A stretch of DNA of 64,000 nucleotides from Demequina sp. TMPB413 (GTDB lineage: Bacteria > Actinomycetota > Actinomycetes > Actinomycetales > Demequinaceae): contig NZ_CP096184.1 of NCBI RefSeq assembly GCF_020447105.2, positions 1,612,001 through 1,676,000 of the forward strand. Reading direction: 5' to 3'. The position numbers and the translations under genes were made by a program. Below, piece by piece: positions 1 through 64,000 of the stretch. Positions within the stretch are counted from its first letter, which is position 1. Each line of letters opens with the position of its first letter. Under the pieces are notes generated by a model. The model saw only the letters and a list, made by a program, of their open reading frames with translations, was not told where the DNA came from and searched no databases.

Positions 1-759
1 CACGCCGAGGGTATTGAAGAGGTTTGAACCGATGACGTTGCCGAGCGCGAGGTCGTTCTCACCCTTTCGTGCAGCAGCGATGGACGACGCGAGCTCCGGC
101 GCCGAGGTGCCGATCGCCACGACGGTGAGGCCGATGACGAGGTCTGACCACCCGAGCCGCTCCGCAATCCCCACGGCCCCCCACACGAGCAACCTCGACG
201 AGAGGACCAACAAAAACAGCCCGACGGCAAGCCACGTCCACGCCGCGCGGCGACTCAAGTGGTGAGCGACCACCTCGGCCTCCACGTCGTCGGCGAGCAA
301 GTCGTCTCCTGCTTTCCTTGATTGCCAGATCGACCACGCGATGAGTGCGACCAGCAGCGCGACGAGCACCACGGCGTCGGCCCGCGATAGCCGCCCGTCG
401 AGCATGAGTCCGCCAGCGAGCGCCGTCACTCCAAGAAGGACCGGTAGTTCCTTGCGCAGGATTCCCCTATGGACCAAGACAGGGGTGAGGAGGGCCGTCA
501 CGCCAAGGATGAGGCCGATGTTTGCGATGTTGGAGCCGATCGCGTTGCCGAGCGCGATCTCGGGTGCGCCCTCTGCGGCGGCGAATGCAGATACGACGAG
601 CTCTGGAGCCGAGGTCCCAAAGCCGATGACCAGCATGCCGACGAGAAGCGGGGCCATGCCCAGATAGCGCGCCACTGCGGCCGCGCCTTCGACAAAGCGG
701 TCGGCACTCCATGCGAGCGCGGCGAGCCCGGCTACGGTGGCGAGGACGGCAATCAGCAC
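1..759 (-). CDS. Calcium/sodium antiporter (CaCA/YrbG family), 3' part outside window
   Basis: The minus strand is open from a GTG at 759-757 to the window edge, giving 253 codons without a stop. The product is very hydrophobic and carries the two inverted alpha-repeats of the Ca2+/cation antiporter superfamily: a first GFGTSAPELVVS followed by GNAIGSNIANIG, and a second AIGTSAPELASS followed by GNVIGSNLFN. These repeats line the ion-binding site in YrbG/CaxA-type exchangers, so export of Ca2+ in exchange for Na+ across the plasma membrane is the likely job. An acidic linker (DDLLADDVEAE) separates the halves. No convincing ribosome binding site is visible before the GTG, so the start is likely but unproven. 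The last helices lie beyond the left edge. Confidence 0.85.
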   Translation of the reverse strand, partial: MLIAVLATVAGLAALAWSADRFVEGAAAVARYLGMAPLLVGMLVIGFGTSAPELVVSAFAAAEGAPEIALGNAIGSNIANIGLILGVTALLTPVLVHRGILRKELPVLLGVTALAGGLMLDGRLSRADAVVLVALLVALIAWSIWQSRKAGDDLLADDVEAEVVAHHLSRRAAWTWLAVGLFLLVLSSRLLVWGAVGIAERLGWSDLVIGLTVVAIGTSAPELASSIAAARKGENDLALGNVIGSNLFNTLGV

Positions 760-827
760 CGGACGAGCCTACCTGGGGCCGGTCTCCCCCACAGGAGGGG
801 AATTTGCCTCAGGTCAGTGACGGGAAA

Positions 828-843
828 CCTACGGTCGCGTAGG
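828..843. promoter_or_regulatory. Palindrome upstream of the desaturase gene
   Basis: CCTACG-gtcg-CGTAGG is a perfect 6-4-6 inverted repeat about 75 bp before the desaturase start, in the 160-bp gap between two divergent genes. Its position suits an operator. No regulator is encoded beside it and no clear -35/-10 pair was found. Confidence 0.3.
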
Positions 844-919
844 GTGAGGGCCAGCCGCACCCAGTGTGTGAGTCCCCGGCCACAGGTGGCACGCCGCCGC
901 AACACCCCTCAGGAGAGGC

Positions 920-2026
920 ATGACCTCAACGTCCCAGCACGCTTCCGAAACCGCAGCAGCCTCGCGAGCAGCGGAGCCAAAGCACGTCAACCACATCACG
1001 CGGTCGTTCACCGAACTCGCGTCGACCGTGCGCGAGACGGGCTTGCTGGCGCGGTCGTACACCTTCTACGGCGTCTACAGCGCGGTACTGGTGCTGGCCC
1101 TCGGCGGAGTGATCGCAGGCATCGTGCTGCTGGGGGATTCGTGGTTCCAGCTGCTGATGGCGTTCGCGCTCGCGGTGGTCTTCACGCAGTTCGCGTTCAT
1201 GGGGCATGAGGCCTCGCACCGCGCAATCTTTGTCTCTGGCCCTGCCAACGACCGGCTCGGTCGCTTCCTCAGCACCGTGGTGGTGGGCATCAGCTACCAG
1301 TGGTGGATGAACAAGCACTCGCGCCACCACGCGAACCCGAATCAGATGGGCAAAGACCCTGACATCGCGAGCGACACCATCATGTTCGTCGAAGAGGACG
1401 CATCGCGGTCGAAGGGCCTGGTCCGCGCCATCGTCAAGCGTCAGGGCTGGATCTTCTTCCCCATCCTCACGCTTGAGGGCATCAACCTCCACTATCGCTC
1501 GGTCGCCTCGCTCGTTCAGCAGGGCAGCCGCCGCCAGAAGTGGACGGAGATTCCCGCGATTGCTCTGCACTTCGGGCTGTACTTGGTGCCGCTGTTCCTC
1601 TTCCTCCCGCTCGGCATGGCCTTCGCGTTCCTCGGCGTCCAGATGGCCGTCTTCGGCGTCTACATGGGGGCGTCCTTCGCGCCAAACCACAAGGGAATGA
1701 TGATCGTGCCAGAGGGCACCAAGATGGACTTCCTGTCCAAGCAGGTGCTGACAAGCCGCAACATCCGCGGCGGCTGGCCCATGTCGATCCTCATGGGCGG
1801 CCTGAACTTCCAGATCGAGCACCACTTGTTCCCCAACATGGCGCGCCCCCACCTGATTCGCACACGCGAGATCGTGCGGGAGGAGTGCGCCACGCTGGGG
1901 CTGCCGTACACCGAGACGTCGCTGATGGAGTCCTACGGGATCGTGATCCGCTACCTCAACAAGGTGGGTCTCGCCGCCCGCGACCCCTTCGACTGCCCCG
2001 AGCGCGTCGCGATGGGCCGCGGCTAG
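920..2026 (+). CDS. Membrane fatty acid desaturase
   Basis: 368 residues. It shows the three histidine boxes of the membrane di-iron desaturase family: HEASH at 96-100, HSRHH at 133-137 and QIEHH at 298-302. The Gln at the start of the last box is typical of front-end/delta-6-like acyl desaturases (DesA3/linoleoyl-CoA desaturase group). Hydrophobic stretches near residues 52-95, 180-190 and 215-255 fit the usual four-helix membrane topology with the His boxes on the cytoplasmic side. It would introduce a double bond in membrane acyl chains using O2 and reduced ferredoxin or a flavoprotein. The start is supported by AGGAGAGG just upstream of the ATG. Monocistronic, followed by a strong hairpin. 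Regiospecificity cannot be read from sequence. Confidence 0.9.
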   Translation: MTSTSQHASETAAASRAAEPKHVNHITRSFTELASTVRETGLLARSYTFYGVYSAVLVLALGGVIAGIVLLGDSWFQLLMAFALAVVFTQFAFMGHEASHRAIFVSGPANDRLGRFLSTVVVGISYQWWMNKHSRHHANPNQMGKDPDIASDTIMFVEEDASRSKGLVRAIVKRQGWIFFPILTLEGINLHYRSVASLVQQGSRRQKWTEIPAIALHFGLYLVPLFLFLPLGMAFAFLGVQMAVFGVYMGASFAPNHKGMMIVPEGTKMDFLSKQVLTSRNIRGGWPMSILMGGLNFQIEHHLFPNMARPHLIRTREIVREECATLGLPYTETSLMESYGIVIRYLNKVGLAARDPFDCPERVAMGRG

Positions 2027-2044
2027 CGCAACGCATTTCACGCA

Positions 2045-2080
2045 AGGAGCGCCGGGCGGCATGACGCCTCCGGCGCTCCT
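2045..2080 (+). terminator. Rho-independent terminator of the desaturase gene
   Basis: An 11-bp perfect stem, AGGAGCGCCGG pairing with CCGGCGCTCCT, encloses a 14-nt loop and is followed by TTCG. It starts 18 bp after the desaturase stop codon. Confidence 0.75.
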
Positions 2081-2097
2081 TTCGCATCCCCGGACCA

Positions 2098-2120
2098 GGT
2101 CCTAGGTCGTGGGACCAAGG
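2098..2120 (+). promoter_or_regulatory. GGTCC-direct-repeat box upstream of PFOR (site A)
   Basis: GGTCCTAGGTC at 2098-2108 overlaps a 20-bp imperfect palindrome (2101-2120, CCTAGGTC-gtgg-GACCAAGG). GGACC-a-GGTCC (2092-2102) overlaps its left side. The same GGTCC-TR-GGTCC core recurs before adhE, the MFS carrier and pflB, so it is a candidate shared regulator site. It lies about 210 bp before the chosen PFOR start. The bound protein is unknown. Confidence 0.5.
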
Positions 2121-2316
2121 GCACGCAAATTCGGGGACACGCGACCTAGCCTGAAGGTGTTCCATGCGGATATGAGGATCGCAAAGAAGCAGGCCTCGGA
2201 CCGCCTTCTGGTCACCACATCACAAGTGGGGTGTCCCAGGAGGTTCGGCCCCGCCCGTCGCTCTGAGCGGTCGGAACATGTTCGCTTCGCGCGCACAGGA
2301 CCGAACAGGCGTCATC

Positions 2317-5300
2317 ATGACTTCAGAATTGCCCAAGTACCCTGGCCTACCGGCCGTCATCAACGGAAACGGCGCCGTCGCGCACGTCATGAAGCACGTG
2401 TGTGGTGGCGTGATCGGCTACCCGATTACCCCGTCAACTGAGATCGCCGAGCTCTTCGAGCAGGCGCGCGCGGAGGGCCAACTCAACGTCTGGGGCAAGC
2501 ATCCCTTCTTTGTGGAGACGGAAGGCGAGCACTCCGCTCAGTCAGGCGCACTTGGTGCGGCGCTGACGGGCGGCGAGTACATCTCGAACGCCTCGTCGAG
2601 CCAGGGCATCCTGTACGCGATGGAGTCGCACTATGTGACCGTCGGCAAGAAGATCGGCGGGTTCGTGCTCCAGGTGGCGGCCCGCGTGGTCTCCAAGCAC
2701 TCCCTCAACGTGATGGCTGGGCACGACGACGTCTACGCGCTGCTCCCCTCCGGCTACACCATCCTGTTCGGTTCGAACCCTCAAGAGGCCGCCGACCTCG
2801 CCGCGATCTCGTACCGCGCGTCGGCCCTTTCCCTCATCCCCGTTGCCAACGCGATGGACGGATTCGCCACCAGCCACGTGATGAGCGAGGCCCTGCTGCC
2901 CGAGCCGGCACTGCTGAAGGACTACCTGGGCGATCCGTCCGGCCGCATCAAGGCGCCGACGGTGGCTCAAGAGATGCTGTTCGGCGCCAAGGGACGCGTG
3001 TTCCAGTTGGGTGAATACCTCAGCAGGCATGCCGATGCCTTCACCGAGCAGGCGCTCAAGGCCGTCAGGGACCACCTGGACGCCAGGGCCGACGCCGTCG
3101 AGGCAGACAACGCCGGCGCGCTCGTCGAAGAGACGCTGGCCTGGATTCCCAAGGAGCTCCAGGCTCAGTGGCGCCGTCAGTGGATCAACGCCGATGAGAA
3201 GGGCACCCGTCAACTGGTGCCGGCGCTCGTCGACCTTCACAACCCCGGCATCACGGGCACCGTGCAGAATCAGCCCGACTTCCAGGCCGGCGCTGTCGAC
3301 CACCGCACGCACTTTGTGAGCGCCGTGCCTGGCCTCATTCGCCAGGCGATGGACGAGTACGCCGAGCTCACGGGCCGCGCCTACTCCCCCGTCATGGCGT
3401 ACGACTGCGAAGACGCCGACTACGTCATGGTGGGCCTTGGTTCGATCACCGACGACGTTCGTGCGGTGCTCCCGTACTTGCGGGCGCAGGGCCTCAAGGT
3501 GGGCGTCGTGTCCATCAAGGCACTGCAGCCGTTCCCCGAGGCCGAACTGGTCGAGGCGCTGAAGTCGGCCAAGGTTGTCACCGTGCTGGAGCGCTCCGAC
3601 GAGACCGCGCTGACGCGCGCCGTCACCCAGTCGCTGTTCAAGGCGCGCGCCAACGCGGACCGGCCGCAGCACGCAGGCATCCCTGCGCTGGCCACGACTC
3701 CATCGCTCACGACCGCGATCTTCGGCCTGGGCGGCCACGACGTACAGCCACGACACCTCATCGCCGCCTTCAAGCACATGGCAGACGGCAAGAACGCGCC
3801 GCTGATCTACCTTGGCTCCCAGTTCTTTGGCAAGGACTCCGTGCCGTCGCTCGCGAGCCTCGAAGACAAGCTCAGGGCCGCGTACCCCGAGACGGAGGCG
3901 ATGGCCCTCGAGACCGCGCCAAACCCCGCGGGACTGCTGCCCGACACGGCGCTGCGCATCCGCTTCCACTCTGTGGGCGGCTACGGGACGGTCGCCACCG
4001 GCAAACTGCTGACGGACATCCTCGCCGGCGTGCTCGACATGCACTCCAAGTCGGCGCCCAAGTACGGCTCTGAGAAGTCTGGTGCGCCCACCAACTACTA
4101 CATCACCCTCAGCCCCGAGCCCGTGCTGTTCACCAACGCCGAGCTCGAAGACGTTGAGGTCGTGATCTCCCCCGACCACCAGGCGTTCGTGCACACCAAC
4201 CCCCTCAAGGGCCTGGTCGAGGGTGGCACCTTCATCCTCCAGTCGGACCTGGCACCGCAGGACGTGTGGCTCAGCATGCCGTCGTACGCCCGCCGCACCA
4301 TCCGCGAGAAGAACATCAACTTCCTGGTGGTCGACGCCTTCACGGTGGCCAAGAAGCACGCCCCCACTCCTGAACTCGAGACCCGCATGATGGGTATTGC
4401 GTTCATCGGTGCCGTCGCCGGTCACGTCGACAGGGTGTCGTCAGGAGCATCGGAGCAGGTCATCCTCGAGAAGGTACGCGCCCAGATCGTCAAGAAGTTT
4501 GGCGGCAAGGGCGACGCGGTGATCGAGGGCAACATGTCGGTCATCGAGGACGGCATCGCCGCGACCACGCTGGTCGACTACAACGCGCCAGAGCTGCTGG
4601 AACGCGAGAAGAACCACGTGTCGCCACTCGTCCTGACGGGCGCGCTGTCGGCCTCGATGTGCCCCACCACCACGGAGGCCAGGCCAAGCAACCTGTTTGA
4701 CCCCGCCTACTACGAGGACCTGATCGCTCGTCCGTTCCGCGAGGGCACCATCGGCGAGACGCCAGTGTTGCCAGGTACCGGCATGTTCATGCCTGTCGGC
4801 ACCGGCGCCACCAAGGACAAGGGACTGTTCCGACGCGTCGCACCGATCTTCAACCCTTCGGCATGCACCGGCTGCCTCGACTGCGCGATGGTCTGCCCCG
4901 ACGTGGCAATTCCCAACACGGTGCACGAGATCCACGACCTCTTGCTCTCAGGAATCGCCGCCATCGAGGCGACCGAACCGCAGCGCGAGGCGCTCCGCGC
5001 CCAGGTGTACCCGCTCGCCGAACGCGTCCGCGAGATGTACCGCCAAGACAAGACGGAATGCGCGTTTGCGGACATCGTGGCCGAGGCCGCTGCCGTTGTC
5101 GATCTACCCAAGACGGCTCGGCCGCACGTTGACGCACTCGTCGCACACCTCGCGACGTTCCCTGTCGCACGCACCCGCCCGTTCTTCGACTCGATGGAGA
5201 AGGAGGTTCCAGGGACAGGTGGCCTCTTCTCCGCGGTGGTCGACCCATGGAAGTGCACCGGTTGCCTCCAGTGCGTCGACGTGTGTGGTGCTGGCGCGCT

Positions 5301-7320
5301 GACGTCAGTTGACCAAGACGCCGACGTTCTGGCCACGCTCCAGGAGCGCTTCGAGGTCATGACGACGCTTCCGAACACGCCAAAGCGCTTCACGGCAGGC
5401 TCGACCTCGCCCGACGGCGACATCAAGCGGATGCTGCTCGACCGCAACAACTACTACGCCACCACCGGTGGCCACGGCGCATGCCGTGGTTGCGGCGAGG
5501 TCACCGCCATCCGGCTCGTGACGTCCATGAGCCGTGCGCTTGGTGACGAGCGCAGGGCTGCGTACGTCGAGGAGCTCGAAGGTCTCATCTCTCAGTTGCA
5601 GGCCAAGCGCGACGCCCTGCCTCAGGCCGACGAGGAGCGACGCAACCGCATCGGCCGCGTACTCGTCGATCTCGACAAGGCGCTGTACCTGTCGGAGGCA
5701 GGACCCACCGGCGGTGGCCCCGCCCCCACGGTGGTCGCGAACGCAACCGGCTGCAGCTCGGTCTATGCCTCGACGATGCCCTTCACCCCGTATCTCGACC
5801 CGTGGGTCAACAGCCTGTTCCAAGACGCCCAGCCCCTGGCTTCAGGCATCTACGAGGGCATCTCCGCTCAGCACGTGGCCGAGGTCAAGGCGGTGCGCCA
5901 AGCTCGGCTCGAGCTGGAGGATGCCTACGACCCAGAGGTGCATGGCAAGGAACTGAGGACGCTCTCGTGGCACGCGTTCACTGAGGATGAGCGCAAGCTC
6001 ATGCCGAACGTGCTGACCATTGGCGGCGACGGCGCGAGCTACGACATCGGCTTTGGTGCCATGTCTCGCGTGCTCGCCAGCGGCACTCCCGTGAAGATGC
6101 TGGTGCTCAACACCGGTGCCTACTCGAACACAGGAGGCCAGGCGTCGACGGCCAGCTTCATCGGCCAGGACGCCGACCTCGCCCGCTTCGGCAAGGCGCA
6201 CGTCGGCAAGGTCGAGGGTCGCAAGGATCTCGCGCTCCTCGCCTCATTCCACCCTGGCGTGTTCGCCAGTGCCACCTCCACTGCCATGCACAGCCACTTC
6301 CTGACCACCTCGATGCAGATGCTCGCGTACCAGTCAGGTGCGGCAGTGATGGACATCTACACCCCATGTGGCACCGAGAACGGCATCGCGGAGGACTTGT
6401 CCAACACGCGCTCGCAACTCGCCGTCGAGAGCAGAATGAGCCCGCTGTTTGTGCACGACCCTCGCAAGGGTTCGAGCCTTCGCGAGCGCTTCAGCCTCGA
6501 CGGAAACCCCGACGTGACCAAGCCGTGGACAACGAGCACTCTCGAGTACATCGGCGAGGGCGGTCAGCTTGAGCTGATGACGACACCGCTGACGCCAGCA
6601 GAGTTCGCGCTGGGCGAGGTGCGCTTCAAGAAGCAGTTCCACAAGCTCCCTGCCGACGCCGACGCTGTTGCGGTGCCCATCGCGGAGTTCGTGGAGCTGA
6701 GTGCGGCCGAGCGCGACGGCAAGGTGCCGTTCGTGTTCGCGACCGATGCCGACAAGCGGCTCATCAAGGTGGCCTGCTCGCCGTCGATTGTGGCGCTGGT
6801 CGAGGAGCGTCAGCGCTTCTGGCAGACGCTGCAGTACCTCGCAGGGCAACACGAGGACCAGCTCACGGGCGATCACCGCAAGGAGGTCGACGCGCTCAAG
6901 GCTCAGTACGAGGAGCTCATCCAGCTACGCGAGAGCTCGCTGGACGAGATCGCCTCGGCCATGTCGGCCCTCGCGGCATCGAGCAAGGCGCCTGCGGGCG
7001 GCCGGGCAACGGTGTCGCTCCAGTCGGCCAGGCAAGGCGCCGTCGCCACGGCTCCTGCCCCCTCGTGTGCTGAAGTAGCACAACAGGGCACCGGCCCGAT
7101 CTATCTCGACCTTGCCGACGAGCCAAAGTGCAACGACTGCGGGACCTGCTACCAGGAACTCCCCCAGTTCTTCGAGAAGAAGACGGCCATCATCGACGGC
7201 GAATCGCGCATCATCGCCACGATGGTTGAAGGCGCCCTCGACTCGGTCCAACTGACTCCAGAGCTGCAGAAGCGGATCGACAGGGTCAAGGCCTCGTGTG
7301 ACGCGGAGATCATCAAATGA
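2317..7320 (+). CDS. Giant pyruvate:ferredoxin (flavodoxin) oxidoreductase with fused ferredoxin
   Basis: 1667 residues from the ATG at 2317; an ATG at 2278 would add 13 unlikely residues. Domain order is: domains I/II (pyrimidine-binding GYPITPSTEIAE and the transketolase C-like part), the gamma domain (FHSVGGYGTVATGK), two [4Fe-4S] motifs (CTGCLDCAMVCP from C850; CTGCLQCVDVC from C980), and the TPP domain (GGDGASYDIG near 1236, NTGAYSNTGGQ near 1263). Last comes a C-terminal monocluster-ferredoxin-like segment, C1605/C1608/C1611, with a fourth Cys in the final ten residues. Usual PFORs have about 1170-1200 residues; the excess sits in an insertion between the two clusters, a coiled-coil insertion early in the TPP domain, a long helical linker near 1430-1590, and the ferredoxin tail. 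It should convert pyruvate and CoA to acetyl-CoA, CO2 and reduced ferredoxin. Its stop overlaps the next start (ATGA), so the two proteins are probably made together. Substrate could be another 2-oxoacid. Confidence 0.9.
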   Translation: MTSELPKYPGLPAVINGNGAVAHVMKHVCGGVIGYPITPSTEIAELFEQARAEGQLNVWGKHPFFVETEGEHSAQSGALGAALTGGEYISNASSSQGILYAMESHYVTVGKKIGGFVLQVAARVVSKHSLNVMAGHDDVYALLPSGYTILFGSNPQEAADLAAISYRASALSLIPVANAMDGFATSHVMSEALLPEPALLKDYLGDPSGRIKAPTVAQEMLFGAKGRVFQLGEYLSRHADAFTEQALKAVRDHLDARADAVEADNAGALVEETLAWIPKELQAQWRRQWINADEKGTRQLVPALVDLHNPGITGTVQNQPDFQAGAVDHRTHFVSAVPGLIRQAMDEYAELTGRAYSPVMAYDCEDADYVMVGLGSITDDVRAVLPYLRAQGLKVGVVSIKALQPFPEAELVEALKSAKVVTVLERSDETALTRAVTQSLFKARANADRPQHAGIPALATTPSLTTAIFGLGGHDVQPRHLIAAFKHMADGKNAPLIYLGSQFFGKDSVPSLASLEDKLRAAYPETEAMALETAPNPAGLLPDTALRIRFHSVGGYGTVATGKLLTDILAGVLDMHSKSAPKYGSEKSGAPTNYYITLSPEPVLFTNAELEDVEVVISPDHQAFVHTNPLKGLVEGGTFILQSDLAPQDVWLSMPSYARRTIREKNINFLVVDAFTVAKKHAPTPELETRMMGIAFIGAVAGHVDRVSSGASEQVILEKVRAQIVKKFGGKGDAVIEGNMSVIEDGIAATTLVDYNAPELLEREKNHVSPLVLTGALSASMCPTTTEARPSNLFDPAYYEDLIARPFREGTIGETPVLPGTGMFMPVGTGATKDKGLFRRVAPIFNPSACTGCLDCAMVCPDVAIPNTVHEIHDLLLSGIAAIEATEPQREALRAQVYPLAERVREMYRQDKTECAFADIVAEAAAVVDLPKTARPHVDALVAHLATFPVARTRPFFDSMEKEVPGTGGLFSAVVDPWKCTGCLQCVDVCGAGALTSVDQDADVLATLQERFEVMTTLPNTPKRFTAGSTSPDGDIKRMLLDRNNYYATTGGHGACRGCGEVTAIRLVTSMSRALGDERRAAYVEELEGLISQLQAKRDALPQADEERRNRIGRVLVDLDKALYLSEAGPTGGGPAPTVVANATGCSSVYASTMPFTPYLDPWVNSLFQDAQPLASGIYEGISAQHVAEVKAVRQARLELEDAYDPEVHGKELRTLSWHAFTEDERKLMPNVLTIGGDGASYDIGFGAMSRVLASGTPVKMLVLNTGAYSNTGGQASTASFIGQDADLARFGKAHVGKVEGRKDLALLASFHPGVFASATSTAMHSHFLTTSMQMLAYQSGAAVMDIYTPCGTENGIAEDLSNTRSQLAVESRMSPLFVHDPRKGSSLRERFSLDGNPDVTKPWTTSTLEYIGEGGQLELMTTPLTPAEFALGEVRFKKQFHKLPADADAVAVPIAEFVELSAAERDGKVPFVFATDADKRLIKVACSPSIVALVEERQRFWQTLQYLAGQHEDQLTGDHRKEVDALKAQYEELIQLRESSLDEIASAMSALAASSKAPAGGRATVSLQSARQGAVATAPAPSCAEVAQQGTGPIYLDLADEPKCNDCGTCYQELPQFFEKKTAIIDGESRIIATMVEGALDSVQLTPELQKRIDRVKASCDAEIIK

Positions 7321-10175
7321 GCATCATCGACGACACGGTAGAGAGCACGGGCTCTCCGCACGACGACGTGCGCCGCTACCTGGGCGCCAAGGAGGCCCTC
7401 GAGGCAACGGCTGACGAAGTGGAGGGCCTCGAAGGCTCCGCTGGCGTGGCGAGCTTCAAGCAACAGCTTGACTTGCTCAAGCGCCGACTGGTCGAGGACC
7501 CTGCCTCTTTTAGGGACATGTTCATCGAGGATGGCATCGCGGCGGCAGCGTGGGAGTTCCAGCAACCGGAGCTCGGCGACCAGTTCATGGAGACCTTGTG
7601 GAGCCTGCTGAAGAGCGAAGGCGATGCGAGCACCGTGCTCATGCGGTTCATTTGGAATCTCCCAGTGGGCAAGAAGAGGTCGTTCATCAGGGCCGTCGAC
7701 CGCGTCCTGTCCGACCGCTACCCCATGCTCAAGGGGTTCTCGGCCGAGTGGCCAGCGCACGTGGCGATCCCTCCCTACATCAGGGAGCCCGAGGTGCGCG
7801 CGGAAGACTTCGAGCTGGTCAACAAGGGTTACCTCGGCTACATGGACACGGGCCTGACCGCCCGCGAGGTCGACCTGTTGGTGTGGCTCGAGGTGCTGCG
7901 TGACAAGCAGTGTGAGGAACGGCCCTGCGAGTTGGGTGCCCTCAAGAAGAACAGCACCGATGCGCGCATCGGTGGTTGCCCCGTGCGGATTCACATCCCC
8001 GAGATGATCAACCTGATCGGCAACGGTGACTTCCGCGGCGCGCTTGAGCTCATTCAGTCGGCCAACCCGCTGCCGGACGTCACGGGTCGTGTATGCCCGC
8101 AAGAACTGCAGTGCCAGGGAGCCTGCCTGCTCAAGGTGCCGATGTCGATCGGTCAGATCGAGTTCTTCTTGCCGCAGCGGGAGAAGCTGCTCTACCCCGA
8201 CGCTAACCAGGAGCGTTTCGCTGGTGTCGCTGATCCGTGGAAGCAAAGCACCAAGCCTCCCGTTGCCATCGTCGGCTCCGGTCCGTCCGGACTCATCAAC
8301 GCATACCTGCTCGCCGTCGAGGGCTACCCCGTGACGGTCTTCGAGGCCTTCCATGAACTGGGCGGCGTGCTCCGCTACGGCATCCCTGAGTTCCGCCTTC
8401 CCAACAACCTCATCGACGACGTCGTGGAAAAGATCCGCCTGCTCGGCGGCAAGTTTGTCCTGAACTTCGTGGTGGGCAAGACGGCCACGTTGCAGGACCT
8501 GCGCGACGCTGGCTTCTGGAAGATCTTCGTCGGCACGGGCGCGGGCCTTCCCCGCTTCATGAACGTGCCTGGCGAGCACCTGCTCAACGTCATGTCCGCC
8601 AATGAGTTCCTCACCCGCGTGAACCTCATGCAGGGACTCAAGGAGGAGTTCGAGACCCCGCTTCCCGACGTCAAGGGCAAGGAGATCCTCATCATCGGCG
8701 GTGGCAACACTGCCATGGACGCGGCGCGCACCTCACGCCGCCTTGGCGGCAACGTCACGATCGTCTACCGGCGCGGCCGCTCGGAGATGCCAGCAAGGGT
8801 CGAGGAACTGCACCACGCTCTCGAGGAGGGAATCGCCCTCAAGCCGCTCGCCGCCCCCACCGAGTTCGTCGGCGACGACACGGGTTTTGTGAAGGCGGCC
8901 ATCGTCGATCAGATGGAGTTGGGCGAGCCAGACGCCTCAGGAAGGCGAGCACCCGTCAGCACCGGGCAGTCGGAGACCATCAAGGCCGACCTCGTCATCA
9001 TGGCGCTCGGCAATGCCTCCAACCCCATCATCAAGGACTCCGAGCCTCGGCTTGAGACCTCGAAGTGGGGAACGATCGTGCTCAAGACGGACGGCTCTCA
9101 AGAGACGACGCTCGAAGGCATCTACACGGGTGGCGACGCCGCGCGTGGCGGTTCCACGGCAGTCAACGCCGCCGGTGACGGCCAGAGCGCCGCGAGGGAG
9201 ATCCTCGGAGGGCTCGACGTGCCGCTCGAGCAGGTCGGCGACATGGTGGTGAAGGCCGGCGCGTACACCGAAAGAAGTCTGACGGCTTCGACCATCATCG
9301 GCAAGCGGGTGCTGAGCGACGGCATCGTGGAGTTCACCGTGCGCGCGCCAGTCATCGCCGATTCCGCGAAGGCTGGCCAGTTTGTGCGGGTACTCCCCTG
9401 GGAGGGTGGAGAGCTCATTCCGCTGACGCTCGCCGACTGGGACGCGAAGGCTGGCACCATCTGCCTCGTGGTCCAGGCCATGGGAACCTCGTCCATCCTG
9501 ATGAACAAGATGGAGGTGGGCGAAGCCCTCGCGGGAATCGCTGGCCCGCTCGGCCTTCCGAGCCACGTAGAGAAGCACGCCGACAACTCGACGGTGGTCT
9601 TCACGGCTGGTGGGCTTGGACTGCCTCCGGTGTACCCCATCGCGCGGGCGCACCTCGAACTGGGCAACCATGTCACGCTCATTGCGGGCTTCCGCAGCGA
9701 GAACCTGATGTTCTGGACGGGCGAAGGCGAGCGCGTGAGCGAGCTCAAGGCCACGTACGGCGACCTCCTCGACGTCATCTACGCCACGAACGACGGCTCG
9801 ATCGGCTACAAGGGCTTCGTGACCGGCCCACTCGAGGAGATGCTCAAGGACAACACCTCCAGCAACGGGCGGGACTTGGCAGAGATCGTCACCATCGGAC
9901 CACCGTTCATGATGCGTGCGGTCAGCGATCTCAGCAAGCCATTCGGTGTGAAGTGCGTGGCCAGCCTCAACTCGATCATGGTCGACGCGACTGGCATGTG
10001 CGGCGCGTGCATGGTGCCGGTGGAACTCGATGGCAAGCCCGTGCGCAAGCACGCCTGCATTGACGGTCCAGAGATCGACTCGCACATCATCGACTGGGAC
10101 AAGTTCCTGCCCCGGTTCAACCTGTTCAAGTCACAAGAGAAGGACAGCCTCGTGAGGCACGGACTGGTCAAGTAG
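7317..10175 (+). CDS. Fused NfnB-NfnA-type ferredoxin:NAD(P) oxidoreductase
   Basis: 952 residues. Residues 1-190 are a helical segment I do not recognise. Then comes a GltD/NfnB-like unit: an Fe-S N-terminal part (CEERPC, GGCPVRIHIPEM, RVCPQELQCQGAC), an FAD dinucleotide fold (AIVGSGPSG near 318) and an NAD(P)H fold (IIGGGNTAMDAAR near 459). From about residue 650 there is an NfnA/SfnL-like ferredoxin-NADP reductase unit (GQFVRVLP for flavin) ending in a [2Fe-2S] motif, GMCGACMV...HACIDGPE. Both halves of the electron-bifurcating transhydrogenase NfnAB are thus joined, large subunit first. The overlap with PFOR suggests that reduced ferredoxin from pyruvate is passed directly to NAD(P). Whether it bifurcates electrons or acts as a plain Fd:NADP reductase cannot be decided here. 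A perfect 13-bp hairpin follows. Confidence 0.85.
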   Translation: MSIIDDTVESTGSPHDDVRRYLGAKEALEATADEVEGLEGSAGVASFKQQLDLLKRRLVEDPASFRDMFIEDGIAAAAWEFQQPELGDQFMETLWSLLKSEGDASTVLMRFIWNLPVGKKRSFIRAVDRVLSDRYPMLKGFSAEWPAHVAIPPYIREPEVRAEDFELVNKGYLGYMDTGLTAREVDLLVWLEVLRDKQCEERPCELGALKKNSTDARIGGCPVRIHIPEMINLIGNGDFRGALELIQSANPLPDVTGRVCPQELQCQGACLLKVPMSIGQIEFFLPQREKLLYPDANQERFAGVADPWKQSTKPPVAIVGSGPSGLINAYLLAVEGYPVTVFEAFHELGGVLRYGIPEFRLPNNLIDDVVEKIRLLGGKFVLNFVVGKTATLQDLRDAGFWKIFVGTGAGLPRFMNVPGEHLLNVMSANEFLTRVNLMQGLKEEFETPLPDVKGKEILIIGGGNTAMDAARTSRRLGGNVTIVYRRGRSEMPARVEELHHALEEGIALKPLAAPTEFVGDDTGFVKAAIVDQMELGEPDASGRRAPVSTGQSETIKADLVIMALGNASNPIIKDSEPRLETSKWGTIVLKTDGSQETTLEGIYTGGDAARGGSTAVNAAGDGQSAAREILGGLDVPLEQVGDMVVKAGAYTERSLTASTIIGKRVLSDGIVEFTVRAPVIADSAKAGQFVRVLPWEGGELIPLTLADWDAKAGTICLVVQAMGTSSILMNKMEVGEALAGIAGPLGLPSHVEKHADNSTVVFTAGGLGLPPVYPIARAHLELGNHVTLIAGFRSENLMFWTGEGERVSELKATYGDLLDVIYATNDGSIGYKGFVTGPLEEMLKDNTSSNGRDLAEIVTIGPPFMMRAVSDLSKPFGVKCVASLNSIMVDATGMCGACMVPVELDGKPVRKHACIDGPEIDSHIIDWDKFLPRFNLFKSQEKDSLVRHGLVK

Positions 10176-10200
10176 CAGCCCGTCGCGCACGTCGCGGCTC

Positions 10201-10248
10201 ACGCCGAAGGCCGTCTCCGCCCCGCCGGGGGGAGGCGGCCTTCGGCGT
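10201..10248. terminator. Bidirectional terminator between Nfn fusion and aldo/keto reductase
   Basis: ACGCCGAAGGCCG pairs perfectly with CGGCCTTCGGCGT over 13 bp; the 22-nt loop can itself fold. It lies 25 bp past the Nfn fusion stop. The convergent aldo/keto reductase gene ends 134 bp further on, so the hairpin may serve both. Confidence 0.8.
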
Positions 10249-10381
10249 TCCCGCTTGTCATCGTCGTTCTGCGGCCCAGCGTCGGCCTCCGCGCGCCGGG
10301 CGTCGGCCTGCACCCGCGCCCTAGTGGGCTCTCACGCGCCCTGGAGGGACATGAGGGCAAGAAGATCGTCGAAACTGACGC

Positions 10382-11362
10382 TCATGTCCCACTGGGAGAC
10401 GCACCGGTGGCGGGGAACAGCGCGTCGATCGCCGCGATGTCCTCCGCAGTGGGCGACCACGCAGAGGCGGCCGCTGCATTTGCCACAACCTGCTCTGGCC
10501 GGGTCGCCCCTGCAATGACGGAGCCCACCGCTGGCTTGGCCAAGAACCAGCCGACGGTCGCCTCGAGCATCGTGATCCCCCACCCTTCGCACAGCGCCTG
10601 GTAGGCCTCCATCGCGTCCCAATCGGCGTCGTCGGCGATGTGCGGTCGAATGCGCGTAATGCGTGCATCCTCCGGCCGCTCCGTGCGCGTGAACTTGCCG
10701 GTGAAGAGGCCGTTGGCGAGCGGGAAGAACGGCAAGAACGCCATTCCTGCCTCGGCGGCCGCATCGAGCCTGCCGTCCGTCTCAACGGCGCGGGCAATCA
10801 GGCTGAGCTCGTCCTGACTAGTGGCGAACGGTGCGACGCCTAGCTCGGCGGCCACCGCATCGGCCCGGCGCAGTTGCTCCGCGGTGAACTGCGAGTGACC
10901 GTAGGCGAGGATCTTCCCTTCGACCACGAGTTCGGCCAGCGCGGCCAGCGTCTCCTCGATAGGCACGGATGGATCTGGCATGTGCTGCTGGAAGAGGTCG
11001 ATGTGGTCGACGCCCAAGCGCGTCAGAGAGGCGTCGACAGCGGCGCGCACGTAAGCGCGCGAGCCTTTGGCACCCGCCTCATCAAGCGGCGTCTCCACCT
11101 CCACGTGGCCGAACTTGGTGGCGATGACGGCCTCCTCACGGCGGGTCCTCAGCACCTCGGCCATGAGTGACTCGCTCGTGCCCCAACCGCCGTAAATGTC
11201 TGCGGTGTCGAAAAAGGTGATGCCCGCATCGAGCGCCGCGTGAAGCACGGCAGAGGTGCCCTCCTGGGTCACCGACGCGGTGCCTGCACGCCCGAAGTTG
11301 TTGCAGCCAAGTCCAACGGCCGATGCCTGGAGGCCGCTGTGGCCAAGAGTGCGAAGTTCCAT
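10382..11362 (-). CDS. Aldo/keto reductase
   Basis: 326 residues with the full AKR catalytic tetrad: D52 and Y57 in FFDTADIYGG, K83 in IATKFGH and H127 in LFQQHMPD. The C-terminal GSVIAGATRPEQV region is the usual NADPH 2'-phosphate contact. The protein is a cytosolic (beta/alpha)8 barrel that reduces carbonyls with NADPH; it resembles the YghZ/voltage-channel-beta-like and Tas subgroup. Monocistronic and convergent with the Nfn fusion gene. The physiological substrate cannot be told. Confidence 0.88.
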   Translation of the reverse strand: MELRTLGHSGLQASAVGLGCNNFGRAGTASVTQEGTSAVLHAALDAGITFFDTADIYGGWGTSESLMAEVLRTRREEAVIATKFGHVEVETPLDEAGAKGSRAYVRAAVDASLTRLGVDHIDLFQQHMPDPSVPIEETLAALAELVVEGKILAYGHSQFTAEQLRRADAVAAELGVAPFATSQDELSLIARAVETDGRLDAAAEAGMAFLPFFPLANGLFTGKFTRTERPEDARITRIRPHIADDADWDAMEAYQALCEGWGITMLEATVGWFLAKPAVGSVIAGATRPEQVVANAAAASAWSPTAEDIAAIDALFPATGASPSGT

Positions 11363-11453
11363 GCCACGTACGCTAACGGGTCCTCACGGCGCGCGGGCAC
11401 CGCGCCAGTCGCGGCCGTAACGTCACCCGGACCCGAGGATCACCAGCGAAACC

Positions 11454-13199
11454 TCATGCGCCAAGCCCCGCGCCGTGTCGCCTACTCACGAAGTCCATGA
11501 GGTCCTCCTCCGTGAGTGGGCGGCTATGCAGGAATCCCTGCACCTGGTGGATTCCGCTGCGACGCACCGCATCGTCTTCAACGTCCGTCTCAATCCCTTC
11601 GGCAACCACGTCGAGCCGGAAGCGATCTGCAAGACGGGCCACGAGTGCGAGCATCTCGACGTCAAAAGGCGCGTCGCGACCGCAGCCCTCGATGACAGAC
11701 CTGTCCACCTTGATGCACTCGATCGGCAAGGACGTCCCGATCATCCTCAATGCCCCAAGAGTCGCGCCGATGTCGTCCAACGCGAGCCGAATCCCTGCCA
11801 CCGCGAGCGTGGCCAGTTGAGGCGTCGCACGCACCAAGTCGGCCACGCCGACGTACTCCGACAATTCGAGGCACACCCGGTCCCGCTCCACACCGGACTC
11901 GTCGACCGTCTCCAACACGACGTCGGCGAGTGACGGCGCGCTGACCGATTCGGGCGCGAGGTTGACATGGATGCGAGGCGGCTCCTGAATGTCCGCGCTC
12001 GCCGTCCACCTCACCATCGCCGCGCACGCCTGAGAGAGCACCCACCGATCGAGTTCCAGCGCGGCACCTGCACGCGCGACTTGTTGCATCCGTTCGGCAG
12101 GGAACTCGAGGCAGCCGTCCGGCTGGCGGGCACGTAGCAGCGCCTCCACGGCCGTGACGCGGCCCGTCTCCAGATCGAGAAATGGCTGATAGACCAGCAC
12201 GAGGTCTTCGGTGGGCAAGGAGTGACGGACGCCGCCAAAGGCCCCGCCCAGCCGCACCCTGTCGCCGCCAGCCACTTTTGCGGTGTACATCGCCTCGTCG
12301 GCCGCCTTGAGCAGTTGGTCCCCTCTCACGCCCGCACCAGAGGCCACCGTCACGCCGATGCTTGCACGGGACTCAGCCGGTGTCGGAAGCACAGGATCGG
12401 GTTGCGCGAGGGCCGCTCGCAGGCGCTCTCCAAGTGCCAGCGCCTCTTCTTCCAGGCGCCGCTGCGGGGCGGGCTCCAGGGACATCACCACCGCGAACTC
12501 GTCGCCTCCGAGCCTGCCAAGCAGGTGGTGTGGACCGATCGCGCCGGCCAGCCTGCGCGCTACGGACTTCAGGAGGGCATCGCCCATGGTGTGGCCGTAG
12601 AGATCGTTCACCGGTTTGAGTCTGTCCAGGTCAAGGAACGCCACTGCCACCGCACCGTCACCAGCCGCCACTCGCGCGAGGCGCTCGTCGAGACCTTCGA
12701 TGAGGCGTGCCCTCGAGGCCGCTCCCGTCAGTTCGTCGGTCGCCGCCCTCTGTGCGGTTTGCTCGGCAAGGGCGCGCATGACGCGTATTGGTCGCACGAT
12801 GCCGATCGGCTCGCCGTCGTCATCAACCACGGGAAGGTCGCGGTAGCCCTGAGCGCTGTCGACGATCAGCGACGCAGCGTGAACGGTGGTCGTGCTACTC
12901 CTCACCACGGGAACGCCCCACGTTGCCACGGCCGCGACGGGCCGCCTTCCCCACAGCGACCGTCCGTAGCCGTAGCGACCAGCCATCCGCGACAGGAAGG
13001 CCGCACGCCCGAGCAGCCCGATGCTGCCATCGGCGGCTCGCACGAGCAGCGAGGAACCCTGCCACTGGCCTGCGAACTCCTCGTCGACTTGGGCGCATGT
13101 GGTGGTCGCGTCGACCACCCGGCACGGCTCGATCATCTTGTCGAGTGTGGTCTCTTCGGCCATCGTGTCAGCCACCTCCACTGCGCTCTTCGGCATCAT
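11454..13199 (-). CDS. CBS-GGDEF-EAL cyclic di-GMP signalling protein
   Basis: 581 residues. Residues 20-145 look like a pair of CBS domains (PVVRSSTTTVHAA..., YRDLPVVDDDGEPIGIVR). The GGDEF domain has an intact GGDEF at 231-235 and no RxxD inhibitory site five residues before it. The EAL domain keeps EALLR (352-356), N413, E445, D475-D476, K497 and E534, although loop 6 reads DDIGAT instead of DDFGTG. Both synthesis and hydrolysis of c-di-GMP are therefore possible, probably tuned by a nucleotide on the CBS pair. There is no membrane segment. An alternative ATG at 13163 has a better Shine-Dalgarno (GGAGG) but a long spacing. Confidence 0.88.
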   Translation of the reverse strand: MMPKSAVEVADTMAEETTLDKMIEPCRVVDATTTCAQVDEEFAGQWQGSSLLVRAADGSIGLLGRAAFLSRMAGRYGYGRSLWGRRPVAAVATWGVPVVRSSTTTVHAASLIVDSAQGYRDLPVVDDDGEPIGIVRPIRVMRALAEQTAQRAATDELTGAASRARLIEGLDERLARVAAGDGAVAVAFLDLDRLKPVNDLYGHTMGDALLKSVARRLAGAIGPHHLLGRLGGDEFAVVMSLEPAPQRRLEEEALALGERLRAALAQPDPVLPTPAESRASIGVTVASGAGVRGDQLLKAADEAMYTAKVAGGDRVRLGGAFGGVRHSLPTEDLVLVYQPFLDLETGRVTAVEALLRARQPDGCLEFPAERMQQVARAGAALELDRWVLSQACAAMVRWTASADIQEPPRIHVNLAPESVSAPSLADVVLETVDESGVERDRVCLELSEYVGVADLVRATPQLATLAVAGIRLALDDIGATLGALRMIGTSLPIECIKVDRSVIEGCGRDAPFDVEMLALVARLADRFRLDVVAEGIETDVEDDAVRRSGIHQVQGFLHSRPLTEEDLMDFVSRRHGAGLGA

Positions 13200-13319
13200 G
13201 GCGTGACGCGTAAGGGTTGCCTGCCTCTGTTCACCGAAGGTTCACAGAAGCGATGCGATATCAGGCACAATGCCCGAGTTGTACCTCATCGCGAGTAGGT
13301 GCCCAGAGCCGACAAACGC

Positions 13320-13356
13320 AAAAGACCGCCCACCCGAACCGGGTGCGGCGGCCTTT
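13320..13356 (-). terminator. Terminator of tmRNA gene
   Basis: On the minus strand a long GC stem (AAAGGCCGCC opposite GGCGGTCTTT, with an inner ACCCG/CGGGT) is followed by TTTTGCG. It starts 23 bp after the mature tmRNA 3' end. Confidence 0.75.
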
Positions 13357-13378
13357 CACGTCAACATTCAGGGATGAG

Positions 13379-13744
13379 TGGAGATGGCGGGAATCGAACC
13401 CGCGTCCGCATGTTCAAAAGCAGGGCTTCTCCGGGCGCAGCCTGAGAGCTATTTCTCGGCCCCTCACCCGCATCAGGCGAGCAAGTGAGATGGGCCCAGT
13501 CACAGTGCAAGTCCCGGTTGCCGCTGTGACGCCAGCAACCAGCAAGTTCTCTAGATGACGCCAGGAACTAGGTCGAGAACAAACCTAGGCTGACGGACTT
13601 CATAGCGCTCGCTTAAGCAGCGAGGGCGAAGTCGGTGCGCTTAGAATCGGCACCTATAGTTTGCTGGGGGCGTTCACAAGATAACCCAGCGTCCTTGGCC
13701 CGCTTCCCCTGCGATACAAACACACGTCGAAACCGATCATCCCC
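13379..13744 (-). ncRNA. ssrA: tmRNA (transfer-messenger RNA)
   Basis: About 366 nt. The 5' end GGGGATG pairs with the 3' CATCTCC to form the acceptor stem, and GGTTTCGAC near the 5' end and GGGTTCGATTCCCGCC near the 3' end are the signature D-like and T-arm elements. The discriminator A is followed by CTC, so CCA is not encoded and must be added. The tag reading frame runs 13651-13613 and encodes ADSKRTDFALAA followed by TAA, with the ALAA degron recognised by Clp proteases. tmRNA with SmpB rescues stalled ribosomes; smpB lies 5.6 kb away on the same strand. Confidence 0.96.
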
Positions 13745-13761
13745 TGTGGAGTTGTGCCTCT

Positions 13762-13791
13762 AGTCTACGCGGAAGCGCCGACGCTGGACAG
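13762..13791 (-). promoter_or_regulatory. Candidate tmRNA promoter
   Basis: On the minus strand CTGTCC and TAGACT are 18 bp apart, with the -10 box 18 nt before the mature 5' end. That leaves a short leader for RNase P removal. Confidence 0.45.
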
Positions 13792-13799
13792 CCCCTTCG

Positions 13800-14213
13800 C
13801 TATGAGGAGAACTCCAGCAGGCCTGCGCGCAGCTCGGGGCCGATGCGCGTCGGCAGGCCCGTCGCCCCGTCCACCAGGGCCATGGTCGTACTGGCCGTCA
13901 CACACTCGAGCCCATCGACAAGCAGTCGGTAGGCGATGACGAAGCTCGCGCCGGCGCACTTGATGATCGAGACCTCCGCCTCAATCGGCTCGGTTCGGTG
14001 ATCGATCACGCGGCGATACTTCACGTGGACCTCAGCGACGAGCACCCAGGCATCCGAAGTGGACGTCAACGGCGGCAGGATCGGGTCGTCGTCACGCCAG
14101 AATGCTTGAACCCTGGCTTCCTCGAGCAGGCCGACGATCGCCGCGTTGTTGACGTGTCCGTAAGCATCGACATCTGACCAGCGCAAGTGCAGGGGAACTC
14201 GGATAGCAGGCAC
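13800..14213 (-). CDS. Acyl-CoA thioesterase (4HBT/YbgC-like hotdog fold)
   Basis: 137 residues. The N-terminal RWSDVDAYGHVNN (11-23) is the hallmark of 4-hydroxybenzoyl-CoA/YbgC-type thioesterases, with the catalytic Asp just before YGHVNN. The protein has the normal length for one hotdog fold and would act as a cytosolic tetramer or dimer hydrolysing acyl-CoA thioesters. Single gene between the tmRNA and a TetR gene, with a 55-bp gap on both sides. Acyl specificity is unknown. Confidence 0.85.
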   Translation of the reverse strand: MPAIRVPLHLRWSDVDAYGHVNNAAIVGLLEEARVQAFWRDDDPILPPLTSTSDAWVLVAEVHVKYRRVIDHRTEPIEAEVSIIKCAGASFVIAYRLLVDGLECVTASTTMALVDGATGLPTRIGPELRAGLLEFSS

Positions 14214-14268
14214 GATTCGAGACTACGCCACCGCCGCTCCGTCTCCGCATGCATCACCCCGCGGCTGG

Positions 14269-14832
14269 TCAGCGGCGCATGCCGTTCTCAGGAGGCTCCA
14301 CCACGATCGCCCAGATCCACGCCGCGGCCTCCCTAGGCCCTGGCCTGTCCTCAATCTCGAGCCAGGCGCCGATCACTCCCACGATCGATCCGGCCACCCC
14401 GGCAGCGACGACGTCGGCAGGCGCGACCATCGGCGCGACGCGTTGCGCAGCGAGCAAGGCAACGTCGAGGGCGTCGCGCACCCGTGCCCGCAACCGTGCC
14501 AGCACCACGCCGGAGCCGGTGCCGGAGAACACCGAGCGGTAGACGTCGGCATACTCGTCGATGTGGGCGAGGAAGGCCACAAGCGGCTCCGGTGGGCCGC
14601 TGGCCTGGAGCAAGGGGATCTCGAGCCTCGCACCGGCCTCCCCCGCAATGCGATCGAGCGCGTCGGCGAGCACCGTGTCCTTATCTGCATAGTGCTGATA
14701 GAACGTGCTGCGGTTGACGCCCGCGCGCTCCGTGATGTCGCTGATCGCGACGTGTTCGAGCCCCCTCTCGCGTGCGAGGGAGAGCAACGCCTCCTGCAAG
14801 CGGCGCCTCGTCCTCACTATTCGCGCGTCCAC
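14269..14832 (-). CDS. TetR-family transcriptional regulator
   Basis: 187 residues. The N-terminal helix-turn-helix (ISDITERAGVNRSTFYQHYADKDTVL, about 30-55) is a clear TetR DNA-binding domain; the rest is a helical ligand-binding and dimer domain. It is transcribed away from the MMPL exporter gene with a 129-bp shared intergenic region holding a small palindrome. The usual arrangement is local repression of the exporter, released by a hydrophobic ligand. Confidence 0.9.
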   Translation of the reverse strand: MDARIVRTRRRLQEALLSLARERGLEHVAISDITERAGVNRSTFYQHYADKDTVLADALDRIAGEAGARLEIPLLQASGPPEPLVAFLAHIDEYADVYRSVFSGTGSGVVLARLRARVRDALDVALLAAQRVAPMVAPADVVAAGVAGSIVGVIGAWLEIEDRPGPREAAAWIWAIVVEPPENGMRR

Positions 14833-14869
14833 CCGTCGATTGTGTCAATGATCGCGCGAGAAAGAAAGA

Positions 14870-14881
14870 CAACACTTGTTG
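14870..14881. promoter_or_regulatory. Candidate TetR operator before the MMPL gene
   Basis: CAACA-ct-TGTTG is a perfect 5-2-5 palindrome in an AT-richer stretch between the divergent TetR and MMPL genes. A possible rightward promoter overlaps it: TTGGAT at 14879 and TACACT at 14904, 19 bp apart. Confidence 0.4.
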
Positions 14882-14961
14882 GATATTTGCCGCGAGGTGT
14901 GCTTACACTGATCCGAGGCAACGGCGCCTGACCCCCATTTCCCCTTCCAGAAAGGCCGCTC

Positions 14962-17421
14962 GTGGCCCACCTCCTGTACCGACTCGGACGCAACTCTGCA
15001 CGTCGCCCCCTCGCCGTCATCGGCGCCTGGTTCGCCACGCTTGTGATCGCGGGACTGGCGTTCCTCGGGTTTGGCGGCACTCTCGCCGACAGTTTCTCGA
15101 TCCCTGGACTTGAGACGGAGCGCGTGACAGAGGAACTGGCCGCTGAGTTGCCCGAACTGACAGGCGGCACGGCCAGGGTTGTCTTCCAGACCACCGACGG
15201 CTCGGCTTTCTCGGCTGAGCAGCAGCAGTCAGTCGGCGATGTCTTGACCACCGTGGCAGAGCTTGATCACGTGAAGGGCACCATGAACCCCTTCGCCACT
15301 CAGGCGCAGCGGGAACAGCAGGCCCAGCAGTTGACGGAAGGCGCCGACGCTCTGGACGCGGCGGTCCAGGAACTTGACGCCACGGAGCAGCAACTCGCCG
15401 CGGCACAGACGCAACTGGACGCCGCGATCGAGCAGGCCAAGAACGCCGGCGTCTACGAGGCCAATCAGGGCCAGTTTGAGGCCCAGCAGGCACAGATCGA
15501 CGACGGACTGGCCCAGGTGAGCGACGCCCGCGAACAGGTGGCCCAGCAGCGCGAGCAGCTCGAACTCGGGCGCCAGTTAGCCGGCTACGCCGCGGATCTG
15601 CGCATGGTCTCGCAAGACGGCTCTGTCGCACTCGTGACGGTGAGCTTCGCCGAGCAGACCTATGCCCTCACTCCAGAGGACAAGCAGGCCGTCATTGAAG
15701 CGATCAGAGCGGCACCCATCGAGGGCGTGAGCGCGGACTTCTCCGCCGACCTCACCACCGACGTTTCCGGTGTGCTTGGCCCCGGCGAGGTTGGCGGCGT
15801 GATCGTTGCGCTCCTGGTGCTGAGCATCATGATGCGAGCCTTCTGGCCGTCCGTCCAGCCGCTCATGACCTCGGTCGTCGGCGTCGGCGTCGGCGTGCTC
15901 ACCGCGCTCGCCTTCTCAGGCGTCCAGGACATGCAATCGATCACCCCCGTCCTCGGCGTCATGCTCGGCCTCGCGGTGGGGATCGACTACTCGCTGTTCA
16001 TTCTCAACCGCCACCGCAAGCAGTTCCGCGACGGGATGGACCTGTACGAGTCGATCGGCTTGGCCAACGGCACCTCCGGCAACGCCGTCGTCTTCGCAGG
16101 TGCCACCGTGATGGTGGCCTTGCTCGCCCTCAACATCACGGGCATCCCCTTCCTCGGGGTGATGGGCACCGTCGCGGCCTTCTGCGTCGCCGTCGCGGTG
16201 TTGTCGGCCATCTCCTTGACGCCAGCCGTGCTCGGGCTCATCGGGCCGCGAGTGCTCGGCAGGGCCGCCAGGAATAGGATCGGCTCTCACGCTCCAGAGA
16301 AGCCCATCAAGCCCCTCCGCAACGTGGTCGCCGTCGGCGCCGTCGTGGCCTCCGTCGGCGCGCTCCTGGTGGTGGCAGCACCCTCGCTGTCGATGCGACT
16401 GGGCCTGCCGGACGGCACTCAAGAGCCCCAAGAGTCAACGCAATACCAGGCCTACTTTGCCGTGGCCGACAACTTTGGCGACGGCGTCAATGGCACGATG
16501 CTCGTGACGGCGCGCCTGGCCGAGCCAGTGGCGGAAGACGACGTTCTGGCCACCCAGGTGGATATCGAGTCGGTCATCGCTGCCAACGACGATGTCGCGG
16601 CAGTCGCGCCTGTCGGGGTGTCGGCCGATCGCGACTACATGGCCTTCCAAGTCATCCCCGCTGAGGGCCCCTCGAGCGAGTCGACGGAGCAGCTGGTCCA
16701 TGACCTGCGGGCCCTGTCGCCTCTTGAAGACGGCACCGAGATTGGCGTGGCTGGCGAGGCTTCCGGGTCCATCGACGTGATCGAGAAGCTCAACGCGGCG
16801 CTGCCGCTGTACCTGACGGTGGTCGTGGCGCTCTCGCTGGTGATCCTCGTGGTGGTCTTCCGTTCCATCCTGGTGCCAGTGCTGGCGACGGCTGGCTTCG
16901 TGTTGTCGCTCTTCGCGGCCTTCGGCGCCGTCACCGCCGTGTACCAGTGGGGCTGGATGTCAGAGCTCTTCGGCGTGCACGATCCGGCTCCGCTGCTTGC
17001 CTTCCTTCCGATCCTGTTGACAGGGATCCTGTTCGGACTCGCGATGGACTACCAACTGTTCATCACCACCGGCATGCGCGAGGCGTACGTCCACGGCATG
17101 TCAGCACGCCATTCCGTGGTCGCTGGAGTGCGTCACGGCAGGGCTGTGGTCACGGCCGCTGCCATCATCATGGCGTCGGTGTTCGGAGGCTTCGTGTTCT
17201 CTGAACTTGGCATGGTGCGGCCTATCGGCTTTGGCCTCGCCGTCGGCGTGCTGTTTGACGCCTTCGTGGTGAGGATGGTGCTGGTGCCGTCGCTCATGCA
17301 CCTGGCGGGAGAGGGCGCGTGGTGGCTGCCGCGTTGGCTCGACAGGATCCTGCCTGACGTGGACGTCGAGGGCGCGCAGCTCGAGCGGGAGCACCCCCTG
17401 CCCGCAGAGCACTCCGCGTAG
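14962..17421 (+). CDS. MMPL/RND-family exporter
   Basis: 819 residues from a GTG start. It has a duplicated architecture: one transmembrane helix (about 15-40), an extracytoplasmic loop, a cluster of five helices (270-430), then a linker, a second loop and a second cluster (610-800). GIDYSLFILNRHRKQ and AMDYQLFITTGMREA are the paired MMPL proton-relay motifs. The first loop (about 115-210) is a Gln/Ala-rich coiled coil, as in YdfJ-type MMPL proteins. It exports lipids or hydrophobic compounds with the proton motive force. Probably controlled by the divergent TetR gene. The substrate is not evident. Confidence 0.88.
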   Translation: MAHLLYRLGRNSARRPLAVIGAWFATLVIAGLAFLGFGGTLADSFSIPGLETERVTEELAAELPELTGGTARVVFQTTDGSAFSAEQQQSVGDVLTTVAELDHVKGTMNPFATQAQREQQAQQLTEGADALDAAVQELDATEQQLAAAQTQLDAAIEQAKNAGVYEANQGQFEAQQAQIDDGLAQVSDAREQVAQQREQLELGRQLAGYAADLRMVSQDGSVALVTVSFAEQTYALTPEDKQAVIEAIRAAPIEGVSADFSADLTTDVSGVLGPGEVGGVIVALLVLSIMMRAFWPSVQPLMTSVVGVGVGVLTALAFSGVQDMQSITPVLGVMLGLAVGIDYSLFILNRHRKQFRDGMDLYESIGLANGTSGNAVVFAGATVMVALLALNITGIPFLGVMGTVAAFCVAVAVLSAISLTPAVLGLIGPRVLGRAARNRIGSHAPEKPIKPLRNVVAVGAVVASVGALLVVAAPSLSMRLGLPDGTQEPQESTQYQAYFAVADNFGDGVNGTMLVTARLAEPVAEDDVLATQVDIESVIAANDDVAAVAPVGVSADRDYMAFQVIPAEGPSSESTEQLVHDLRALSPLEDGTEIGVAGEASGSIDVIEKLNAALPLYLTVVVALSLVILVVVFRSILVPVLATAGFVLSLFAAFGAVTAVYQWGWMSELFGVHDPAPLLAFLPILLTGILFGLAMDYQLFITTGMREAYVHGMSARHSVVAGVRHGRAVVTAAAIIMASVFGGFVFSELGMVRPIGFGLAVGVLFDAFVVRMVLVPSLMHLAGEGAWWLPRWLDRILPDVDVEGAQLEREHPLPAEHSA

Positions 17422-17443
17422 CGGACGGCGTCGCGGCGGGCGG

Positions 17444-19336
17444 CTACCAGCCCCCGCCGCCGCCTCCGCCGCCTCCACCGCCTGAGAATCCCCCGCCGCC
17501 GCTGAAGCCAGAGCCGCCGGACGAGCCCGGCGTCGGCGCAGACATGGCGGTGTCGGCGAACGAGGCGAAGCCTCCCATGCGCTCGCCAAGGCCTGCCGAG
17601 TGCATCCAGAAGGTGCCGTACGCCACGCCCCCGTACCATGCAGGCTCCGCGAGCGCGCGGCCCTGGCTTGCGAGCTCTTCGAACTTCTTGGCCCACTTGT
17701 CGGCCACGCCAAAGGCGATCGCGTACGGCAGGTACTTCGAGAACAGATCCTCGCCCTCTTCGAAACGCAACTGATTGGCCTCGGCCTTGGAGATGTACAA
17801 CTCGAAGCCGCGCGCCTGCTGCAAAGCGGCGGTGCCCTTCGCCGTGCGTGCTGGCGCGTTCATCGTGGTGACCAGCATGACTACGCCCAGCAGGATGAGC
17901 GGCAGCGGCACGATGGCTAGCCGCGTTGCCTGAGCGAGAATGATGGTTCCCAGGATTCCTGCGATCACGAGGACGACGCCCCACGACGCCCACGCGGCCC
18001 GCGCCTGCTGAGGGTTGCTGCGAAACCACCCCAGGTTGGTGGCGTTCTTGTAGAGCTGCTTTTGCACCGACGCCATGGACGACGCGAACGTGGTGTGGAG
18101 GTCCGACATCGCGACCTCCGTGCGGTCCTTGAACAACGCATCGAGCAACATCGCTTCGTACGGGAACAGCGCGGCATCACTTTCGCGCAGTTGGACAAGA
18201 AGGTAGTCGCGCTCCGTGGAGAAGATCCCTGATTTCTTCTCGCCGAGATCATCGATGCGCAAGTAACCGCGCACGGCGAGATCAACGAGCGTCGCCGTCA
18301 CGTCCCTTGAGTCGGCCTTTTCGTCCAGCAGCGTGCCGATCTGGCCTGGCCGCATGCCAGGCGGCGGTGCAAACTGAACCGCCACGGGCGCCTTGTAGTC
18401 GCGCCGTGTTGTGCCTTCGTCGGAAGCGCCCATTCCGAGCGGCGTCAGTCCGGGGATCTCGTCGACGAATTGCTCGTCAATGGCGGTGGAGCGCAGTCTT
18501 CTCACGATGAGGAAGAGCCCGATCCCCAATATCACGAGGGCCGCGCCGATGGTCCCCACGTTGAGCGTGAACGCCTCCTTTACGTCGTCGACAGCATCGG
18601 CGGCCGGTTCGGTGAGCCTCGGCTCGGTGACAAACGAGCCCGCCGGATACAACACGTCGACGGTGAAGAACTGACCGGGTTCCAGGTAGTCCTGCCGAAA
18701 CACGACCGAGCTGCCTTCTACCGACGCCCCTGCGCACGCGTCGGCGCCCTTCGCCGGACCGGCAAAGCACTGGGCATCCGTCGCCGTAACGGGCGACTCC
18801 ACGGTGACGGTCGCGTGCGAGATCGGAATCTCCCACTGATCGCCCACGGCGTTCCAGTAGAACTCGTCCCCCGCCTTGCCTTCGCCTTCGGAAGCCGTGG
18901 TGTCGTTCATGACTCGATCCACCGTGTAGGTGATGACATACGTCTGGACACCGGACACGTCGCCGATGTTCGGATCACCCACCTTGATCTCGGTCGAGTT
19001 CGTGCCTCGCGTCACGTGCACCTCGGAGGGCGCTCCCGTGGGACTCGAGGCGTCGATGTTCGACAACTCGTACAGCCTGTCGTGCTCGTCGTCGTAGCCT
19101 TGGCGCGTTGGCAGGACCAGGTAGGGCCCGTGGCCAGGGTCGTTGCCGAAGTCGAAGTCGATCTCCAAGCGCACGTCGGCTGAACCGTCGGCATTCAACG
19201 CAAAGGTCTCGTCCCACCGGGTGATCTCCCTCCCTGGAGCGTCGGGAAGGGCAGCGGCCGACGCCGACGTTGCGGGGACGAGGACCATCAAGGCGGCGAG
19301 TACCAGGGCACGCAGTGTTCGCATGTCAACCATCAT
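17444..19336 (-). CDS. DUF2207 membrane protein with Gly-rich tail
   Basis: 630 residues. A signal peptide (1-28, ending ATSASAAALP) precedes an extracytoplasmic beta-rich domain (about 35-250, the DUF2207 N-terminal part). Then come a helix near 265-285, a cytoplasmic segment (LVDLAVRGYLRIDD, a winged-helix-like piece), two helices near 450-490, and a cytoplasmic domain. The end is extremely Gly-rich, with a terminal run of Gly before a final Trp, which is typical of this family. Function is unknown; in other bacteria members are linked to the cell envelope. The stop lies 22 bp from the convergent MMPL stop. Confidence 0.8.
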   Translation of the reverse strand: MMVDMRTLRALVLAALMVLVPATSASAAALPDAPGREITRWDETFALNADGSADVRLEIDFDFGNDPGHGPYLVLPTRQGYDDEHDRLYELSNIDASSPTGAPSEVHVTRGTNSTEIKVGDPNIGDVSGVQTYVITYTVDRVMNDTTASEGEGKAGDEFYWNAVGDQWEIPISHATVTVESPVTATDAQCFAGPAKGADACAGASVEGSSVVFRQDYLEPGQFFTVDVLYPAGSFVTEPRLTEPAADAVDDVKEAFTLNVGTIGAALVILGIGLFLIVRRLRSTAIDEQFVDEIPGLTPLGMGASDEGTTRRDYKAPVAVQFAPPPGMRPGQIGTLLDEKADSRDVTATLVDLAVRGYLRIDDLGEKKSGIFSTERDYLLVQLRESDAALFPYEAMLLDALFKDRTEVAMSDLHTTFASSMASVQKQLYKNATNLGWFRSNPQQARAAWASWGVVLVIAGILGTIILAQATRLAIVPLPLILLGVVMLVTTMNAPARTAKGTAALQQARGFELYISKAEANQLRFEEGEDLFSKYLPYAIAFGVADKWAKKFEELASQGRALAEPAWYGGVAYGTFWMHSAGLGERMGGFASFADTAMSAPTPGSSGGSGFSGGGGFSGGGGGGGGGGGW

Positions 19337-19386
19337 GCCGTGTTCTGCACCAACCCCAGCGGGTCGCCTGGCCTAGGAGGGGGAAA

Positions 19387-19851
19387 CTACTCGCGACCCT
19401 TGCGCGCCATCGCCCGCTCCGCCTCGCGGTTGTCTTGCTTCTCTCGCAGCGTCTGACGCTTGTCGTACAACTTCTTGCCCTGTGCCAGGCCGATCTCGAG
19501 TTTGGCGCGCCCCTTCACGAAGTACAACCGCAAGGGCACGATCGTGTGGCCCTTCTCGCGGGTCCTGATCGCCAACTCATCGATCTCGTGGTGGTGGAGC
19601 AACAGCTTGCGCTTGCGGCGCACCGCGTGATTCGTCCAGGTGCCTTGCGTGTACTCGGGAATGTGGATGTTCTCGCACCACGCCTGGCCGCCATCGATGT
19701 AGACGTAGCCCTCGCCGATAGCGGCCCGCCCCTGCCGGAGCGACTTCACCTCGGTACCCGTGAGGACCATGCCTGCCTCGAACACGTCTTCGATGAAGAA
19801 GTCGTGGCGCGCAGAGCGGTTAGTGGCCACCACCTTGACTGACTCGGACAT
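19387..19851 (-). CDS. smpB: SsrA-binding protein SmpB
   Basis: 154 residues, the usual length. Recognisable family blocks are the N-terminal VATNRSARHDFFIEDVFEAGMVLTGTEVKSLR, the middle IHIPEYTQG, and the basic C-terminal tail (KKLYDKRQTLREKQDNREAERA) that enters the empty mRNA channel. It binds tmRNA and delivers it to stalled ribosomes. GGAGGTGAGCC precedes the ATG. It is the last gene of the prfB/ftsE/ftsX/M23 group, 89 bp after the M23 gene. Confidence 0.96.
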   Translation of the reverse strand: MSESVKVVATNRSARHDFFIEDVFEAGMVLTGTEVKSLRQGRAAIGEGYVYIDGGQAWCENIHIPEYTQGTWTNHAVRRKRKLLLHHHEIDELAIRTREKGHTIVPLRLYFVKGRAKLEIGLAQGKKLYDKRQTLREKQDNREAERAMARKGRE

Positions 19852-19940
19852 GGCTCACCTCCCAGGCACACTCGAATCCGATCGCGACTTTGCGGCGCGA
19901 CCTACCAGTGTAAGGCCCTTAGCGCAGGTACAACAGCCCT

Positions 19941-21260
19941 TTACCAGTCGGCGACGTACTTCATCGGGTCAACCGTTGAGCCGTTGACGTAGACCTCGAA
20001 GTGCTGGTGGCAGGCCGTCGAGGTTCCGGTAGTGCCCTGATAGCCGACCACCTGTCCGCGTTTGACGGTCTGACCAGCCCCGACGGCGAAACTCGCCAAG
20101 TGATTGTAACTGGTGTAGAGCACCTTGCCGCTGACGACTCCGTTGTAGAGCATCACCTGGTTGCCGAGGCCCGCGACGTACTTGGCCCACTCCACCTTGC
20201 CGTCCGCCGTAGCCAGGATGGCCGTTCCGCAATACGCGCGGAAGTCCGTTCCCGCGTGCAGTTTCCACACGCGATAGATCGGGTGGAGGCGCATGCCATA
20301 CGGCGACGTAATGTAGGGCACTGCCGTGGGCGGGCTGAGGAAGCCCTTCACCAATGAGCCGGTGCCATTGGTCGCCTCTTCGGCCAGTTTCTTCTTCCAC
20401 AGAACGTCGAGCTCGGCCTTGAGCGCGGCGGCGTCGGCTTCGGCCTGCCTCTGCTGGGCCAGGTACGTCTCGCGCTGCGACTCGAGGTAGGCCTTCAGGT
20501 CCTCGGCGTCCTTGAGCAGTCTCTCGACCTCGGCCTTCTTCGCCGCAGCGATGTCGCGGGCGGTCTGGGTCTCGACCACAAGCGCGTCGGCCTTGACCTT
20601 CAGCTCCTCGATGTAAGCCCGCACCGCTTCTTGACGAGCCTTGCGGTTGCGGTTGACCGCGGCGAGCTCCTCCATTTGGGCCAACGTGTTGGACTGCACG
20701 CGGGACGTGGTCTCGCGGTACGCGTAGTCGTCCACGAACTCGGTTGACGTCTGGGCACCAAAGAAGATACTGAGGCTCGCATCCTTGCGCGAGCCTTGAT
20801 ACTCGGCACGCGCGATCTCGGCGAGGACGTTACGCAACTCGTTGATCTTGATGTCGTCAGCGTCGATTTGCTCGGTCAGGGCCGCGTCTTCCGCGCGCGC
20901 TGCCTTGAGCTTGGCGGCAACGATGTTCTGCTGCAGCACGGCCGCGTCATACCGCTCTTGGGCGACGCGGTACTCCTCCTGAACAATCGGCAACCGGTTA
21001 TTGAGCTCCGTCAATCGAATCGAGGCATCGGCGATCGCCTGATCCGTCTCCGCGAGCTCGTACTCCAGGTTCCTGGCCTGCTGTTCCCTATTGGCCTTGT
21101 CCTTGTTAGCCTGCGCGATTTCGTCGTCATAGCTCGACCACAAGGGCACCCCGCCGGCCCCGGCTTGAGCGATGCTTCCGGCGCTCGCGCCGAGCATCGC
21201 GGCAAGCAGCAATGCCGCCGCAACCCTGAAGTTGCGCGTGCGCCACGGTGACTTGGTCAT
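19941..21260 (-). CDS. Coiled-coil M23 peptidoglycan endopeptidase partner of FtsEX
   Basis: 439 residues from the ATG at 21260, which overlaps the ftsX stop as ATGA; a longer frame from 21332 would overlap ftsX by 76 bp and is rejected. An N-terminal signal/anchor helix (about 12-35) is followed by a long coiled coil (about 45-290, EnvC-like) and a C-terminal LytM domain. The zinc ligands are present: HAGTD (first His and Asp) and HQHFEV (HxH), so it should be active rather than a degenerate activator. Translational coupling to FtsX argues that FtsEX controls its cutting of septal peptidoglycan. In mycobacteria this role is played by RipC, which has a different fold. Confidence 0.9.
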   Translation of the reverse strand: MTKSPWRTRNFRVAAALLLAAMLGASAGSIAQAGAGGVPLWSSYDDEIAQANKDKANREQQARNLEYELAETDQAIADASIRLTELNNRLPIVQEEYRVAQERYDAAVLQQNIVAAKLKAARAEDAALTEQIDADDIKINELRNVLAEIARAEYQGSRKDASLSIFFGAQTSTEFVDDYAYRETTSRVQSNTLAQMEELAAVNRNRKARQEAVRAYIEELKVKADALVVETQTARDIAAAKKAEVERLLKDAEDLKAYLESQRETYLAQQRQAEADAAALKAELDVLWKKKLAEEATNGTGSLVKGFLSPPTAVPYITSPYGMRLHPIYRVWKLHAGTDFRAYCGTAILATADGKVEWAKYVAGLGNQVMLYNGVVSGKVLYTSYNHLASFAVGAGQTVKRGQVVGYQGTTGTSTACHQHFEVYVNGSTVDPMKYVADW

Positions 21261-22168
21261 GCGCGTGTGTACCTTCCCAACGTTGCCAAAGACGCCACTG
21301 CCGCCAGCGCCACTGCGATCAGCAGTAGCCAAGGCGCGACGGCAAGCACGTCATCCCCGTTGATGTAATCGACAAAGGTGACAGATCCCCTGAGCCAGTC
21401 CTCGATGAGATAGCGCACAGCAAGCCACAGTCCCGTGCCTGCGAGCACAGCGCCAAGGGTGGCTGCCACCGCACCTTCGAGCATGAAGGGCATCTGGATC
21501 AGCCCGCGCGAGGCACCCACCATCCTCATGATGTTGGTCTCTCTGCGGCGACTGAGAGCGCTGAGCCTGATCGTCGTGGTGATGAGGAGCACTGCCGCCA
21601 GCAGCATGACGGCGGCGAGGCCTGCAGCGATGAAGGTGGCTGCGTTGAGCAGGCTGAACAGACCCTTGAAGATCTCCCGTTGGTCCTGGACTTCGTCAAC
21701 CCCGTCCATGCCAGCGACGGCGTCGGCGACTACCTCAAACTGTTCAGGGTCGGTGAGCTTCACCCTAAAGCTCGCCTGCATAGCCTCCGCCGTCAACTGT
21801 GCGAAACGGTTGTCGGTGTCGCGCTCCCTGAGATTCTCGAAGGCCTCTTCGCGGGATTCGTACTCGACTTCCTCGACGAGCGGGGCGACCGAGCCGTTCT
21901 CCAGCACGTCGCGGATAGCGTCTTCCTCCGCCGGTGTTGCCAATCCGTCGACGCACCGCACCTCGCGCGAGTTCTCAGGGCACAGGAAGACCGAGACCTC
22001 GACCTTGCCGTACCAGTCGTCCTTGAGCTTGTCCACCTGCATCTGGGTGAGCGCCGCTGCGCCCACAAACGTCAGTGACACAAAGGTCACGAGAACCACA
22101 GACAGCGCCATCGTGGAATTGCGCCGCAGGCCGTTGAAGACCTCGCCAAAGATGAATCTCAGCCTCAT
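21257..22168 (-). CDS. ftsX: Cell division protein FtsX
   Basis: 303 residues. One helix near 20-42, a large extracytoplasmic loop (45-170) that contacts the hydrolase, then three helices (about 175-200, 225-250, 270-295), the standard four-helix FtsX layout. The opening [17 protein letters not shown] is typical of actinobacterial FtsX. It is the membrane part of the FtsEX ABC-type complex that switches on peptidoglycan hydrolysis at division. Overlaps both neighbours by 4 bp. Confidence 0.95.
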
Positions 22169-22860
22169 GCGGACGTCTCCGCCCCATAGACTCCGCGGTC
22201 TTGGTCGCGAATGAGCAGACCGCCCTTGAGCTCGATCACGCGCTTGCGCATCTGGTCGACGATCTCGTCGTCGTGCGTGGCCATGAGCACGGTGGTGCCG
22301 GTCCTATTGATGCGGTCGAGCAAACGCATGATGCCGATGGACGTTCCTGGATCGAGGTTTCCGGTGGGCTCGTCGCACAACAGGATGGGCGGATGGTTGA
22401 CGACGGCGCGGGCGATCGCCACGCGCTGCTGCTCGCCGCCGGATAGCTCATGCGGCAGGCGCTTCTCTTTGCCAGCGAGGCCGACAAGCTCGAGCGTCTC
22501 AGGCACCATCGACTGGACGTGGTGGCGCTTCTTGCCGATGACCTCGAGTGCGAAGGCGACGTTGTCGAACACGGTCTTGTTGGGCAGCAAGCGGAAGTCT
22601 TGGAACACGGCGCCGATCTCGCGGCGCAAGTGCGGCACGCGCCAGTTCGACAACTTGTTGAGGTGGCGTCCGGCAACGTGGACGTCCCCTGCCGTGGGCC
22701 GCTCTTCGCGCAAGATGAGTTTGAGGAAGGTCGACTTCCCTGATCCTGACGAGCCCACAAGGAACACGAAGTCGCCGCGCTCAACCTCAACGGAGACGTC
22801 GTCGAGCGCGGGGCGTGCACCCCTTGCGTACACCTTGGAAACGTTGTCGAGTCGGATCAC
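22165..22860 (-). CDS. ftsE: Cell division ATP-binding protein FtsE
   Basis: 231 residues from the GTG at 22860. This start gives the canonical [10 protein letters not shown] beginning and has GAAGG five bases before it. The longer ATG start at 22905 lies inside a TATGAT -10-like box and has no ribosome site. Walker A GSSGSGKS is at 36-43, followed by the ABC signature LSGGEQQR and Walker [13 protein letters not shown]. It powers FtsX. Overlap with ftsX is ATGA. Confidence 0.94.
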
Positions 22861-22900
22861 GGCAGCCTTCGGCGTGGGGGGTCTTACCCATGCCACTGGC

Positions 22901-22906
22901 ATCATA
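22901..22906 (-). promoter_or_regulatory. Candidate -10 box for ftsE operon
   Basis: TATGAT on the minus strand lies 41 bp before the ftsE GTG and differs from the consensus TATAAT by one base. No good -35 box is seen. It supports a separate promoter after prfB. Confidence 0.4.
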
Positions 22907-22942
22907 AGTAGCCGATTGGCGTGATCTGGGGAGGGCGCGCCG

Positions 22943-22974
22943 CTGGCGCGGTGTCGCTTGCGTCACACCGCCAG
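22943..22974. terminator. Hairpin between prfB and ftsE
   Basis: CTGGC-gc-GGTGT pairs with ACACCGCCAG around a 10-nt loop. It may end prfB transcription, but no U-tract follows. Confidence 0.35.
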
Positions 22975-23004
22975 GTCCCGGCGTCCAAAGACGAGCAACC
23001 TCGG

Positions 23005-23117
23005 CCCCGCGTCGACACTCCGAACCGTTTTGGGCCCCGGCGCACAGGCGTGTCTCGGTCACGGGCCCTCGCGGGGGCGTGTCGCCCGCCAAAACGGTTC
23101 GGAGTGTCGACGCGGGG
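23005..23117. repeat. 29-bp perfect inverted repeat with 55-bp spacer
   Basis: Positions 23005-23033 (core GTCGACACTCCGAACCG) are the exact reverse complement of 23089-23117. The 55-bp centre contains GGGCCC near each end and could fold further. The element occupies most of the non-coding gap between prfB and ftsE. It has no coding capacity and no transposase. It resembles a MITE or REP-type intergenic element; no second copy was seen in this window. Confidence 0.85.
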
Positions 23118-23180
23118 CGAGAGTGTCCGAGTGGGGCGACGGGCGTTGGACGTGTTGAGGAGCGTTGGACGTGTTGAGGA
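23102..23180. repeat. Two pairs of 19-bp tandem repeats
   Basis: GCGTTGGACGTGTTGAGGA occurs twice in immediate succession (23143-23161, 23162-23180). Just before, two related 19-mers follow each other (23102-23120 and 23121-23139; GAGTGTC...GGGGCGA, 15 of 19 identical). The first of these is also part of the right arm of the inverted repeat. Confidence 0.85.
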
Positions 23181-23228
23181 GCGCCGCAAGCGGCGAGTTG
23201 GTCGTGAGGACAAGGCGGGTTGGAGCCC

Positions 23229-24338
23229 CTACGCGCCTGCGTCGAGCGAGCGCCGCCAGCGAATGCCAGCGTCAATGAAGTCGTCGATGTCGCCGTCGAA
23301 CACTGCGGCAGGGTTACCGGACTCCTGGCCCGTGCGAAGGTCCTTGACCAGTTGCTGCCCGTAGAGGAAGTAGGACCGCATCTGATCACCCCAACTCGCT
23401 TTGATGTCGCCGGCGAGTTCCTTCTTCTGGGCGGCCTCCTGCTCCTTCTTGAGTAGCAACAGGCGAGACTGCAGGACGCGCATCGCCGCGGCGCGGTTCT
23501 GAATCTGGCTCTTCTCGTCCTGCATCGACACCACGATGCCGGAGGGCAGGTGGGTGAGCCGCACGGCAGAGTCGGTCGTGTTGACCGACTGCCCACCGGG
23601 GCCAGAAGAGCGGAACACATCCACTTTGATGTCGGTCTCCGGCACCTCGATGTGATCGGTCGACTCGATCAGCGGGATCACTTCGACCGCCGCGAAGCTC
23701 GTCTGCCGCTTGTCGGCAGAGCCGAAGGGGCTGATCCGCGCGAGGCGGTGAGTCCCGGCCTCAACGCTGAGGGTGCCGAAGGCGTAGGGCGCACTGATCT
23801 CGAAGGTCGCCGACTTGATCCCGGCGCCTTCTGCGTACGACGTGTCGAGCACCTTGGCGGCATAGCCGTGGCGCTCCGCCCAGCGCAGGTACATGCGCAG
23901 CAGCATCTCCGCAAAGTCGGTGGCATCATCGCCGCCCGCCCCCGAGCGGATCGTGACAACGGCATCGCGCTCATCCCACTCCCCCGCCATCAGGGTCCTG
24001 ACCTCCATGGCGGAGAGGTCTTTGCGGAGTATCGTGAGATCGCGCTCCGCCTCGTCCAGCGTCTCGGCGTCGTCCGCTTCTACGGCCATCTCCACCAAGA
24101 CTTCGAGGTCATCTAGCCGCCTGCCGAAGCCGGCGATCCGCTCGAGTTCAGCGTTCGCGGCGCTGAGGGCACTCGTCACCGCTTGAGCGTTCTCTTGGTC
24201 GTCCCATAGGTCGGGCGACGACGCTTGGTCCTCGAGGCTGGCGATGCGCTCCTTGAGCGCCGCCGGGTCGAGCACCGCCTCGATCTGGCCGAAGGTGCCG
24301 CGTAGTGCCGCGATTTCAGCGGGAAAGTCGATAGCCAC
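23229..24338 (-). CDS. prfB: Peptide chain release factor 2
   Basis: 369 residues from the GTG at 24338, starting [13 protein letters not shown] as in other actinobacterial RF2; the open frame continues to 24482 but that extension is Arg/Gly-rich and unlike the family. The stop-codon-reading motif SPF ([11 protein letters not shown]) and the catalytic GGQ (248-250, in [12 protein letters not shown]) are both present. It recognises UGA and UAA and releases the peptide. The gene is one uninterrupted frame, so there is no programmed +1 frameshift as in Escherichia coli. No Shine-Dalgarno is evident and the mRNA could be leaderless. Confidence 0.94.
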
Positions 24339-24415
24339 GGTAGACGAGTCTAGTGCCGTTCTGCCGCGCCCCTGGGGCCCGGGCTCTGAGCCGAAAAAGT
24401 GCCCAGACATGAGGA

Positions 24416-24447
24416 AAGGGGCCGGCTCCCCATTGCGCCGGCCCCTT
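24416..24447. terminator. GC-rich hairpin upstream of prfB
   Basis: AAGGGGCCGGC pairs with GCCGGCCCCTT (11 bp, 10-nt loop), flanked by A/T on both sides. A weaker GTTGGG/CCCAAC hairpin follows at about 24453-24472. It may back up termination of adhE before prfB. Confidence 0.6.
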
Positions 24448-24507
24448 GAGGCGTTGGGTGTCCCCTCCCAACGTCTCCCCACGGAAAAGCATGCCTTGGA
24501 AATGCGT

Positions 24508-24539
24508 CAGCGGGTCGGGACCTGGGTCCCGACCCGCTG
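24508..24539 (-). terminator. Terminator of adhE
   Basis: CAGCGGGTCGGGACC is perfectly complementary to GGTCCCGACCCGCTG with two bases between, a 15-bp potential stem that begins 22 bp after the adhE stop. Confidence 0.75.
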
Positions 24540-24561
24540 ACTGTTCGGCATTTATCAGGAA

Positions 24562-27291
24562 TTACTTCGCTGACTTCTTCGCGGCCTTGGTCGCCGTCTT
24601 GGGGTCTGCTGAGCCCTCCTTGACGGTGCGGTTCTTGACCTCATCCCACGTGATTCCGTAGTACGCGGCTTCCATCATGATCTTCATGTCGTCGATCATC
24701 GGCAGACGCGGGTTCGCGGGTGCGCACTGGTCCTCGTAGGCCTGCATCGCGAGCGTGTCGAGGCTTGACAGGAACTCCGCCTCGTCAACGCCGATCGCCT
24801 GGAACGAAGGCTCGATGCCCACCTTGGCGCGCAGCTCCTCGACAGCCGTGGCGTAAGCCTCGACGGCGATCTCTGGAGTCTCGTGTGCCAGGCCGAGCAT
24901 CTTCGCAATCTCTTGGAAGCGCTCGGGCGCCACGTAGGACTCCTGCTTGGGCCACGAGGTCGGCTTGGTGGGAACCTTGCCGTTGTAGCGGATCACGTGC
25001 GGCAGGTAGACCGCGTTGGTGCGACCGTGTGCGACGTGGTACATCGAGCCGGTGACGTGGCTCATCGCGTGGACCAGACCAAGGAACGCGTTGCCGAAGG
25101 CCATACCGGCGATCGTGGCCGCGTTGTGCATCTTCTCGCGAGCCTTGACCGCGCCACCGCCGACGGTGACCGACTCTTCGATGTTCTCGAACACCAGGCG
25201 GATCGCCTGGAGGCAGAGACCATCGGTGAAGTCGTTCGCGTAGACGGAGACGTATGCCTCGGTCGCGTGCGTCAGGGCGTCCATGCCGGAGTCGGCCGCG
25301 ACCCGCGAAGGCAGGTTGGCGGTCAGTACCGGGTCAACGATCGCGACGGTCGGGGTCAGCGCGTAGTCGGCGAGCGGGTACTTGCGGCCCGTCTCCGTGT
25401 CAGTGATGACCGCGAACGGCGTCACCTCTGCGCCGGTTCCCGACGTGGTCGGGATGCACACCAGCTTGGCGAGTTCGCCCAGCTTGGGGAACTGGAAGGC
25501 GCGCTTGCGGACGTCGAAGAACTTCTCCTTGAGGTCCGAGAACACGATGTCTGGGTGCTCGTACATGAGCCACATGACCTTCGCGGCGTCCATGGGCGAG
25601 CCACCGCCGACGGCGATGATCGTGTCGGGCTTGAAGGCCCTCATGATCTCGGCACCGGCCGTGACCGTCTTGATGGACGGCTCCGGCTCAACGTTGTCGA
25701 TGATCTGCAGCGACACGTTGTTGGCGCGGCGGCGCAGCACGTCGATGATCTTGTCGACCACGCCGATGCGGGTCATCGTCGCGTCGGTGACGATCGTGAC
25801 GCGCTCGACGGCGTTCATGTCGTGCAAGTACTGGATCGCGTTGGGCTCGAAGTACGTCTTGGCCGGGACCTTGAACCACTGCATGTTGTTGTTCCTCCGG
25901 CCGATGCGCTTGACGTTGATGAGGTTCACCGCGGTGACGTTGTTCGACACCGAGTTCTTGCCGTACGAACCACAGCCGAGCGTGAGCGAAGGCAGGAACG
26001 CGTTGTAGATGTCGCCGATGCCGCCGTGGCTCGAAGGTGCGTTGCAGATGATGCGAATCGCCTTGCAGCGCTTGCCGAACTCCTTGATGAGGTCTTCGTC
26101 GGTCGCGTGGATCGCGGCCGAGTGACCGAGGCCGTGGAACTCGACCATCTTCTCGGAGTAGACGAGGCCCTGTTCGGTGTCGTTGGCCTTGAGCACCGCG
26201 AGCACTGGGCACAGCTTCTCGCGCGTGAGGGGCTCGTTCTCGCCCACCTCTGCAACCTCGGCAAGGATGATCGAGGTCTCTTCTGGCACCGAGAAGCCCG
26301 CCTGCTCGGCGATCCACTGGGGGGACTTGCCGACGACGTTCGGGTTGAGCTTGGCACCGGCACAGTTGCTACCACCGGCGGTGGCGCCGAAGATGAACTC
26401 TTCGAGCTTGGCCTTCTCTTCCTTGGTGACCTTGTAGGCGTGCAGGCGGTCGAACAGCCCCATTGCCTCTGCGTAGATCTCCTTGTCGAGAATGACGGCC
26501 TGCTCGGAAGCACACACCATGCCGTTGTCGAAGGCCTTGGAGATCACCAAGTCGTTGATCGCGCGCTTCAGGTTGGCTGACTTGTGGACGTAGGCGGGGA
26601 CGTTTCCAGCGCCGACGCCGAGGGCTGGCTTCCCGCAGGAGTAGGCCGCCTTGACCATCGCGTTGCCGCCGGTTGCGAGGATGAGGGCCACACCGGGGTG
26701 GTTCATGAGTTCGCTGGTCGCCTCGAGGGAGGGGATCTCGACCCACTGCACGCAGTTCTCGGGAGCGCCAGCCGCGATGGCGGCGTCGCGCACGACCTTG
26801 GCTGCGGCGACCGAGGACTCTTGAGCGCTCGGGTGGAAGCCGAAGATGATCGGGTTGCGCGTCTTGATCGCGATGAGGGACTTGAAGATCGCGGTGGACG
26901 TCGGGTTGGTGACGGGGGTGATGCCGGCGACGACGCCGACGGGCTCGGCGATCTCGGTGATGCCGGTGATCGGGTCCTCGGAGATGATGCCCACGGTCTT
27001 CATGGGGGCCATCGAGTGCGTCACGTGTTCGCAAGCGAAGATGTTCTTCACTGCCTTGTCTTCGAAGACGCCGCGGCCGGTCTCCTTGACCGCGAGCAGC
27101 GCGAGCTCGCCGTGCTGGTTCAAGGCGGCAACAGATGCCTTCTTGACGTACTGGTTGACGTCTTCTTGGGTGCGGCTCGCGTACTCTTCGAGGGCCTTCT
27201 GGGCCTTCACCACGAGAGCGTCAATTGCGGCGGCAACCGAAGGCGCGTCGGTCTGGGTCTCGGTGCCTGCCTTGGGGGCGGTGGTCGTCAT
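24562..27291 (-). CDS. adhE: Bifunctional aldehyde-alcohol dehydrogenase AdhE
   Basis: 909 residues, a normal AdhE length. The N-terminal half is a CoA-acylating aldehyde dehydrogenase with the catalytic Cys at 260 ([11 protein letters not shown]). The C-terminal half is an iron-dependent alcohol dehydrogenase with [13 protein letters not shown] for NAD and the metal-binding His cluster in [10 protein letters not shown] and [19 protein letters not shown]. It reduces acetyl-CoA to acetaldehyde and ethanol, oxidising two NADH, and forms filaments (spirosomes) in other bacteria. AGGAGG stands 8 bp before the ATG. It has its own promoter region with a GGTCC-repeat box and a terminator. This is a strong sign of ethanol fermentation. 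Confidence 0.97.
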
Positions 27292-27366
27292 GGGGATGTC
27301 CTCCTAGTGGCTGCCCTGGCGGGCGTTCCATTGCTCACGGTATGCCACGTTGATCGCCCCTTCCGC

Positions 27367-27410
27367 GGTCCTAGGTCCCGGGACCTCTGTCCCTATACCG
27401 GAGCGGGTAT
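27367..27410 (-). promoter_or_regulatory. adhE upstream regulatory cluster (site B)
   Basis: Three overlapping motifs lie about 80-120 bp before adhE: the direct repeat GGTCCTAGGTCCC (27367-27379), the palindrome GGGAC-ctct-GTCCC (27380-27393; AGGTCCCGGGACCT at 27373-27386 is also a perfect palindrome), and ATACC-N6-GGTAT (27395-27410). GGGAC-N4-GTCCC matches the outline of the DosR/DevR box of mycobacteria. The regulator is not known here. Confidence 0.5.
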
Positions 27411-27514
27411 CGAGCACGCGCGGCAAGCGGAAAGCCGGGACTTGTGGCGCAAGAACCCGGGACTCGCCGCTGTCCCGGTTCAGAGTGAGGCGGGACAGCT
27501 GAGCTGCAACGCAC

Positions 27515-27547
27515 AGCGGCCCGCACCCTGTGGAGGTGCGGGCCGCT
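27515..27547 (-). terminator. Terminator of the MFS carrier operon
   Basis: AGCGGCCCGCACC pairs perfectly with GGTGCGGGCCGCT around a 7-nt loop, 36 bp after the small-subunit stop. Confidence 0.75.
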
Positions 27548-27583
27548 TGAGCGCCACGGAAGTGGCGGCTGGACAAGGTGCGA

Positions 27584-27694
27584 TTAGTCGGTGAAGAGCG
27601 AGATCGCCTTCACAACAGTCTCGAAGACTCCGTAGGCCAAACCTGCGCCCACAAGAACCCACAGGACGTAGGCGAGGGGATTTGCCTTGCTCAT
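27584..27694 (-). CDS. Single-helix small protein, MFS transporter small subunit
   Basis: 36 residues from the ATG at 27694; a longer frame to 27784 lies inside the MFS gene. After MSKANPL there is one hydrophobic helix (AYVLWVLVGAGLAYGVFETVV) and a short tail. It starts one base after the stop of the MFS gene, so the two are co-translated. Very short one-helix proteins of this kind are known next to oxalate/formate-type MFS carriers and are annotated as MFS small subunits; the assignment rests on context and shape. Confidence 0.75.
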   Translation of the reverse strand: MSKANPLAYVLWVLVGAGLAYGVFETVVKAISLFTD

Positions 27695-27695
27695 G

Positions 27696-29093
27696 TCAGA
27701 CCCCCTTCCCTGTGGTCGCGAGCTTCTGTGCCGCGGCGCGCTCGTGCTCTGGCACCGCGTCGGCGGCCTCGTGGTACTTCTCATCCGCAGGCTTGACCAG
27801 CAGATTCGCCACGAAGCCCACCACGAGCAGCCCCACCATGACCATCATGGACGGCCCGTAAAGGGCTGCGCCTTCGACGCCAGCGTTGCTACGCGCGTCG
27901 AGGATCGAGTTGACGATGAGCGGACCAGCGATGCCCGCTGCCGACCATGCCGTCAGCAGGCGGCCGTGAACAGCTCCCACCTCGAACTCACCAAACGTGT
28001 CCTTGAGGTACGCAGGGATCGTGGCGAACCCGCCTCCGTAGAACGTGATGATGATGAAGGCGAGCAACACGAACACGGCGATGGACGTGGAACCTGCGAA
28101 CGCGAGCGCCGCGTAGAAGACAGCGCCTGCTCCGAGGTACTTGACGTAGGTCATGCGCCGGCCGATCACATCCGACAGGCTCGACCAACCGATGCGGCCC
28201 GCCATGTTGGCGAGCGACAGGAGACCGACGAAGCCAGCGGCGGCCGCAGCGCTCACGCCTTTGCCTGTTGCCTCGTCAAAGGGGAAGTAGTCCTGGATCA
28301 TCGGGCTGGCATTCTCAAGGATGCCGATTCCCGCAGTGACGTTGGTGAACAACACGATCCACAGCAGGTAGAAGCTACGGGTCTTGATGGCGTTCTTGGC
28401 GCTCACTTGGCCAGCCGTCGTCCGTGCGGCTGCCGCCGGCTTCGGCTCCCAGCCTTCCGGCTTCCATCCCTTGGCCGGCACTCGCACCACGGCGGCACCG
28501 AGGATCATCAGCACAAAGTAGGCGGCACCCATCACGATCCACGTGGGAACAAGTCCGTCTTGTGGCGTGCCGTCGCTGAAGGCATCGAGCAGCGCCTTCG
28601 AAACGGGAGAAGCGAGCATCGCGCCTCCACCGAAGCCCATGATGGCGAGGCCAGTGGCCAGGCCTGGGCGGTCGGGGAACCACTTGATCAGCGTCGACAC
28701 TGGCGAGATGTAGCCGATGCCAAGACCAATGCCACCGATGACGCCGTAGCCGAGGTAGACCAGCCAAATGCTGCCGAGAGCGATACCTGCGGCGCCAACC
28801 ATGAAGCCGAGAGACCACGCGAATGCCGCGACGACCATCGCCTTACGAGGTCCGTGGCGCTCCATCCAGCGACCACCGAAAGCCGCCGAGAGGCCCAGCA
28901 TCGCGATCGCGATCGAGAACGTCACACCGCTCTGGGTGTGGTTGATGTCGAGGCGCTCCTCAAGCGGAGTCTTGAAGACGCTCAGGGCGTAGACCTGGCC
29001 GATGCTCAGGTGCACGGCGAGGGCAGCGGGGGGGACGAGCCAACGGTTGTACCCCGGTGGGGCCACCGTTGCTTCTCTGTCGAGAATCGACAT
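27696..29093 (-). CDS. OFA-family MFS transporter (oxalate/formate antiporter-like)
   Basis: 465 residues with twelve predicted helices. The N-terminal RWLVPPAALAVHLSIGQVYALSVFKTPL and GYGVIGGIGLGIGYISPVSTLIKWFPDRPG are characteristic of the OFA branch (OxlT, YhjX). These carriers exchange small carboxylates such as oxalate/formate, pyruvate or lactate. Set among PFL, AdhE and PFOR genes, transport of a fermentation acid is plausible, but the substrate is inferred. The ATG is preceded by AAGGGAGAAGTAC. It forms an operon with the 36-residue gene and shares a 312-bp divergent region with the disrupted SLAC1 gene. Confidence 0.85.
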   Translation of the reverse strand: MSILDREATVAPPGYNRWLVPPAALAVHLSIGQVYALSVFKTPLEERLDINHTQSGVTFSIAIAMLGLSAAFGGRWMERHGPRKAMVVAAFAWSLGFMVGAAGIALGSIWLVYLGYGVIGGIGLGIGYISPVSTLIKWFPDRPGLATGLAIMGFGGGAMLASPVSKALLDAFSDGTPQDGLVPTWIVMGAAYFVLMILGAAVVRVPAKGWKPEGWEPKPAAAARTTAGQVSAKNAIKTRSFYLLWIVLFTNVTAGIGILENASPMIQDYFPFDEATGKGVSAAAAAGFVGLLSLANMAGRIGWSSLSDVIGRRMTYVKYLGAGAVFYAALAFAGSTSIAVFVLLAFIIITFYGGGFATIPAYLKDTFGEFEVGAVHGRLLTAWSAAGIAGPLIVNSILDARSNAGVEGAALYGPSMMVMVGLLVVGFVANLLVKPADEKYHEAADAVPEHERAAAQKLATTGKGV

Positions 29094-29131
29094 GTACTTC
29101 TCCCTTCAAAAGCCTGTGCACCAATAGTGGT

Positions 29132-29143
29132 GGTCCTGGTCCC
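29132..29143 (-). promoter_or_regulatory. GGTCC-repeat box upstream of the MFS carrier (site E)
   Basis: GGTCCTGGTCCC on the plus strand, about 40 bp before the MFS start. It is the same direct repeat as before adhE and pflB but with one base less between the halves. Confidence 0.45.
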
Positions 29144-29253
29144 CCGTCAGGGCAGGACGTAGGTCATGAAGTCCCGGCTATCCAGCACCTTCTCGGTAAC
29201 AATTGGACGGCGAACCCGTAGGAAACACCCTTGGAGTGCACGTGCTGAGGCAG

Positions 29254-29284
29254 GGGACCCACCCGGGACCCTTGATCTAGGACC
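29254..29284 (+). promoter_or_regulatory. GGGACCC repeat pair and GGTCC box upstream of SLAC1 gene (site C)
   Basis: GGGACCC occurs at 29254 and 29265, one helical turn apart. It is followed by GATCTAGGACC (29274-29284), whose complement GGTCCTAGATC differs from the PFOR box by one base. The cluster lies 120-150 bp before the SLAC1 start and within the region shared with the MFS operon. Confidence 0.45.
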
Positions 29285-29329
29285 AGGGGCATTGTCCGCC
29301 CACTCCACCCGGCCGCACTATGGGAACCG

Positions 29330-29345
29330 ATACCCTCGGGGGTAT
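29330..29345 (+). promoter_or_regulatory. CsoR/CstR-type operator overlapping the SLAC1 promoter
   Basis: ATACCCTCGGGGGTAT, a 16-bp palindrome, is identical to the rhodanese operator (read on its gene strand) except at the two bases after ATACCC. Its last TAT begins a TATGCT -10 box, so a bound repressor would block the promoter. The ATG follows 60 bp later. CsoR-family repressors such as the persulfide sensor CstR use operators of this form; none is encoded in the window. Confidence 0.65.
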
Positions 29346-29653
29346 GCTCGCAGTGCTTCCGCGCTCGACGCGCGTCGGCGCCGCGAACGTCACAAGGAGC
29401 AATCCATGCAGGAGCTGGAATCCGGGCAGAGCCGGTCCATCGTTCACCTTCCCGTTGGCACCTTTTCCATTCCGATGGGCCTTGGAGCGCTAGCGACCGC
29501 ATTTCACCGCGCCGCGGAGGTGTGGACCACCGTCCCCGCGGTGATCGGCGAGGCGCTCGCCTGGCTCACTTTGGGCGTACTTGCGGCCCTGCTCATCGCC
29601 TATGGCACCAAGGCCGTCCGCCACAGGAGCGCGGTGGCTGCTGAATGGCGGCA

Positions 29654-29701
29654 TGACGGCGCTCAGCGAAATTCCCCAGTCTTGCTCGGCGAAGTTCCCC
29701 A
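29654..29701 (+). repeat. Left terminal inverted repeat of the IS21-family element
   Basis: Begins TGACGGCGCTCA and contains two units ending in TTCCCCA, 25 and 48 bases from the tip. It matches the right end at 39 of 48 positions. Confidence 0.88.
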
Positions 29702-29716
29702 GGTCGCGGGGTCAGG

Positions 29717-30556
29717 TTAGCGGAAGTTTGTGCCGGTTGTGACGCGGCGTAGTTCGTCGGCTGCGGCGGCGTGGTTGCGGAGCCGGTAGGAGCCTCCGTC
29801 GAGGGTGACGACGACGGATCGGTGTAGGAGTCGGTCGAGCATCGCGGCGGCGACGGTGGTGTCGCCGAGGATCTCGCCCCAGGCGCCGACGGGCCGGTTC
29901 GTGGTGATCACGATCGACGTTTTCAGGTAACGCTGGTTGATGACCTGGAACAGTGCTGACGCGGCCTCGGCGGGCAACGGCAGGTAGCCCAGCTCGTCGA
30001 TCACGAGCAGTGTGGGTCCGGCGAAGAACCGCATCATGGTGCCCCATTTGCCCTCGATCGCGGCGCGGTGGCAGCGGGCGGCGAGGTCGGCGGCGGAGGT
30101 GAAGTAGGTGCGATAACCGGCCGTCACAGCCGCATGGCCGAGGCCGGTCGCGATGTGGGTTTTCCCGACTCCGGGAGGGCCGATCAGGAGCACGTTGGTT
30201 GCGGTGTCGAGGTAGCGGCAGGTGCCAAGCTCGGTCAGGAGGTTGCTGTCGATGCCGGAGGCGGCGTCGAGGTCGAAGTCGGCAAGGGTCGCACCGGTGG
30301 GCAGGTTCGCGAAGCGGAACCGGCCGGCCAGGCGTCTGGCGTCGGTCGCGGTGACCTCGATGGCGAGCAGGCGCTCGAGGGTGTGAGTCAGCGACCAGCC
30401 CTCGGCTTGGGCTTGGTCCAGGACGCGGGGCAGGGCGTCGGCGGCGTCGTCGAGTTTCAGTTCGGTGAGGTGGCCGCGTAGTTGCTGAAACACGCTCGCC
30501 GGCGTCGCGGCCGTCGTCGCCGTCAGGGTGGAAGCGGTGGTGAGTGGTGTGTTCAT
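29717..30556 (-). CDS. istB: IS21-family helper ATPase IstB
   Basis: 279 residues. Walker A LLIGPPGVGKTHIATGLG, Walker B LLVIDELGYLPLP and the arginine-bearing INQRYLKTSIVITTNRP are the standard AAA+ DnaC/IstB motifs. It assembles on target DNA and recruits the IstA transposase. Its start overlaps the istA stop (ATGA). It is longer at the N-terminus than many IstB proteins (about 250 residues), beginning with a Thr/Ala-rich stretch. Confidence 0.95.
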   Translation of the reverse strand: MNTPLTTASTLTATTAATPASVFQQLRGHLTELKLDDAADALPRVLDQAQAEGWSLTHTLERLLAIEVTATDARRLAGRFRFANLPTGATLADFDLDAASGIDSNLLTELGTCRYLDTATNVLLIGPPGVGKTHIATGLGHAAVTAGYRTYFTSAADLAARCHRAAIEGKWGTMMRFFAGPTLLVIDELGYLPLPAEAASALFQVINQRYLKTSIVITTNRPVGAWGEILGDTTVAAAMLDRLLHRSVVVTLDGGSYRLRNHAAAADELRRVTTGTNFR

Positions 30557-31878
30557 TGGAGGGTGTTCCTGTTCTTCGCGGCCGTCTCGTAGGCGGCCAG
30601 GCTGATCACGGTGGTGGGTTCGGTGGCGCTAGTGAGCGCCATGGCGGCGCGGCGGGCCGCGGTGCCCGGTGGGATGCGTTCCTTCTTCCGGTGCGGGCGG
30701 CCTGGAGGCGCAGCGGCCAGGGCGATGGTCTCCAGGGCGGTGACGTGTCTGCTGTCGCGGATCGTGACCCCCAGCCCCGGCTCGGCAACCTGGTGCCGTG
30801 CCAGCACCACGCCGGAGATGGTCCCGATATCGATGGTGGCCGCACCGAGGCGTTGATGGACGATGACGCGGGCCGCAGCCAGTTCCGGCGGGACCGAGTA
30901 CCGGTTCCCGCGCCAATCGATCAGCGCCTGCCGTGTCGCGGTGCGCTCCTCGGTCACCACCACCGGGAACAGCATCGGTGGCAACGGGCTCAGCCGTTCC
31001 GCAGCGAACATGACTGCGGCCGTCGTGGACCCGTCGCGTCCCTCACGGCGTCGACCGTCCTGCCCTTGGGCGAACGCGGTCAGGCGTTGCTGCGCTTGCT
31101 CAAGGGTGACATCGTCCGCAAGGTTGCGCCACCAACGCTGGGCGGCGGTGTGGTTGTTCTTCTCGACCACGCCCTTGCGGTTGCCCGACCGGGGCCGGCA
31201 AGCGACGACGCTGACCGCGTGGTGCTTGGAGAACGCGGCGAACATTGGTGTCAGATCACTCGTCCCCGCCTTCAGCACGGTGCTCATCCGGTCGAACCGC
31301 CACATCTTCGTCACGCCGCCCAGCAGGCCCAGCAGCACCGTCATCGCGGCCAGCAGGTGGGGCAGGTCCATCGACGGGGAGATCACCGCCCGCCAAACCC
31401 CCGAGTGCGCGAGCGAACCCACGAGGACGTAGGCGCGTTTGGTTGGGAACGCCCAGTCGGCCGGGGCGTCGGGCAACTCGACCCAGTCGAACTGCGTCTC
31501 CTCACCCGGCGGGTGGACGATGATCGCGTTGGGCCGCTTGGTCACATGCGCGCAGGCCGTGCAGGCCGGCCGCAAACTCCGGTCCCGGATCTGGCGAGTC
31601 AAGGTCTGATACGACCCTTCGAAGCCCAGTGGCACGAGCTCGTCCAGCAGCGTCACCGCCCACAGATGCGGGTCCTCGCTCAGACGGGCGGTGACGTAGG
31701 CGATGAACGCGTCGAACAGATCCGGGGCGGCACGGTGACGCACTCCTGGGGTGCGTTGGCCAGCCAGATAGGCGCGGATTGTCTTGCGGTCGTGATCGGT
31801 GCGCCGGGCGATCTCACTGATCGTCATCCCCTGGCGTTTGAGCGCGTGGATGTCCACGTCGTCCTCCTCTGAAAGCAT
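30553..31878 (-). CDS. istA: IS21-family transposase IstA
   Basis: 441 residues. An N-terminal helix-turn-helix (MTISEIARRTDHDRKTIRAYL) binds the IS ends. The DDE catalytic triad is recognisable as D in ETQFDWVEL, D in WRFDRMSTV and E in GNRKGVVEKNNH. A C-terminal domain of IS21 type (NRYSVPPELA) follows. No frameshift or stop is present. Confidence 0.94.
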   Translation of the reverse strand: MLSEEDDVDIHALKRQGMTISEIARRTDHDRKTIRAYLAGQRTPGVRHRAAPDLFDAFIAYVTARLSEDPHLWAVTLLDELVPLGFEGSYQTLTRQIRDRSLRPACTACAHVTKRPNAIIVHPPGEETQFDWVELPDAPADWAFPTKRAYVLVGSLAHSGVWRAVISPSMDLPHLLAAMTVLLGLLGGVTKMWRFDRMSTVLKAGTSDLTPMFAAFSKHHAVSVVACRPRSGNRKGVVEKNNHTAAQRWWRNLADDVTLEQAQQRLTAFAQGQDGRRREGRDGSTTAAVMFAAERLSPLPPMLFPVVVTEERTATRQALIDWRGNRYSVPPELAAARVIVHQRLGAATIDIGTISGVVLARHQVAEPGLGVTIRDSRHVTALETIALAAAPPGRPHRKKERIPPGTAARRAAMALTSATEPTTVISLAAYETAAKNRNTLQ

Positions 31879-31966
31879 AGGAGCAGGGCCTTTCTCGAGC
31901 TGGTGTGTGGTCGAAGACCATCAGCATCGAGGAAGGCCCGCTTCTATGTGCGGAAGCGACCCGGAG

Positions 31967-32014
31967 TGGGGAATTTCAGTGAGCAGAACTGAGGAATTTC
32001 AGTGAGCGCCGTCA
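31967..32014 (-). repeat. Right terminal inverted repeat of the IS21-family element
   Basis: Complement of the left end with nine mismatches; ends TGAGCGCCGTCA. Contains AATTTCAGTGAGC twice. Confidence 0.88.
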
Positions 32015-32782
32015 GGCACCCCGTCAAGGCAGCGTTCACGGCAACCATTCCCATCTCTGGCCTGGTTGCCGCCGTCGCCCTCCTGCCCCACTCGCGAGGC
32101 GTGTCAGGCGCACTGTGGTGGCCGGGCGCCGTCGCTATGTTCGTGATCACCATCTGGGTGGTGCGCACGTGGTCAACCGATGCGCAGATCCAGCATGTGC
32201 ACGTGCATCCCGCCTGGTTTATCCCGGTCGTGGGCAACATGGTTGTGCCGCTCGCCGAGACCACCCACGCCCCAGTTGATGTGTCGTGGTACTTCTTCGG
32301 CGTCGGGGTTGTCTACTGGCTCGGCATGATGCCCATCGTGCTCACCAGGCTGTTTGTGCTTGGCACCATGCCCCAGCGGCTAGCCTCCACGCTCGCGATC
32401 ATGGCTGCCCCGCCGGCAGTTGCGGCACTGTCATGGGTGCGGCTCGGAGGCGAGTGGTCCGACCCGCTCGCAAGGATTCTGCTGGCCGTCACCCTGTTCA
32501 ACCTGCTGGTGCTCGCTAGCCACGCCACCTCGTTGCGCAAGGTTCCGTTCGCGGTTCCGGCGTGGGCCTACACCTTCCCGCTCGGCGCGGCCGTCGTCGC
32601 GTTCATCGCCGCATACGAGGCCGGTTCCGGATCGTTCTACGCGTGGGCTGGCGGGGTGGTGCTGACGGTCACCACCGCCATCGTGGCCGCACTGTCCGTG
32701 CGAACCGTGCGCGGCTTCGTCACCGGCGGGTTGCTGCAGCCAGAGGACTAGGAGCTCGCGGCAGACTGTCGCCGCAATCGCC

Positions 32783-33187
32783 CTACTTGACGATCTCGCC
32801 GCGCCAGGCGCTGATGCCACCTTCAAGGCCCACCGTCTGAGTGAGTCCCGCTTGGGTCATCAGGTCGATTGCCACTCGAGAACGGTTGCCGGAGCGGCAG
32901 TAGACCGCGTAGTCAGCAGCGGACTCAAGGCCGGCCACCGCGGTGGCGAACGCCGGGTCCTCGACGTTCATGTTCACAGCGCCCGGCAGGTGGCCCTCGG
33001 CGAACTCAGCCGGGGTGCGGACATCGATCACGGTCACGCCGGGCTGCTCCACGGCAAGCGCGAAGGCGCCCTCATCCACGTGAGAGCCATCGAACGCAGG
33101 CGGCTCTTGCGAGTCAGAGGAACAGGCCGCCAGAACGACGGCGGCAATAGCGGCAAGGATGGTGGCTCGAAAGGTGCGAGTAGTCAT
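32783..33187 (-). CDS. Rhodanese-domain lipoprotein (sulfurtransferase)
   Basis: 134 residues from the ATG at 33187. A lipoprotein signal ending LAACSS (lipobox Cys near 22) is followed by a single rhodanese domain with active-site loop VYCRSGNRS. The single catalytic Cys would carry persulfide sulfur on the outer face of the membrane. An upstream ATG (33247) would put 20 extra residues before the signal and cross the operator, so it is rejected. The -10 box TATAGT ends 6 bp before the ATG, so the mRNA is probably leaderless. It converges on the broken SLAC1 gene, and the two share an operator type. Confidence 0.88.
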   Translation of the reverse strand: MTTRTFRATILAAIAAVVLAACSSDSQEPPAFDGSHVDEGAFALAVEQPGVTVIDVRTPAEFAEGHLPGAVNMNVEDPAFATAVAGLESAADYAVYCRSGNRSRVAIDLMTQAGLTQTVGLEGGISAWRGEIVK

Positions 33188-33193
33188 GGTTCT

Positions 33194-33212
33194 ACTATAC
33201 CCCCCTGGGTAT
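33194..33212 (-). promoter_or_regulatory. CsoR/CstR-type operator and -10 box of the rhodanese gene
   Basis: On the gene strand, ATACCCAGGGGGGTAT (33212-33197) is a 16-bp palindrome whose final TAT starts the -10 hexamer TATAGT (33199-33194). The transcription start predicted 7 bp further coincides with the ATG. The arrangement copies that at 29330-29345. CstR-type persulfide sensors are known to repress rhodanese genes through such sites. Confidence 0.65.
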
Positions 33213-33258
33213 GTGGTGCTGAGATGACGGCCAACGCCTAGCGGCATTCAGGGAAGCG

Positions 33259-34086
33259 TCACGCCACCTTGACCGGCAGTCCATACGACTCTAGCTGGGC
33301 TTTCACCCGGTCCACCAGCTCCTGCGAGGGGGCCCTGGTGTCTCCCAGCAGGTACGGCTCGCCAGTGGCCTCCCACTTAGCCTTGCCCATCTGGTGGAAC
33401 GGCAGGATCTCCATGCGCTCGACCCCGTCAAGCGTCGCCACAAACTTGCCAATCGCGTCGACGTTCTCTTCTTCGTCGGTCAAACCTGGAACGAGCACGA
33501 ACCGAATCCACGTCTTCTTGCCAAGGCGCGACAAGCGCTCGGCGAAGTCGAGCGTCGGCTGTAGTGGCCTTCCCGTCACTCGCTTGTAGGTGTCAGGGAT
33601 CCCAGACTTGATGTCGAGCAACACGAGGTCGATGTAGTTGAGGTCATCGTCCGTGAGCCTCGATCCCAGCAGGCCAGCGGTGTCGAGCGCGGTGTGGATG
33701 TTGAGGTCGTGGGCGCGCCTGAACACCTGCGTGACAAAGTGCGATTGCAGGAGCGGCTCTCCGCCCGAGATCGTGAGGCCACCGCCGGTGACCTTCATGA
33801 TCGTGGAGTAGCGCGTCACGCGCGCCAGCACCTCGTCAACGGTGTGGCGCACACCGTCCTTCATGCGCCACGTGTCGGGGTTGTGGCAGTACTGGCATCT
33901 CAGGCCGCACCCTGCCATGAACAGCGTCATGCGGGTTCCTGGGCCGTCGGCGCCCGTCACGAGGTCCCAGGAGTGGACCGAGCCAGCCGTGTTGTCGACG
34001 AGGCTCTCGCTCGCCGCTAGTTCAGCGTCGGCGATCTCCATGGGGGGCCCGAGCGTGACGTCGACCGGTACCGATTCGTTGGTCAC
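33259..34086 (-). CDS. pflA: Pyruvate formate-lyase activating enzyme
   Basis: 275 residues. The radical SAM motif CGLRCQYCHN (CxxxCxxC) and TGGGLTISGGEPLLQ (the GGE motif) are diagnostic. It installs the glycyl radical on PflB using S-adenosylmethionine and reduced flavodoxin or ferredoxin. About 40 residues before the core (SVHSWDLVTGADGPGTRM) make it slightly longer than the E. coli enzyme. It lies directly after pflB; a strong hairpin between them may lower its expression relative to pflB. Confidence 0.95.
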   Translation of the reverse strand: MTNESVPVDVTLGPPMEIADAELAASESLVDNTAGSVHSWDLVTGADGPGTRMTLFMAGCGLRCQYCHNPDTWRMKDGVRHTVDEVLARVTRYSTIMKVTGGGLTISGGEPLLQSHFVTQVFRRAHDLNIHTALDTAGLLGSRLTDDDLNYIDLVLLDIKSGIPDTYKRVTGRPLQPTLDFAERLSRLGKKTWIRFVLVPGLTDEEENVDAIGKFVATLDGVERMEILPFHQMGKAKWEATGEPYLLGDTRAPSQELVDRVKAQLESYGLPVKVA

Positions 34087-34112
34087 AATTGCTCCAGACT
34101 TCCGGGGTTGCC

Positions 34113-34171
34113 AACACTACGACAGCGGCGCCCCTGCCTTCCGGACGGGGCGCCGTACTGTCAGTAGTGTT
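34113..34171 (-). terminator. Intercistronic hairpin between pflB and pflA
   Basis: AACACTAC, GACAG and CGGCGCCCC (34113-34134) pair in register with GGGGCGCCG, CTGTC and GTAGTGTT (34147-34171), 22 bp in all with two small bulges. The stem begins inside the pflB stop codon. No U-run follows, so partial termination or mRNA protection of pflB is likely rather than a full stop. Confidence 0.7.
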
Positions 34172-36446
34172 ACAGGCCCGCGTGGAACGTGCGCGACAGG
34201 ACGTCGAGCTGCTGCTCGCGCGTGAGCCGCACAAAGTTGACGGCGTAGCCCGAGACCCGGATGGTGAGCTGCGGGTAGTTCTCCGGGTGCTCCATGGCGT
34301 CTTCGAGCGTCTCGCGGTTGAGCACGTTGACGTTCATGTGGAAGCCCTGGCTCACCGTGTAAGCGTCAAGGATGCCGACCATGTTGGTGACCTGCTCGTC
34401 GCGGTCGCGACCAAGGGCCGAGGGCACGATCGAGGTGGTGAGCGAGATGCCGTCTTCAGCGTCCTCGTAAGGAAGCTTTGCGACGGACAACGCCGACGCC
34501 ATGATGCCGTGCACGTCGCGCCCGTTCATGGGGTTGGCGCCAGGGGCAAAAGGCTCGCCGAGACGACGACCATCTGGCGTGTTGCCGGTGGCCTTGCCGT
34601 AGACCACGTTGGACGTGATGGTCAGCACCGACTGGGTGTGCTTCGCGCCGCGGTAGGTCTTCTGCTTGCGGATCTTGTTCATGAAGCGGCGGACCAGGTC
34701 CACCGCAATGTCGTCCGCGCGGTCGTCATCATTGCCGTAGGTGGGGTATTCGCCCTCGACCTCGTAGTCGGTGATCAAGCCGGTCTCGTCGCGCACAGGC
34801 TTGACCTTCGCGTACTTGATGGCCGACAGCGAGTCCGTGGCGACCGACAGGCCAGCGATACCGCAAGCCATGGTGCGCAGGACGTCCTTGTCGTGAAGCG
34901 CCATCTCGATGCGCTCGTAGGCGTACTTGTCGTGCATGTAGTGGATGACGTTGAGGGCGTCGACGTACGTCTCTGCCAACCAGTCAAGGAAGGTGTCGAA
35001 CTTGCCCATGACGTCGTCGAAGTCGAGCACGTCACCCGCGACGGGTGCCAGCGTCGGCGATACCTGCTTGCCGCTCACCTCGTCGCGACCGCCGTTGATG
35101 GCGTACAGGAGGCCCTTGGCAAGGTTGACGCGAGCTCCGAAGAACTGCATCTGCTTGCCGACCTCCATGCCGGAGACGCAGCAAGCGATCGCCGCGTCGT
35201 CACCGCACTGTGAGCGCAGCAGCTCGTCCGACTCGTACTGGACTGCGGAGGTGTCGATCGACACCTTGGCGCAGAACTCCTTGAAGCCGAGCGGCAAGCG
35301 GTCGCTCCACAGCACCGTCATGTTCGGCTCAGGTGCGGGGCCGAGGTTGTACAGCGTGTGCAGGTAGCGGAACGTGGTCTTGGAGACGAGCGAGCGGCCG
35401 TCCTCACCAAGCCCTGCGAGGGACTCGGTCACCCACAGCGGGTCGCCGGAGAACAGCGCGTCGTACTCGGGCGTGCGCAGGAAGCGGACGATGCGCAGCT
35501 TGATGACGAAGTCGTCGATCAGCTCTTGAGCCTCGACCTCGGTCAGCGTGCCCTCTTGGAGGTCGCGCTCGATGTAGCAGTCCAGGAACGTCGAGGTGCG
35601 CCCGAGCGACATGGCCGCACCGTTCTGCTCCTTGACCGCCGCGAGGTAGGCGAAGTACAGCCACTGAACGGCTTCCTTCGCGTTGGTCGCAGGCTTCGAG
35701 ATGTCGTAGCCGTACGAAGCGGCCATCTGCTTGAGCTCGTTCAGCGCCTTGATCTGCTCCGAGTTCTCTTCGCGGTCGCGAATGATGTCTTCGGTGGAGC
35801 GCTGCATGTCGAGCTCGACACGGTCGTTCTTCTTGGCCTGGATCAGCGCGTCAACGCCGTACAGGGCGACGCGACGGTAGTCGCCGATGATGCGACCGCG
35901 ACCATAGGCGTCGGGAAGGCCTGTGATGATGTGACTCGAGCGGGCGGCGCGCACGTTCGGGGGGTAGGCGTCAAACACGCCGTCGTTGTGGGTCTTGCGG
36001 TAGGTCGAGAAGACGGTCTCCAACTCCGGGTCAACCGGGTAGCCGTAGGTCTCGAGCTCCTTGACCACCATGCGCCAGCCGCCGTACGGCATGATCGCGC
36101 GCTTGAGTGGTGCGTCTGTCTGCAGGCCGACAATCAGGTTGTCGTCCTCACTGATGTAACCGGGCGCGTGCGACGTGATGGTCGCCGGCGTCTTCCAGTC
36201 GATGTCGTAGACACCCTTTTCGCGCTCCTGGGGGAACATGCCCAGCAGCGTCTGCCACACGCGCGTGGTGCGCTCTGTTGGCCCCGCGAGGAAGGTGTCA
36301 TCCCCGGTGTACTCGGTGTACGCGCACTGAATGAATCCGCGCACGTCGATGGTGTCTGTCCAGGGCCCGGTGGGGAACGAACGCCAGGCGTCAAGCTGCT
36401 GGGCGTCAGACTCGGGGTGGGTGGTTCCTTTGGCCGCGATTGTCAT
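34170..36446 (-). CDS. pflB: Pyruvate formate-lyase
   Basis: 758 residues from the ATG at 36446, with AGGAAGG ten bases before it; the frame stays open to 36572 but the extra part has no family likeness. Catalytic Cys pair C422-C423 lies in [11 protein letters not shown] and the radical-bearing Gly733 in RVSGYAVNF near the C-terminus, the same positions as in the 760-residue E. coli enzyme. It splits pyruvate with CoA to acetyl-CoA and formate and is destroyed by oxygen. It shows that the organism grows anaerobically, and it duplicates the pyruvate to acetyl-CoA step of the PFOR in this window. Confidence 0.97.
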
Positions 36447-36510
36447 CTCGGTAAAACCTTCCTGCATGGGGAAATGCATGGGGAGTAGGCGCTGTAGCAC
36501 CGTTACCGCC

Positions 36511-36570
36511 CAGGGTATGCCCTGTGGGCACGGGAATCTCAGGACTTTTGACCTCAAGGTCCTGGGTCCC
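36511..36570 (-). promoter_or_regulatory. pflB upstream regulatory cluster (site D)
   Basis: CAGGG-tatg-CCCTG (36511-36524) is a perfect palindrome. AGGACTTTTGACCT (36541-36554) resembles a DosR half-site pair. GGTCCTGGGTCCC (36558-36570) is the GGTCC direct repeat seen before PFOR and adhE. All lie within 65-125 bp of the pflB start and before the divergent solute-binding gene. Confidence 0.5.
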
Positions 36571-36662
36571 AAGTGCCGACTTCGCCGGTGACGATGCGGC
36601 CCGCTACAGTGACTGCAATGTCCCGAGAGCCTGTATCCGTGGCACGCACCAGGGGAGTGACA

Positions 36663-37985
36663 ATGACGTTGACGTACAGGACGGCTGGGCGCACGCTCGC
36701 GGCAGTCGCGTGCTCGAGCCTGATTCTAGGCGCGTGCGGATTGCTGGGCGACGACGCTTCCCCCTCCCCCAGCGCCACGGTTCCCGCTGGCGATGTCGTC
36801 ACGGTGTCGGTCGCCTATTGGGGCGACTTCGGGCTCGAGGCTCTCGCCGTCGAATATGAGGAGTTGCGCCCCGAGGTCAACATCGAACTGATCTCCGGCA
36901 ACTACAACGAACTCCACGACGAGCTCCAGCGCCAGATTGTGGCGGAAGCTGGCGCGCCGAGCATCGTCGCCATTGGCGAGGACTACATCGGCAAGTTTGC
37001 CGCCCAGCCCGACGCCTTCGCCGACCTCCTGACCTTCAATGCTGGCGATTACCAGGAACGTTATCTCGAATGGAAGTGGGCTCAGGGTTCCACTCCTGAC
37101 GGCTCGCAATTGGTGGGCATCGGCGCCGACGTCTCGGGCTTGGCCCTCTGTTATCGGCGCGACTTGTTCGAGAACGCCGGGCTTCCGGTCGAGAGAGAGG
37201 CCGTTGAGCGGGCCATGGCCGACTCATGGGAAGGCTTCCTTGAGCTGGGCAAGCAGTATGAAGCTGCGGGCGGCGCGGGGGCCTTCCTTGACGACGCTGG
37301 CACGCTGCTCAAGCCCGTGCGCGCGCAGACGGGCGCGAGCTATTTCGCCGCCGAGGGCACGTTGGCGCTCGAGCCAGTCAAGCCCGCTTTTGACGTGGCG
37401 CTTAGCGCGATCGACTCCGGTTTGTCGGCAGGGGTGATCCCCTTTACCGACCAGTGGGACACGGGTCTCGACAGCGGCACGTTCGCGGCGACCCTATGTC
37501 CCGTGTGGGGAATGGGATACATCCAGAGCGTCCTGGAGACCAATGGCGGCAGCGCCAAGTGGGATATCGCCGACATCCCTGGTCCCGGGGGGTCCTGGGG
37601 CGGCTCCTTCTACGCGATCCCCTCTCAAGGCACGCCGTCCGAGCAGGAATCCGCGTGGGAGTTCCTGAGCTGGTTGATCCAACCAGAACAGCAACTGCGT
37701 GTCTTCCAAGCGACGGGTTCTCTGCCCTCGCAGCCTGACCTGTATGAGGACGACTCCGTTGAGTCCTACAAGCTTCCCTTCTTCAACGACGCCCCGGTGG
37801 GGCCGATCCTGGCCAGGGCCGTGACCGAGTTGCCCACGCAAAGCCTCTACTCCCCCAACAACGGGGTGATTGAGGTGACCTTGCAGGACGTGTTGAGCGA
37901 GGTGCAGTCAGGCAACGTGGGCAGCGCCGACGCTTGGGCGGTGGCGACAGAGGCTGCCACCTTGGCGGTGGGCACGACCGAGTAG
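36663..37985 (+). CDS. ABC-type extracellular solute-binding lipoprotein, orphan
   Basis: 440 residues from the ATG at 36663, supported by GGGAG seven bases upstream and by a lipoprotein signal ending in LILGAC. The mature part has the family 1 (sugar-type) binding-protein pattern: [30 protein letters not shown], then [12 protein letters not shown], and later [15 protein letters not shown]. No permease or ATPase gene is near, so it must work with components elsewhere or as a sensor partner. Divergent from pflB. The ligand is probably a carbohydrate, by family only. Confidence 0.85.
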
Positions 37986-38000
37986 GCGCGGCTGAGGCCG

Positions 38001-38453
38001 CTAGAACGTCCTGGACTCGCCTGTGGCGCGTAGCGTGATGCCGTCGGCGAAGGGCATCAGCGCCTCGACGCCAAACAGCGGATAGACCGTCACCTCGATC
38101 GTCACGGTGGCTGTGGACTGGTCGGGGGCCTCGACGGAGACGAGCGTGACTCCCTCGAGCCGATCCACTCCCCTGCGGTCTACATGGCGCTGCACCGCCG
38201 CCGTCATCGCGCCGTGTGCCAGATCGAGTGCGGCCTGATCGCTGCTGGGACCGTCGAAGTATCCGCCGGTGTCGACGGCGTCGGCCGCATCCTCGGCAAG
38301 TTCGTCGGCGAGGTGCGTGAGCCGCAAGCGCGTCATATGCACCGCGGTAGCGGCAGACACGACGAGGATGAGCATGAGAGCAAGCACCGTGAAGCCGAGG
38401 GTGAGGATCCCGATGGTGCCCTCGTCAGAACTCGCGCGACGCCACCTGTTCAT
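38001..38453 (-). CDS. TadG-like pilus assembly protein
   Basis: 150 residues. An N-terminal segment, DEGTIGILTLGFTVLALMLILVVSAATAVHMTRLRL, carries the Flp/Tad prepilin-like G-x(3-4)-hydrophobic helix; the remainder is a small soluble domain facing outward. It is the last gene of the Tad cluster and overlaps the previous one by 4 bp. In actinobacteria such TadE/TadG-like proteins are minor pilins or assembly factors. Confidence 0.75.
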   Translation of the reverse strand: MNRWRRASSDEGTIGILTLGFTVLALMLILVVSAATAVHMTRLRLTHLADELAEDAADAVDTGGYFDGPSSDQAALDLAHGAMTAAVQRHVDRRGVDRLEGVTLVSVEAPDQSTATVTIEVTVYPLFGVEALMPFADGITLRATGESRTF

Positions 38454-38953
38454 GAGTCCTCCGTGAGGCTGTCGACGGGCGAGCGTGCCGAGCCAACCAC
38501 CTCGACCTCGAGCGGGATGGCGCCGCTCAGGAAGCCAGGGATACCTGGGAGCGTGACGTGCATGGTCACCTCGGCAGTGACGTCTGTTCCTGGTTCAAGG
38601 CACGTTCCGGCACAGGCGACAGTTAGCGCCGCCTCGTCGTCTGTGAAGCCAAAGTCGGACGCGACAAGTCCCACGGCAGCTTGGGCCCTTGTCTGCCCTG
38701 CGTGCGTCGCGGAGGCGCGGCTTGCACCGCTTTCCAATTCATGCACGCCAGTGACCACGAAGGTGCGCGCGGCCTCGCCGGCGGCTGATTCCGCTGCGAA
38801 CGCCCCTGCCTGGATGCGCGACACGGTGACGACGAGGTAGACCAGCGGAATGAGCAGCAAGAGCGACAAGGCGATGAATTCCAGCATCGCCGCCCCCTCG
38901 TCGTCGTGGTGAACAGGTCGCCGAGCGCGTCGCCGTGGACTAATCACGATCAA
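38450..38953 (-). CDS. TadE-like minor pilin
   Basis: 167 residues. DEGAAMLEFIALSLLLLIPLVYLVVTVSRIQAGAFAAESAAGEAAR is a TadE motif (E at position +5 of the helix, followed by many small residues). The C-terminal 100 residues form a secreted domain with two Cys (CAGTC) that may form a disulfide. Overlaps both neighbours by 4-14 bp. Confidence 0.78.
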   Translation of the reverse strand: MIVISPRRRARRPVHHDDEGAAMLEFIALSLLLLIPLVYLVVTVSRIQAGAFAAESAAGEAARTFVVTGVHELESGASRASATHAGQTRAQAAVGLVASDFGFTDDEAALTVACAGTCLEPGTDVTAEVTMHVTLPGIPGFLSGAIPLEVEVVGSARSPVDSLTEDS

Positions 38954-39332
38954 CCTCCTCGAACGCCCTGGCCGACACCGTCATTGATCCGATGCCCCAC
39001 AGACCAAAGACCGGCACGGGTGCGGTGATGGTCACTTGAGTCGCTGGCGCACCGTCGATCACGGTGTCGATCGCGGAGGCGCTCGCGTCGTATCCGCCAA
39101 GCGATTCAGCCAGCAGCGACTCAGTGCGCTCCACACCGTCAGCCAGTCCACGGTCGTTGGTGGCAGCCAAACGCGCTCCTTCGGATGCGGCGGAGACGAG
39201 CATGTTGCGCACGTGCAGGGCGACGGCAAGTTGAATCACCCCCATCGCGATCGTGATGACGAGGATGGACACCAAGACGAACTCGACAACAACGTTGCCG
39301 TCGTCCTGCCCGTGCTTACCCTCCCGTAACAC
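38940..39332 (-). CDS. TadE-family pilus protein
   Basis: About 130 residues from the GTG at 39332 (MLREGKHGQDDG...); an ATG start at 39395 is possible but would overlap the pilin gene heavily. DDGNVVVEFVLVSILVITIAMGVIQLAVALHVRNMLVSAASEGAR matches the TadE domain, with Glu five residues into the hydrophobic helix. Together with the next gene it makes a pair of TadE-like minor pilins. Start assignment is uncertain. Confidence 0.75.
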   Translation of the reverse strand: MLREGKHGQDDGNVVVEFVLVSILVITIAMGVIQLAVALHVRNMLVSAASEGARLAATNDRGLADGVERTESLLAESLGGYDASASAIDTVIDGAPATQVTITAPVPVFGLWGIGSMTVSARAFEEVDRD

Positions 39333-39495
39333 CTTCGATGGCCTTGGTGAACAGGTCATTGAGTGTGGGGCCCGCGATAGCCCATATCCCAGCAACGAGA
39401 CCCGCCGTCATGAGCGTGATGAGCACCCAACCAGGCACGTCTCCTCGGTCGTCAGTGGCGTCGCGACTGTCGAGCCACGTTTTGAGCTGCACCAT
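39316..39495 (-). CDS. Flp-like major pilin candidate
   Basis: 59 residues from the ATG at 39495, with GGAAGGG upstream; the longer frame to 39570 is unlikely. A charged leader (WLDSRDATDDRGDVPG) precedes one hydrophobic helix (WVLITLMTAGLVAGIWAIAGPTL) and a short tail. Length and design fit an Flp prepilin or the small membrane protein usually found between tadC and tadE in actinobacteria. It lacks the classic G/A-x4-E-Y cleavage motif of Flp, so the role is inferred. Confidence 0.6.
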   Translation of the reverse strand: MVQLKTWLDSRDATDDRGDVPGWVLITLMTAGLVAGIWAIAGPTLNDLFTKAIEGVTGG

Positions 39496-39526
39496 GTTGT
39501 TCCCTTCCCCCAGCAGGGCCTGCGAT

Positions 39527-40450
39527 CTACAGACCCAATCGAATAGTGGTGAGTCCCGGAAACACCGCAAAGATGACGGTGACCGGAAGAATGAGGAAGA
39601 TCACGGGGACCATCATCGCGATTTCTCGCTTGCCCCCCTCTTCCATGAGTGCGCGCTGGCCAGCAGTGCGCACGTCTTGTGCCTGCGCCCGCAGGACCTC
39701 GGCGAGTGGCGTTCCACGTTCGACGGCGGTGGCCACTCCGTCGGCGAAGCGCCGCAACGGTACCGCGCCCGTGCGATCGGCCAGTTGCGTCAGGGCGTGC
39801 GCCAACGGCGTGCCCGTTCGCGAGGCGGCAAGGGTGGCGCGAAGCTCTTCCGCCATCACACCGTGCGTCGTGCGTGACACGCGCTCGAGCGCGCCTACAG
39901 CGCCCTCGCCCGCTGCGACCGAAAGTGCGAGTAGTTCTGCGACCGTGGGGAGCTCGGCGACGATGCGTTGCTCCCGTTGTGCGATCGCTCGCGAAAGAAC
40001 GTAGTCCCTCGCGGCGGCGCCACCCACGCCTGCGACGGCGATGAGCACCACGAGCGCGACTGGGGAGGAACCCCTCGAAGCCGCGAGGAGAACGGCGGCG
40101 ATGGCACCGAGCGCCAAGCCGCCGACGCCCCACACCACCTGGTGGGCTCTGAATTGCTCCACTGTCAGATCTGCGCCCGCGCGGCGCAAGCGTGCCTCGA
40201 GCTCTTGACCGGGAGAACCCCATCGTTCGATCCAGCGTGAGCCGTCTCGCACTACCGGTGCAATGAGGCGTTCAAGTGTGGGAAACGGCGTGATTGGCTC
40301 CGCGCGTCGGCGCAACTCGTCCGCCACGGACGCTCGCAGATGCGGTGCCACACGGTCTGCAAGCCGAGGCGTACGCGCACGCCACCAGGCAGCAACCATG
40401 GCGAGGCCAACACCGAGTGCGAGGCCAAGCAGAACCGTGCTCGGGCTCAT
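39527..40450 (-). CDS. tadC: Tad platform protein TadC (T2SSF domain)
   Basis: 307 residues. An N-terminal helix, a pair of helices near 105-150 and a C-terminal helix pair surround the type II secretion F domain (AELPTVAELLALSVAAGEGAVGALERVSR...). It forms the inner-membrane platform with TadB. Overlaps tadB by 4 bp (ATGA). Confidence 0.88.
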   Translation of the reverse strand: MSPSTVLLGLALGVGLAMVAAWWRARTPRLADRVAPHLRASVADELRRRAEPITPFPTLERLIAPVVRDGSRWIERWGSPGQELEARLRRAGADLTVEQFRAHQVVWGVGGLALGAIAAVLLAASRGSSPVALVVLIAVAGVGGAAARDYVLSRAIAQREQRIVAELPTVAELLALSVAAGEGAVGALERVSRTTHGVMAEELRATLAASRTGTPLAHALTQLADRTGAVPLRRFADGVATAVERGTPLAEVLRAQAQDVRTAGQRALMEEGGKREIAMMVPVIFLILPVTVIFAVFPGLTTIRLGL

Positions 40451-41307
40451 CGCAACACCCTGCTCTCTTCGGGTAGGCGCCCGAGCCTGACCATGAGGCG
40501 GTATGCGAGCAGGGTGCTTCCGCCTCCTATCAGGAGCACGGTGAAGCCCGAGGCGGAGTTATACGCTTGCGCGTTCTCGGGTCGCGTGGACAAGAGCGCG
40601 AGTACCACCCAGGGAGCTGCCACGGCGAGCCGAGCGGCGTTCACCGTCCAGCTCTGGCGGGCTTCCAACTCGCCGCGGGTGCGAGCGTCATCCCTGAGGA
40701 AACCGCTCAGCGTCCGCAATAGTCTCCCCACGTCGGTACCGCCCACGTCGCGGGTGAGTCGCAACGCCTCGATGATGCGGTCGCCCACAGGGTCCGCTAG
40801 CCGCGCCTTGAGCGCGTCGAGGCTGTCGCCAAAGCGACCGGAGGCGCGGAAATCCTCGGCGAAGGCGGTGAAGGGCTCGCGCAGATGCTGCGGCCCGCGT
40901 TCGCCGAGTTGGCCGAGCGCCTCCGGCAGGGACAGTCCCGCCCGAATGCCCGACGCGAGGTTGTCCACAGCATCGGGCCACACCTCTCGCATCGACGCCT
41001 GGCGGCGATTCGCACGCGCCTGCACCAGCGCAAAGGGCCCGCGCGAGGCGATCACTCCGAACGCCAATCCAATCACGGGAGACCCTGAACCGCCGGATGC
41101 CAATACCGCCACGACCAACCCGAGCCCAGCAGATGAGGACACCAGCGCCCACGGGGTGACCGCGGGTGCTCCCGCCTGGATCAGGCGGTCTTGAGTCCGT
41201 GCGTACCACCCGTCCGCCTTGCGCGGGGTGGGAGCGAGCGGCGGCCAGAACGACCACCAGACCAGGAACAGCCCAGCGCCGAGCGTGAGCCCAAGAGCGG
41301 CGTTCAT
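40447..41307 (-). CDS. tadB: Tad platform protein TadB (T2SSF domain)
   Basis: 286 residues. Helices near 3-20 and 50-90, a cytoplasmic T2SSF domain (VWPDAVDNLASGIRAGLSLPEALGQLGERGP), and C-terminal helices near 220-270. Start overlaps the tadA stop by 4 bp, so the platform and motor are co-translated. Confidence 0.88.
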   Translation of the reverse strand: MNAALGLTLGAGLFLVWWSFWPPLAPTPRKADGWYARTQDRLIQAGAPAVTPWALVSSSAGLGLVVAVLASGGSGSPVIGLAFGVIASRGPFALVQARANRRQASMREVWPDAVDNLASGIRAGLSLPEALGQLGERGPQHLREPFTAFAEDFRASGRFGDSLDALKARLADPVGDRIIEALRLTRDVGGTDVGRLLRTLSGFLRDDARTRGELEARQSWTVNAARLAVAAPWVVLALLSTRPENAQAYNSASGFTVLLIGGGSTLLAYRLMVRLGRLPEESRVLR

Positions 41308-42536
41308 GCCTGCCTCGCCAACAGATCGCTGAGCCTCACGCCCGCCCTGGCGAATCGCTCCTCGTGAGGCGGGTAGCCCTCGCCCCGCACCAAATCGTTC
41401 CCGCTGAGGTGGAACAATTCGCTGATCTCGATGATGCCCTGTTCGACCCGGCCAGGCACCCCGACGATCTCACGTACTCGGCGTTTGCCCCTGCCATCCA
41501 GTTCAAGGTGAACGACGATATCGATGGCTGACGCGACCGTCGGCACCACGAAGCGGTCGGACACATTGTCGCCCGCAAGCAACGGCAAGGTGCACATCTT
41601 GGTGATGGCGTCTCTGGCCGTGTTGGCGTGGATGGTGCACATACCTGGAACGCCTGCGTTGAGAGCGACAAGCATGTCAAGTGATTCGGCTTCGCGCACC
41701 TCCCCGATGATGATGCGGTCGGGTCGCATCCGCAGAGCCTCTTTGACGAGGCGGCGTAGAGGGATCTCCCCCGTGCCCTCGAGCGACGGCTGGCGACACT
41801 GGAGTCCCACGACATCACGCAGCGGGATCTTCAGCTCGAAGACCTCCTCGCATGTGATGACCCGCTCGCGGGGCGGAATCGAGCCCGCGAGCGCATTGAG
41901 GAACGTAGTCTTGCCTGCCTGCGTGGCACCGGCCACGAGCACGTTGAGGCCGGACGCCACCGCTGCCCCGAGGAAGGCCGCCGCCTGCGCAGGCAGGGAT
42001 CCGAGCGCCACGAGGTCTTGCACGTGGTTGGCCCGCGCAACGTACTTGCGGATGTTGACTGACCAGTGCTCGCGCGTCACATCGGGGATGACCGCGTGCA
42101 GCCGCTCACCGCCCGGAAGCGAGGCGTCGACGAAGGGGCTGGACAAGTCGAGTCTGCGACCGGACAGCTTCAGCATCTGCTCCACCAGGTCCCGCACCTG
42201 TTGCGCCGTGAGCATGGTGGAGGTGAGCTCTGACGCTCCCCTGCGAGCCACGTACACCTGGCTTGGCTCGTTGATCCAGATCTCTTCTACGTCAGGATCA
42301 TCGAGGTACTGCTGCAGCGGGCCCAGCCCTGCCACGTTGTCGAGTACCGACTTCGCGAGCGCCGCGCGGTCCTCGACCGGCGCGACCGCGCCCACCAATG
42401 CCCGCTCTTCCCACGCCGCCAACGCGTCGTCCACGAGCGCCCTGACCGCGGCCACGTCCCGAACAGGATCCACCCCGCGCTTGCGGATCTGGTCCCGTAC
42501 CTGCGACTCGATAGCGATAGTTGTCTCAGCCCCCAT
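41304..42536 (-). CDS. tadA: Tad secretion ATPase TadA/CpaF
   Basis: 410 residues. Walker A GATQAGKT at 203-210, Walker B and Asp box (RPDRIIIGEVREAESLDML), and the His box (GVPGMCTIHANTARDAI) identify a VirB11-like hexameric ATPase of the CpaF group. It drives assembly of Flp pili or secretion. It is the first gene of the cluster; no tadZ/CpaE-like gene, secretin or prepilin peptidase is present here, so those parts must be encoded elsewhere or be absent. Confidence 0.92.
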   Translation of the reverse strand: MGAETTIAIESQVRDQIRKRGVDPVRDVAAVRALVDDALAAWEERALVGAVAPVEDRAALAKSVLDNVAGLGPLQQYLDDPDVEEIWINEPSQVYVARRGASELTSTMLTAQQVRDLVEQMLKLSGRRLDLSSPFVDASLPGGERLHAVIPDVTREHWSVNIRKYVARANHVQDLVALGSLPAQAAAFLGAAVASGLNVLVAGATQAGKTTFLNALAGSIPPRERVITCEEVFELKIPLRDVVGLQCRQPSLEGTGEIPLRRLVKEALRMRPDRIIIGEVREAESLDMLVALNAGVPGMCTIHANTARDAITKMCTLPLLAGDNVSDRFVVPTVASAIDIVVHLELDGRGKRRVREIVGVPGRVEQGIIEISELFHLSGNDLVRGEGYPPHEERFARAGVRLSDLLARQA

Positions 42537-42670
42537 GCCGGAAACCTTAGAGGGAAACGCGGAATCGCGGGAGCCCCTGTGGATGGGGGCAACGGAACTG
42601 CATCGGCCGCAACGGGGTGAACCGCATCACACCGTGGTCCCGATCGCACGTAGGGAGAGGCCTTCTTCCT

Positions 42671-43177
42671 CTACAACCGACGCCGGTAGTACCGCATGTG
42701 ACTCACGAAGACAGCGCTGCCGAGCACCGCGGCACCTCCAGCAGCAATCGCGTAGTAGTGCCCAGTGCCGCTCAAGCTGTACATCGTCATCGCGATGTAT
42801 GCGCTGAACCCTGCCATCGCGATCACGGAGACGAGGGCCGCGGGTATGGCGGCCTTCTGCCAGCGCGCCCATCTCGTGAACCGCCTCAAGGTCAGCAAGA
42901 AGCCGATGTCGATCGCGCCCAGGATGAACACCCCAAGAGCAACTGGGAGAAGATACATGGCGACCCACAAGATTCCTGTGATCATCTCGATGAAGTCGTC
43001 GGAACCACCGAGAAACAACTGAGCAAAGAGGTAAGTCCCGACGAGCGCACAAAATGGCGCAACGGCCACCACGCACCACCCCGCGACGTGGCTCAGCACC
43101 ACGCGCCTTGTGGCGATTTGACCATCGTTGCGACGATCGCCCCCCAATGGCGAGCCTTCCACGCCCGGCCCGACCAT
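42671..43177 (-). CDS. Small membrane protein, function unknown
   Basis: About 168 residues from the ATG at 43177, chosen because GAGGAAGGG stands 6 bases before it; the frame is open to 43342. Four hydrophobic helices (near 30-55, 65-90, 108-128, 138-155) are separated by basic loops (RRFTRWARWQK) and the C-terminus is Arg-rich (MRYYRRRL). No family recognised. Same strand as, and 255 bp after, another four-to-five-helix protein. Confidence 0.6.
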   Translation of the reverse strand: MVGPGVEGSPLGGDRRNDGQIATRRVVLSHVAGWCVVAVAPFCALVGTYLFAQLFLGGSDDFIEMITGILWVAMYLLPVALGVFILGAIDIGFLLTLRRFTRWARWQKAAIPAALVSVIAMAGFSAYIAMTMYSLSGTGHYYAIAAGGAAVLGSAVFVSHMRYYRRRL

Positions 43178-43432
43178 CACGCGCCCTTCCTCGTGCACCT
43201 CGAGCCCCGGGTTCCGCACATCAACTGCGACGGTGCAGGACGTCGCGGCGTCGGCGAAACCTGCAGGTTTGAGACCCGCGTCGCCATTACCGGAAGCGCA
43301 AGTCGGTCCATCCCACCACGGTATCCGCCGTCTGCAATCCAAGAAAAGACCACGGCGGCCACCTCGGGCGAGGCGGCCGCCGTGTTGGAGGAGCCGTCGA
43401 CAACTCGGGCGGAAGTGCCGACGGGGTACTGC
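43178..43432. other. Intergenic stretch
   Basis: 255 bp between two minus-strand membrane protein genes. Apart from the terminator at 43351-43384 I see nothing of note. Confidence 0.5.
43351..43384 (-). terminator. Terminator of the 43.4-44.0 kb membrane protein gene
   Basis: CACGGCGGCC pairs with GGCCGCCGTG (10 bp) and is followed on the minus strand by GTCTTTTCTT, a good U-rich tail. Confidence 0.85.
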
Positions 43433-44023
43433 CTACAGTCCGAAGAGCTGGGGCAGGTCGGCCATGGAAGGAAGGGAGCCGACGATGAGGTAGTTGACGA
43501 GCACGATCACCACGAGCGCGCTCAGGGAGGTGGCAAAGATGTCGCGCTTAGCAGCGGCCACGTGGTCCACCACGGAGCGGGTGCAGCACGCCGCCATGAT
43601 TCCCGGCACTGCCAGGCCAAGAGCCGCAGCACCGACGAGGGAAAGGCTCACGCCGGACCCGGCGGTGACGATGAAGATGAAGACGGCGGCGGTCGCCAGG
43701 GCAAGAAGGGTGCCAAGAACAGCAAACTCCATGGCACCGCGCGTCTCGGACATCCGGCGCTTGCGCACATCCGACTCGACCTTCCATCCCACGGAGTAAC
43801 CGAAGATGGTGGCACCAAAGGTGACCGTCAACGCCGCTACGAGCAGCAGGGCGAAGGTGACGCTAGTGGCGTCGAGTGCGGCGTATCCGCTCGCGGCCAA
43901 TCTGGTGGCCGGCGGGGCGAAAAACGCGAAGGTCACGCCGTAGATCACGACGTAACTTGCGGCGGATGCCAGTGCTCGAGTGGCGAGCGGCTGGACCGCG
44001 ACAGTTTCGACACGGGTTGCCAT
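43433..44023 (-). CDS. Five-helix membrane protein, function unknown
   Basis: 196 residues. Hydrophobic segments near 15-38, 52-78, 95-120, 122-145 and 165-188. A basic cytoplasmic loop (VGWKVESDVRKRRMSETRG) and a Cys pair (AACCTRSVVDHVAAAKRDIF) stand out. GGAAGGG lies before the ATG. It has its own terminator. No domain recognised. Confidence 0.7.
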   Translation of the reverse strand: MATRVETVAVQPLATRALASAASYVVIYGVTFAFFAPPATRLAASGYAALDATSVTFALLLVAALTVTFGATIFGYSVGWKVESDVRKRRMSETRGAMEFAVLGTLLALATAAVFIFIVTAGSGVSLSLVGAAALGLAVPGIMAACCTRSVVDHVAAAKRDIFATSLSALVVIVLVNYLIVGSLPSMADLPQLFGL

Positions 44024-44315
44024 GAGAGTTCCCTTCCGTGGGGTTACTTCCTCCTGCTGCCCGATGCCTCAACGATGGCACTGGGACCCCCTCTTGCCAA
44101 GCAGTCGGGGGCGGCAACGGGCCCATTGGAGGCCCGTGTGAAAAGCCTCACAAGTGCGGCGTTATGTCCCTTTTGCCCTACTTTGAAAGTGACCAATCAG
44201 ACATTTCGCAGCGACCCACGCGGGGCCCGCACACCACTTCTGGGGGCAGTGCTCGCACCGCTTGGCGCCGGCGATTCGCCAGGTGGACTTTGTCACATCG
44301 GAGCACAATGGAGGC
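44024..44315. other. Divergent intergenic region with AT-richer patch
   Basis: 292 bp between the membrane protein gene (minus) and the SRAP gene (plus). It contains a 7-bp hairpin, ACGGGCC/GGCCCGT (44117-44137), and a patch (about 44160-44210) noticeably richer in A/T, likely the promoter zone for one or both genes. No riboswitch or small RNA was recognised. Confidence 0.4.
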
Positions 44316-44987
44316 ATGTGCGGCCGCTATGCAGACTTCCTTGCCGACCAAGACTTGGCGGACGCCTTCTCCCTCGCGGTCAGCGCGGACGACGAACGCC
44401 TGCTACCCCCCTCCTTCAACGTCGCGCCCATGCAGATGGTGAGGGTGATTCGCCAGCAAGAACAGTCCAGAGAGCTCGACATCGCGAAGTGGGGATTGGT
44501 GCCCTCATGGGCCAAAGGCCCCTCGGTGGGCTCCCGCATGATCAATGCCCGGCTGGAGACCATTGCGGACAAGCCGTCTTTCCGCACCGCCTTCTCCCGC
44601 CGCCGCTGCATCGTGCCGGCCAGCGGCTACTACGAATGGCGCACCGATGCCTCCGGCAAGCAGCCCTTCTTCATCCATCCCACAGATGGGTCCCCGCTCG
44701 CCTTCGCCGGACTACTCGAGGCGTGGAGGCCGAGCCCCGACGACGCCTGGCTGATCACGTGCGCCATCGTCACCACAGCGGCCAGGGGCGAGATGAGAGA
44801 CATTCACGACCGCCAGCCCGTCATGATGCGCGCCGACGCGTGGCGTACGTGGCTGGATCCGGCGTCGGCAAAGGACGACGTCCTGGACGCGGCACACGCC
44901 GACGCCCCAGACCTCGCCTGGCACGAGGTGGACAAGGCCGTTGGCAACGTCCGCAACAACGCGCCGGAGCTCGTGGAGCCTGCCTGA
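44316..44987 (+). CDS. SRAP-domain abasic-site shielding protein (YedK/HMCES)
   Basis: 223 residues. It begins MCGRYADF, so after Met removal Cys2 is the N-terminal nucleophile. The other catalytic elements are present: NARLET (Asn), SGYYEWR (Glu) and DIHDRQPVMM (His). SRAP proteins form a thiazolidine crosslink with abasic sites in single-stranded DNA and so protect forks. The start was fixed by the obligatory Cys2; the frame extends to 44262. GGAGG lies immediately before the ATG with short spacing. Confidence 0.94.
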   Translation: MCGRYADFLADQDLADAFSLAVSADDERLLPPSFNVAPMQMVRVIRQQEQSRELDIAKWGLVPSWAKGPSVGSRMINARLETIADKPSFRTAFSRRRCIVPASGYYEWRTDASGKQPFFIHPTDGSPLAFAGLLEAWRPSPDDAWLITCAIVTTAARGEMRDIHDRQPVMMRADAWRTWLDPASAKDDVLDAAHADAPDLAWHEVDKAVGNVRNNAPELVEPA

Positions 44988-44992
44988 AGGCG

Positions 44993-45523
44993 CTAACGCA
45001 GCGAGAAAACGAACACCGACACGACGAACAACAGCGACGCCGCGATGGGCACGGTCGCGACCGCCCACGCCCACCGAGCCACGGCCCTGCGCTTCATGGC
45101 GGTGGGCGAGACCAGGTGCGTGGCGAAAGCTGCCAACCCTGGCGGCATGGCCAAGGCCACCACGGCCGTCGGCCAATCGGCGAACCCCCACCAGACACCC
45201 AACGCCGCCACACCCAGCCCCAAGATCAGGCCGACGACGCCATGTGCCACCGCGGCGAGCGGTCGTGACCACGACCGCGTGACGACGTCAACGCCAAGGC
45301 CGACGGTGAACACGGCGAACGGGACCAATACCAGCACGCCGAGCGCGCCGTAGAGCAGCAGGGCCGGCCAGAAGTCGAGCTCGAACAACACTCCGTCCTC
45401 GCCATCCAGCGCTCGCGCAGCCAGACGCCCGCAGGCGAGGTGGAACGCGGCGAAGAACACGAGAGCGATGCCTAGCGAGACGCCTGCACGCTCGAGATTG
45501 CCTCCCTCACGAGCCTCGGTCAC
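44993..45523 (-). CDS. Membrane protein, function unknown
   Basis: 176 residues with four or five hydrophobic helices (about 13-33, 50-80, 90-115, 118-138, 150-175) and a short charged N-terminus. It overlaps the birA-like gene upstream by 4 bp, so they are co-translated; no functional link to biotin is apparent. I do not recognise a named domain. Confidence 0.7.
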   Translation of the reverse strand: MTEAREGGNLERAGVSLGIALVFFAAFHLACGRLAARALDGEDGVLFELDFWPALLLYGALGVLVLVPFAVFTVGLGVDVVTRSWSRPLAAVAHGVVGLILGLGVAALGVWWGFADWPTAVVALAMPPGLAAFATHLVSPTAMKRRAVARWAWAVATVPIAASLLFVVSVFVFSLR

Positions 45524-46350
45524 GTCGCGCTCCTCACCCGCACATCTCCCGCCCGCACCGTGACGTCTTCCCCCATTGCGGGGCGCACGATCAGCGCGCC
45601 GTCGGCCGCGAGCGCCACGGCCTTACCCGACAGCGGCAACTCCCCTGGACGCTCCACCACCACCTGCTGCCCCAAGGTGACCGTGACGGCCTCCACGTCG
45701 GCAAGGAAGGCGTCGGCGTCTTGCTCGGCCTGGCCAATAGCGTCGGCGACGCTGTGAGCAAGGGCGTCAAGAAGGGTACGACGGTCGAGCCGGAGGCCGC
45801 CGAGCGTGGCCAGCGACGCCGCGTGAGGCACAGGGAGCTCCTGATCCGTCTGGGAGACGTTGACGCCGATGCCCGCCACCACGGCGTCATCGTGGCGCTC
45901 GCACAGGACGCCTGCGATCTTGCGCATGAGACCCCAGCCGGGGACCTCCTCGCCCTCCACGAACACCACCACGTCGTTGGGCCACTTGAGCCACGCCTCG
46001 ACACCATCGCCGCGCAGCGTGCGCACGCACGCGAGGCCGACGGCGAGGGGAACGAGTCCCCAGCGCTCGGGATCAAGCCTGGGCCTGAGCACAAAGCTGA
46101 CGGTCAGCGCGGCGCCTGGAGGCGTCTCCCATTCGCGCCCAGCGCGCCCGCGTCCGGACGTCTGATGATCGGCCACCAGCGCGCTCATGTGAGGCCAGTC
46201 CATCGGAGCGGAAGCGAGTGCCTCGATGAGCTGCGTATTGGTCGAGGGAGACGCCGCGGTCACCGCGAGCGCGGAGAGCGCGGCCTGCTCTCCCACGAGC
46301 GAGGCGAGGCGTTGTGCGGTCAGGGGTAGCCGCGGGTTGTCACCTGTCAC
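45520..46350 (-). CDS. birA: Biotin--protein ligase
   Basis: 276 residues. The biotinyl-AMP loop GRGRAGREWETPPGAALTVSF, the KWPNDVVV motif and the C-terminal SH3-like domain (QQVVVERPGELPLSGKAVALAADGALIV) are characteristic. It lacks the winged-helix N-terminus of E. coli BirA, so it should be a monofunctional class I ligase that biotinylates carboxylases without repressing bio genes. Translationally coupled to the following membrane protein gene. Confidence 0.92.
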   Translation of the reverse strand: MTGDNPRLPLTAQRLASLVGEQAALSALAVTAASPSTNTQLIEALASAPMDWPHMSALVADHQTSGRGRAGREWETPPGAALTVSFVLRPRLDPERWGLVPLAVGLACVRTLRGDGVEAWLKWPNDVVVFVEGEEVPGWGLMRKIAGVLCERHDDAVVAGIGVNVSQTDQELPVPHAASLATLGGLRLDRRTLLDALAHSVADAIGQAEQDADAFLADVEAVTVTLGQQVVVERPGELPLSGKAVALAADGALIVRPAMGEDVTVRAGDVRVRSAT

Positions 46351-46382
46351 GGGCCAAGGCTAATGCGCGAGGGCCTCAGCCG

Positions 46383-48056
46383 TCATAACAAGGCGGTGAG
46401 TTCGGGCGACGCCGACGCAATGACGGCCTCCCGTGCCTCCTGAGCGGTACGCGCCGAGCGGGCAAGATGAGCAAGCCGCTGGCACTGCGCGAACGTGTGC
46501 AGCGACAGCGACAGCCGTACCATCGGCACCTTGGTAGGTGCCATCGACAGGCTCGAGACGCCGAGTCCGGCGAGCACGAGCGCGAGCAGCGGGTCTCCCC
46601 CTGCCTCGCCGCACACCCCCATCGGCTTACCCGTCACCGCTCCGCCGTGGCAAGCAGCTGCCACCACGTCGAGCAGAGCTGGCTGCCACGGGTCGAGGAG
46701 GTCCGACAGTTCGCCCTGCATGCGGTCGGCGGCCATCGTGTATTGCGCAAGGTCGTTGGTGCCAAGGGAACCGAAGTCGACCTCGTCGAGCACGTGCTCC
46801 GCTCGCAGCGCCGCGCCTGGTACCTCGATCATCACGCCCACAGACTTCAGGCCGTTCTCGCGCACCCGCCTGGCAAACCAGGCGGCCTCTTCGACGAGAG
46901 CCACCATGGGGGCCATGACCCGCACGTCGGCGCCCGTCTCGCTCGCTGCGACTGACAGCGCCTCGAGCTGAGCGTCCAGCAGGTCGGGCCGCTCGGCTGA
47001 GAGCCTCAGGCCACGCCTGCCGAGGGCGGGGTTCTCTTCCGCCCCAAGATTGGCGAAGGCGAGCGGCTTGTCTGCGCCTGCATCGAGAGTGCGCACGACC
47101 ACACGTCGACCCTCAAAGGGCTCGAACACCTGGCGGTAGATCTCCGCCTGCTCCTCAACGGTGGGCGCCGACGAGGCGCTCAGGAACACAAACTCTGTGC
47201 GGAAAAGACCGACCCCCTCGACGTCTGCCTGTCCCGCGGCGATCGCATCCTCCACGCCGCCGATGTTCGCCAGCAACGCGACGCGCTTGCCGTCCTTGGT
47301 CATTCCAGGGCCGCTGCTATCGGCCAGCGCAGCCTCGCGGCGCTGGGAGCGCTGCCGGAGGCGCTCGACCAACTCTCCGGTGGGGTTCAGGTGCACTTGG
47401 CCGGTGTCGCCGTCGACGAGCACAGGGGTGCCGTCGGCAATATCAGTCGCGCCGGCAACCTTGACGGCGGCAGGGATTCCCATTTGGGCTGCAAGGATCG
47501 CGGTGTGGCTGGTGCGGCCGCCTTGCTCGGTGACGATGCCGACCACCTTGGAGCGGTCGAGAGTCGCGGTCTCGGCGGGCGCGAGGTCCATGGCGACCAG
47601 GACGCACTCGCCCGTGAGTGGGGGCACTCCTGGCGCCGGCTCACCAAGCACGGCGGCGATGGCACGATCGCCCACGTCGCGCAAGTCGGTTGCACGCTCC
47701 GCGAAGTAGCCGCCGAGCGCGACAAACTGGTCGATGTAGTCCTGAGTCGCAGCGTCGATCGCCTGCGCCGGCCCCTTGCCCGCGCTCGCGTGAGCAATAG
47801 CACCGTCAATCAGGCCAGGGTCGCGCGCCAGCATGGCCGTGGCGCCAAGGATCTCCGCTGCGTTGTCGCTTGCCGACGCCGCACGCCTGTCAATCTCCGT
47901 CGCCACTTCCGCCAAGGCAGCCCTGATGCGCTCCTCGGCCTCGGCGGCGGGCAGCACGGCCTCGTCTGCTGGCGGCCGCACGGCGGCGCCCACCTGAACG
48001 ACGGGAGCAAAGGCGGCTCCCGAACTGACGGGAATTCCTTGGACGACGCTGTCCAT
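46383..48056 (-). CDS. ptsI: PTS enzyme I
   Basis: 557 residues from the ATG at 48056, 7 bp after the HPr stop; an open extension to 48221 lies inside ptsH and is rejected. The phosphorylated His184 sits in GGRTSHTAILA. The C-terminal PEP-binding barrel includes the expected GLFRTEFVFL, DAGADKPLAF and GTNDLAQYTMA motifs. It takes phosphate from PEP and gives it to HPr. Last gene of the polyol PTS operon, which therefore carries its own general PTS proteins. Confidence 0.96.
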   Translation of the reverse strand: MDSVVQGIPVSSGAAFAPVVQVGAAVRPPADEAVLPAAEAEERIRAALAEVATEIDRRAASASDNAAEILGATAMLARDPGLIDGAIAHASAGKGPAQAIDAATQDYIDQFVALGGYFAERATDLRDVGDRAIAAVLGEPAPGVPPLTGECVLVAMDLAPAETATLDRSKVVGIVTEQGGRTSHTAILAAQMGIPAAVKVAGATDIADGTPVLVDGDTGQVHLNPTGELVERLRQRSQRREAALADSSGPGMTKDGKRVALLANIGGVEDAIAAGQADVEGVGLFRTEFVFLSASSAPTVEEQAEIYRQVFEPFEGRRVVVRTLDAGADKPLAFANLGAEENPALGRRGLRLSAERPDLLDAQLEALSVAASETGADVRVMAPMVALVEEAAWFARRVRENGLKSVGVMIEVPGAALRAEHVLDEVDFGSLGTNDLAQYTMAADRMQGELSDLLDPWQPALLDVVAAACHGGAVTGKPMGVCGEAGGDPLLALVLAGLGVSSLSMAPTKVPMVRLSLSLHTFAQCQRLAHLARSARTAQEAREAVIASASPELTALL

Positions 48057-48063
48057 CGCTGCC

Positions 48064-48336
48064 CTACTTCTCGGCGTCGAGGTCGCGCTCGAGCAACGCC
48101 ACAAGGGTGGCAAGCACCTCGTCGGCGTTGTCGGCTTCACAGCCAAGTTCCACCGTGTCGCCGTGCTTGGCGCCGAGCGCCATGATCGAGAGCATCGAGT
48201 TGGCTGGCGAAGGCTTGCCACCAGGCTTGCAGATGGTCACGGCGGCGCCAGACTCGTTGACGGCCTGTACAAACAGCGCGGCGGGGCGCGCGTGAAGGCC
48301 AACGGAGGAACCGATCTCTACGGTACGAGTAGGCAT
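48064..48336 (-). CDS. ptsH: Phosphocarrier protein HPr
   Basis: 90 residues from the ATG at 48336, 5 bp after the kinase stop. The active His15 lies in GLHARPAALFV. The regulatory-site region reads SPANSMLSIMALG with a Ser in the expected place, although the sequence around it is not the classic KSIMG pattern. It relays phosphate from enzyme I to the IIA domains. Confidence 0.95.
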   Translation of the reverse strand: MPTRTVEIGSSVGLHARPAALFVQAVNESGAAVTICKPGGKPSPANSMLSIMALGAKHGDTVELGCEADNADEVLATLVALLERDLDAEK

Positions 48337-48341
48337 GGGAA

Positions 48342-49322
48342 TCATCCTTTGTGCGTTGGGGCCAGGTGGCCTAGTGATGAGGACAAGGCAAGGTCGAGAG
48401 GGAGTTCGGCGGACACCGTGACGGTGGGAAGCGAGAGGTCTCCCGGCGTGGGGACGGTGCTTCCCGGCAAGGCGACGGCTGCGGCTCCCCACCTCACGCC
48501 CGCCTCAAGCGCCTCTGTCAGCGAGCCGCCGCGTTCGAGGGCGGCGAGCCAACCGGCGAGCAGGCAGTCGCCAGCGCCCACCGTCGACTGCGGGTGAACC
48601 ACCACGGCCGACGCGTGGACCGCGGTGTTCGCGTCGACGGCAAGTGCCCCGTGCTCACCCAGGCTGACCACCACAGCGGCGATGCCGTCGGCCACGAGGG
48701 AGCGTGCGGCCTCCAGGACGTCGGCAAGGGTGGGCAATGCGGCGCCTACCAGTTCTTCGAGTTCTTCGTGATTGGGCTTGATCAGGTCGGGCAGGGCCGC
48801 CACCGCCTTGCGCAGCGCTGTGCCGGACGTGTCGATCGCGACCTTCACCCCACGAGCCCTCGCGCGCTCGATGAGGCTGACGTAGAGACCGCCGTCAATT
48901 CCTGGCGGCAAGCTGCCGCAACCGACGACCCAGGCAGCGTCGGCCGTGTGACGGTCGACGGCATCGAGCATGGCCATGGCGTCGGCCGCAGTGGACGCCC
49001 TCCCGGACTCGTTGATCTTGGTCGTGACGCCCTGGGCATCGACGATCGTGATGTTGGTACGCACCGCACCTTCGAGCGCGATGAAGTCGTGCGGAACGCC
49101 ATCGCCGTCGAGCCTGGCGGAGAACTCGACAGCCGGCGCACCGTGGGCGGGCAGCACGGCGACCGTGTGCAGCCCGTTCGCCGCGAGCGCGCGCGAGACG
49201 TTCACGCCCTTGCCGCCCGCGTCAATGTGCAGCCCGCCCGCTCGGTGCACCTCTCCTACGCGGAGTTGGTCAACCGAGATGGTGCGATCCAGGCTGGGGT
49301 TCGGTGTGAGTGTGACGATCAT
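48342..49322 (-). CDS. PfkB-family phosphofructokinase (FruK/LacC type)
   Basis: 326 residues. It starts MIVTLTPNPSLDRTI and has GGKGVNVSRAL (substrate side) and STVGAGDCLLAG (anion hole and catalytic Asp), the pattern of the 1-phosphofructokinase/tagatose-6-phosphate kinase subgroup. It would add a second phosphate to a ketose phosphate made from the imported polyol. Its start overlaps the DeoR gene stop by 4 bp. Fructose-1-P or tagatose-6-P as substrate cannot be separated by eye. Confidence 0.88.
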   Translation of the reverse strand: MIVTLTPNPSLDRTISVDQLRVGEVHRAGGLHIDAGGKGVNVSRALAANGLHTVAVLPAHGAPAVEFSARLDGDGVPHDFIALEGAVRTNITIVDAQGVTTKINESGRASTAADAMAMLDAVDRHTADAAWVVGCGSLPPGIDGGLYVSLIERARARGVKVAIDTSGTALRKAVAALPDLIKPNHEELEELVGAALPTLADVLEAARSLVADGIAAVVVSLGEHGALAVDANTAVHASAVVVHPQSTVGAGDCLLAGWLAALERGGSLTEALEAGVRWGAAAVALPGSTVPTPGDLSLPTVTVSAELPLDLALSSSLGHLAPTHKG

Positions 49323-50080
49323 GCGCGCACTACCTCCACTCCAGCCGCATCGAAATCTTCCGTTGTCTCGTCGTCGAGGCCTGCGTCCGTCACCAGCAAG
49401 GCCACCTCTGACACCTCGGCAAAGCGGTGAAGATGGATCTGGCCGGCCTTGGTGGCGTCGGCGACCACGATGACGCGCCTCGCGGCAGTCACCATCGCCC
49501 GCTTCGCTGCGGCCTCCGCCTGGTCAGGCGTAGTGAAGCCGCGCTCCACCGAGAAACCGTTCGTTCCCAAGAACGCGACGTCGATCGCCATGGACTTGAG
49601 CGCGTCGGTGGTCCACTGCCCCACCGCGGCACCCGTGCGACTGCGGACCCGACCTCCCAGCATCATGAACTCGATGCCGGGAAGGTCGGAGAGCCGCGAG
49701 GCGATCGCGATGGAGTTGGTGACCACGGTGAAACGCTTGTCGCGAGGAAGAAGCCCCGCGATGGCGTAAGACGTGGTGCCAGAGTCGAGCAGGATCGAGC
49801 CGCCGTCGGGGATCTCCGCGACGGCGCGCTCTGCGATCCGCTGCTTTTGCTCGGATCGCTGGGTCTCGCGCGCCGCAAGAGTCGGCTCGAGCGTGAGCCT
49901 CTCCACCGGCAAGGCGCCGCCGTGAACACGCCGCACCACGCCGAGTCGCTCGAGGGCCGTCAGGTCGCGACGCACGGTCTCGACCGTGACCCCCAGCTCC
50001 TCTGCCAGCGCTCCCACTTCAACCCGCCCTTGAGCGCGTGCGCGGTCAAGGATGGCCTCGTGTCGTTCAGCGGCGTACAC
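49319..50080 (-). CDS. DeoR-family sugar operon regulator
   Basis: 253 residues from a GTG start. The winged helix-turn-helix (GALAEELGVTVETVRRDLTALERLGVVRRVHGGA) is the DeoR signature, and the C-terminal domain (SILLDSGTTSYAIAGLL; DVAFLGTNGFSVERGFTTPDQAEAAAKRAM) is the sugar-phosphate sensor. It lies inside the operon it probably represses, with a phosphorylated polyol or ketose as inducer. Confidence 0.92.
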   Translation of the reverse strand: MYAAERHEAILDRARAQGRVEVGALAEELGVTVETVRRDLTALERLGVVRRVHGGALPVERLTLEPTLAARETQRSEQKQRIAERAVAEIPDGGSILLDSGTTSYAIAGLLPRDKRFTVVTNSIAIASRLSDLPGIEFMMLGGRVRSRTGAAVGQWTTDALKSMAIDVAFLGTNGFSVERGFTTPDQAEAAAKRAMVTAARRVIVVADATKAGQIHLHRFAEVSEVALLVTDAGLDDETTEDFDAAGVEVVRA

Positions 50081-50110
50081 CCGTCACTCTCCTCGTCTCA
50101 AGCGCCAGAG

Positions 50111-51151
50111 TTACGGTTCGACCGTGACCTTGATGGCAGCGCCACGCTTCACGATGTCGAACGCATCTAGCACGTTCTCGAGCGCGATGTGCTCTGTAAT
50201 CAGGTCCTTTACCGGCACCTTTCCTGAGGCGATCATCTCAAGAGCCGCCTTGTTGTGGTGTGGCGCCGAGCCGTTGGCACCAAAGATGCGCAACTGGCGG
50301 TAGTGCACCAGATTGGAGTCGCACGTGATGGTGGGGTTGGTCTTTGGCAGTCCGCCAAAGAAGCTGATCTTGCCGTTGCGGGCAGCCATCTCGATGGCCT
50401 GCTCCTGAGCGATGTTCGCGGCCGTGGCGGTGATGATCGCATCGGCGCCCCGGCCGCCGGTGAGCTCCTTGACGCGCGCCACCACGTCCACCGTGGCGCC
50501 GTTGATGACCTCGTCGGGGTGAACGGCGTCGGCCGTCATCTTGAGGCGTTCGTCATTGACGTCGATGAGGAAGATCTTCCCGGCACCGTTGGCCCGCGCG
50601 AGGCGGATGTGCATCGCCCCAATGGGACCTGCCCCGAAGACGACGACCGTGTCGCCCTCTTCGATGCCGAGGATGCGCTGCGCGTTGATCGCGCAAGCGA
50701 GCGGCTCGGCGGCGGAGGCCTCGTCATAGCCGACGCCTTCTGGAATGCGATTGAGGCCATCGACCTTGAGCACCTCGCGAGGGACGATCATGTACTCGGC
50801 GAACCCGCCGTCGTACTGGTAGCCCATCGACGTCTGGTTCTGGCAGACCTCCATCCAGCCGCGCTCGCACTCATAGCAGTCGCCACACGGCACGGCCGCG
50901 ATGACCTGCACGCGAGCGCCAATCTCCCAGCCCTCGACGCCGTCGCCGATCTCCACGATCTCGCCAGCGATCTCGTGGCCGATGATGCGCGGCGGCGAGA
51001 GGTTCTGGTGACCGTTGTAGAAGATCTTCACGTCCGTGCCGCACGTGGAGCAGTTGCGCACACGCAGCTTGATCTCGCCTGGGCCGACTTCCGGTTCCGG
51101 CACGTCTTCGACGCGCACGTCCTCGGGGGCATAGAACATCAGGGCTTTCAC
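50111..51151 (-). CDS. Zinc-dependent polyol (phosphate) dehydrogenase, MDR family
   Basis: 346 residues. Catalytic zinc ligands lie in CSTCGTDVK and GHEIAGE; the structural zinc site is CGDCYECERGWMEVC (four Cys). The Rossmann motif GAGPIGAMHIRLA binds NAD(H). Family members include sorbitol dehydrogenase, threonine dehydrogenase and galactitol-1-phosphate dehydrogenase (GatD). Placed between IIA and the DeoR gene of a mannitol-type PTS operon, it presumably oxidises the polyol phosphate, standing in for the unrelated MtlD that is missing here. Confidence 0.88.
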   Translation of the reverse strand: MKALMFYAPEDVRVEDVPEPEVGPGEIKLRVRNCSTCGTDVKIFYNGHQNLSPPRIIGHEIAGEIVEIGDGVEGWEIGARVQVIAAVPCGDCYECERGWMEVCQNQTSMGYQYDGGFAEYMIVPREVLKVDGLNRIPEGVGYDEASAAEPLACAINAQRILGIEEGDTVVVFGAGPIGAMHIRLARANGAGKIFLIDVNDERLKMTADAVHPDEVINGATVDVVARVKELTGGRGADAIITATAANIAQEQAIEMAARNGKISFFGGLPKTNPTITCDSNLVHYRQLRIFGANGSAPHHNKAALEMIASGKVPVKDLITEHIALENVLDAFDIVKRGAAIKVTVEP

Positions 51152-51178
51152 GACTGGTATTTCCTTCCTTGGCGGGGG

Positions 51179-51661
51179 TTAGGCCTGGGGAGACAAGAGC
51201 GCCATGACGTCGTCGATGGACGACGCCTCACGCAATGCGGCGGCCGACTCTGGATCCATGAGCACGGTGGCCAGGGACTGCAGGATGTCGACGTGCTCCT
51301 CTGAGCGGGACGCAATCGCGATGCAGACCTGCACCTCGTTGCCGTCCCAGTCGACTCCGTGGGGAAACTGAAGGTAGGCGATCGCCGCGCGCTCGATGTG
51401 CTCGCGGCTCGCGTTGGTGCCGTGGGGGATTGCCACGCCCTCGCCGATGTACGTCGAGACGGACTCTTCCCTCTCGAGCATCGCGTCGGCGTAGGCCGGG
51501 GAGGCGGCGCCGATCTTGGTCAGGACCTCCCCGCACTGCCGCAGCGCGTCCGCCTTGTCCTTGGCTTCAAGGCCAAGGCGGACGGCGCTGGGCTCGAGGA
51601 TCGCCCGAGGGTCAGGACTCAAGGTCTTGACCCTGGGCGATGGCGTTCTCGACCTTGGCAA
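51179..51661 (-). CDS. PTS mannitol/fructose-type enzyme IIA
   Basis: Up to 160 residues. The phosphorylation site is His80 in GEGVAIPHGT (numbered from the ATG at 51661). That ATG would overlap the IIB gene by 50 bp; a TTG at 51622 overlapping the IIB stop by 11 bp gives a 147-residue protein closer to family length, so the start is uncertain. It passes phosphate from HPr to the IIB protein encoded just before. Confidence 0.92.
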   Translation of the reverse strand: MPRSRTPSPRVKTLSPDPRAILEPSAVRLGLEAKDKADALRQCGEVLTKIGAASPAYADAMLEREESVSTYIGEGVAIPHGTNASREHIERAAIAYLQFPHGVDWDGNEVQVCIAIASRSEEHVDILQSLATVLMDPESAAALREASSIDDVMALLSPQA

Positions 51662-51920
51662 AGGCCGGGTCGCCCATGAAGACAGCGAAGGGAACCACCA
51701 CCGCGTTGGGCGCGGTGGTCTGGGCGCGGGACGCCAAGCCCTGGTGGCACATGACCACCGACGCGTCGGCTGGAATCTCGTCGACGGGCGTGTGGATCAC
51801 CTCAACTCCATGCTTCTTGAGCTTGGATCGCAAGGTGCTTGCCACCATGACGGAGCTTCCCATGCCTGCGTCGCACGCCACCACAAGACGCTTGACGTCG
51901 GAACCATTGATTGTTGGCAT
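51612..51920 (-). CDS. PTS mannitol-type enzyme IIB
   Basis: 102 residues. The phosphorylated Cys16 lies in VVACDAGMGSSVM, the P-loop-like motif of the mannitol IIB family. In many bacteria this domain is fused to IIC; here it is a separate cytosolic protein. Confidence 0.94.
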   Translation of the reverse strand: MPTINGSDVKRLVVACDAGMGSSVMVASTLRSKLKKHGVEVIHTPVDEIPADASVVMCHQGLASRAQTTAPNAVVVPFAVFMGDPAFAKVENAIAQGQDLES

Positions 51921-51959
51921 CGCTTTCTCCTCTACCTCGTTGTATGGATGTGCTTAACG

Positions 51960-53129
51960 CTACGCCGGGACTGACGCAGTCTCGTTGGCACTGTCCTCGG
52001 CGCCGTCCTCGCGCTTGGCCTCACGACCAAACCCGAGCAGGAACGCCGCCACGGTGAACGCCACGGCGGCGGCCAACGTGACCTGTAGCAGCATGACCAC
52101 CCAGTTCCCCACACCCGGCGGCGTGAAAGCAGCCCAGGCAAAGATTGATCCTGGCGACGGAGGTGCTACGAGTCCGCCATTGAAGAGGACACCGACCAGC
52201 ACGCCGGTCATCCCGCCCAGGATCGCTGCGGCGATCATCTTCGGCTTGGCGAGCACGAACGGGAAGTAGATCTCGTGGATGCCTCCAAAGAAGTGGATGA
52301 TGATCGCTCCGGGAGCGGCGGCCTTGAGCATGCGGGGTCCGAAGAACGCAAAGGCGACGAGGATGCCGAGACCTGGTCCGGGGTTGGATTCGATCATGAA
52401 CAGCAGCGACTTGCCTGCATCCTCCGCCTCGGCCGTGCCGAGCGGGGTGAAGACGCCGTGGTTAATGGCGTTGTTGAGGAACAACACCTTGGCAGGCTCG
52501 ACCACGATGGACGCGAGCGGCAGCAGGTTGTTCTCGACGAGGAAGTCCACGCCCTCGCCGGCCCACTCCACGCCGCGCTCGACCACCGGCCCGATGATGA
52601 TCTTGCCGAGAATCGCGATGAAACCGCCGAGGATGCCGAGTGAGAAGTTGTCTACGAGCATTTCGAAACCGGGCTTGACCTTGTCCTGCCACAGCCCTTC
52701 GACCTTCATGAGGCACCACGCCGCAGCCGGCCCGATGATCATGGCGCCAAGGAACATCGGCACATCCGAGCCCACGATCACACCCGTGGTGGCCACGGCA
52801 CCGATCACGGCACCACGCGTGCCGTAGACCAACTTGCCGCCCATGTACCCGATGAGCAATGGCAACAAGTACGTGATCATGGGTCCGACGATCACCGCGA
52901 TCGATGCAGTCCACTCCATGACGCCGTCGTGCGGCTCACCATTGAACTGTTCGGCGACCTTGTTGATCCAGCCCGCCTCGATAAACAGCGCAGTGATCAG
53001 GCCCCAGGCCACGAAGGCGCCGATATTGGGCATGATCATGGCCGACATGAATCGGCCTAGACGTTGAACCTGAGCGGCAGCCCCGCCGCCCTCACGGTTC
53101 TTGTTTGCCTGCATATCAGGTGCTGACAT
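51960..53129 (-). CDS. mtlA: PTS mannitol-type enzyme IIC permease
   Basis: 389 residues. MtlA-type features include RLGRFMSAMIMPNIGAFVAWGLITALF at the N-terminus, NNAINHGVFTPLG, and the substrate-binding GGIHEIYFPFVLAKP (GIHE motif). About eight hydrophobic stretches. It ends after the membrane domain with a short charged tail (GREAKREDGAEDS), and IIB and IIA follow as separate genes. First gene of the operon; transports and phosphorylates mannitol or a related hexitol. Confidence 0.93.
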   Translation of the reverse strand: MSAPDMQANKNREGGGAAAQVQRLGRFMSAMIMPNIGAFVAWGLITALFIEAGWINKVAEQFNGEPHDGVMEWTASIAVIVGPMITYLLPLLIGYMGGKLVYGTRGAVIGAVATTGVIVGSDVPMFLGAMIIGPAAAWCLMKVEGLWQDKVKPGFEMLVDNFSLGILGGFIAILGKIIIGPVVERGVEWAGEGVDFLVENNLLPLASIVVEPAKVLFLNNAINHGVFTPLGTAEAEDAGKSLLFMIESNPGPGLGILVAFAFFGPRMLKAAAPGAIIIHFFGGIHEIYFPFVLAKPKMIAAAILGGMTGVLVGVLFNGGLVAPPSPGSIFAWAAFTPPGVGNWVVMLLQVTLAAAVAFTVAAFLLGFGREAKREDGAEDSANETASVPA

Positions 53130-53209
53130 GCGTACCTTCCCTTCCTATGCCTCGCGTCATTGCGAGAGGCGGAGATACTCGGTGCCCGTTTGGGCCCGTA
53201 TTGGTTGAC

Positions 53210-53219
53210 ATTGCGCAAT
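53210..53219. promoter_or_regulatory. Palindrome between PTS operon and two-component genes
   Basis: ATTGCGCAAT is a perfect 10-bp palindrome, directly preceded by TTGAC (TTGACA at 53205). It lies in the 207-bp divergent region between mtlA and the LytTR regulator gene. It could be the operator of the DeoR protein or part of a promoter; nothing else in this gap was recognised. Confidence 0.35.
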
Positions 53220-53336
53220 CTAGACCTCAAAGCGGGCCGAGTCAAGCCCCAACCGGGCGCGAACGGACATGCCTGTTGTGCGGTTGCTAGAATCGGACAG
53301 GCGCCGAGGGGACGCCCCTAGAGCCAAGGAACGTCT

Positions 53337-54053
53337 GTGATTCGTATCGGAGTGGTCGAAGACGACCCCGTCAACCGCCGCGGACTCCTTGACCACCTCG
53401 CGCGCTATTCGGAAGAGCACGGCGTGGAGTTCGCGATCAGTGAGTTCGCCGATGGGGCCGACCTCGTGGAGCGCTACCGGCCCGAGTACGACATGCTGCT
53501 GCTGGACGTGCAGATGCCTCGGATGGACGGTCTGGAGGCCGCCCACAGGGTGCGCGAGGTGGACTCCGACGTCATCATCATCTTTGTCACCAACATGGCC
53601 CAGTACGCCATCAAAGGCTACGAGGTCGACGCCCTCAGCTACCTGGTGAAGCCGGTGCCGTACTTCGCCTTTGCTCAAGAGATGGGGCGCTCGCTCGCCC
53701 GCTTGCAGCGCCATCAAGGCGACAGTGTGGTGTTGACAGTGGGAAACACTCTGGCGCGAGTGCCCACCACCGACATCGTCTACGTCGAATCCGTCAAGCA
53801 CCGCATCACGGTCCACACGCTGAGCGGAAAGCACTCGTTCAGCGGCACGCTCAAGGCCATGGACCAGGAGTTGGAGGGCCGGGGCTTCTTCCGCTCAAAC
53901 TCCTGCTACATCGTCAACCTCAGGCACGTCTCCCGGGTAGAACAGCACACGTGCGTCATGACAGGGGGCGACGAGTTGCAGGTGAGCAGGCCACGACGAC
54001 GCGCCTTCCTTGAGGCCCTCACCGACTTTGTGGGAGGCAAGACCACGCCATGA
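53337..54053 (+). CDS. LytTR-family response regulator
   Basis: 238 residues from a GTG with AAGGA six bases upstream. The receiver domain has phospho-Asp57 in LLLDVQMP and the conserved Lys in YLVKPV. The C-terminal LytTR domain (IVYVESVKHRITVHTLSGKHSFSGTL...FFRSNSCYIVNLRHV) binds DNA as a beta-rich fold. The start of the histidine kinase overlaps its stop (ATGA). LytTR/AgrA-type regulators often respond to peptides or envelope state. Confidence 0.93.
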   Translation: MIRIGVVEDDPVNRRGLLDHLARYSEEHGVEFAISEFADGADLVERYRPEYDMLLLDVQMPRMDGLEAAHRVREVDSDVIIIFVTNMAQYAIKGYEVDALSYLVKPVPYFAFAQEMGRSLARLQRHQGDSVVLTVGNTLARVPTTDIVYVESVKHRITVHTLSGKHSFSGTLKAMDQELEGRGFFRSNSCYIVNLRHVSRVEQHTCVMTGGDELQVSRPRRRAFLEALTDFVGGKTTP

Positions 54054-55417
54054 TCGAAGGCCTGCCCGACATCCCCCGTGTGTTCACCGCTCTGGCCGAG
54101 TGGTCGGCCTGTCTGGTCTACATCTCCTTGATGCGCAAGCGGCTGCCGCTGATCTCGCTCGTCCCCGTTGCCGTCGTCGGCCTTGCCGCCTTGATCGGCG
54201 TCCAACTGGTCGCGGAGACCCTGCCGCTTGAACTGTGGACGGTGGGCATGGCGGCGGCTGTCGGCACCATGTTCGCTTTTATCTACGCGAGCGCCGACGT
54301 GTCGCTGCGCGAAGCGGGAGACCTGGTCGCGAGGGCGTTCGTGCTCGCGGAACTGCTGGCCTCGCTCGAGTGGCAGCTTGATGTCTTCTTCCTCGGCGGC
54401 GATGACGCGACCCGCATGTCGAGCGTCGCGCTGCTGATCGGCGTCTACGTCGCGGTGTTTGGGATGGCCTATTCGGCCGAGCGCAAGCACTTCCCTCGCG
54501 ACCACCGCGTGGTGGTGGACAACCGCACGCTCATCGTCACGGTGGTGGTGGCGATCGTGACGTTCCTCATGTCAAACCTGAGCTTCATCACCACCAACAC
54601 CCCCTTCTCGGGCCCCGTTGGCCCGGAGGTCTTCTACATCCGCACGCTGGTGGACCTGTGCGGCTTCGTGATCCTCTTCGCGTTGCGCGGTCAGCGCCTC
54701 GAGTTGCTGCGCGCCACGGAGGTCAACGCGGTCAACGTCATGCTTCGCAATCAGCGCGACCGCTACCTGCAGTCCAAGCACGACATCGACGTGGTGAACC
54801 GCAAGTACCACGACCTCAAGTACTACATCCACGCAATCCGGGCAGAATCAAACCCCGACGCCAGGGCCGGCTATATCGACCAGCTTGAGGATTCGATCCG
54901 TGGTTACGAGACGTCCGCTCTTGATACCGGCAGCCACGTTCTCGACACCCTCTTGACGGCCAAGAGCCAACAGGCCGACCGCATGCAGATCACCCTCGCT
55001 GCTGTCGCCGACGGCACCGCGATCGCGTTCGTCGACGCGATGGACCTGGTCACCCTCGTCGGCAACGCGCTCGACAACGCGATCGAAGCCACGTCGTCGC
55101 TAGGAGACCCGGCGCAGCGCCTGGTACGGATCGCGGTGTACCGCCAAGGCGGCTTCGCCATGATCAAGGTGGAGAACGTCTTCAGGGGGACGCTTCAGAT
55201 GGTCGACGGCCTCCCCCAGACCACCAAAGCGAGCTCGCTTCACCACGGCTACGGTCTCAAGAACATGCGGGAGACGGCGGAGAAGTACGGCGGGTCTCTC
55301 ACCGCCCACGCGGAAGACGAGTGGTTTGTAGTCCGCGTCCTGCTGCCGACGCCCGCGCCTGGTAGTCCTCGGCACGCCAGGCGTGCGGCCGAGACCTCCG
55401 CCCCCACAGCCGACTAG
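54050..55417 (+). CDS. Sensor histidine kinase with GHKL domain (AgrC/LytS-like)
   Basis: 455 residues. Six or seven helices occupy 1-235, without an obvious extracytoplasmic sensor domain. A coiled segment holds the phospho-acceptor region NRKYHDLKYYIHAIR. The ATPase part has the N box GNALDNAIEA and G box HHGYGLKNM, typical of the AgrC-type GHKL kinases. No propeptide or AgrB-like protease gene is adjacent, so the signal is unknown. Position next to the PTS operon could be coincidental. Confidence 0.9.
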   Translation: MIEGLPDIPRVFTALAEWSACLVYISLMRKRLPLISLVPVAVVGLAALIGVQLVAETLPLELWTVGMAAAVGTMFAFIYASADVSLREAGDLVARAFVLAELLASLEWQLDVFFLGGDDATRMSSVALLIGVYVAVFGMAYSAERKHFPRDHRVVVDNRTLIVTVVVAIVTFLMSNLSFITTNTPFSGPVGPEVFYIRTLVDLCGFVILFALRGQRLELLRATEVNAVNVMLRNQRDRYLQSKHDIDVVNRKYHDLKYYIHAIRAESNPDARAGYIDQLEDSIRGYETSALDTGSHVLDTLLTAKSQQADRMQITLAAVADGTAIAFVDAMDLVTLVGNALDNAIEATSSLGDPAQRLVRIAVYRQGGFAMIKVENVFRGTLQMVDGLPQTTKASSLHHGYGLKNMRETAEKYGGSLTAHAEDEWFVVRVLLPTPAPGSPRHARRAAETSAPTAD

Positions 55418-55432
55418 CCCCGCACCGGCCTC

Positions 55433-57596
<2,164 letters not shown>

Positions 57597-57607
57597 CGCC
57601 GACTCTC

Positions 57608-58291
57608 CTATGGCTGTGGCGCGGGCTCACCCGGCTGGATGGTCGAATCCTGCGCGCCGGAGGGAACAGTACCCTGCTCGTCGTCGCCGTCTTCACCGTC
57701 CTCACCTGGTTCGCGCTTGAAGATGATCTTGAAGATGGGGAAGAACACCCAGAACGAGATCGCGGAGTAGATGATCATGGTCAAGACGTCTGCGAACGTC
57801 TCGCCAGTGGAGCCCCAGCCAAGCGTGTCAATGAAGAAGTCGTACACAGGCGCCTTGTAGAAGCCCTGAGCGGCCGCCGCGATGAACGTGATGATGACGT
57901 ACGCGATGAAGTACCACATCGCCGCACGCCACGGCGAGGTGTTCGACTTGAAGGTGATGTTGCGCTGGAGGAAGAAGTTGATGACCTGCGCGATCGCGAG
58001 AGTGATCTGCACCGCGAGGAAGTAGGCGAGGCCGCCGCCTCCCTGTGGGAGCTCACCCGCGACGTAATCGAACATGTAGTACTGCGATCCGTCGACGTCT
58101 GAGCCGACAGGGAACACCTGGAAGGTGGTCTCGAGGAGCGATGTGGTGTTGAACCATGCCCTGAACAGCGGCATCAGCGCCAACTGCAACACCGTCACGG
58201 CCTGGGAAAACACCGTGAACATGAGGAACTGCGCGAAGCCAGGCCGCTTCTCGGTGAAGACTTCCCACTTGCGGCGGATGGCGTGAATCAT
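57608..58291 (-). CDS. GtrA-like membrane protein
   Basis: 227 residues with four helices (about 22-45, 88-110, 125-150, 168-190). The motif QVINFFLQRNITFKSN is the GtrA-family signature (NF..+R.+.F), and the C-terminal tail is acidic and Pro-rich (EPGEDGEDGDDEQ). GtrA-type proteins flip polyprenyl-linked sugars across the membrane. The ATG overlaps the preceding GH3 stop by 4 bp. An insertion of about 45 residues after the first helix is longer than in plain GtrA. Confidence 0.75.
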   Translation of the reverse strand: MIHAIRRKWEVFTEKRPGFAQFLMFTVFSQAVTVLQLALMPLFRAWFNTTSLLETTFQVFPVGSDVDGSQYYMFDYVAGELPQGGGGLAYFLAVQITLAIAQVINFFLQRNITFKSNTSPWRAAMWYFIAYVIITFIAAAAQGFYKAPVYDFFIDTLGWGSTGETFADVLTMIIYSAISFWVFFPIFKIIFKREPGEDGEDGDDEQGTVPSGAQDSTIQPGEPAPQP

Positions 58292-60723
58292 CGTCGACTC
58301 CTCGACAGGTCGGGGGCCGCCGATTGTGCGCTCGCGGCCAGTTCGCGCTTCATGCTCTTGGTGTCCCTGCGCGCCCGGAAGTACCCGCGCACCACGCCGG
58401 ACGCTCCCCGCCAGAAGTGGCCGTTGACGATGTCGACGATCGCGTGCACCATCGGCATCGATACAGCGCCCAACGTCATCTTGCCCATGGCCCTCAACGG
58501 CATGTTGTAGAGGAATAGCAGGTTCAAATCCGGCTTGCCGCGGCGTTCAGAGCGTGCGATCAAGCCGCGCAGCACCGTGGCGGCAAGGCGTGCAATCGGG
58601 CTCTTCGCGCGGTGCATGGCGAGCAGCGGATCGTTCACGCCAAGGTCACGGTTCGCGCCTGTGGCCGAAGGCAACTCGCGGCCGAGAAGTGCCGCGAAGT
58701 CCTCGTCGCTCACGTCCTTCACGTCCGCGGCGGCGTACCACGCAAGTTCCGGCCGACGCGCGGGGGCAGGTGTGCCCGCGACGCGGTAGTTCTCGCGGAG
58801 TCGGGTGTCGTCCACGCTGGCCCCAATGCGCAACTCGTAGTCGGCCTCATCGATCACCCAGGCGTCCGCCTCTGCGTCGAAGCGACGGAAGGTTCTGTCA
58901 TCGAACGGCAACTTGACCCGGGTGCTCTCGCCAGGCTCCAGGGCCACTTTGGCGAAGCCCTTGAGTTCGGCCGTGGGGTGGACGGGACCGTCGCCCTGGC
59001 GGGAGACGTACATCTGGACCACCTCGGAGCCAGCCCTATCCCCCGTGTTGGTGAGCGTGAGGCTTGCGCCTGTCTCGGTGACGCGCAGGTCGTCGTATGC
59101 GAATGACGTGTAACTGAGCCCGAAGCCGAAGGGGAAACGCACGGGGACATCCGCGGTCGCGTAGTACCGGTAGCCAACGAACATGCCCTCGCGGTATTCG
59201 GCGTCGGCGTCGCGTGCGGGGAAACGGCCGTGCGTTGGCGTGTCCTCGAGCACCATCGGATACGTTTCCGCGAGCCTTCCTGACGGGCTGGCCGCTCCGG
59301 TCAGGATGTCGACCATGGCCTCCGCTCCCGCCTGACCACCCAAGTAGCCATGGACCACTGCGGTGGCGTTGTCGAGCCACGGCATCTCCACTACAGAACC
59401 CGCCGACAACACGACGACGACGCGCTCCGCCGCCTCGCTGACGCGCTCAAGGAGTTCCACCTGATTGGCGGGCAGCCGCAAGTGCTCGCGGTCGATGCCT
59501 TCCGACTCACTGATCTCGTCGAGACCCATGTAGAGGAGCACCACATCGGCTGCGGCCGCCACGTCGAGCGCGTCCGCCGCGACCGCCTCGTCTGGCGTCC
59601 CATTGCGACGGAAGCCCTGGGCGTGATTGACCGAGTCGAAGCCCGCGTCGCTCCACGCCTCCAGTGCGGTGACCACGCGGCTCGCGTTGACGAGTGAAGA
59701 CCCAGCGCCTTGGTACCGCGGCGTTGCCGCGAAGTCGCCGATGACGGCGAGTCGGGTGTCTTTGGCCAGAGGAAGCACGGCGTCGTGGTTCTTCAGCAGC
59801 ACGACGCTCTCTCGTGCAGCGCGGCGCGCGAGCTGGTGGTGCTCCTCAAGATCGACCGCACGGGCGCGGCCAGGTTCCATGCCCTGGACAAGGGCGCGCA
59901 TCTCTTCTGCGCGCGCATTCAGCATCGCGGGGTCAAGGCGCCCGTCCTTCACGGCGTCGACAATCTCCCGCGCCGAGCCAAGTCCCGGCGATGGCATTTC
60001 AATCGTGCCGCCCGCCTCGATCGCAGCCACCGCGTCGTTGCTGCCGCCCCAGTCCGTCACCACCGCGCCGGCGAAGCCCCACTCGTCGCGAAGAATCTCG
60101 CTCAGCAAGTGAGCGTTCTCGTGGGCGTACGTGCCGTTGATGCGGTTGTAGCTGGTCATGATCGCGCGAGGCGAGGCGTCGCGCACCACGATCTCAAAGG
60201 CCGTCAGGTAGATCTCGCGCAACGTGCGCTCATCCACCACGGAATTGCTGGCCATGCGGCGCGACTCCTGGCTGTTGACCGCGAAGTGCTTGGGGCAGGC
60301 AGCCACCCCTTGAGACTGAATGCCCCTAACGTACGCGGCAGCGAGAGTGCCCGAGAGGAACGGGTCCTCAGAGAAGTACTCGAAGCTGCGGCCACACAGC
60401 GGGCTGCGCTTGATGTTGAGCCCTGGGCCAAGCAGCACGTCAACGCCCTGTTGCGCGGCCTCTGCACCGATCGCCTCGCCGATCTGCTCGGCCAAGGCCT
60501 GGTCCCAACTATTGGCGACCGTGGCCGCCGTGGGGAAGCACGTCGCCGGCTGGGACGCGTTGATCCCCAAGTGATCGGAGGAGCCAGTTTGCCGGCGCAC
60601 TCCGTGCGGGCCGTCAGCGAAGAACAGCGACCGGATGCCCGCGTGCCCAAACTCACGGCTCTGCCACGTGTTGAGGCCACTCAGCAATGCGGCCTTCTCG
60701 AGAAGGGTGAGGTCCTGTGCCAT
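58288..60723 (-). CDS. GH3-family glycoside hydrolase (beta-glucosidase type)
   Basis: 811 residues from the ATG at 60723, with AAGGAG nine bases upstream. Order is the usual one: N-terminal barrel with nucleophile Asp224 (AVVTDWGGSND) and KHFAVNSQE, then the alpha/beta sandwich (VVLLKNHDAVLPL, GMDEISESEGIDRE-like region), then an Fn3-like domain. There is no signal peptide. About 110 C-terminal residues (from NDPLLAMHRAKSP on) are an extra helical segment seen in some actinobacterial GH3 enzymes. It is the first gene of the GtrA/GT2/glf operon. Substrate is probably a beta-linked oligosaccharide taken into the cell or an envelope glycan intermediate. Confidence 0.9.
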   Translation of the reverse strand: MAQDLTLLEKAALLSGLNTWQSREFGHAGIRSLFFADGPHGVRRQTGSSDHLGINASQPATCFPTAATVANSWDQALAEQIGEAIGAEAAQQGVDVLLGPGLNIKRSPLCGRSFEYFSEDPFLSGTLAAAYVRGIQSQGVAACPKHFAVNSQESRRMASNSVVDERTLREIYLTAFEIVVRDASPRAIMTSYNRINGTYAHENAHLLSEILRDEWGFAGAVVTDWGGSNDAVAAIEAGGTIEMPSPGLGSAREIVDAVKDGRLDPAMLNARAEEMRALVQGMEPGRARAVDLEEHHQLARRAARESVVLLKNHDAVLPLAKDTRLAVIGDFAATPRYQGAGSSLVNASRVVTALEAWSDAGFDSVNHAQGFRRNGTPDEAVAADALDVAAAADVVLLYMGLDEISESEGIDREHLRLPANQVELLERVSEAAERVVVVLSAGSVVEMPWLDNATAVVHGYLGGQAGAEAMVDILTGAASPSGRLAETYPMVLEDTPTHGRFPARDADAEYREGMFVGYRYYATADVPVRFPFGFGLSYTSFAYDDLRVTETGASLTLTNTGDRAGSEVVQMYVSRQGDGPVHPTAELKGFAKVALEPGESTRVKLPFDDRTFRRFDAEADAWVIDEADYELRIGASVDDTRLRENYRVAGTPAPARRPELAWYAAADVKDVSDEDFAALLGRELPSATGANRDLGVNDPLLAMHRAKSPIARLAATVLRGLIARSERRGKPDLNLLFLYNMPLRAMGKMTLGAVSMPMVHAIVDIVNGHFWRGASGVVRGYFRARRDTKSMKRELAASAQSAAPDLSRSRR

Positions 60724-60725
60724 CA

Positions 60726-60806
60726 CTATCGACTCCTTGTGGCGCGTGGCGACTGACGGTCGGGCCCGCAGTTCTTGGGCGGCGTCTTTGCCGTTCGGCT
60801 ACTCAC
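60726..60806 (-). CDS. Possible 26-residue leader peptide before GH3 gene
   Basis: A GTG at 60806 is preceded by AAGGAGAGAACC, as good a ribosome site as any here. It opens a short frame (start MSSRTAKTPPKNCGPD, Arg- and Pro-rich) that ends in TAG two bases before the GH3 ATG. Such placement suggests translational coupling or a leader. It could equally be a chance frame. Confidence 0.35.
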   Translation of the reverse strand: MSSRTAKTPPKNCGPDRQSPRATRSR

Positions 60807-61026
60807 GGTTCTCTCCTTGTACGTACCCGCCCGGTGGCCCGGACGGGGCTGATGCGGCGTCGCTGATGGTTGGTCTTGTCCGCCCGTCCCGCCTGCGTGA
60901 CGGAGCGTGCGCAGGTTCAGAACACCACGCGATATGGCCTCCTGAGAGGCGTTTCGCACGACCTGTCACGTGGGCCGCACAACTTGCGTGGGGGCCGGCA
61001 AGCGGCGATTCCAGGGCAGGACAACA
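60807..61026. other. Non-coding region between the two GH3 genes
   Basis: About 220 bp. It contains GCCTC-tcag-GAGGC and a few T/A-rich hexamers but no firm promoter. It should hold the promoter of the GH3/glf operon; nothing else was recognised. Confidence 0.4.
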
Positions 61027-61066
61027 TCGGGATGCCGCGCCCGCTGAGGCGCACGCGGCATCCCGA
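61027..61066 (-). terminator. Terminator of the membrane-anchored GH3 gene
   Basis: TCGGGATGCCGCG and CGCGGCATCCCGA form a perfect 13-bp stem with a 14-nt loop, 18 bp after the stop codon. Confidence 0.8.
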
Positions 61067-61084
61067 GTCTCCTGCTCGTTGTGG

Positions 61085-64000
61085 CTAGGCTTCGGCCGGT
61101 TCAGCGGCCGCGGAGGCCGCGTGGTGGCGGCGCACCCTGCGCCAGACCATGAAGGTTCCGAACGCCACCAACAGCCCGATGACAGCCGTGGTCGCGTACT
61201 GGATGTAGACCCAGGCTGGCGGCGTGTAGTCAACTGTCGCGCCAGGGGCGAGTCCGTTCATCGCGTTCGAGTTGGTGACCGTGAACAGGATGTTGTGGGT
61301 CGCGTCACGAATGTCGGTGACGGCCTTTGCCGAACTGGTGTCCTGGAAGGACTTGGAGGGCTGGAACGTCAGCGTAAGGTCCGTCCCAGCATCGATTCCC
61401 TCGTTGGGGTTCATGTAGGAGTACAGGTTGAAGTCGGAGATCGCGAAGCCTTCGAATCCCCACTCGTTGCGCAAGACCTCCGTCATGAGCGCCGGTGAAC
61501 CACCCGCCCACGTCGCACCGATCCTGTTGAACGAACTCATGATGCCGCCGGCACCGATCGTCGTCTCAGAGATCGTTCCTTGGTCATCCGACAGGTAGGC
61601 GACGTCCATCGTGACGTCCTTGATGACCATCTCGAATGGCTTCAGGTACAACTCCCTGATGGTCTGCTCGGTCGCCCAGGTGGCCACGCCGTTATTGACG
61701 CGGTTGGTCTCCTGCTCGTTGAGCGCGAAGTGCTTGACCATCGTGTAGACGCCCTTCTCCGCCACCGCGTTGGACACAGCAGTCGCCATCGCGCCCGACA
61801 ACAGCGGGTCCTCCGAGTAGTACTCGAAGTTGCGGCCGCCGAAAGGCGAGCGATGCAGGTTCACGGCAGGTGCGTACCAGCCATTGATGTCCTTCTGCAG
61901 CGCTTCTTCGCCGAGCATCCTGCCCATGGCCGCGGCGAGTTCCTTGTCCCAGGTCTGGGCGATCAGGAACTCTGACGGGTAGGCGACACCGTTGATGGAC
62001 GAATTGATGAAGGAAGAGAATCCTGCAGGTCCGTCAGGTTCAAGGGTCTGCGGCTTGGCGATCGACTCGATCGCGGCGGTCTGGTAGGCGCCGTTCAGGA
62101 GCAAATCAGTCATGCTGCCGACAGAGAGCGAGTCAAGCAACTCTTCCCACTTCGGGTCGTCCTTTGGCAGGCCCCTCAGGTCAATGAGAGCCAGTTCGGA
62201 GCGTTCGCCCGTCGTCGGCTTCTCGCCGTCGAAAGCCTCGGCCGCGGCGTCGTCGTCCCATGCTGCGAAGCCCTCGGCGACGGCCTCGCTCGCGATGTAG
62301 AGGTCAGGAGTCGGCGCCGTCGGGAAGGTGCCCGCGAAGTCCGCACGCGACATCGACAGGACCTTGCCCTCTTCTGGCTCGGCCGTGAACTGCGCCGAGA
62401 CGTCGTCGAACTGGTTGGTGACCTCCGCCAGGTCGCTTGACCTGGTGTTGGCGCCTGAATAGACCACGTCGGACTCGACGGTGTAGGTGATCGGTTCCGT
62501 CCCTGGTGCCACCGTGTGCGAGTCGGTGCGAAGGCTGATGACGTAGTCGCCCTCTTCCAGCACGTAGGCCCGCTCGCCCAGGTAGTCGTACGACGCCATG
62601 TCCTCGACCGCGAGTTCGATGGTCAAGGTCTCGCTGGCGCCGGGCTCGAGCAGTTCCGTCTTGTCGAAGCCGCCCAGCACCACCTCGGCCTTTTCGATGC
62701 CACCTTCGGTGTAAGGCGCGCTGTAGTACAGCTCGACGACGTCCTTGCCCGCGACCGCGCCGGTGTTGGTGACCTTGACGTCGACCTCCACCGATCCGTC
62801 AACGTCTCCGGCTTCCGTGCCCACGATCTCCCACTCGAAGTCCGTGTAGCTCAACCCGTAGCCGAAGGGGTAGACCACTGCGTTGTCGTAGTTGATGAAG
62901 CCCTCGGCTGCGGCCGTCTCGTAGTAGCGGTAGCCGATGTAGATACCCTCGGCATAGTTCACAAACGGGGCGTCCGACGTGACGGTGGCGTTCGACGTGG
63001 CGCGTTCGATGCTCGAGACCGGGTACGACACTTCAAGGTTCTCGTAGATGAAGTCGCCGAAGTTGACGAAGGTGGGGTCGGCGGTGAAGTCGGCGGCCCA
63101 CAGGTCCGCCGTGCGGCCGGAGGGGTTGACCTCGCCGCTCAGAATGCTGCCGACGGCGTTGAGACCGGTGGCGCCTGGCGAACCGGCGAGCAAGATCGCG
63201 TCGATGCCGCGGTCGCTTTGCAGGTCGCCCATCTCGATCGTGGTGGAGGAGTTGACCACCACGACGACGGTCTCGAAGTTGGCCTTCGCCAGGTCGATCA
63301 GGTCGCGCTCGTCCTTGTTGAGCTCGAGCTGGTGCTGGCCAGGCTCAGCGTTGTCATCCCAGTCCGTCATGTCCTGCGTGAGGTCTCCACCCTCGCCGCC
63401 TGGACGGCCGATGTAGACCACTGCCGCGTCGGCGAAGTCGGGGAACGACGCTGCGTGAGCCTCGTACTCGCCGACGGGGAGTTCGCCGATGTTGTATGTC
63501 GACTTGCCGGGGTTGTCCATCTCGATGTAGCCGCGGCGGTTGTCCTTCGCAAAGGCCTCAATCGCGGCGAAGACCTGGTCGTTGACCTGGAAACCAGCGT
63601 TCTCGAGCCCCGCACGAGCCGTGACTGCCGAGTTCGTGTCAACGGAACCGGAGCCGGAGCCGCCGAAAACGGGGTCGGCTGCCGCGCGGCCCAGCATCGT
63701 CACGCGCGAGTTTGCGGCGAGGGGCAGGGCGCCAGACTCGTTCTTCGCGAGGACGATGCCACCGGCGGCGATCTCTTCGACGAGCGCCCTAGCGGCCTCG
63801 TCGACTTCCTCAATAGTGGAGAACTCCGAGGTGTAGTAGTCGGTGTCCCAGCCCGCCGACTCCTCAGAGTTGGTGAACGTGTAGGTGCCAGAGCCAAATT
63901 GCGAGGCAACCCAGCCGCCAGCGACGTTGAGCGCCACGTTCGCCACAATGGCGACGGCAGTCACCAGGGTGAGGACGGGCACCCAGATCGCAAGGTACTT
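61085..64000 (-). CDS. Membrane-anchored GH3-family protein with permuted domains, 5' part outside window
   Basis: At least 972 residues; the frame stays open through KYLAIWVPVLTLV to the right edge, so the true start lies beyond it. An N-terminal helix comes first. The GH3 alpha/beta sandwich domain follows (GGIVLAKNESGALPLAANSRV, then GYGLSYTDFEWE), then an Fn3-like part, and only then the TIM-barrel domain (DGPAGFSSF, HRSPFGGRNFEYYSEDP, MVKHFALNEQE, nucleophile Asp at 61433-61435 in AISDFNLYSY). A C-terminal helix (YIQYATTAVIGLLVAFGTFMVW) anchors it. This C-to-N domain order is the reverse of the neighbouring GH3. It should act on the outer face of the membrane on beta-linked glycans. Confidence 0.88.
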   Translation of the reverse strand, partial: KYLAIWVPVLTLVTAVAIVANVALNVAGGWVASQFGSGTYTFTNSEESAGWDTDYYTSEFSTIEEVDEAARALVEEIAAGGIVLAKNESGALPLAANSRVTMLGRAAADPVFGGSGSGSVDTNSAVTARAGLENAGFQVNDQVFAAIEAFAKDNRRGYIEMDNPGKSTYNIGELPVGEYEAHAASFPDFADAAVVYIGRPGGEGGDLTQDMTDWDDNAEPGQHQLELNKDERDLIDLAKANFETVVVVVNSSTTIEMGDLQSDRGIDAILLAGSPGATGLNAVGSILSGEVNPSGRTADLWAADFTADPTFVNFGDFIYENLEVSYPVSSIERATSNATVTSDAPFVNYAEGIYIGYRYYETAAAEGFINYDNAVVYPFGYGLSYTDFEWEIVGTEAGDVDGSVEVDVKVTNTGAVAGKDVVELYYSAPYTEGGIEKAEVVLGGFDKTELLEPGASETLTIELAVEDMASYDYLGERAYVLEEGDYVISLRTDSHTVAPGTEPITYTVESDVVYSGANTRSSDLAEVTNQFDDVSAQFTAEPEEGKVLSMSRADFAGTFPTAPTPDLYIASEAVAEGFAAWDDDAAAEAFDGEKPTTGERSELALIDLRGLPKDDPKWEELLDSLSVGSMTDLLLNGAYQTAAIESIAKPQTLEPDGPAGFSSFINSSINGVAYPSEFLIAQTWDKELAAAMGRMLGEEALQKDINGWYAPAVNLHRSPFGGRNFEYYSEDPLLSGAMATAVSNAVAEKGVYTMVKHFALNEQETNRVNNGVATWATEQTIRELYLKPFEMVIKDVTMDVAYLSDDQGTISETTIGAGGIMSSFNRIGATWAGGSPALMTEVLRNEWGFEGFAISDFNLYSYMNPNEGIDAGTDLTLTFQPSKSFQDTSSAKAVTDIRDATHNILFTVTNSNAMNGLAPGATVDYTPPAWVYIQYATTAVIGLLVAFGTFMVWRRVRRHHAASAAAEPAEA

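Follow-up and report, generated by a model that had tools for sequence, protein, structure and literature searches.

A giant PFOR-like protein with a tethered ferredoxin domain, paired with a fused Nfn protein in Demequina: a putative pyruvate:NADP+ oxidoreductase complex

Our analysis indicates that a 1667-residue PFOR-like protein of Demequina sp. TMPB413 is encoded directly ahead of a fused NfnB-NfnA protein, and that this pairing recurs wherever the assembly of a related locus allows it to be judged. On balance we favour the view that the two proteins form a dedicated complex, a pyruvate:NADP+ oxidoreductase in which a tethered ferredoxin domain hands electrons to Nfn and NADH is probably a co-donor. 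A dedicated pyruvate:NAD(P) complex had been proposed by a sequence-only reading of this DNA; the consistent pairing speaks for that proposal, while pyruvate as the substrate, contact between the proteins, the swinging transfer, NADPH as the product and the role of NADH are what we infer.

The window, by which we mean the whole stretch of 64,000 nucleotides analysed, comes from a genome assembled as one contig of 2,920,349 bases. All coordinates are on the forward strand unless stated otherwise. The PFOR-like frame runs from 2317 to 7320 (1667 residues) and the fused Nfn frame from 7317 to 10175 (952 residues), sharing ATGA at 7317-7320, just as had been read from the letters; a PFOR start at 2278, 39 bases farther upstream, is also open. 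A fatty acid desaturase gene precedes PFOR across a gap of 290 bases, an aldo/keto reductase-like gene lies downstream of Nfn in the opposite direction, and PFOR and Nfn look like a two-gene unit. No promoter was found by a consensus scan before PFOR, and the palindrome GAACATGTTC at 2274-2283 recurs in 0 of 63 loci in which 300 bases upstream were checked. Right after the Nfn gene, a perfect 13-bp inverted repeat without a T run can be seen by eye at 10201-10248, possibly the terminator of the operon.

A search for related loci gave 65, spread over a scattered set of actinobacteria that includes Actinotalea fermentans and Cellulomonas gelida. Could the long frames have arisen by chance or by a mis-called fusion? 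This can be ruled out, since 45 of the 65 loci carry the same long frames over their whole length, with best-segment identity of 61-91%. These 45 loci together with the window make up the 46 full-length PFOR sequences in which we assessed conservation.

The giant PFOR-like protein (2317..7320) was placed with Pfam, NCBIfam, PDB sequence matches and its model. Pfam finds POR_N, PFOR_II, POR, two stretches of Fer4 and a C-terminal Fer4_15, with the POR_N, PFOR_II, POR, Fer4 and TPP domains in the order known from PFOR; the best PDB sequence matches are the Moorella and Desulfovibrio enzymes, and YPITPS and YSNTGG, motifs on the TPP side, are retained. Twelve cluster cysteines are invariant in 46/46 sequences; we take them to hold three [4Fe-4S] clusters, with the ligands of the third presumably as in PFOR structures. 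The first CxxCxxCxxxC motif, C850-C860, lies at 4864..4896 and the second, C980-C990, at 5254..5286, each kept in 46/46. The equivalog TIGR02176 is the top family among 42 NCBIfam families, at 394.5 bits against a cut-off of 911.35, and since this score is so far below the cut-off, pyruvate is not certain to be the substrate. Within its own genome the protein has no second match at E 1e-5.

Relative to Moorella PFOR (6cin), the protein is longer in several places. After domain I, the alignment places an extra stretch at residues 195-305 (2899..3231), about 88 residues longer than in Moorella and held to a length of 109-111 in 46/46 homologs. Alignment and model together place a helical insert of about 72 extra residues at 868-957 (4918..5187), which separates the two ferredoxin-like clusters, and a paired-helix insert of about 62 extra residues at 1072-1138 (5530..5730), between C1059 and C1146, which we assume to be third-cluster ligands. 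The C-terminus comprises about 270 residues, as against 52 in Moorella, and begins with an extension that ends in a long helix (residues 1397-1555; 6505..6981; alignment, lengths and model). The AlphaFold model covers residues 540-1667 (mean pLDDT 74.8, pTM 0.73), and its best match is Moorella PFOR, with a TM of about 0.5 over about 1020 columns. The coiled coils that the sequence-only reading had placed in PFOR reappear in this model as a predicted helix pair (1060-1100, 1106-1127) and one long helix (1511-1555).

Beyond the extension lies what would be the mobile part of the system. A flexible linker rich in Ala, Gly and Pro spans residues 1556-1600 (6982..7116). In 45 sequences (that of the locus from Rhodoplanes elegans left out) its length varies from 39 to 73 residues and its composition is 30% Ala, 14% Gly and 14% Pro; in the model, residues 1555-1592 fall below pLDDT 50 and are unstructured. 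Linkers of this Ala/Gly/Pro kind resemble those of lipoyl domains. The tethered single-cluster ferredoxin domain that follows (residues 1601-1667; 7117..7317), with C1605, C1608, C1611 and C1661, is constant at 67 residues in 45/45 sequences, the same one left out, and has block-mean pLDDT values of 72-85. Its four cysteines are retained in 45 of 46 sequences, the exception being the alphaproteobacterium Rhodoplanes elegans, where a frameshift moves the domain to another frame. In terms of scores, the case for a ferredoxin is weak: Fer4_15 barely passes the Pfam cut-off for the domain alone (22.8 versus 22.4 bits), and a PDB search with it gave nothing significant, the best ferredoxin (7m1o, E 0.013) standing behind a designed protein at 0.01. 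The conserved CxxCxxC...C pattern is the stronger argument, and together with the Pfam match it upholds the earlier claim that this PFOR carries its own C-terminal ferredoxin domain. Such a domain suggests that a separate ferredoxin or flavodoxin may not be needed.

The second protein (7317..10175) is a fused NfnB-NfnA protein of the pattern C type, as indicated by family NF009415, alignments and the model. It exceeds the NF009415 cut-off (1618 versus 1519 bits over residues 10-950), and contains Fer4_20, Pyr_redox_2 and DHODB_Fe-S_bind by Pfam. The NfnB, or large-subunit, part at 7968..9221 comprises the FAD and NADP(H) domains with C221, C260, C266, C270 and E282, and the NfnA, or small-subunit, part at 9288..10154 the FAD and NAD(H) domains with a [2Fe-2S] motif of D890, C895, C898 and C914; both assignments rest on Pfam, alignment and model. 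The model (mean pLDDT 79.5, pTM 0.77) matches the two chains of Pyrococcus furiosus NfnI (5jca) with TM of 0.87 and 0.89 by target length. The motif GRVCPQExQCx3C with a later Glu is present, C260, C266, C270 and E282 being kept in 48/48 sequences with a shorter loop before the Glu. The Asp/Cys/Cys/Cys ligands of the [2Fe-2S] motif are likewise kept (D890 in 44/44; C895, C898 and C914 in 48/48), in a spacing and among neighbours unlike the published DGTGMCGxCRx10CV.

Ahead of these parts, alignment and model define an N-terminal helical domain (residues 1-217, 7317..7967), which takes in the beginning of the first cluster motif; it is conserved in the 18 sequences aligned and helical in the model. 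Against the PDB it gave nothing significant (best E 0.085) and against Pfam single chance-level matches only. As the sequence-only reading suggested, this domain and the PFOR inserts could serve for docking. The NfnA part is C-terminal and the protein has about 200 extra residues, as in pattern C. The NfnB-NfnA fusion with an N-terminal domain, as the sequence-only reading had it, is real, and it is a fusion type that had already been described. That reading overlooked this earlier description, as it did the flexible linker of PFOR and the invariant exchange of Cys for Asp in an Nfn cluster motif.

One cluster motif departs from the published form. For NfnB this form is RCx2Cx4Cx3CPV, and ferredoxin is predicted to bind near the outer cluster, according to the excerpted text of PMC6405883. 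Here it becomes RDx2Cx4Cx15-16CPV: the segment D196-x2-C199-x4-C204 (7902..7928) has Asp in 48/48 sequences where the published motif starts with Cys, and the spacing before the CPV cysteine is 15 or 16 instead of 3, through an insert of 12 residues in 46 sequences and of 13 in two. All seven stand-alone NfnB-like proteins that were aligned have the first Cys. The Cys replaced by D196 is presumably a ligand of the outer cluster, following the ligand assignment in dihydropyrimidine dehydrogenase and NfnI. Asp at this position may act as a ligand matched to a single, fixed electron donor, or may mark an altered cluster. Confidence in the Nfn model drops under pLDDT 50 at residues 203-217 and 259-269, which leaves the geometry at D196 poorly defined.

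How consistent is the pairing? Wherever a locus includes the PFOR 3' end plus 300 or more further bases, Nfn comes next (52 of 52 loci); in the remaining 13 of the 65, PFOR runs off the contig in 12 and there is no room in one. Among 51 loci with both genes called, the overlap is 4 bp in 34 and 1 bp in 5, and some of the loci with neither reflect start calling. Such regularity is far beyond chance. In one Propionibacteriaceae assembly (L062) the PFOR frame is broken at about 12037-13224 of that locus, with no match to residues 679-1199 in the pieces shown, either a broken gene or an assembly fault. The Rhodoplanes elegans locus holds the pair at 65-67% identity, its PFOR frameshift lying at about 12330-12560 of the locus. 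Two loci labelled Proteobacteria and Phyllobacteriaceae (L007 and L054) have PFOR at 70-71% identity, like actinobacterial genera, and these contigs are perhaps mis-binned.

Whole-genome searches, which scored the best few candidates per genome, gave the same picture at several depths. Among 248 genomes of the order, PFOR occurs in 24 and Nfn in 23; the two genes are adjacent on a single contig in 19 of these 23 and lie on separate contigs of fragmented assemblies in the other 4, and the sole genome with PFOR and no Nfn is an assembly 69% complete in which PFOR is cut at the contig end. In the class (316 genomes), the same 3 genomes have both genes, side by side. At the level of the phylum, 223 of 396 genomes show some match to PFOR at E 1e-10, the second best reaching only 1e-36, so that within this sample our genome alone has the giant form. 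A match to Nfn at E 1e-100 occurs in 88 of the 396, and all except that of our own genome cover only about residues 183-645; stand-alone NfnB-like genes are thus common in the phylum. The sequence-only reading would have been undone by homologs found mostly apart; instead, no genome whose assembly permits a judgement has one of the two genes without the other, and because this co-occurrence check came out as it did, a dedicated pyruvate:NAD(P) unit is the best reading.

The nearest PFOR relatives found are in Demequina assemblies, at 91% and 85%. The pair is absent from 17 of 17 other sampled Demequina genomes, whereas 34 of 36 others sampled from this genus carry PFL; within Demequina the pair thus shows sporadic gain or loss. 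One genome (G688) holds the giant PFOR plus another PFOR, a 1219-residue frame matching the giant in pieces at 35-38%, and since both forms are carried there, the giant PFOR is a separate lineage. The divergences of PFOR and Nfn are strongly correlated over 42 pairs (Mantel r 0.89, reached by 0 of 999 permutations), although adjacency and shared inheritance alone would also lead one to expect this. A crude clustering of the longest frames, which lost some Nfn frames to antisense frames, revealed no third widely shared neighbour gene: the groups in at least four loci were PFOR, Nfn, two antisense sets and one set on both strands (seven loci).

Other long PFORs of the phylum were considered as relatives and rejected. 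Eight phylum matches have long frames and match only in pieces 21-36% identical, and the stretches around them contain no Nfn-matching frame of at least 300 residues. Seven of the eight carry their additional length ahead of the PFOR match, and in the eighth (L084) the start of PFOR is matched twice; these frames are either overlong or of some other kind. Three of them (L082, L083 and L085), with frames of 1620, 1633 and 1985 residues, have 400-780 residues before the PFOR match, as fusions or overlong frames would. Spread on plasmids was likewise discarded: two plasmid records match Nfn at E 1e-100 with 43% coverage, and both are Bacteroidota proteins.

How could such a pair work? The PFOR part would oxidise pyruvate with TPP and CoA, and single electrons would run along its three internal [4Fe-4S] clusters to a fourth in the ferredoxin domain. 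Tethered by about 45 flexible residues, the ferredoxin domain would swing back and forth from the outlet of PFOR to the outer Nfn cluster, and the fused Nfn would reduce NADP+. A route from PFOR through the tethered domain to Nfn is likely in view of the pairing, the cofactor motifs and the placement of a ferredoxin on a mobile linker, and since the tethered domain would shuttle the electrons, free ferredoxin would be unnecessary. NADH probably gives the other half of the electrons, because the NAD site, the second FAD domain and the [2Fe-2S] motif are kept. The overall reaction would then be pyruvate + CoA + NADH + 2 NADP+ -> acetyl-CoA + CO2 + NAD+ + 2 NADPH. In its most specific form, with a ferredoxin tethered like a lipoyl arm and a confurcating Nfn with an Asp-ligated entry cluster turning pyruvate and NADH into two NADPH with no free ferredoxin, the proposal is a tentative one, to which we give somewhat less than an even chance.

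The strongest competitor keeps the complex and makes Nfn a plain reductase, which takes electrons from the tethered ferredoxin and delivers them to NADP+ or NAD+ with neither bifurcation nor NADH as co-donor, the second nucleotide site being an alternative outlet. The altered outer-cluster motif (Asp in all 48 sequences) and the 12-13 extra residues behind it would fit such an enzyme, since D196 could impair or alter the cluster and counts in that respect against a bifurcating complex. According to the excerpted account of PMC6405883, sequence does not reveal function, and NfnII has no NAD+-dependent activity. Against this stand the retained [2Fe-2S] Cys and Asp residues, Glu282 and the signatures of both nucleotide domains, and we judge the plain reductase to be unlikely, at about one chance in four.

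Less probable again is that the genes are merely co-expressed, with the C-terminal domain serving free ferredoxin or other acceptors and Nfn separately balancing the ferredoxin and NAD(P)H pools. In anaerobes PFOR and Nfn do work through free ferredoxin (PMC6405883, excerpted text); yet here the pairing holds in 52 of 52 loci, even though the phylum has many stand-alone NfnB-like genes, and the tether looks purpose-built, which leaves this explanation improbable. As for the complex running mainly in reverse, for example in NADPH-driven pyruvate synthesis by electron bifurcation, or on another 2-oxoacid, the score short of the pyruvate-specific TIGR02176 cut-off leaves some room for it. Both PFOR and Nfn are reversible enzymes, which also counts for a reverse role. 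The fermentative setting, with PFL, PflA and AdhE in the same window, the best-scoring family being pyruvate:ferredoxin oxidoreductase, and the retention of YPITPS and YSNTGG weigh so far the other way that we regard this as very improbable. The dedicated pyruvate:NADP+ complex is the preferred reading.

The window also holds, on the reverse strand and each over its NCBIfam cut-off, bifunctional AdhE, a PFL-activating protein and pyruvate formate-lyase (24562-27291 and 33259-36572), as well as an MFS transporter of the L-lactate type (27696-29093, model NF049980). An IS21-type element lies between AdhE and PFL (29717-31878, reverse strand; IstB over its cut-off, the transposase at 159.1 versus 160 bits), and a tmRNA gene with the tag ADSKRTDFALAA is found at 13378-13744, also on the reverse strand. 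Elsewhere the genome encodes aceE, two zwf and PntB, each over cut-off. With aceE and PFL also present, pyruvate has three routes to acetyl-CoA; the PFOR-Nfn unit is one of them, and it would be the one that gives NADPH. If our reading is true, this is a direct bacterial pyruvate-to-NADPH enzyme complex, a first function for pattern C Nfn, and a bifurcation system with a covalently held ferredoxin in which single-electron traffic could be traced. It would bear on the NADPH supply during fermentation in actinobacteria such as Cellulomonas, Actinotalea and Propionibacteriaceae. What is newly noted is the pairing; the fused Nfn type and both kinds of enzyme were already known.

Among the matches listed in a search of open-licence PMC, we met no description of the giant PFOR or of its pairing with pattern C Nfn, which is weak evidence of novelty. 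Compared with homodimeric PFOR (Moorella 6cin, Desulfovibrio africanus 1b0p/7plm), the protein is alike in domain order, three internal clusters and TPP-side motifs; it differs in its length (1667 residues versus 1171-1232), low identity, helical inserts, tethered C-terminal ferredoxin domain and score under the TIGR02176 cut-off. NfnI of P. furiosus and NfnAB of Thermotoga maritima (5jca, 4ylf) share the folds of both Nfn parts but have separate subunits, free ferredoxin, Cys at the position of D196 and no N-terminal helical domain. The pattern C Nfn described from Actinobacteria, Alpha- and Gammaproteobacteria is fused, about 200 residues longer and has its NfnA part last (PMC6405883, excerpted text); the abstract of that paper notes that detailed characterisation of the fused kinds is lacking. 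Mobiluncus curtisii ADI67453, which stands at the base of the Nfn tree in the excerpted text of PMC6085437, is such a protein, with the NfnB part first, NfnA last and about 200 extra residues. Here pattern C Nfn always stands beside the giant PFOR where this can be checked, whereas the excerpted text of PMC6405883 gives no such neighbour, its gene-map legend naming PFOR among the neighbours of nfn genes.

The idea of PFOR joined to an Nfn-like partner was anticipated for Propionibacterium with other partners: excerpts of PMC7650540 postulate an electron-bifurcating complex of PFOR and co-transcribed GltD-like and DHOD-like proteins, and report that a PFOR knockout severely crippled growth. That complex has separate GltD-like and DHOD-like genes and a postulated quinol outlet (PMC7650540, excerpts), whereas in Demequina one fused Nfn follows PFOR and a desaturase gene precedes it. 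AadN of Rhodopseudomonas palustris is likewise a fused Nfn with a dedicated electron-transfer role, but is of pattern B according to its authors and serves benzoyl-CoA reductase (PMC9973337, excerpts). Pfam found no P450-reductase-like domain in the giant PFOR-like protein. In eukaryotic pyruvate:NADP+ oxidoreductase, a single polypeptide joins PFOR to a cytochrome P450 reductase-like domain. The Demequina pair would thus do the same overall job with the NAD(P) part supplied as a second, Nfn-type protein.
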